Shown here piece after piece: positions 1 through 21,707 of a stretch of 21,707 bases of DNA (the stretch's first letter is position 1; each line of letters starts with the position of its first letter). Source of the DNA: a virus. The stretch is from the IMG/VR virus record IMGVR_UViG_3300025655_000337, positions 1-21,707 of that record. One strand, 5' to 3'. The position numbers were made by a program, and so were the translations under genes. A model generated the notes under the pieces. That model did not search any database. It worked only from the letters and a program-made list of their open reading frames with translations, and was not told where the DNA came from.

Positions 1-1
1 G

Positions 2-124
2 AAAGCAAACTGTCACGGATGGGGAATCTTCGGAGGAAAACACAAAAGGATTAAGAGTTGCGCAACGGGTATTTTTAGGACACCTGCACAAAAAAGAGCA
101 TCATCCAAAAGAAAGAAAAAATGA
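2..124 (+). CDS. C-terminal fragment of a small basic protein (5' end outside window)
   Basis: An open frame enters from the left edge and stops at TGA 122-124, leaving 40 residues. The fragment is glycine-, cysteine- and lysine-rich near its start (CHGWGIFGGKHKR) and ends in a strongly basic tail (RASSKRKKK). The next gene starts at ATG 121, so the two overlap in an ATGA junction, which is typical of translationally coupled phage genes. That coupling is the main support for this frame being real. I do not recognise the family. The basic tail could suggest nucleic-acid or capsid contact, but this is only inference. Confidence 0.6.
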   Translation, partial: KANCHGWGIFGGKHKRIKSCATGIFRTPAQKRASSKRKKK

Positions 125-264
125 GAGCTAGAACGCCCTATTGGAATTTCTGGAAAGTAGTCTTTGCAGGATGGTTAATACGCTATCCTGGAAAGGTTTT
201 TAAGATTATCGGACTCCCTCTTGGATTTCTGATAGTAGTCATATATAATGCGGTTACGAAATAA
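121..264 (+). CDS. small membrane-type hypothetical protein, 47 aa
   Basis: The ATG overlaps the previous stop (ATGA 121-124) and the frame ends at TAA 262-264. The protein begins MRARTPYWNFWKVVFAGW and carries a hydrophobic stretch at about residues 27-45 (FKIIGLPLGFLIVVIYNAV), compatible with one membrane-spanning helix. A shorter aromatic, hydrophobic patch lies at residues 7-20, and the termini are basic. No strong ribosome-binding site is visible; only A-rich GAAAG-type sequence precedes it, so coupling to the upstream gene is likely. It resembles the small single-span proteins often found near structural genes of cyanomyoviruses, but no function can be assigned. It is too short to rule out chance, although the overlap and composition favour a real gene. 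Confidence 0.6.
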   Translation: MRARTPYWNFWKVVFAGWLIRYPGKVFKIIGLPLGFLIVVIYNAVTK

Positions 265-291
265 AAATAGTTAAAAAAATTCCGGAAAATT

Positions 292-483
292 ATGGAGAAA
301 ATATATCACATCTATGCAAAGGACAGGTGCATCTATCACAGTCTCTCAAAGGACAAATTTGAGGAAACCTGGGAGATGTTGCACAGAATGATTGAGATAC
401 TTGATATTGGAACATCAAAAGATGATTTGTCATATGAAGAGATGGTTATGAATAAAGAAGTAATTTTAAATTCTTCACATTAA
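292..483 (+). CDS. conserved-looking hypothetical protein, 63 aa
   Basis: A small acidic protein starting MEKIYHIYAKDRCIYHSL. The N-terminal third looks like two short beta strands around the YHIYAKDRCIYHSL motif. A likely helix follows (residues 22-37, DKFEETWEMLHRMIEI), then a DLSYEEM segment and the ending EVILNSSH. I recall very similar short proteins in cyanomyoviruses, but their function is unknown. The ribosome-binding site is weak (GGAAA at 284-288). It follows the 47-aa gene by 27 nt on the same strand and is separated by 68 nt from the glycosyltransferase-like gene. No enzymatic motif is seen. Confidence 0.75.
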   Translation: MEKIYHIYAKDRCIYHSLSKDKFEETWEMLHRMIEILDIGTSKDDLSYEEMVMNKEVILNSSH

Positions 484-497
484 TTTCGAAGGGGGAA

Positions 498-527
498 TTG
501 ACAAAAGCATATATAGACTGATAAAAT
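498..527 (+). promoter_or_regulatory. candidate sigma70-type promoter before the glycosyltransferase gene
   Basis: A perfect TTGACA (498-503) is followed after 18 nt by TAAAAT (522-527), one mismatch from TATAAT. Both lie in the longest gap of the upstream cluster (484-551), so transcription would start about 15 nt before the ATG at 552. This fits an early promoter read by the host polymerase. It is a sequence match only; AT-rich DNA gives many weak -10 matches, though a perfect -35 is less common. Confidence 0.4.
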
Positions 528-551
528 TTGAACTGAAGGTTTGATTTTCTT

Positions 552-1319
552 ATGGCAAAAGGATTTACAGTAAAAGCAAATGCACCAAAGCCCAAAGAAC
601 AAGAATGGGATATTGATGCAATTAAAGAACGGATGCGAGGTAAGAGTATTGTTTTTTGTTTACCTGGAAGGGGATGTTCTTTTATTTTTCTAAAGGCATT
701 TGTACAACTTTGTTTTGATCTAGTACAGAATGGAATGAGTATTCAGATTTCACAAGATTACTCATCGATGGTAAACTTTGCACGTTGTAAGTGTCTAGGT
801 GCAAATGTACTTCGTGGTCCAAAGCAAATTCCTTGGGATGGTAAACTTGAATATGATTATCAACTTTGGATTGACTCGGATATTGTCTTTACCTCAGAAA
901 AGTTCTGGCAACTCTGTGATATGGCTCTGAATGAAGAAGGAGAAGAGAAAGAAATTGTTTCTGGTTGGTATGCCACAGAAGATGGTCACACAACCTCAGT
1001 AGCACACTGGTTAGAAGAAGATGATTTCCGCAAGAATGGTGGAGTCATGAATCATGAAACTGTAGAGTCTATCTCAAAGCGTCGTAAGCCTTTCACTGTG
1101 GATTATACTGGGTTTGGTTGGGTGCTGATTAAGAAAGGAGTTTTTGAAAATCTTGAGTATCCTTGGTTTGCTCCTAAGATGCAAGTCTTTGAGTCTGGTG
1201 GAGTACAAGATATGTGTGGAGAGGATGTTTCTTTCTGTCTTGATGCTAAGGAAGCGGGCTTTGAGATCTGGTGCGATCCTCGTATTAGAGTTGGACATGA
1301 AAAAACTCGCGTAATCTAA
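552..1319 (+). CDS. GT-A-type glycosyltransferase-like protein, 255 aa
   Basis: Probable nucleotide-sugar-dependent glycosyltransferase. After a lysine-rich leader of about 25 residues, residues 31-37 (SIVFCLP) form the opening strand. A helix and a conserved-looking QISQDYSSMVNFARCKCL block follow. At residues 108-110 a DSD triplet sits after a hydrophobic strand (QLWIDSDIVF), matching the DxD metal and nucleotide-sugar site of GT-A folds. Near the C terminus GEDVSF (residues 223-228) fits the acceptor or catalytic acidic position, and VGHEK with His249 fits the third metal ligand. The length is about that of a bare GT-A domain. A GAAGG lies 12 nt before the ATG and a promoter candidate lies upstream. 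The acceptor is unknown: virion protein, modified DNA base and host glycan are all possible. The family call is from motifs; the role is inference. Confidence 0.75.
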   Translation: MAKGFTVKANAPKPKEQEWDIDAIKERMRGKSIVFCLPGRGCSFIFLKAFVQLCFDLVQNGMSIQISQDYSSMVNFARCKCLGANVLRGPKQIPWDGKLEYDYQLWIDSDIVFTSEKFWQLCDMALNEEGEEKEIVSGWYATEDGHTTSVAHWLEEDDFRKNGGVMNHETVESISKRRKPFTVDYTGFGWVLIKKGVFENLEYPWFAPKMQVFESGGVQDMCGEDVSFCLDAKEAGFEIWCDPRIRVGHEKTRVI

Positions 1320-1471
1320 TGGAACGAACTTACAATCTTTTCTATAAAGGTCGTAAAATTTATACTAATCTCACTATGGAAGACTGTAGTGAGATTCTTC
1401 AAAACTTCTCAGAGAGTTTTTACTCGGGAGAAGACATTGATCCTAATGAATTAGAAATGGAGGAAATTTAA
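1319..1471 (+). CDS. small acidic hypothetical protein, 50 aa
   Basis: The ATG shares bases with the glycosyltransferase stop (TAATG, 1317-1321), so translation is probably coupled. The protein starts MERTYNLFYKGRKIYTNLT, then has a short helix (CSEILQNFSESF) and a strongly acidic tail (GEDIDPNELEMEEI). The last codons contain the good Shine-Dalgarno TGGAGG used by the next gene. It resembles short conserved cyanophage hypotheticals that I recall as following this type of glycosyltransferase. The function is unknown. Confidence 0.7.
   Translation: MERTYNLFYKGRKIYTNLTMEDCSEILQNFSESFYSGEDIDPNELEMEEI
1458..1463 (+). promoter_or_regulatory. strong Shine-Dalgarno for the 45-aa basic protein
   Basis: TGGAGG ends 9 nt before ATG 1473 and lies inside the 3' end of the preceding coding frame. 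It is the best ribosome-binding site in the window and fixes the start of the 45-aa gene. Confidence 0.7.
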
Positions 1472-1472
1472 A

Positions 1473-1610
1473 ATGGCTAAAGGTGGATCGAAGACTGTAT
1501 TTGAATCAGGGGCACCAAAGAAGACTCGTCAGGGACGGTCTCCTCGTACATTACTTAGTGCAACCTCTCGTAATGGACGGAAGAAAAAGTATCGCGGACA
1601 AGGTAAATAA
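1473..1610 (+). CDS. small very basic protein, 45 aa
   Basis: The protein starts MAKGGSKTVFESGAPKKTRQ and ends RNGRKKKYRGQGK, with about a quarter of its residues Lys or Arg and almost no hydrophobic core. It starts 1 nt after the previous stop with a strong TGGAGG at 9 nt. Its TAA is followed within 6 nt by an intrinsic terminator, so it closes the upstream transcription unit. I recall near-identical short basic proteins in many marine T4-like phages, all of unknown function. Binding to nucleic acid or an acidic protein is plausible from charge only; the acidic 50-aa neighbour is a possible partner, which is speculation. Confidence 0.8.
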   Translation: MAKGGSKTVFESGAPKKTRQGRSPRTLLSATSRNGRKKKYRGQGK

Positions 1611-1615
1611 TTTTT

Positions 1616-1648
1616 AGAGTGCTTAAATAGGTTAAGCACTCTTTTTTT
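1616..1648 (+). terminator. strong intrinsic terminator
   Basis: A perfect 11-bp stem, AGAGTGCTTAA (1616-1626) pairing with TTAAGCACTCT (1632-1642), has a 5-nt loop ATAGG and runs straight into an unbroken T-tract (1642-1648). It stops + strand transcription. On the minus strand the flank reads as A-rich, so it should not work in reverse. Confidence 0.92.
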
Positions 1649-2170
1649 ATGACAGAAAAAGAACAGTTTATTCTTAATTGGATTGCAGAAGTTTCAAAGG
1701 TAAGACCAGAATTAAATGGATTTGCCATTTGTCCATTTGCTTCGAAGTCAAAATATCGCATTGTAGAGTGCTCTGCAAGCGCCATAGAACCCATTCAAGA
1801 CTTAGATGTGGTAGTTTATGTCATTGAGGACCATTTTAATTTGAATGAGGTTCAAGAGTGGGTAGATATATGTAATAAAAAGTACCAAGGATGGAAGTTC
1901 TTTGAGGACTGTGGTGCCTATAATACTTTTATTAATGGGATTAAAACTGATAATGGCAAATATAATTTGATTTTGGGGCAACCAATCCAAAAACTACGCA
2001 AATTTAGAGAAACTTTATCAAACACATCATACTATGATATGTGGGATGATAATTATTTGAAGGAAATACTTGAAGATGATTATGATATTATTAAAAAACG
2101 GGATAGCAACCCCGTAAAAAGTTCTGATTTAACAGATCAGGAGCTAAAAAATGACCAAAAAAGTCGATAA
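1649..2170 (+). CDS. conserved-looking hypothetical protein, 173 aa
   Basis: The likely start, ATG 1649, is the base after the terminator T-run; no Shine-Dalgarno precedes it and no other in-frame Met occurs in the N-terminal part. Residues 20-35 contain ELNGFAICPFASKSKY, whose CPFA recalls DUF1415-type proteins (a weak resemblance). Then come a strand DVVVYVIED, an aromatic helix (VQEWVDICNKKYQGW) and GKYNLILGQPIQKLRKFRE, followed by an acidic SYYDMWDDNYLKEILEDDYD segment. I recall homologues in cyanomyoviruses, always hypothetical. The end overlaps the next gene by 20 nt and encodes that gene's Shine-Dalgarno. No catalytic motif is certain; a metal or thiol role for the lone CPFA cysteine cannot be shown. 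Confidence 0.8.
   Translation: MTEKEQFILNWIAEVSKVRPELNGFAICPFASKSKYRIVECSASAIEPIQDLDVVVYVIEDHFNLNEVQEWVDICNKKYQGWKFFEDCGAYNTFINGIKTDNGKYNLILGQPIQKLRKFRETLSNTSYYDMWDDNYLKEILEDDYDIIKKRDSNPVKSSDLTDQELKNDQKSR
2139..2143 (+). promoter_or_regulatory. Shine-Dalgarno for the 85-aa gene
   Basis: AGGAG ends 7 nt before ATG 2151 and lies inside the end of the 173-aa frame. It supports the 20-nt overlapping start rather than a downstream Met (for example residue 12). Confidence 0.65.
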
Positions 2171-2408
2171 AGACCAAAATTTCATGGAAAATGAGTGGGG
2201 AACTCGATATTTGTCATCTGAATATGGTTGGGAAACTCAAATTGAGAGCAAAAAAATGCTTCGTGAGATTGCAAATGATGCATTGACTCCCAAAAAACAC
2301 GATTTCTTCCACCAAAATGAAATTCATGAAAAAATTCGTAATGACGAGGACTATGATGACTGGGAATACGGAACTGAACCACTATATGAATCCAAAAAAC
2401 CCGAATAA
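2151..2408 (+). CDS. acidic hypothetical protein, 85 aa
   Basis: Starts MTKKVDKDQNFMENEWGTRY in a different frame from the preceding gene, overlapping it by 20 nt with a good AGGAG. The protein is polar and acidic, rich in Trp, Tyr, Asp and Glu (EWGTRYLSSEYGWET; NDEDYDDWEYGTEPLYE). It has one likely helix around residues 34-44 (KKMLREIANDA) and no membrane segment. It is the last small gene before the baseplate block. Its TAA lies within the late-promoter match that should serve gp25. I do not recognise a functional family. Confidence 0.75.
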   Translation: MTKKVDKDQNFMENEWGTRYLSSEYGWETQIESKKMLREIANDALTPKKHDFFHQNEIHEKIRNDEDYDDWEYGTEPLYESKKPE

Positions 2409-2411
2409 ATA
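2404..2411 (+). promoter_or_regulatory. candidate T4-type late promoter before gp25
   Basis: AATAAATA fits NATAAATA, the late-promoter core reported for cyanophage S-PM2 and close to T4 TATAAATA. Initiation about 12 nt downstream would give an mRNA starting roughly 10 nt before the gp25 ATG at 2433. The element covers the stop of the 85-aa gene. The same octamer occurs by chance inside gp7 (7338-7345), so position is the main support. Confidence 0.45.
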
Positions 2412-2432
2412 ATACAGTTTTTATACACTTTA

Positions 2433-2834
2433 ATGCCTTTAGAGCGAGTCAGTAAGGGTTTTAAAGACATAAGCATGTCTTTTCAATCAAATCCTCTTAA
2501 TTATGACTTAATTGCACTTAATAATGCAAATGCGATTGCTCGCTCTGTCCGTAATTTGGTATTTACTTATCCAGGTGAAAGGTTTTTTGATGAAAATCTT
2601 GGTTCAAAAATAAGTCAGTCTCTTTTCGAAAATATTGATGAAATTGAAGCGGCGGTAATAAAAGATGAGATTAAAAATACCATTGAAAATTATGAACCAA
2701 GGGTGATTCTTAACAATGTCATAGTCGCTCCAAATTTTAGTAATAATGAATTTAATGTGACTATAGAATATACAATAGTTGGAATTGACGTTCCACCTCA
2801 ACAATTATCATTTGCACTTCAGCCAACACGATAA
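2433..2834 (+). CDS. gp25: gp25-like baseplate wedge subunit
   Basis: Baseplate wedge protein of the GPW/gp25 family; in T4 it sits at the inner baseplate with gp6 and gp53 and helps link the wedge to the sheath and hub. At 133 aa it is almost the same length as T4 gp25 (132 aa). The N-terminal part has GFKDISMSFQSNPL, then a helix NANAIARSVRNLVFT running into the family signature YPGERFFDENLGSKI (residues 48-62). This is followed by a helix with LFENIDEIEAAVIKDEI and the two-strand end VILNNVIVAP and FNVTIEYTIVG. The start has no Shine-Dalgarno but lies just downstream of a late-promoter match. Its TAA is immediately followed by the gp6 ATG. It is structural, so no lysozyme activity is implied despite older naming. 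Confidence 0.93.
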   Translation: MPLERVSKGFKDISMSFQSNPLNYDLIALNNANAIARSVRNLVFTYPGERFFDENLGSKISQSLFENIDEIEAAVIKDEIKNTIENYEPRVILNNVIVAPNFSNNEFNVTIEYTIVGIDVPPQQLSFALQPTR

Positions 2835-4742
2835 ATGGCACTAGTTAATTTCACAAATTTAGACTTTGACCAAATAAAAAGTTCGCTTAGGGAATACTTA
2901 AGAGCGAACTCAAACTTTACTGATTATGATTTTGCTGGGTCAAACCTTTCATACTTAATTGATGTTTTAGCATATAATACATATATTTCCTCATACAATG
3001 CTAATATGGTTAGCAATGAGGTTTTTATTGATAGTGCAACTCTAAGAGAAAATGTAGTTTCTCTTGCAAGAAATATTGGTTATGTTCCACATTCTCGTTC
3101 AGCGGCAAGAGCAAATATATCGTTCTTTGTAGATACTACAGCATTTCCGACAAATCCACTTACATTAACCCTTAAGAGTGGAGTTGTTTGTACTACAAGT
3201 ACAACATTTGCAAATCAAAGTTTTTCTTTTATTATCCCTCAGGATATAACAGTTCCTGTTGTAAATGGAATTGCATTATTTGAAAATGTTGATATTCATG
3301 AAGGTACACTTATAACTAATAACTTTACTGTAGATTCAAATGACCCAAATCAAAAGTTTATCTTAGATAATGCAAATATTGACGTGGATTCTATCAGTGT
3401 TTTTATAAGAGATACTGAACCAAGTACAATAAAAAATCAATATAGACTTGCAACAAATTTATTTGAAGTTGATTCGGAGTCTAGAGTCTTCTTTATACAA
3501 GAAATTGAAGATCAAAGATATGAATTAATATTTGGCGATGGCGTATTTGGTAGAAGTCTAGAAAATTTAAATTATATTGAAGTCTCTTATAATATTACAA
3601 ATGGAGAAACTGGGAACGGAGTTTCTGAATTTAGTTATAGTGGACGTATTATAGATGATTTTAATAGAGTTGTAACAACAGGAGTATCTCTTATTACTAC
3701 AAACTCACCTTCCCAAAATGGGAGAGAGATTGAGTCTGTAGAATCCATTAAGAAATATGCACCTAGAAAATACTCAGCTCAAAATCGTGCCGTAACGGCA
3801 ACGGATTACGAAACTATTATACCAAAAATATACCCAGAAACTGAATCAGTATCTGTATTTGGTGGTGAAGATTTAAATCCACCAAGATATGGAAAGGTCT
3901 TTATAAGTATAAAACCAATTAATGGACCATTTGTATCAAATCAAGTTAAAGATAATATTGAAAGAGATTTGAGAAAATATGCTGTTGCCGGTATAGTTCC
4001 AGAGATTATAGATTTAAAATATCTCTACTTGGAGACAGATACGACTGCATATTACAATTCAAATACAACTTCTGATTCAAATTTCCTTAGAGATAAGATA
4101 TTAAGCAATATAAGAAATTACTCAAATTCAAAAGAACTTAATAGATATGGCGCAAGATTTAAATATAGCAAATATTTAAAAATTATTGACGATTCTGATA
4201 GTGCAATCACATCAAATATTACAAAAGTTGTAATGAGACGTGATTTGCGAGCAACATTAAATACTTTTTCGGACTATGAAATTTGCTTTGGAAATGAATT
4301 TTACATAAAAGATAAGACTGGATACAACATAAAATCTTCCGGATTTAATGTTGCCGGAATAAATGATACATTGTATCTTGGAGATACTCCAAATCCAGAT
4401 GGAACTACAGGAAATATATTATTTTTCAAATTGCAGAATGCTCAACCAGTAATTGTAAAGAAAAATGCTGGGATAATTGATTATTTGAAGGGAGAAATAC
4501 GATTATTCCCAGTTAATATAATTTCCACAGTCAAGCAATCTTTTGAGCAACCAATCATTCAAATTTCTGCGATTCCAAAATCAAATGATGTAATTGGATT
4601 ACAGGATTTGTATTTGCAACTAGATATTAATAGTATTAAATTAAACATGCTTTCTGATGAAATTTCTTCAGGTTCAGATACATCTGGATCTTCATACAGA
4701 TTTACATCAAGTTACACTAATGGAGACCTCGTAAGAATATAA
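2835..4742 (+). CDS. gp6: gp6-like baseplate wedge subunit
   Basis: Baseplate wedge protein; in T4, gp6 dimers form the continuous ring that holds the six wedges together and changes shape on contraction. At 635 aa it is close to T4 gp6 (660 aa). The N-terminal region carries the well conserved YLIDVLAYNTYISSYNANM and SARNIGYVPHSRSA-like block (residues about 40-90). A middle beta-rich domain follows, with YELIFGDGVFGR. The J/gp6 core comes next (about residues 310-360), with KYSAQNRAVTATDYETIIPK and SVSVFGGEDLNPPRYGKVFI. The C-terminal 200 residues are less familiar. ATG 2835 directly abuts the gp25 TAA with no ribosome-binding site, indicating reinitiation or tight coupling. The gp7-position gene starts 4 nt after its stop. 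Confidence 0.95.
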   Translation: MALVNFTNLDFDQIKSSLREYLRANSNFTDYDFAGSNLSYLIDVLAYNTYISSYNANMVSNEVFIDSATLRENVVSLARNIGYVPHSRSAARANISFFVDTTAFPTNPLTLTLKSGVVCTTSTTFANQSFSFIIPQDITVPVVNGIALFENVDIHEGTLITNNFTVDSNDPNQKFILDNANIDVDSISVFIRDTEPSTIKNQYRLATNLFEVDSESRVFFIQEIEDQRYELIFGDGVFGRSLENLNYIEVSYNITNGETGNGVSEFSYSGRIIDDFNRVVTTGVSLITTNSPSQNGREIESVESIKKYAPRKYSAQNRAVTATDYETIIPKIYPETESVSVFGGEDLNPPRYGKVFISIKPINGPFVSNQVKDNIERDLRKYAVAGIVPEIIDLKYLYLETDTTAYYNSNTTSDSNFLRDKILSNIRNYSNSKELNRYGARFKYSKYLKIIDDSDSAITSNITKVVMRRDLRATLNTFSDYEICFGNEFYIKDKTGYNIKSSGFNVAGINDTLYLGDTPNPDGTTGNILFFKLQNAQPVIVKKNAGIIDYLKGEIRLFPVNIISTVKQSFEQPIIQISAIPKSNDVIGLQDLYLQLDINSIKLNMLSDEISSGSDTSGSSYRFTSSYTNGDLVRI

Positions 4743-4746
4743 TAAA

Positions 4747-7700
4747 ATGACAGAAACCAGAATCAAAATCAGTTCCGTTCTCAACAATCAACTTCCTCAA
4801 TTTGTTAGAGAAGAATTTCCTTTAGTATCAGAATTTTTATCACAATACTATATTTCTTTAGAAAATCAAGGTGGAACTAGTGATATACTTCAAAATATTG
4901 ACCAATATGTTAAAGTTGACAGTTTAACAAACTTAATTGAATTAACGACTTTAACTTCTGAAGTTACTTTTTTTGATTCTGTAATTAATGTATCTTCTAC
5001 TGCAGGATTTCCAGATTCCTATGGATTGCTATTGATTGATTCCGAAATTATTACATATACCTCAAAAACTTCGACAACTTTTGAAGGATGTGTTCGTGGA
5101 TTTAGTGGGATTACTTCTTATAATGAGTTAAAATTTGAAGAATCTGATTCGCAACAGCATATTTCTGGGTCAATTGTAAATAACTTAAGTATTCTTTTCC
5201 TAAAAGAGTTTCTTGTTAAGGTTAAAAAGCAAATTACTCCTGGATTTGAGACCAGGGAGTTATATTCTGAGTTAAATGAAAGGATTTTTATTAAGCAAGC
5301 GATAGATTTTTATTCATCTAAAGGAACTGATAATTCATTTAAGATATTATTTGGAGCTCTTTACGGGGAAAGAGTAGAAGTAATTCGTCCAAGAGACTAT
5401 CTTATTCAACCATCTGACGCACAATATCGTATTACTTCTGATTTAGTTGTAGAAGCGATTCTTGGCAATCCTGAGGACCTCATTAATACGACATTGTACC
5501 AAGACCCAAATGATTTTCTGGGCAGAGCTCAAGGGACAATAACAAAGGTTGAAAGAATCCGAAGAGGTGATAAAGATTATTATGTTATTAGTTTAGATTC
5601 TGACTATGATAAAGATATTCTACCAATAGGAACAGTATATGGCAAGTTTGCATTACATCCTAAAACAAGAACACTAATAGAATCTGCAATTGGAACCTCG
5701 ACATTGGAGGTAGATTCAACTGTAGGATTTCCTGTTAAAAATGGAACTTTACTAGTTGAACTTGAGAATGGAACGTCCTTAAACATATCTTATACTAGTA
5801 AAACTTTAAATCAATTCTTGGGATGCTCGGGAATTGCTCAAAATATACCGGAAAATTCAGAGATAAAGACTGATTTTTATGCTTATGGGTACGGTAAAGA
5901 TAGTGATGAGGTTAGGATTAGAATTCTTGGAGTTTTGTCTGAATTAGAAATACCAGAAGATACACGTTTTTATTCTAAAGGTGACAATATAAAGATAAAA
6001 ACCCTAGGTGTGGATTTAAGTGATTATAAGTCAAATAATTGGTTTTTTAACGTTCCCGTTTCCTACGATGTAAAAAGTGTTGAATTATTAGATATTTCAG
6101 ATTTATCTTATAGAATAGTTGTATATGATAATCACACTTTAAAGGTAGGAGATTTAGTAACTATAATTTCTTCAAGTGATGATGAAAAAATTGCAAATGT
6201 AACTTCATATGATAATGAGAAATCATTTACAATTCAACTTGGACCAAATCAGTTAGAATTAACCGAAGATTTTTCTTATACAGTTAAGAAAAATCTTGTT
6301 AAAGTTTTATCGGAGAATTATCCATCACTTAATCAATTTACATCTAATGTACAAAATGTTTATGTTGATGGTGCAGATTCTTTATATGTTGCATCTCCAT
6401 CTTTACCAACTTATTTCAATCAACCACTAAAAATAAATGACTCATCAATTACTTTTAGTGGCACTTTTGATGGGGATATTTTAAATATAGGTAAACACGG
6501 GTTATATACTGGAGACTCAATTGTATATAAACCTTCGGTAGGAAATACCCTAGGTATTGGGACTGGTGTTTACTTTATTAAAAAAGTAAGCGAGACAGAA
6601 GTAAAATTATCTAGAAGTAGAAGTGGTATTTTTACAGAAAATTTTGTTTCAGTAAATGGTACAGTTATTAATGCAAAGTTTGAATTGGCGGATTTTGTTT
6701 TTAGAAATCTTTCTACGCAAAATCTTGAATCTCAAAAGTTAATCAGAAAAATCTCAAGCCCAGAAATTGATGGAAATACTTATCAAACTGAACCTGGTCT
6801 TACTGGAATTTTCATAAATGGAGTAGAATTACTCAATTATAAGTCCAAGGACAATGTTTTTTATGGTCCGATTGAAGAAATCATTCCAACTTCAGGTGGA
6901 TTTGACTATGATGTAATTAACCCACCAGTATTGTCTATTGTTGATCCAATTGGTTTTGGAGCAAACGCTTACTGCTCTATTAAAGGAGAATTAAAAAGGA
7001 TTGATATTATAGACCCTGGATTTGATTACTTAGAAGAACCAAAAATAGAAATATTTGGCGGAAATGGGTTTGGTGCTTCGGCAAAGGCAAAATTAGTTAG
7101 TTTTGACCATGAAGTATCTTTTAATTCGCAAATTTCTGCAGGGTTAGTTAAAATAAATCCAATCAACTCTATAGGATTCTCCACTGAACACAAATTCCGC
7201 GATGCAGAAGAAGTAGTTTATGTAACAAATGGGCAATCTGCAGTTGCTGGGTTGGCAACAAATTCCACTTATTTTGTTTCTGTTCAGGATGCATTTACTG
7301 TTAAATTGCACAAATCTTTTTCCGATGCAGTATCAGGAATAAATACCATCCAATTAATTTCCAATGGGACTGGAAATCATTCTTTTAAATCTAAAGATAA
7401 AAAGAAGAAAATAGGTTCCATTACTATTGAAAATAGTGGGTTTAATTATGAAAACAAACTAACTGTAGCAACTTCTTCTGGAATTAACACAGCATCCGAT
7501 ATTATCAATATTAAAAATCATGGATATGAAAGTGGTGAAGTAATTGTATATAACTCAACAGAAACCAATGTCGGTGGTTTATCATCTGGAGCACAATACT
7601 ATGTAACAAAAGTAAGTGATGATGAATTTAGATTATCGAACATTGGAATTGGTTCCTTAGGAATTACTACATCATTTTATTACGATACAAAACAATATAT

Positions 7701-10700
7701 AAATTTAATTTCTGCTGGGTCCGGAAATCACAAATTCAATTATCCAGAAATTAGAGTGTCTGTAAAGGGCAGAATCGGAGTATCTACTTTTAGTGGACAA
7801 GATTTTAATGCAGTTGTTCAACCAATTTTTAGAGGAGAAATTCAGTCAGTATTTGTTGAGTCGGGTGGTTCTAACTATGGATCCGAAGATATTATTAACT
7901 TTAATAGACAGCCACTTTTTGAATTGAATTCTGGTTCCGGAATTCAACTAAAACCAATAATATCCAATGGACAAATAACTGATGTATTAATAAACAGTCC
8001 TGGAAGTGGGTACAATTCTCCTCCAAATCTCGAAGTTATTGGTGATGGTGCTGGTGCATTATTGACGCCCATTTTCTCAAATGGTTCTTTGGTTCAAGTT
8101 AAAGTAATTTATGGGGGTGGTGGATACAATCAGGATAATACTGCTATAATTGCAACTCCTTCTGGTTTTGGTGCTGATTTTGAATCTGCAGTTAAATCGT
8201 GGAAGATTAATCTTGTCGAAAGAGCAATTCAAAATTCTAAAATTGCTAATGATGATGGACTATTAACTACAGGTTTGAATAACGATTATGGACTCCAATA
8301 TAGCCATGCTTATGCACCTAGACCTTTAAGATCTTTGGTTCAGGGAACATCATTCAGAAACGGAAAGGTTGTTTATACTCCAGATTTAGCTATCCAGGAT
8401 AAGAGAGAAATAGAATCAAGTGGACACTCTCCTATTATTGGATGGGCTTATGATGGAAATCCAATTTATGGTCCTTATGGATATTCATCTGCAACTGGAG
8501 GATCTGTAAAATCTCTTACTTCTGGATATGAGCAAAGAATTATTTTAGGTAGACCAAGCACCTCAATTTATCCTCAAGGATTTTTTGTGGAAGATTATGA
8601 TTACGTTGGAAATGGAGATCTTGATGAGCATAATGGAAGATTTGGAATAACACCGGAATTTCCAAATGGAGTTTATGCGTATTTTACTACAATTAATAGT
8701 GGTAATGTTGAGAGAACCGGTTTATTTGAAAATTACAAACTTCCTTCATTCCCATATGCAATAGGAAATTCTTATAAATCTAAACCCATAGATTTTAACT
8801 TTGAAAATACTTCAAATCAAGATTTTATTGATATAAATGATACTGGTTGGAGAAGAAATACAACTCCATATAATCTCATAAGTGATAAAACAACGTATAA
8901 GTATCTTTTAAATCCAAATAAAATAAAACAACAAAATTCAGTTGTAAAAAATATTTTCCCCGGAGATTTGGAATCCATTACAATTGTTGACGGTGGAGAA
9001 GACTATAAAGTTGGAGATAAACTTGTTTTTAAAAATAAAGGTAATTTTATTTCTTCAGGAAAAGCAAAAGTTTCTTCTTTATTTGGAAAAGCAGTAACTC
9101 AAATTAGCGTAGCAACTTCTTCCTTTGATGATGTTGTACTGTATCCCAATGAAAGTGGAAGTTTTGTTGGATTTACTACTATCCCACATTATTATGTGGA
9201 TAATGATTTGATTACTTTTACCGGACAATTTGATTATAAAAAATCTAGTACAATTAATGTAAATTATAATAATCTATTTTTAACTTCCGGAATTGGTTCC
9301 GCAATTTATACCGGATTGGTTACTTATTTTAATGTCTCTGGAAATTTAAGTTATCCAAACATCAGAGAAAATGACATATATCAAATTGGAAATGAAGAAA
9401 TAAAAGTTTTGAGTATAGATCCAATATCATCAAGAATCAAAGTACTTCGCAATCAAAATGGTACAGTTGGTCTAGTAACATACGGTGCTGGGATAGGACT
9501 TACGGAAAAAACTAAGAGATTTTCTATCAACTTTGGAATTTCTACATCATACAATTACAGAATAGACCGTGAATTTTATTTTGAGCCTAAAGAAACTGTG
9601 GGATTGGGAACACTTTCTGGTGTGGGTATTGTAAGTACCATTTATTTCTCTAATCCCGGTGTTGGAATCACTCAAATTTCAATTCCGACTCAATCATTAT
9701 ACCTACCAAATCACAATTTGATTACTGGAGATTCTTTAATTTATTCTGCAAATGGTGGAACAAGAGTTTCTGTTTCTACTGATGGGAATTCTAGTTTTCA
9801 ACTTGATGATAATTTAACGGTTTATGTTGCAAAAATTTCTAATGATTTAATTGGAATTTCAACAATTAAAGTTGGTATTGGTTCTACTGGAACTTTTGTT
9901 GGAATGGGTTCCACTGCATCTGGAATTCTTTACTTTACTTCAGTAGGAACGGGCAATACGCACAGTTTTAGGACAAATTATAAAAATTCTTTAGTTGGCT
10001 CTATCAGTAAAAATGTAGTCACTGTATCCACAGGAGAAACTCATGGACTATCTTTATTAGATAAAGTAACTATTGATGTAAAGACTGGAATTGCTACAAC
10101 ATTTATTGTAAAATATGATGACTACAGTAGGAGAATGCTTATAAATCCAAGACAATTCTCTTCTGTTGATATTGAAAATAATAGAATAAGTATCAATAAT
10201 CATAAGTATTATACTGGACAAAAGATTTTACATACATCAAATAGTCCTGCAACTGGATTGGTTGATCATGAATCATATTATGTAATAGTCGTGGATTCAG
10301 ATACAATTATGTTGTCCTCGACATATTATGGGGCAACTAAATTAAATCCAGAAATTATAGACATCACAACATCATCAACTGGAACCATTTCCGCAATAAA
10401 TCCTCCAATTACAGTAGAGAGAAATCATCCTATTATTTTTGATTTGTCGGATTCATCACTAAGTTTCTTCTCTAACGTTGGGGTGGCGACTTATTCTGCT
10501 TTCGATCTTAAAATTTATAAAGATTCTAAATTTAGTGAGGAATTTAACTCAACATCAACCCTGAGCATTTTTGAAGTTTCTAGAAGTGGCAGAGTTGGAA
10601 TTGATTCTACCGCAAAACTAACGATTTTGGTTGGAGATGAAATTCCAAATAATCTTTATTACAAATTAGTCCCTATTAATCTAAATCTAAGTCCTCAGGT

Positions 10701-13700
10701 CAAAAAAGAAATTATAAAAGATTCTGATGTAATTTCTGGCAGTCAAATATCATTAGTCAAAAATAGATTAAATGACACATATTCTATTGTTGGAATTGGA
10801 TCAACTACTTTTAAATTTAATATATTAGATAAACCAGACTATGATTCTTTATCATCAGTCTCTAGCGAAATATATTACTATACCGATTCTACAAAAGTAA
10901 AGGGTGCAATAAAAGAAATTTCTTTGACCAGCAGAGGAAGGGGATACACATCTTTGCCATCAATTAGTTCAGTTATTTCTGAAAGTGGTTCTGGTGCTAT
11001 ACTCATTCCAGAAACAAAATCAATCGGTAGAGTTAGTTCTACAGAAATTCAAGATATTGGATTTGAATATCCTACAGACTATAGTTTAAGACCTTTGGCC
11101 AAATACCCAACAATTCTAGTCCTTGAACCATTGTTCAAATTTGATAGTGTGGGAATTTCTTCTTTTGGTAAAGATTATAGTACTGCACCTTCTCTTGTAG
11201 TTGTTAATGGTAATAGTGGGGGTGTTATAGAAGATGTTGAATTAACATATACTATCGGAAGTAAAAATGTAAGTATTAATAAAAATAGTTCAGAATTAAC
11301 TAGTACTCCTAGAATAATTCCAATTAACAACTCGAATGGTATTAGAGTAAAAAATATAGTATTTAATAACTCTACTAAGAATGTTGTAGTAACTCTTGGG
11401 TCAAGTTTTAGCGATCCCGAAGAATATCCATTTGCAGTAGGAAGTAAAATATTGATTGAGGGGGTGAGTGTTGGAGTTGCTTCCACTGGAAAAGGATATA
11501 ATTCCAGCAACTATGCATATTCGTTATTTACACTTACAGCAATTGATCCTAATATTGGTGGAGCTGATGGAACTTTAACATTTAATCTTTCTTCATATCT
11601 CAAAGATGGCGAAACCCCAGGTACTTTTAGTTCTATAAATTCTGCAGGAAGAGTTGTTCCTGAGTCATATTTCCCAATATTTGATATTAAATTAAAGAAA
11701 AATATTTTCTATGAAGGAGAAACAGTTTATACTTCCAATGCAAGTGCTATTGTAGAAAATTGGGATGAAGATAATGAATATCTGAAGGTCTCTACGATAA
11801 ATGACTTTTCCATCAATCAAAAAATAGAAGGAAGAACTTCTGGGTCTGTTGGAATAATTAAAAAAGTTATTGATTTGGATTCAAACTATAAAATAGATTC
11901 ATCATCTCCATCCAGAAAAGGTTGGAATCGTGAGACTGGATTTTTAAATAATACATTCCAAAGAGTACAGGATAGTGATTATTATCAGTATTTTTCTTAT
12001 GATTTGAAGTCAACCGTAGATCTTAATACATGGATTAATCCAGTAAATACATTAAATCATACTGCAGGATTTAAAAAATTTGGTAATTTAATATCAGAAT
12101 CCATACCATCTAATTCTGGAATATCTACAGATCAAAATCAGGGAGATTTTATAGGAATTTCAGACTTGTCTGCATTTGTTGATTTAAACTGTGTTAATGA
12201 TTTTGATTTGGCAAGCGAAAACACTTTGAATATTGATGGGTCTATTTTATCAAATGAAATAATTTTTAACTCTGCAATTATCCAGGATTATATTGAATCT
12301 ATAGGAAACAGAGTATTAACAATTGATGATATTTCAAGCGAATTTAATAGCAACCCAAGAGCTACTCAATTTAGTATAGTAGATAATTTTGTTTTGAATG
12401 ATTATAGAAGTAAAAAATATATAATTTTTGCAAGAGATAAGAGATTTGTAAACGAAACTCAACTAAGTTTAGTTACATTTTTACATGATAATTCTACTGG
12501 ATTTTTGAATCAGTATGGAGTAAGGAGTTTTAATGATTTAGGATTTTTTGATTTTTCTGTATTTGGTACTGAAGGTAGTTTACTATTTTATCCAACTAAA
12601 GCGAAGAGAAATGATTATCATCTTGGATTATTCTCTTTCTCATTGAGCGATTTAAATGTTGGAATAGGTTCCACAAACTTAGTTAATTTGGGAGATAGTG
12701 TTAGTGTTGGAGTATCTACAACTAATATAGCATCTGGCAGTTTGGGTTCTATTGAAATTGTTGGAATTTCTTCTACATATAGGTCTGGAAAGGTTTTGGT
12801 TCAAATAGGGGCAACGGATTCATCTTATTATCAGTATGATGAAATTTCATATATTTACGATGGCTCTGAGGTTCGCTTCCAGGATTATGGTCAACTTTCT
12901 ACAGATACATTTGAATCAACATCAACCATAGGAATAGGAACTTACGATGCATACCTATCTGGTTCAAATATTAGAATTGATTTAATAATAGATGAACCAA
13001 CTTCGGTGGAGTATATTATTAATACTTTTGTGGTGTCACTGGGAAATACAACAACATCCGGAATAGGAACTCAAATTCTATCGGGAAGTTCTATTAATTC
13101 ATCTTCAGTATCTATAGCTAGTAGCAGTTCACCAACATCGGTTGTAATTGGTTCATATCTAAATGATTCTCACAATTCATCATATTCGGTCATAAGTATT
13201 GAAGATATAAGCAATTCCCAGTATCAATTGTCAGAATTTTTAACTGTTACTAATAATTTAAATTCTTATGATACTGAGTTTGGAGTCTTACAGACTGAAA
13301 ATCAACTTGGAATTATAACTTCTGGTATTTCTGGTTCATATACAAACATATATTTTACACCAAATGAAAACATTGAGGTTGATGTAAAATTATTTAAAGT
13401 TGATGTTGGACTAAATGAAGTAAATGAACAAATAGATTTAACTGATGCAGCTATTAACTATGATTATGGAATATACACAGGCACTGACAATGATGTCAGA
13501 AAGCATTTTAATTTAAATTACAGAACATTACCAATTTTCCAAAGATATTTTGATGCTAGTGATGAAAGTGTTATAAATGTTGACACAAACGTTATTAGAA
13601 TTCCATATCACACCTATGTGACTGGAGAGGAAATTGCATATTCTTATCCAGGTGTGGGTACTACACAGGCAATTGGAATTGCAACAACATCTATTTCGGG

Positions 13701-16700
13701 TATTGGTTTGACTGATAAACTACCCTCAACATTATATGTTGTAAAAATTAACGATATTGACATTCAAGTCTCCGCTTCATCTTCTGAAGCTCTGAAAACT
13801 ACACCAGATGTCTTGGATATAACTTCTGTTGGAATAGGCAGTTCTCATATATTTACTGCCAAAAATCAAAATAACAAAGCAATTATAACTTTAGATAATG
13901 CGATTCAATCTCCAGTAGTATCTACTTCTACAACTACTACAGCAATACAAGATATTTCTTTCTTCGATTTTGAAATTTATTTATCGAGTGCAGATTTAAT
14001 TTCTGGTGGAGATTTGCTTAAGATTGATGATGAAATAATGAAAGTATATTCTGTTGGAGTTGGTAGTACTAATGTTATTTCTGTCATAAGACCTTGGTTG
14101 GGAACAGTTCCAGCATCTCATACTTCATCAAGTTTAGTTACTAAGGTTTTGGGAGATTATAATATCGTTGGCAGTACAATCCATTTCACTGAGGCTCCTT
14201 TTGGAAAAATTCCATTTATAAATCCATCCAATAGACCCGATGAAGTAGACTACATTGGTATTTCTACGGGTTCTTCTTTCAGTGGAAGAGTATTTTTAAG
14301 ATCTGGAATTCCAGACACATTGGAAGAATCATATACTCGCAACTATATTTTTGATGATATATCCGATCAATTCAATGCATATGCTGATTCCTTTATATTA
14401 AAAAATAATGGAAATGATGTATCCGGAATATCCACCAATAATGCAATTGTCCTGATTAATGGTGTTTTCCAACCATCAGTTTCTGTTGGTGTTACTGGTG
14501 TTTATGATTTGACAGAAAATGCGGGAATAACTAGTATAACTTTTATTGGTGAAGGATTACCCTCCGAGTATGATGTCAATACTACAAGTTTACCAAGAGG
14601 AGGAGTTATACTTTCTATTGCATCAACTTCGGGATTTGGATACCAACCACTAGTATCCGCTGGTGGAACTGCAGTAGTTTCTTCTGCTGGAACAATTCAG
14701 TCAATCAGTATTGGAAATAGTGGTTCTGGTTACAGGGATGGAATTCAAAACATAGTTAATGTTGGAGTCAAAACTGAAAATCTTGTGAATTCTAGTATTG
14801 AATTCATAGGAACTGCATCAGTTCTAAATGGAAGTGTGGTTAGTATTGCTATTACTAATCCTGGAATTGGTTATACAACATCAAATCCACCTATCGTTGT
14901 GTTTGATTCTCCACTATCCTATTCTAATATTCCTTTAGTTTATAGTTCAGAATCTTCTGCAGGATTTGGAACAGGAGCAACGATTGATATAGTTGTTGGT
15001 CAGGGTTCAAGTGTAACATCTTTTGAGTTGAAAAATCTTGGATATGCATATAAAAAAGGAGAAATATTAACAGTTTCTATTGGAGGAACTACTGGAATTC
15101 AAACAACTTCATTACCGGGTTTCTCTGAATTCCAAGTTACTATTGATACTGTTCAGAGTGATCAATTTGCTGCTTGGACGGTTGGTTCTCTCCAAGTAAT
15201 CGATCCACTAGATTCTTTATTTGATGGGGAAAGAACAGTATTCCCAATACTGATTGAGGGCAATCAAACCACAATTAGATCTAAAATGGGATCAATTATA
15301 GACCAAAGGGCACTTGAAGCTAGCTTGCTTATCTTTATAAATGATGTACTTCAAGTTCCTGGAGAAGGTTATGCATTTAAGGGTGGAAGTACAATCAGAT
15401 TTACAGAAGCTCCCAAAGTAGGTGATACTTCCAAAATAGTCTTCTACAGAGGAACTGTGGATATTGATACATTATTTGTAGATATTTTAGAAACTATTAA
15501 GATTGGAGATAAAGTAACTCTTAATAGTGATGATTCTAAATTGGTACAAAATGATAGATTAGTTAATGATATTATTTCTTCAGACACTTTAGAAACTAAT
15601 CTCTATCCTGGTCCTGCGGTTACTCAGAATGAAAATCTATTAAGACCTCTAATTTGGTGTAGACAGACGGAAGACTTATTCGTTGATGGTCAATTTGTTG
15701 GAAAAGATAGGGTGATTTATGAACCATACATTCAACCAAATTCAAACATAATTCAAAATTTTGGAATTGGTTCTACTGAAATTTTTGTAGAAAGTGTTAA
15801 AACATTTTTTGATAGTGATAGAGAGTATGAAAAAGATGGAACAACAGAAAAACCACAAAATAAAATATTAATCATCTCACAAGATACATTGGTGTCAGCT
15901 TCTGCTACAGCAGTTGTATCAACATCTGGGACTATTACTTCAGTGTTGATTAGTGATGGTGGTGTTGGTTATAGTACATCTCCAACAATTTCAATCGGAG
16001 ATCCTATTGGAATTGGAATTACTGGAAGAGCACAAGCATCATCTATTATAGTTGATGGTATAGTAACCTCTATAGAAATTACATCTCCAGGATTTGGATA
16101 TACTACATCAAATCCACCAGAAATCTTAATTGAGCACCCATCTGCAAAATATGAAGTAATTAATAATATTTCATATACTGGAGATTTTGGAATAATTTCT
16201 GGCATCAAAACAACCTCTGTTGGAGTAGCATCTACTGGTATTGTATTTGACTTCTATATCCCAGAAAATTCTCCAATAAGAGATGGTGAAACAGTATCGG
16301 TTGGCATTGCAACAACTGGTATTAGTGGAATTGAAACTGGGTACTATTTTGCTATTAATAAGTCAAATGTTGGTAATGGGCTTACCTCACTAAATTCTTC
16401 TGGTGGAACAGTTGGAGTTGGAACAACATTTATTGACAACATTTATCAGGTTGCATCCGTTTCAATTGCACAAACTGCAGTTGCTGGTGTTGGAATTACA
16501 TATGTTGCCCAAGTTACAGTAAGCGTTTCTGACTTTAATGGATTAAGTGGACTTGGATTTAGTGGTTTTTATGGTGAGTATAGTTGGGGAAGAATTTCAA
16601 CTCCAATACGCAAAGACGAAGAAGATTTTGAAAGTTATGCAAACATTGGAGGAATGTCTACTTCACCAATAGTTCAAAGATTTAATCGTCTAAAATTCAG

Positions 16701-16716
16701 ACAATATAGTACATAA
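4747..16716 (+). CDS. gp7: giant modular baseplate wedge protein at the gp7 position, 3989 aa
   Basis: Large virion structural protein between gp6 and gp8, where T4 has the wedge-initiating gp7 (1032 aa). The identity as gp7 is from synteny and the N-terminal region (MTETRIKISSVLNNQLPQFV), which I recall at the start of cyanophage proteins in this slot. Beyond that it is mostly beta-rich modules in one uninterrupted frame. There are GxGY modules (residues 709-784, 1032-1152, 2055-2159, 3304-3389, 3717-3798) and H-xxx-TG modules starting at His 584, 815, 925, 1656, 1819 and 2955. A YHYH-like domain spans about 1190-1325 and a DSDYYQYFSY/HTAGFKKFG segment about 2389-2450. FINxV and IDxEI modules are scattered through it. 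The C terminus (YGEYSWGRISTP, PIVQRFNRLKFRQYST) looks conserved. No transmembrane segment was seen. There is no Shine-Dalgarno; ATG is 4 nt after the gp6 stop. Parts could act as fibre-like decorations, which is inference. Confidence 0.92.
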   Translation: MTETRIKISSVLNNQLPQFVREEFPLVSEFLSQYYISLENQGGTSDILQNIDQYVKVDSLTNLIELTTLTSEVTFFDSVINVSSTAGFPDSYGLLLIDSEIITYTSKTSTTFEGCVRGFSGITSYNELKFEESDSQQHISGSIVNNLSILFLKEFLVKVKKQITPGFETRELYSELNERIFIKQAIDFYSSKGTDNSFKILFGALYGERVEVIRPRDYLIQPSDAQYRITSDLVVEAILGNPEDLINTTLYQDPNDFLGRAQGTITKVERIRRGDKDYYVISLDSDYDKDILPIGTVYGKFALHPKTRTLIESAIGTSTLEVDSTVGFPVKNGTLLVELENGTSLNISYTSKTLNQFLGCSGIAQNIPENSEIKTDFYAYGYGKDSDEVRIRILGVLSELEIPEDTRFYSKGDNIKIKTLGVDLSDYKSNNWFFNVPVSYDVKSVELLDISDLSYRIVVYDNHTLKVGDLVTIISSSDDEKIANVTSYDNEKSFTIQLGPNQLELTEDFSYTVKKNLVKVLSENYPSLNQFTSNVQNVYVDGADSLYVASPSLPTYFNQPLKINDSSITFSGTFDGDILNIGKHGLYTGDSIVYKPSVGNTLGIGTGVYFIKKVSETEVKLSRSRSGIFTENFVSVNGTVINAKFELADFVFRNLSTQNLESQKLIRKISSPEIDGNTYQTEPGLTGIFINGVELLNYKSKDNVFYGPIEEIIPTSGGFDYDVINPPVLSIVDPIGFGANAYCSIKGELKRIDIIDPGFDYLEEPKIEIFGGNGFGASAKAKLVSFDHEVSFNSQISAGLVKINPINSIGFSTEHKFRDAEEVVYVTNGQSAVAGLATNSTYFVSVQDAFTVKLHKSFSDAVSGINTIQLISNGTGNHSFKSKDKKKKIGSITIENSGFNYENKLTVATSSGINTASDIINIKNHGYESGEVIVYNSTETNVGGLSSGAQYYVTKVSDDEFRLSNIGIGSLGITTSFYYDTKQYINLISAGSGNHKFNYPEIRVSVKGRIGVSTFSGQDFNAVVQPIFRGEIQSVFVESGGSNYGSEDIINFNRQPLFELNSGSGIQLKPIISNGQITDVLINSPGSGYNSPPNLEVIGDGAGALLTPIFSNGSLVQVKVIYGGGGYNQDNTAIIATPSGFGADFESAVKSWKINLVERAIQNSKIANDDGLLTTGLNNDYGLQYSHAYAPRPLRSLVQGTSFRNGKVVYTPDLAIQDKREIESSGHSPIIGWAYDGNPIYGPYGYSSATGGSVKSLTSGYEQRIILGRPSTSIYPQGFFVEDYDYVGNGDLDEHNGRFGITPEFPNGVYAYFTTINSGNVERTGLFENYKLPSFPYAIGNSYKSKPIDFNFENTSNQDFIDINDTGWRRNTTPYNLISDKTTYKYLLNPNKIKQQNSVVKNIFPGDLESITIVDGGEDYKVGDKLVFKNKGNFISSGKAKVSSLFGKAVTQISVATSSFDDVVLYPNESGSFVGFTTIPHYYVDNDLITFTGQFDYKKSSTINVNYNNLFLTSGIGSAIYTGLVTYFNVSGNLSYPNIRENDIYQIGNEEIKVLSIDPISSRIKVLRNQNGTVGLVTYGAGIGLTEKTKRFSINFGISTSYNYRIDREFYFEPKETVGLGTLSGVGIVSTIYFSNPGVGITQISIPTQSLYLPNHNLITGDSLIYSANGGTRVSVSTDGNSSFQLDDNLTVYVAKISNDLIGISTIKVGIGSTGTFVGMGSTASGILYFTSVGTGNTHSFRTNYKNSLVGSISKNVVTVSTGETHGLSLLDKVTIDVKTGIATTFIVKYDDYSRRMLINPRQFSSVDIENNRISINNHKYYTGQKILHTSNSPATGLVDHESYYVIVVDSDTIMLSSTYYGATKLNPEIIDITTSSTGTISAINPPITVERNHPIIFDLSDSSLSFFSNVGVATYSAFDLKIYKDSKFSEEFNSTSTLSIFEVSRSGRVGIDSTAKLTILVGDEIPNNLYYKLVPINLNLSPQVKKEIIKDSDVISGSQISLVKNRLNDTYSIVGIGSTTFKFNILDKPDYDSLSSVSSEIYYYTDSTKVKGAIKEISLTSRGRGYTSLPSISSVISESGSGAILIPETKSIGRVSSTEIQDIGFEYPTDYSLRPLAKYPTILVLEPLFKFDSVGISSFGKDYSTAPSLVVVNGNSGGVIEDVELTYTIGSKNVSINKNSSELTSTPRIIPINNSNGIRVKNIVFNNSTKNVVVTLGSSFSDPEEYPFAVGSKILIEGVSVGVASTGKGYNSSNYAYSLFTLTAIDPNIGGADGTLTFNLSSYLKDGETPGTFSSINSAGRVVPESYFPIFDIKLKKNIFYEGETVYTSNASAIVENWDEDNEYLKVSTINDFSINQKIEGRTSGSVGIIKKVIDLDSNYKIDSSSPSRKGWNRETGFLNNTFQRVQDSDYYQYFSYDLKSTVDLNTWINPVNTLNHTAGFKKFGNLISESIPSNSGISTDQNQGDFIGISDLSAFVDLNCVNDFDLASENTLNIDGSILSNEIIFNSAIIQDYIESIGNRVLTIDDISSEFNSNPRATQFSIVDNFVLNDYRSKKYIIFARDKRFVNETQLSLVTFLHDNSTGFLNQYGVRSFNDLGFFDFSVFGTEGSLLFYPTKAKRNDYHLGLFSFSLSDLNVGIGSTNLVNLGDSVSVGVSTTNIASGSLGSIEIVGISSTYRSGKVLVQIGATDSSYYQYDEISYIYDGSEVRFQDYGQLSTDTFESTSTIGIGTYDAYLSGSNIRIDLIIDEPTSVEYIINTFVVSLGNTTTSGIGTQILSGSSINSSSVSIASSSSPTSVVIGSYLNDSHNSSYSVISIEDISNSQYQLSEFLTVTNNLNSYDTEFGVLQTENQLGIITSGISGSYTNIYFTPNENIEVDVKLFKVDVGLNEVNEQIDLTDAAINYDYGIYTGTDNDVRKHFNLNYRTLPIFQRYFDASDESVINVDTNVIRIPYHTYVTGEEIAYSYPGVGTTQAIGIATTSISGIGLTDKLPSTLYVVKINDIDIQVSASSSEALKTTPDVLDITSVGIGSSHIFTAKNQNNKAIITLDNAIQSPVVSTSTTTTAIQDISFFDFEIYLSSADLISGGDLLKIDDEIMKVYSVGVGSTNVISVIRPWLGTVPASHTSSSLVTKVLGDYNIVGSTIHFTEAPFGKIPFINPSNRPDEVDYIGISTGSSFSGRVFLRSGIPDTLEESYTRNYIFDDISDQFNAYADSFILKNNGNDVSGISTNNAIVLINGVFQPSVSVGVTGVYDLTENAGITSITFIGEGLPSEYDVNTTSLPRGGVILSIASTSGFGYQPLVSAGGTAVVSSAGTIQSISIGNSGSGYRDGIQNIVNVGVKTENLVNSSIEFIGTASVLNGSVVSIAITNPGIGYTTSNPPIVVFDSPLSYSNIPLVYSSESSAGFGTGATIDIVVGQGSSVTSFELKNLGYAYKKGEILTVSIGGTTGIQTTSLPGFSEFQVTIDTVQSDQFAAWTVGSLQVIDPLDSLFDGERTVFPILIEGNQTTIRSKMGSIIDQRALEASLLIFINDVLQVPGEGYAFKGGSTIRFTEAPKVGDTSKIVFYRGTVDIDTLFVDILETIKIGDKVTLNSDDSKLVQNDRLVNDIISSDTLETNLYPGPAVTQNENLLRPLIWCRQTEDLFVDGQFVGKDRVIYEPYIQPNSNIIQNFGIGSTEIFVESVKTFFDSDREYEKDGTTEKPQNKILIISQDTLVSASATAVVSTSGTITSVLISDGGVGYSTSPTISIGDPIGIGITGRAQASSIIVDGIVTSIEITSPGFGYTTSNPPEILIEHPSAKYEVINNISYTGDFGIISGIKTTSVGVASTGIVFDFYIPENSPIRDGETVSVGIATTGISGIETGYYFAINKSNVGNGLTSLNSSGGTVGVGTTFIDNIYQVASVSIAQTAVAGVGITYVAQVTVSVSDFNGLSGLGFSGFYGEYSWGRISTPIRKDEEDFESYANIGGMSTSPIVQRFNRLKFRQYST
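4999..5118 (+). repeat. IDxEI/RG module, copy 1 (within gp7)
   Basis: Encodes LLLIDSEIITYTS followed by FEGCVRGFSG. The same plan (hydrophobic strand, acidic D/E-EI turn, Y-S, then R-G or P-W-L-G) recurs near 5743-5850 (LLVELENGTSLNISYTSK, FLGCSG), near 9380-9470 (NEEIKVLSI, VLRNQNGTVG) and at 14005-14148. The copies are diverged, so this is a protein-level repeat rather than a DNA repeat. Confidence 0.55.
6484..6660 (+). repeat. H-xxx-TG module, copy 1 (within gp7)
   Basis: HGLYTGDSIVYK opens the module at His584, then VYFIKKVSETEVKLSRS. It matches the scheme His-x3-(T/S)G-(D/E)-x-(I/V)-x-Y, a linker, Y-(Y/F)-V-x-K-V-S, a strand, and short serine-rich sequence. The closing GNHSF element seen in other copies is missing or unrecognisable here. 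Confidence 0.55.
6871..7098 (+). repeat. GxGY-type tandem module, array 1 (within gp7)
   Basis: Two units: IIPTSGGFDYDVINPPVLSI then FGANAYCSIKGELKRIDII, and DPGFDYLEEPKIEIFGGNGF then GASAKAKLV. Each unit is a G-(G/S)-x-x-Y turn, a Pro-centred strand (PPxVxI), a G-x-GA element and a return strand. The repeats are diverged at the DNA level. Confidence 0.65.
7171..7395 (+). repeat. H-xxx-TG module, copy 2 (within gp7)
   Basis: HKFRDAEEVVYVTNG opens at His815, then STYFVSVQDAFTVKLHKS, and SNGTGNHSFKS closes it around His878. It is one of three copies with a clear GxGNHxF ending (copies 2, 3 and 4), so it defines the full module length of about 70 residues. Confidence 0.65.
7501..7745 (+). repeat. 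H-xxx-TG module, copy 3 (within gp7)
   Basis: HGYESGEVIVYNSTE opens at His925, then AQYYVTKVSDDEFRLSN, and SAGSGNHKFNY closes at His995. It lies less than 50 codons after copy 2, so copies 2 and 3 are near-tandem. Confidence 0.65.
7840..8202 (+). repeat. GxGY-type tandem module, array 2 (within gp7)
   Basis: Three consecutive units over residues 1032-1152: SVFVESGGSNYGSED, then VLINSPGSGYNSPPNLEVIG with DGAGALLTPIF, then VKVIYGGGGYNQDNTAII with SGFGADFESAV. It lies directly before the YHYH-like domain and is the longest run of these units in the protein. Confidence 0.7.
8280..8715 (+). other. YHYH-like domain inside the gp7-position protein
   Basis: Residues about 1190-1325 include GHSPIIGWAYDGNPIYGPYG (His1227 at nt 8425) and DLDEHNGRFGITPEFPNGVY followed by AYFTT. 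These match the hallmark blocks of YHYH-domain proteins (PF14240): S-P-x-x-G-W-A-x-D-G-x-P-I-Y-G, and D-x-x-N/H-G-R-x-x-x-T-P-E-x-P-x-G. YHYH domains are known from secreted and surface bacterial proteins; the function is unknown. Here the domain is flanked by GxGY modules. Confidence 0.8.
9700..9975 (+). repeat. H-xxx-TG module, copy 4 (within gp7)
   Basis: HNLITGDSLIYSANGG opens at His1656, then LTVYVAKISNDLIGIST, with an inserted KVGIGSTGTFVGMGSTAS stretch, and SVGTGNTHSFRTN closes at His1739. A partial extra copy follows at His1766 (THGLSLLDKVTIDV, nt 10042). Confidence 0.65.
10189..10395 (+). repeat. H-xxx-TG module, copy 5 (within gp7)
   Basis: HKYYTGQKILHTSNSPATG opens at His1819, then ESYYVIVVDSDTIMLSS, then IIDITTSSTGTISAI where the closing GNHSF is degenerate. 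Confidence 0.6.
10909..11223 (+). repeat. GxGY-type tandem module, array 3 (within gp7)
   Basis: Residues 2055-2159: ISLTSRGRGYTSLPSISSV with SGSGAILIPE, then STEIQDIGFEYPTDYSLRP and VGISSFGKDYSTAPSLVVVN with GNSGG. Three diverged GxxY turns, each followed by a Pro-containing strand. Confidence 0.6.
11911..12096 (+). other. DSDYYQYFSY ... HTAGFKKFG segment inside gp7
   Basis: Residues about 2389-2450 carry GWNRETGFLNN, RVQDSDYYQYFSYDLKS and a following NHTAGFKKFGN. I recall this combination (D-x-x-Y-Y-Q-x-F-S-Y ... H-x-A-G-F-x-x-F-G) as a recurring block in large tail and baseplate proteins of T4-like marine phages. It is preceded by GRTSGSVGIIKKV, similar in plan to EGRDSGATAIITR in the downstream DUF4815-type protein. 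The role is unknown. Confidence 0.5.
13597..13860 (+). repeat. H-xxx-TG module, copy 6 (within gp7)
   Basis: HTYVTGEEIAYSYPGVG opens at His2955, then TLYVVKINDIDIQVSAS, and ITSVGIGSSHIFTAK closes at His3034. It is separated by more than 1100 residues from copy 5. Confidence 0.65.
14005..14148 (+). repeat. IDxEI/RG module, copy 4 (within gp7)
   Basis: GGDLLKIDDEIMKVYSVGVG followed by VISVIRPWLGTVPASH and SLVTKV. It has the same plan as the copy near 4999, here with a fuller ending (PWLGTxxxxH) typical of this module in phage structural proteins. Confidence 0.55.
14656..14913 (+). repeat. duplicated GxGY double module, copy A (within gp7)
   Basis: Residues 3304-3389. Starts GGTAVVSSAGTIQSISIGNS, has GSGY, then VLNGSVVSIAITNPGIGYTT and SNPPIVVFDSP. 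It pairs block by block with the copy at 15895-16140 (TAVVS-x-x-GTI, S-x-x-I, GY, V-x-SI-x-IT-x-PG-x-GYTTSNPP), pointing to an internal duplication. Confidence 0.75.
15328..15465 (+). other. FINxVxQxPGxGY module (within gp7)
   Basis: Encodes LLIFINDVLQVPGEGYAFKG, then STIRFTEAPKVGDTSKIVF and YRGT. This block is common in large marine myovirus tail proteins. A related but diverged block lies at about 14449-14520 (IVLINGVFQPSVSVG) and a shorter one near 6805 (GIFINGVELLNYKS). Confidence 0.6.
15895..16140 (+). repeat. duplicated GxGY double module, copy B (within gp7)
   Basis: Residues 3717-3798. Starts ASATAVVSTSGTITSVLISD, has GGVGYSTSPTISIGDP, then GIVTSIEITSPGFGYTT and SNPPEILIEHP. It is the partner of the copy at 14656-14913. 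GYTTSNPP is identical in both, and the DNA shares an uninterrupted ACATCAAATCCACC within the surrounding near-match. Confidence 0.75.
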
Positions 16717-16719
16717 ATA
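16712..16719 (+). promoter_or_regulatory. candidate T4-type late promoter before gp8
   Basis: CATAAATA fits the NATAAATA late-promoter core and lies 16 nt before the gp8 ATG (16736). A start about 12 nt downstream would leave a leader of only a few nucleotides. It overlaps the TAA of the giant gene, the same arrangement as at 2404-2411. Confidence 0.5.
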
Positions 16720-16735
16720 GATAAAAAACGTTAAA

Positions 16736-18286
16736 ATGTCTGCAATAATAACTGACCAATTAAGAATTTTGAATGCTAAGAATTTTGTTTCTGCAGCAAC
16801 TTCTTCTGCCAATTCTTATTATTCTTTTGTTGGTTTACCTAATGCAACAGATTATGATATAAACTGGGATTTTAATCCACCATCTCCTAGAGATAGTTTT
16901 GAGCAAGAGAATGATTATTGGGATACTATGATTGCTTTAAAGAAAATTAAAGCAAGTGACGTGAATCAAGTTATTAGAAAAATTACTTGGTCATCTGGGA
17001 CGACATATGACATGTATCGTCATGATATTAGTAGAACAAATACATCCAATCCTTCAGGCGCAACAAGTTTATATTCTTCAAATTATTACGTAATTAATAG
17101 TGATTTTAGAGTTTATATTTGCTTACAAAATGGAACTGACCCAGAAAATCCCGGAGGAAGACCTTCATTAGATGAGCCAACCTTTACAGATTTGGAACCA
17201 AAGGCTGCGGGGGATAGTGGTGACGGTTATATTTGGAAATATTTGTATACAATTAAGCCAAGTGAGATTATAAAGTTTGATACTATTAACTTTATGCCAG
17301 TCCCAAAAAATTGGGAAACATCAAGTGAATTCGCAGCGATTCGTAATAATGCAGCATTTCCAAACAATCAACTTAAAATTATTACAATAACTAACAGAGG
17401 TGTTGGTTTAGGCACAGCAAATAGAACTTATACCAACGTTCCCATTAAAGGAGATGGTACAGGTGCTAGAGCAACTATAGTCATTAATAACGATTCTAAG
17501 GTAGAATCAATAAATGTTTCAATTGGTGGTTCTGGTTATACTTATGGAACTGTTGATTTGGAAGGGGGAAATGTTCCAACTGGAGAAGTAACTCCAACTT
17601 TTGATGTAATTATTCCACCAAAGGGAGGACATGGGGCAGATATTTACAGAGAACTTGGTGCCTATAATGTTCTTGTTTTTTCAAGGATAGAAAACGACAC
17701 AGAAAATCCAGATTTTATTACCGGAAATAAAATTGCAAGAGTTGGTCTTGTAGAAAATCCACAAGCACATGATTCGACATCATTACTAGATTTGGATAAA
17801 GCTAGCGCAGTCTATGCCCTCAAGTTAACTGGTCTTGGTTTTGATACTGCAACTTTTGCCGCAAATTCTTTTATAACCCAAACTATAAGCACTGGAAGCA
17901 CTGCCGTTGGTAGAGTTGTATCTTATGACCAAAATACTGGCGTTTTAAAATATTGGCAAGATAAATCTTTTGTTGGATTTAATACGGATGGTTCTCAAAA
18001 TTCAAACCCAGAATATGGACTTAATTTAAACAGATTTACTGCTCAAGTTGGAACTGGAGGAACTACCTTTATTGGTGATACTGGTCTTTCTATTGATACA
18101 GAATTTACGGGTATAACTACCACACTAAATAATAGAACATATAATCTTGGACAACCTTTTATCGGCGGCGTATCAAATCCAGAAGTTAAAAAATACTCTG
18201 GCAATATCATTTATGTCGATAATAGACCTTCGATTACTAGATCTCAAAACCAAAAAGAAGATATCAAAGTTATTTTGCAATTCTAA
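16736..18286 (+). CDS. gp8: gp8-like baseplate wedge subunit, 516 aa
   Basis: Baseplate wedge protein; in T4, a gp8 dimer binds gp7 and gp10 in each wedge. The N-terminal part has a helix (TDQLRILNAKNFVSAA), FNPPSPRDSF and YWDTMIALKKIKASDV. Then come TYDMYRHDISRTN and VYICLQN, and the conserved GDGYIWKYLYTI block at residues 162-173. This block and the C-terminal NIIYVDNRPSITR followed by QKEDIKVILQF match T4 gp8 (GDGYVWEYLFEI; IYMENRPPI). At 516 aa it is much longer than T4 gp8 (334 aa). The extra length lies between those two anchors and includes a GxGY module pair at residues 213-278 like those of the giant neighbour. The start has no clear Shine-Dalgarno; ATG is 19 nt after the previous stop. 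The next gene begins 6 nt after its stop. Confidence 0.93.
   Translation: MSAIITDQLRILNAKNFVSAATSSANSYYSFVGLPNATDYDINWDFNPPSPRDSFEQENDYWDTMIALKKIKASDVNQVIRKITWSSGTTYDMYRHDISRTNTSNPSGATSLYSSNYYVINSDFRVYICLQNGTDPENPGGRPSLDEPTFTDLEPKAAGDSGDGYIWKYLYTIKPSEIIKFDTINFMPVPKNWETSSEFAAIRNNAAFPNNQLKIITITNRGVGLGTANRTYTNVPIKGDGTGARATIVINNDSKVESINVSIGGSGYTYGTVDLEGGNVPTGEVTPTFDVIIPPKGGHGADIYRELGAYNVLVFSRIENDTENPDFITGNKIARVGLVENPQAHDSTSLLDLDKASAVYALKLTGLGFDTATFAANSFITQTISTGSTAVGRVVSYDQNTGVLKYWQDKSFVGFNTDGSQNSNPEYGLNLNRFTAQVGTGGTTFIGDTGLSIDTEFTGITTTLNNRTYNLGQPFIGGVSNPEVKKYSGNIIYVDNRPSITRSQNQKEDIKVILQF
17372..17569 (+). repeat. GxGY module pair inserted in gp8
   Basis: Residues 213-278: IITITNRGVGLGTANRTYTN followed by GDGTGARATIVIN, then VESINVSIGGSGYTYGTVDL and EGG. 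It has the same plan as the GxGY arrays of the adjacent giant protein, at a place where T4 gp8 has no counterpart that I can align. Confidence 0.65.
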
Positions 18287-18292
18287 AGAATT

Positions 18293-21200
18293 ATGCCACA
18301 GGAAACTAATCTCAACGTCTCTCCATATTTTGACGATTTTGATATTGATAAGGACTATTATAAAGTCTTATTTAAACCAGGTTATCCAGTACAAGCAAGG
18401 GAACTGACAACTTTACAGTCAATTCTACAAAATCAGGTTGAGCAATACGGAAAGCATATTTTTAAAGAAGGTTCGGTAGTAATTCCCGGACAATTAAGAT
18501 ACGAAAACCCACTTTATGCCGTAGAAATTGAAGAGTCTTTTAATGGAACTCCAATTTCTTTATACTTTGATCAATTTTTAGGCAAAAAATTAAGAGGTTC
18601 TTCCAGTGGTGTTACTGCAGAAGTTGTATATCTTTTAAAGAATACAGATTCTGAAAGAGGAAATTATACGCTATATTTAAAGTATCTTCAAAGTGGTGGT
18701 GATGATTTTTCAAATAGAATTTTTCAAAGTGGAGAAACACTAACATTAGAAAATCCACTAACATACGGAAATTTCACTATTCAAGTTGGGCAAGGAGTTT
18801 GCAATACAATTTCAACCAATGCAACTTCTGAGGGTTCTGGTGTATCTGTAGCGGAAGGTATTTATTTTGTTAGAGGTGTATTTGCCAGAGTATCTGCACA
18901 AACTATTATTTTAAGTCAATATTCTATTTCTCCTTCATATAAAGTTGGTTTTGATATTATTGAACAAGTAATCACTGCAGATGAGGATGAAAGTTTATTT
19001 GATAATGCCCAAGGATTTTCAAATTATTCTGCTCCAGGTGCAGATAGATTCAAAATAACTTTAGAGCTCTCAAAAAGAAGTATAGATGATTTAGATACAA
19101 ATAATTTTGTAGAAATACTGAGAGTTCAAAATGGAGTACCTCAGTTTTTTGATAAGAATGCACAATATAATCTAATTAGAGATGAACTAGCTAGAAGAAC
19201 TTTTGACGAGTCTGGTAACTATTTTGTAAGGCCCTTTTCACTTTTTGTAAGAGATAGTTTAAACGATAGAGTTTTGAGTGAGGGTATTTACTTCAAAAAT
19301 CAGAGAACAGTTGAGGGAAATAATCCATCAGAAGATTTGATGGTCTATCAAATTGGTCCAGGTAAGGCTTATGTAAATGGTTATGATGTTGAAACTATTG
19401 CACCAAGACTTTTAGACGTTCCCAAACCAAGAACCACTCAGACAACAGGTACTGAAGTTATTCCATTTAATGCTGGTTCCTTGTTTGTAGTTAATAATGC
19501 ATATGGTTTCCCTTCAATTGGACTTGGAACAAATACAACAGTGAGTTTAATGGACTCTCGTATTGGGGAGTCTCCTAGCGTTGCCGCAGGAACTACAATT
19601 GGTCTTGCTAGAATATATGATTGTGTTCCGGAATCCAGTTATGTTGATGGCACTAGTAGATTTAATTTGAGATTATTTGATATTAGAACATATACCAAGA
19701 TAGGACTTACATCCCCATTTGGTGGAACAGGACTTTCTACTCCTTGTTTTATTGAGGGTAAAAAGAGTAGAGCGACTGGTTATCTCAAAGAATCAATATC
19801 TGCATCTGGTACTGAATTGACTCTATATGAAACAACTGGCAATTTCCTAGAAAATGAACAAATTGTAGTAAATGGTATTGATAACGGAAGACTAATTCAA
19901 TCTGTAACTGATTATTCAATTTCTGATATAAAATCAATCTATTCTCAGGTCGGAATCAACACATTTAATGCAGATTTGGTTCTCTCCCGTGGTTCTTATA
20001 TTGCAAAACCCGGAACTACATTCAGAGTTAATAATGGAGTAGTGTCTGCGGGTTTGAATAACGTATTTACCAAACTTGTAAAAGTTGGTGATATAGTATC
20101 ATATGCAAGTACAACTTTTACTGGCGATCCAATTTATAATAAAGTTACTTCGATTGGTGCCGGTGGAACATCATTTACTGTTGCAGGAATTACTACTGTC
20201 ACCGATATTTGTGAGGGTGCTTTACCTGCAGGGTCTTTTGACACCACAAATATTATTAAAGTGTCACCATCTGTTGATTCTACAAATTCATCTCTTTTAA
20301 CACTCTTAAACATAGACAATGTATCTTCGGTCAATTTTGAAGGAAATGAAGTTATTCAGAGACGCTCATATAATGTTGCATCTTTTTCAGGCAGCTCAAT
20401 ATCAGTTACAATTGATCCTTCAGATGCTGATATTTTCTTCGATTCCTTTGATGAGGATAGATTTTTAATCACCTATTCTGATGGGGATATTGAACCACTA
20501 AGATCTGATCAATATAATATTAGTCTTGATGGGAAAACTGTCACATTTAATGGACTAATAAAGACGAGTGGGACTGATGCAATTGTTATTGCGACAGTTA
20601 GAAATATTAGACCAAGTTCAAAATCTAAAAAATTCAATAAAGTTTCTTCATTAGTAGTTTCAAATTCAAGTCTTGTAAATTCTGGAATCGGAACTACAAC
20701 TTTGAATGACGGACTCACTTATAGCAATGTTTATGGCACAAGAGTTCAGGATAAAATTATTAGCTTAAATGTACCTGACGTAGTTAGGGTTCTTGCTGTG
20801 TATGAGTCTAATAGTATAGGAGAACCTGCATTACCAACTTTATTAATTTCTGGCAATCCAAATAATAATCAAAATTTTGTTGTTGGTGAATATATTGAAG
20901 GTAGGGATTCTGGTGCAACTGCGATTATAACCAGAAAAATAGATACAAATAAGTTAGAATACGTATATCTTAACACCATTCAATTCTCTGTGGGAGAAGT
21001 CGTTGTAGGAAGTGAATCTACTGAGGAAGCAATTATCTCTTCTAAAGTTTTGGGTGATAAGAACATCACGAAGAATTTCCTACTTGATGATGGGCAAAGA
21101 GATACTTTCTATGATTACTCTAGAATTATTAGGAAAAGCAATCTACAAGAACCAAATAAAAAATTAAAAATTATATTCCAAAATTATACAATAGATTCTT

Positions 21201-21707
21201 CAGATACTGGCGAATTTATTACTGCTAATAGTTACAATGCAGAGAACTTTAAGTATGATGTTCCATCTTATCAAAATTATAGATTAACTGATTACATTGA
21301 TATTAGACCTCGTGTTGCACCTTATACATTATCAACAAAATCTCCATTTGAGTTTTCTTCCAGGAACTTTGCTTTTGACGGACAATACTCAGAGTATACT
21401 TTGTGCCCTGGAGAAAATCTAATTCTTTCATATTCATATTATGTTGGAAGAATTGATAGAGTTTTCTTAAATAGTGATGGAACTTTTGATGTTGTTCAAG
21501 GAAATCCTTCTTTAACTCCCGTTCCACCACCACTCAAATCAAACTCTTTAGATATTGCAACAATTTCTATTCAACCTTACATTTATGATGTAAAAAATGT
21601 AAGTGTTGTCATGTCAAAATATAAGAGATACAGAATGTCTGACATCTCTTTACTTGAGGATAGAATTCAAAGAGTTGAAAAATTCACAACACTCTCCATG
21701 CTTGAGA
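18293..21707 (+). CDS. large DUF4815-type tail/baseplate structural protein, partial (3' end outside window)
   Basis: The frame opens at ATG 18293, 6 nt after the gp8 stop, and stays open for 1138 codons to the window edge. The start MPQETNLNVSPYFDDFDIDK, followed by YYKVLFKPGYPVQARELTTLQ and HIFKEGSVVIPG, is the hallmark N terminus of the DUF4815 family of phage structural proteins. Further on come a FVRPFSLFVRD / GPGKAYVNGYDVE segment, beta-rich linkers, EGRDSGATAIITR, and a conserved-looking late block with LTDYIDIRPRVAPY, YYVGRIDRVFLNSDGTF and QGNPSLTPVPPP. The last visible residues (LEDRIQRVEKFTTLSMLE) look like a coiled coil. In T4 gp9 and gp10 follow gp8; this protein is at that position but is much longer, so I give no T4 name. 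It probably links the wedge to fibres (inference). There is no Shine-Dalgarno. Confidence 0.9.
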   Translation, partial: MPQETNLNVSPYFDDFDIDKDYYKVLFKPGYPVQARELTTLQSILQNQVEQYGKHIFKEGSVVIPGQLRYENPLYAVEIEESFNGTPISLYFDQFLGKKLRGSSSGVTAEVVYLLKNTDSERGNYTLYLKYLQSGGDDFSNRIFQSGETLTLENPLTYGNFTIQVGQGVCNTISTNATSEGSGVSVAEGIYFVRGVFARVSAQTIILSQYSISPSYKVGFDIIEQVITADEDESLFDNAQGFSNYSAPGADRFKITLELSKRSIDDLDTNNFVEILRVQNGVPQFFDKNAQYNLIRDELARRTFDESGNYFVRPFSLFVRDSLNDRVLSEGIYFKNQRTVEGNNPSEDLMVYQIGPGKAYVNGYDVETIAPRLLDVPKPRTTQTTGTEVIPFNAGSLFVVNNAYGFPSIGLGTNTTVSLMDSRIGESPSVAAGTTIGLARIYDCVPESSYVDGTSRFNLRLFDIRTYTKIGLTSPFGGTGLSTPCFIEGKKSRATGYLKESISASGTELTLYETTGNFLENEQIVVNGIDNGRLIQSVTDYSISDIKSIYSQVGINTFNADLVLSRGSYIAKPGTTFRVNNGVVSAGLNNVFTKLVKVGDIVSYASTTFTGDPIYNKVTSIGAGGTSFTVAGITTVTDICEGALPAGSFDTTNIIKVSPSVDSTNSSLLTLLNIDNVSSVNFEGNEVIQRRSYNVASFSGSSISVTIDPSDADIFFDSFDEDRFLITYSDGDIEPLRSDQYNISLDGKTVTFNGLIKTSGTDAIVIATVRNIRPSSKSKKFNKVSSLVVSNSSLVNSGIGTTTLNDGLTYSNVYGTRVQDKIISLNVPDVVRVLAVYESNSIGEPALPTLLISGNPNNNQNFVVGEYIEGRDSGATAIITRKIDTNKLEYVYLNTIQFSVGEVVVGSESTEEAIISSKVLGDKNITKNFLLDDGQRDTFYDYSRIIRKSNLQEPNKKLKIIFQNYTIDSSDTGEFITANSYNAENFKYDVPSYQNYRLTDYIDIRPRVAPYTLSTKSPFEFSSRNFAFDGQYSEYTLCPGENLILSYSYYVGRIDRVFLNSDGTFDVVQGNPSLTPVPPPLKSNSLDIATISIQPYIYDVKNVSVVMSKYKRYRMSDISLLEDRIQRVEKFTTLSMLE

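Follow-up and report, generated by a model that had tools for sequence, protein, structure and literature searches.

In phage T4, the baseplate wedge protein gp7 (1032 aa; PDB 5hx2, 5iv5) occurs sixfold and makes contacts with gp10, gp8, gp9 and gp6, with its domain A swinging out at baseplate opening (PMC3004832). A minimal gp6 wedge partner is found in Vibrio phage XM1, where the 242-aa gp7 counterpart gp17 forms the core bundle together with two gp6-type proteins and the tail spikes, which dock as separate proteins, attach at a loop of the core domain (80–106) and at the C-terminus (201–242) (PMC10457771). The gp7 of phiMAM1 (Ackermannviridae, 276 aa; PF23786) equally consists of the core only. 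In pelagi- and cyanomyophages, T4 gp7 has been stated to be absent, with VrlC as its substitute (PMC7029224).

Genomic context and size of the slot protein

The window, an IMG/VR virus fragment analysed over its entire 21,707 bases, is T4-like cyanophage DNA. Four bases apart from the end of gp6 it harbours a single ATG-initiated open reading frame of 3989 codons with no internal stop, surrounded by the following genes:

2433–2834, plus strand: gp25-like baseplate wedge/sheath initiator protein (PF04965, E 1.1e-15; PHROG_261, E 6e-52)
2835–4742, plus strand: gp6-like baseplate wedge protein, the wedge partner of gp7 (PF21379, E 9e-16; PHROG_219, E 3e-199)
4747–16716, plus strand: giant protein of 3989 aa in the gp7 slot (PHROG_2885)
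16736–18286, plus strand: gp8-like baseplate wedge protein (PF09215, E 9e-17; PHROG_438, E 3e-162)
18293–21706, plus strand: structural gene cut at the window end (PHROG_358, E 6e-296; synteny with S-SM2 and HTVC008M), in the position of the 'VrlC'/structural protein genes of these two phages

The gene order gp25-gp6-gp7-gp8 of a T4-type gp7 is thereby present in the window. The preliminary description of this DNA had reported an unbroken frame of almost 12 kb in the gp7 slot between gp6 and gp8, and both the frame, through the open reading frame check and the neighbour families, and the slot, through the flanking gp25, gp6 and gp8 in Pfam and PHROGs, are borne out. Comparison to seven segments from other IMG/VR contigs yielded a dN/dS of 0.10–0.23 for ~1000 codons at either end of the giant frame, with codon changes mostly at third positions, so that both ends are translated and selected; the frame is under purifying selection.

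Upstream of gp25, two small overlapping open reading frames are located at 1649–2170, assigned to PHROG_10325 (unknown), and 2151–2408, assigned to no family. Further upstream, the gene at 552–1319 (255 aa; PHROG_1574, function unknown) has weak glycosyltransferase relatives and accounts for most of the window's best nucleotide matches to known cyanophages (76–81%), unlike the structural genes, which show little nucleotide similarity to them.

With respect to its family, the window protein aligns over residues 1–3350 with positions 5–3362 of the PHROG_2885 'baseplate wedge subunit' profile (3481 bits), and relatives carry the GenBank label 'gp7: baseplate wedge initiator'. The PHROG_2885 Synechococcus phages Bellamy, S-SM2 and SynMITS9220M01 and the Prochlorococcus phage P-SSM2 encode in the same slot proteins of 4067, 4156, 4067 and 5195 aa, which are 35–48% identical over the first 600 aa (tblastn) and differ from the window protein in length and module content, while IMG/VR contigs reach up to 85–99% identity, with complete frames of 3685–4035 aa. 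The slot proteins of S-CAM9, S-SSM7 and S-PM2 comprise 3884, 3007 and 3048 aa, that of S-RIM12 6376 aa (L139, 11737–30867) and that of P-RSM6 8573 aa, encoded by a 25,722-bp coding sequence (103907–129628 of HQ634193; L145) of which the first 7209 codons were checked and are open. Outside the cyanophages, the lengths are 1032 aa in T4, 1016 in Pelagibacter phage HTVC008M, 1007 in Sinorhizobium phage phiM12, 503 in Stenotrophomonas phage IME-SM1, 335 in Vibrio phage D508 and 276 in phiMAM1. The slot protein thus varies about 30-fold among sequenced relatives, from 276 aa (phiMAM1) to 8,573 aa (P-RSM6). A length of 3989 aa is ordinary for the slot protein in cyanophages of the PHROG_2885 group, and the window protein is a further member of a giant gp7 family that has been annotated for years.

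The annotation of this homologous slot family is scattered over PHROGs 2885, 4406, 701, 19630, 3465, 460 and 26741, labelled 'baseplate wedge subunit', 'head and packaging', 'head closure Hc2' or 'unknown'. For example, HTVC008M gp055 is labelled head closure Hc2, yet is located between gp6 and gp8 and possesses the gp7 core. In S-SSM7 (L137, 15986–33676), two genes are annotated as gp7; the gp7 core is located in the first (3007 aa), and the second (~3000 aa) matches window residues 3111–3750 only and looks, from its sequence, like a separately encoded C-terminal part.

A gp7 core at the N-terminus

The homology to gp7 resides in the N-terminal region, which is composed as follows:

4747–4926, plus strand: residues 1–60, N-terminal helices (alignment, model helices) with the pattern QLPxFxxxxFPLxxEFLxQYY, common to the slot proteins outside T4; a candidate helix-turn-helix of the core bundle
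4927–5181, plus strand: residues ~61–145, beta insert of repeat type R1 within the core domain (95.7% self-match to 302–366)
5182–5616, plus strand: residues ~146–290, rear portion of the gp7 core, containing the motif DFYSSKGTDNSFKILFGALYGERVEV (187–212) and homologous to T4 gp7 725–813

When the profile of the family N-terminus was compared with the T4 gp7 profile by hhalign (95.4%, P 1.8e-8), window residues 179–283 aligned with T4 725–813 around DFYSSKGTDNSFKILFGALYGERVEV versus DFYSTKGIEASYKFLFKVLYNEEVEI, and residues 1–60 correspond by position to the helical domain PF21428 of T4 gp7 (643–689). As a control, the core profile (residues 1–300) was compared with all coding-strand open reading frames of at least 100 aa from four phage regions as well as with gp7 alignments that had been shuffled (20) or reversed (one), in all 112 comparisons. 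The best five of the 112 were exactly the slot proteins, with scores of 61–97 (HTVC008M 97.7%, phiM12 97.2%, IME-SM1 97.4%, and T4 as profile, 96.2%, and as single sequence, 93.4%); the best non-slot score, shuffled gp7 included, was 22.8. With a broader core profile, a search of the entire PDB sequence set retrieved two T4-type gp7 proteins on top (5hx2, E 1.6e-6; 9f4a, E 1.9e-6), followed by a match at E 0.17.

A second route leads via PF23786, 'Phage baseplate wedge subunit', which 23 out of 25 core sequences match (E<=1; best 3.6e-9). Its 27-bit gathering threshold is passed by phiM12, IME-SM1, HTVC008M and S-RIM12, and the window core scores below it (24.1 bits, E 2.9e-5). The place of the core within T4 gp7 is fixed by PHROG_964 (T4 gp7), where phiM12 10–208 aligns with T4 643–832 (E 8.9e-7), a region in which Pfam locates the helical domain (643–689) and domain V (766–861) of T4 gp7. 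It follows that the proteins of phiM12, IME-SM1, HTVC008M and the cyanophages begin at the start of the T4 core; the first three share this core with the window protein at 97% (hhalign).

The curated domains PF21428, PF21427 and PF21456, all of which match T4 gp7 itself, were detected neither in the window protein nor in the core relatives including phiM12, IME-SM1 and HTVC008M, and thus mark the branch close to T4 rather than gp7 at large. As the profile–profile and PDB profile searches do match, their absence is read as divergence. A direct sequence search of the PDB with the full window protein found nothing, and slices of residues 291–3989 did not exceed 60% probability against the T4 gp7 profile, nor did slices past residue 290 against T4 gp6, gp8, gp9, gp10, gp11, gp12, wac, gp5 and VrlC. 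By these sequence comparisons, gp7 identity holds for the first ~290 residues only, equivalent to approximately T4 643–830. Of the gp7 relationship to be sought, according to the preliminary description, in the N- and C-terminal parts, the N-terminal portion is thus retained, as the N-terminus matches gp7, and is not extended to residues 291–3989. The refuting case named there, in which neither end would be related to gp7, does not apply.

While T4 gp7 has ~640 aa before and ~200 aa after this core, the window protein has none before and ~3700 aa after it, and no counterpart of T4 domain VI (920–1012) was detected. T4 and cyanophages have enlarged opposite sides of one shared gp7 core. To call the protein four times T4 gp7, as was done initially, is therefore the wrong yardstick, since the 640 N-terminal residues of T4 are missing here and the mass is added on the other side. 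The core motif is displaced to residue 696/707 in S-RIM12 and P-RSM6, which indicates an enlargement of the core-domain insert to ~570 aa in these phages.

AlphaFold2 models of residues 1–1010 and 2899–3989 (pLDDT 72 and 68.6) contain helices at 8–62 and 147–206 and almost only strands elsewhere, with a low pLDDT of ~50–60 across much of 1–220. In a Foldseek search against the PDB, neither model, the core being of low confidence in the first, had a match at E<=0.001, and the relation of the core to the gp7 fold is deduced from sequence. For the fibre-like skirt conjectured in the preliminary description, the two models thus supplied no significant PDB counterpart.

Modules and gene splits behind the core

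Downstream of the core, the protein is built from the following parts:

5617–11694, plus strand: residues 291–2316, variable string of beta modules with copies of R1–R3
8410–8703, plus strand: residues 1222–1319, YHYH domain (PF14240, E 1.5e-24, 87.5 bits versus a cut-off of 25), a match that covers this domain and not the whole protein
11695–12171, plus strand: residues 2317–2475, conserved stretch equivalent to the C-terminal parts of shorter gp7s (hhalign 94.7–96.5%)
12397–13467, plus strand: residues 2551–2907, three ~125-aa repeats of type R4 (self-match up to 98.9%)
13438–13443, plus strand: residues 2898/2899, place of the gene split in three clades of relatives, unsplit in the window
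13441–16713, plus strand: residues 2899–3989, C-terminal module, a free protein of ~1080 aa in B23 and several contigs

Slices of the family profile compared with the same profile match elsewhere in it at 90–99% probability and define at least five repeat types (R1–R5). Copies of R1 are located at 60–125 and 302–366, with a weaker one near 3041–3134; the ~80-aa repeat R2 occurs at 558–636, 783–880, 911–998, 1644–1740, 1807–1880 and 2941–3040, R3 at 705–790, 1029–1097, 1075–1151, 2042–2114, 3299–3390, 3360–3440 and 3713–3799, and R5 at 3199–3246 and 3482–3540. Together with the AlphaFold2 slices, which are overwhelmingly beta outside 1–210, these self-matches substantiate the initial impression that the excess consists mostly of recurring beta modules. 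Modules are gained and lost, as one clade lacks exactly the blocks 902–987 and 1785–2005 and P-SSM2 carries an additional ~1000 aa around 3325–3360.

The conserved stretch 2317–2475 matches 797–986 of the 1007 residues of phiM12, 379–465 of the 503 of IME-SM1 and 687–815 of the 1016 of HTVC008M, thus their C-terminal parts, which makes residues 2476–3989 a further add-on. In comparison with the window protein, these three phages have little or no elastic region and are without the C-terminal add-on.

A BFVD search with the C-terminal module retrieved for the most part baseplate wedge initiators of cyanophages along with further large structural proteins, and Foldseek with the C-terminal slice aligned ~99 columns with the tailspikes 9k4a and 4y9v (AP22 tailspike) at probability 1.00 and E 0.06–0.12, which weakly suggests a stem domain of tailspike type. 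The 'LLIFINDVLQVPGEGYAFKGGSTIRFTEAP' domain at 15130–15483 (aa 3462–3579) has a weak phmmer match to 9k4a, the Klebsiella K64-1 depolymerase S2-4 (E 0.027). TRAPPC13, HSP70 and short-chain dehydrogenases, considered as relatives, were weak matches at chance level and were rejected.

In several relatives the gene is naturally split. B23 (L102, 14004–25783) has two open reading frames of 2845 and 1081 aa with a four-base overlap (ATGA), the first open reading frame ends TAATAATG in contigs L056 and L039, and contigs L052 and L054 possess an in-frame stop followed by an ATG about a dozen codons on. All three junction types are located at window residue ~2898 and, in a quick tree of the first ~900 residues with B23 on a long branch, belong to three separate clades among unsplit relatives. 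Sequencing error is unlikely, as the start and stop codons are correctly placed in all three cases and two of the junction types occur in more than one contig. One further split, near residue 2452 in contig L030 (17298), possibly is a frameshift error.

Role of the extension

According to the reading preferred here, which is considered likely, the window protein represents a T4-like cyanophage gp7 composed of a small conserved wedge core and a very long modular extension. Residues ~1–290 would form with the gp6 dimer the 'core bundle' of the wedge beneath gp25, comparable to the minimal partners of phiMAM1 and XM1, and residues 291–3989 would project from the wedge as a chain of recurring beta modules, in which 2317–2475 marks the terminal region of a gp7 of ordinary length and 2476–3989 is a fused add-on, part of which can also be made separately. 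The extension would replace the docked peripheral proteins and the fibre and spike attachments of T4, such that gp7, presumably in six copies per virion, may itself covalently carry the contact with the host surface and link this contact to the opening of the baseplate. The extension of cyanophage gp7 would consequently be a covalent, peripheral and probably host-contacting apparatus, although the modules could be spacers or structural packing instead. Among the sources searched, none contained a solved baseplate structure for a cyanomyovirus.

Two published observations on related cyanophages lend support to this reading. For the product of ORF122 of S-CREM2 (77594–83407, 1937 aa), directly after a gp6-type wedge gene and by its coordinates between the gp6- and gp8-type genes, 91 unique peptides have been detected in virions (PMC10665884). 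S-PM2d081, a hypothetical protein of 3048 aa that gained mutations during S-PM2–Synechococcus coexistence (PMC9910659), is by number and length the slot gene of S-PM2; these mutations are weak evidence of function.

Whether the extension contacts the host or is mainly architectural, with modules that brace or enlarge the wedge ring in a two-layered or wide baseplate while other fibre proteins touch the host, depends on how the modules are judged. Except for YHYH, they are without obvious enzymatic or receptor-binding families, and cyanophages have further genes for large fibre-like proteins downstream. However, close relatives lose and gain whole modules yet keep the protein, and the 30-fold variation in slot length is more in keeping with an exposed than with a load-bearing region, which renders a mainly architectural extension rather unlikely, if still a serious contender. 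Improbable to a higher degree is a mature wedge with two polypeptides joined at ~2898, due to a post-translational cut or to two proteins in some relatives: three clades do have the gene split there, each with a junction of its own, but the single frame is kept in most relatives, the window included.

By far the least probable proposal is that cyanophages lost gp7 and VrlC replaced it, the giant frame being an unrelated structural newcomer in the slot. It has been published for pelagi- and cyanomyophages (PMC7029224), and is in line with the assignment of gp7 to the non-cyanophage core (Sullivan et al., 2010) and with the lack of a direct match of the window protein to curated T4 gp7 domains. 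Against it stand the core homology obtained by several routes with clean controls, the conserved gene order, and phiM12 and IME-SM1 as clear intermediates that match T4 gp7 as well as the cyanophage core. The core homology contradicts the claimed absence, as both phage groups keep gp7 between gp6 and gp8; the VrlC-like gene comes after gp8 (S-SM2, HTVC008M; window from 18293 onward, PHROG_358).

Within the preferred reading of a gp7 core with a modular extension, the two places where the XM1 spikes attach are the two places enlarged in the cyanophage gp7s. Tentatively, and with less confidence than the reading itself, the gp7 slot can be viewed as an elastic chassis with a fixed core of ~200–290 aa and growth points at the core loop and the C-terminus, where simple phages dock their spikes, so that cyanophages might make the host-contact apparatus part of gp7 itself as beta modules are added, deleted and split, over a range of about 300 to 8,600 aa and with recurrent fission at ~2898. 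This elastic core and the recurrent fission point are the points of interest that are left.

With respect to the family, a map is gained of where gp7 is located within the giants, which sides of the core have been enlarged and where the gene naturally breaks, and the boundaries 1–290, 291–2316, 2317–2475 and 2899–3989 can be used for constructs in structural work. The unnamed S-PM2 gene of 3048 aa, mutating under host pressure, is now tied to the baseplate wedge. The published statement that these abundant ocean phages are without gp7 is corrected by the homology of the core.
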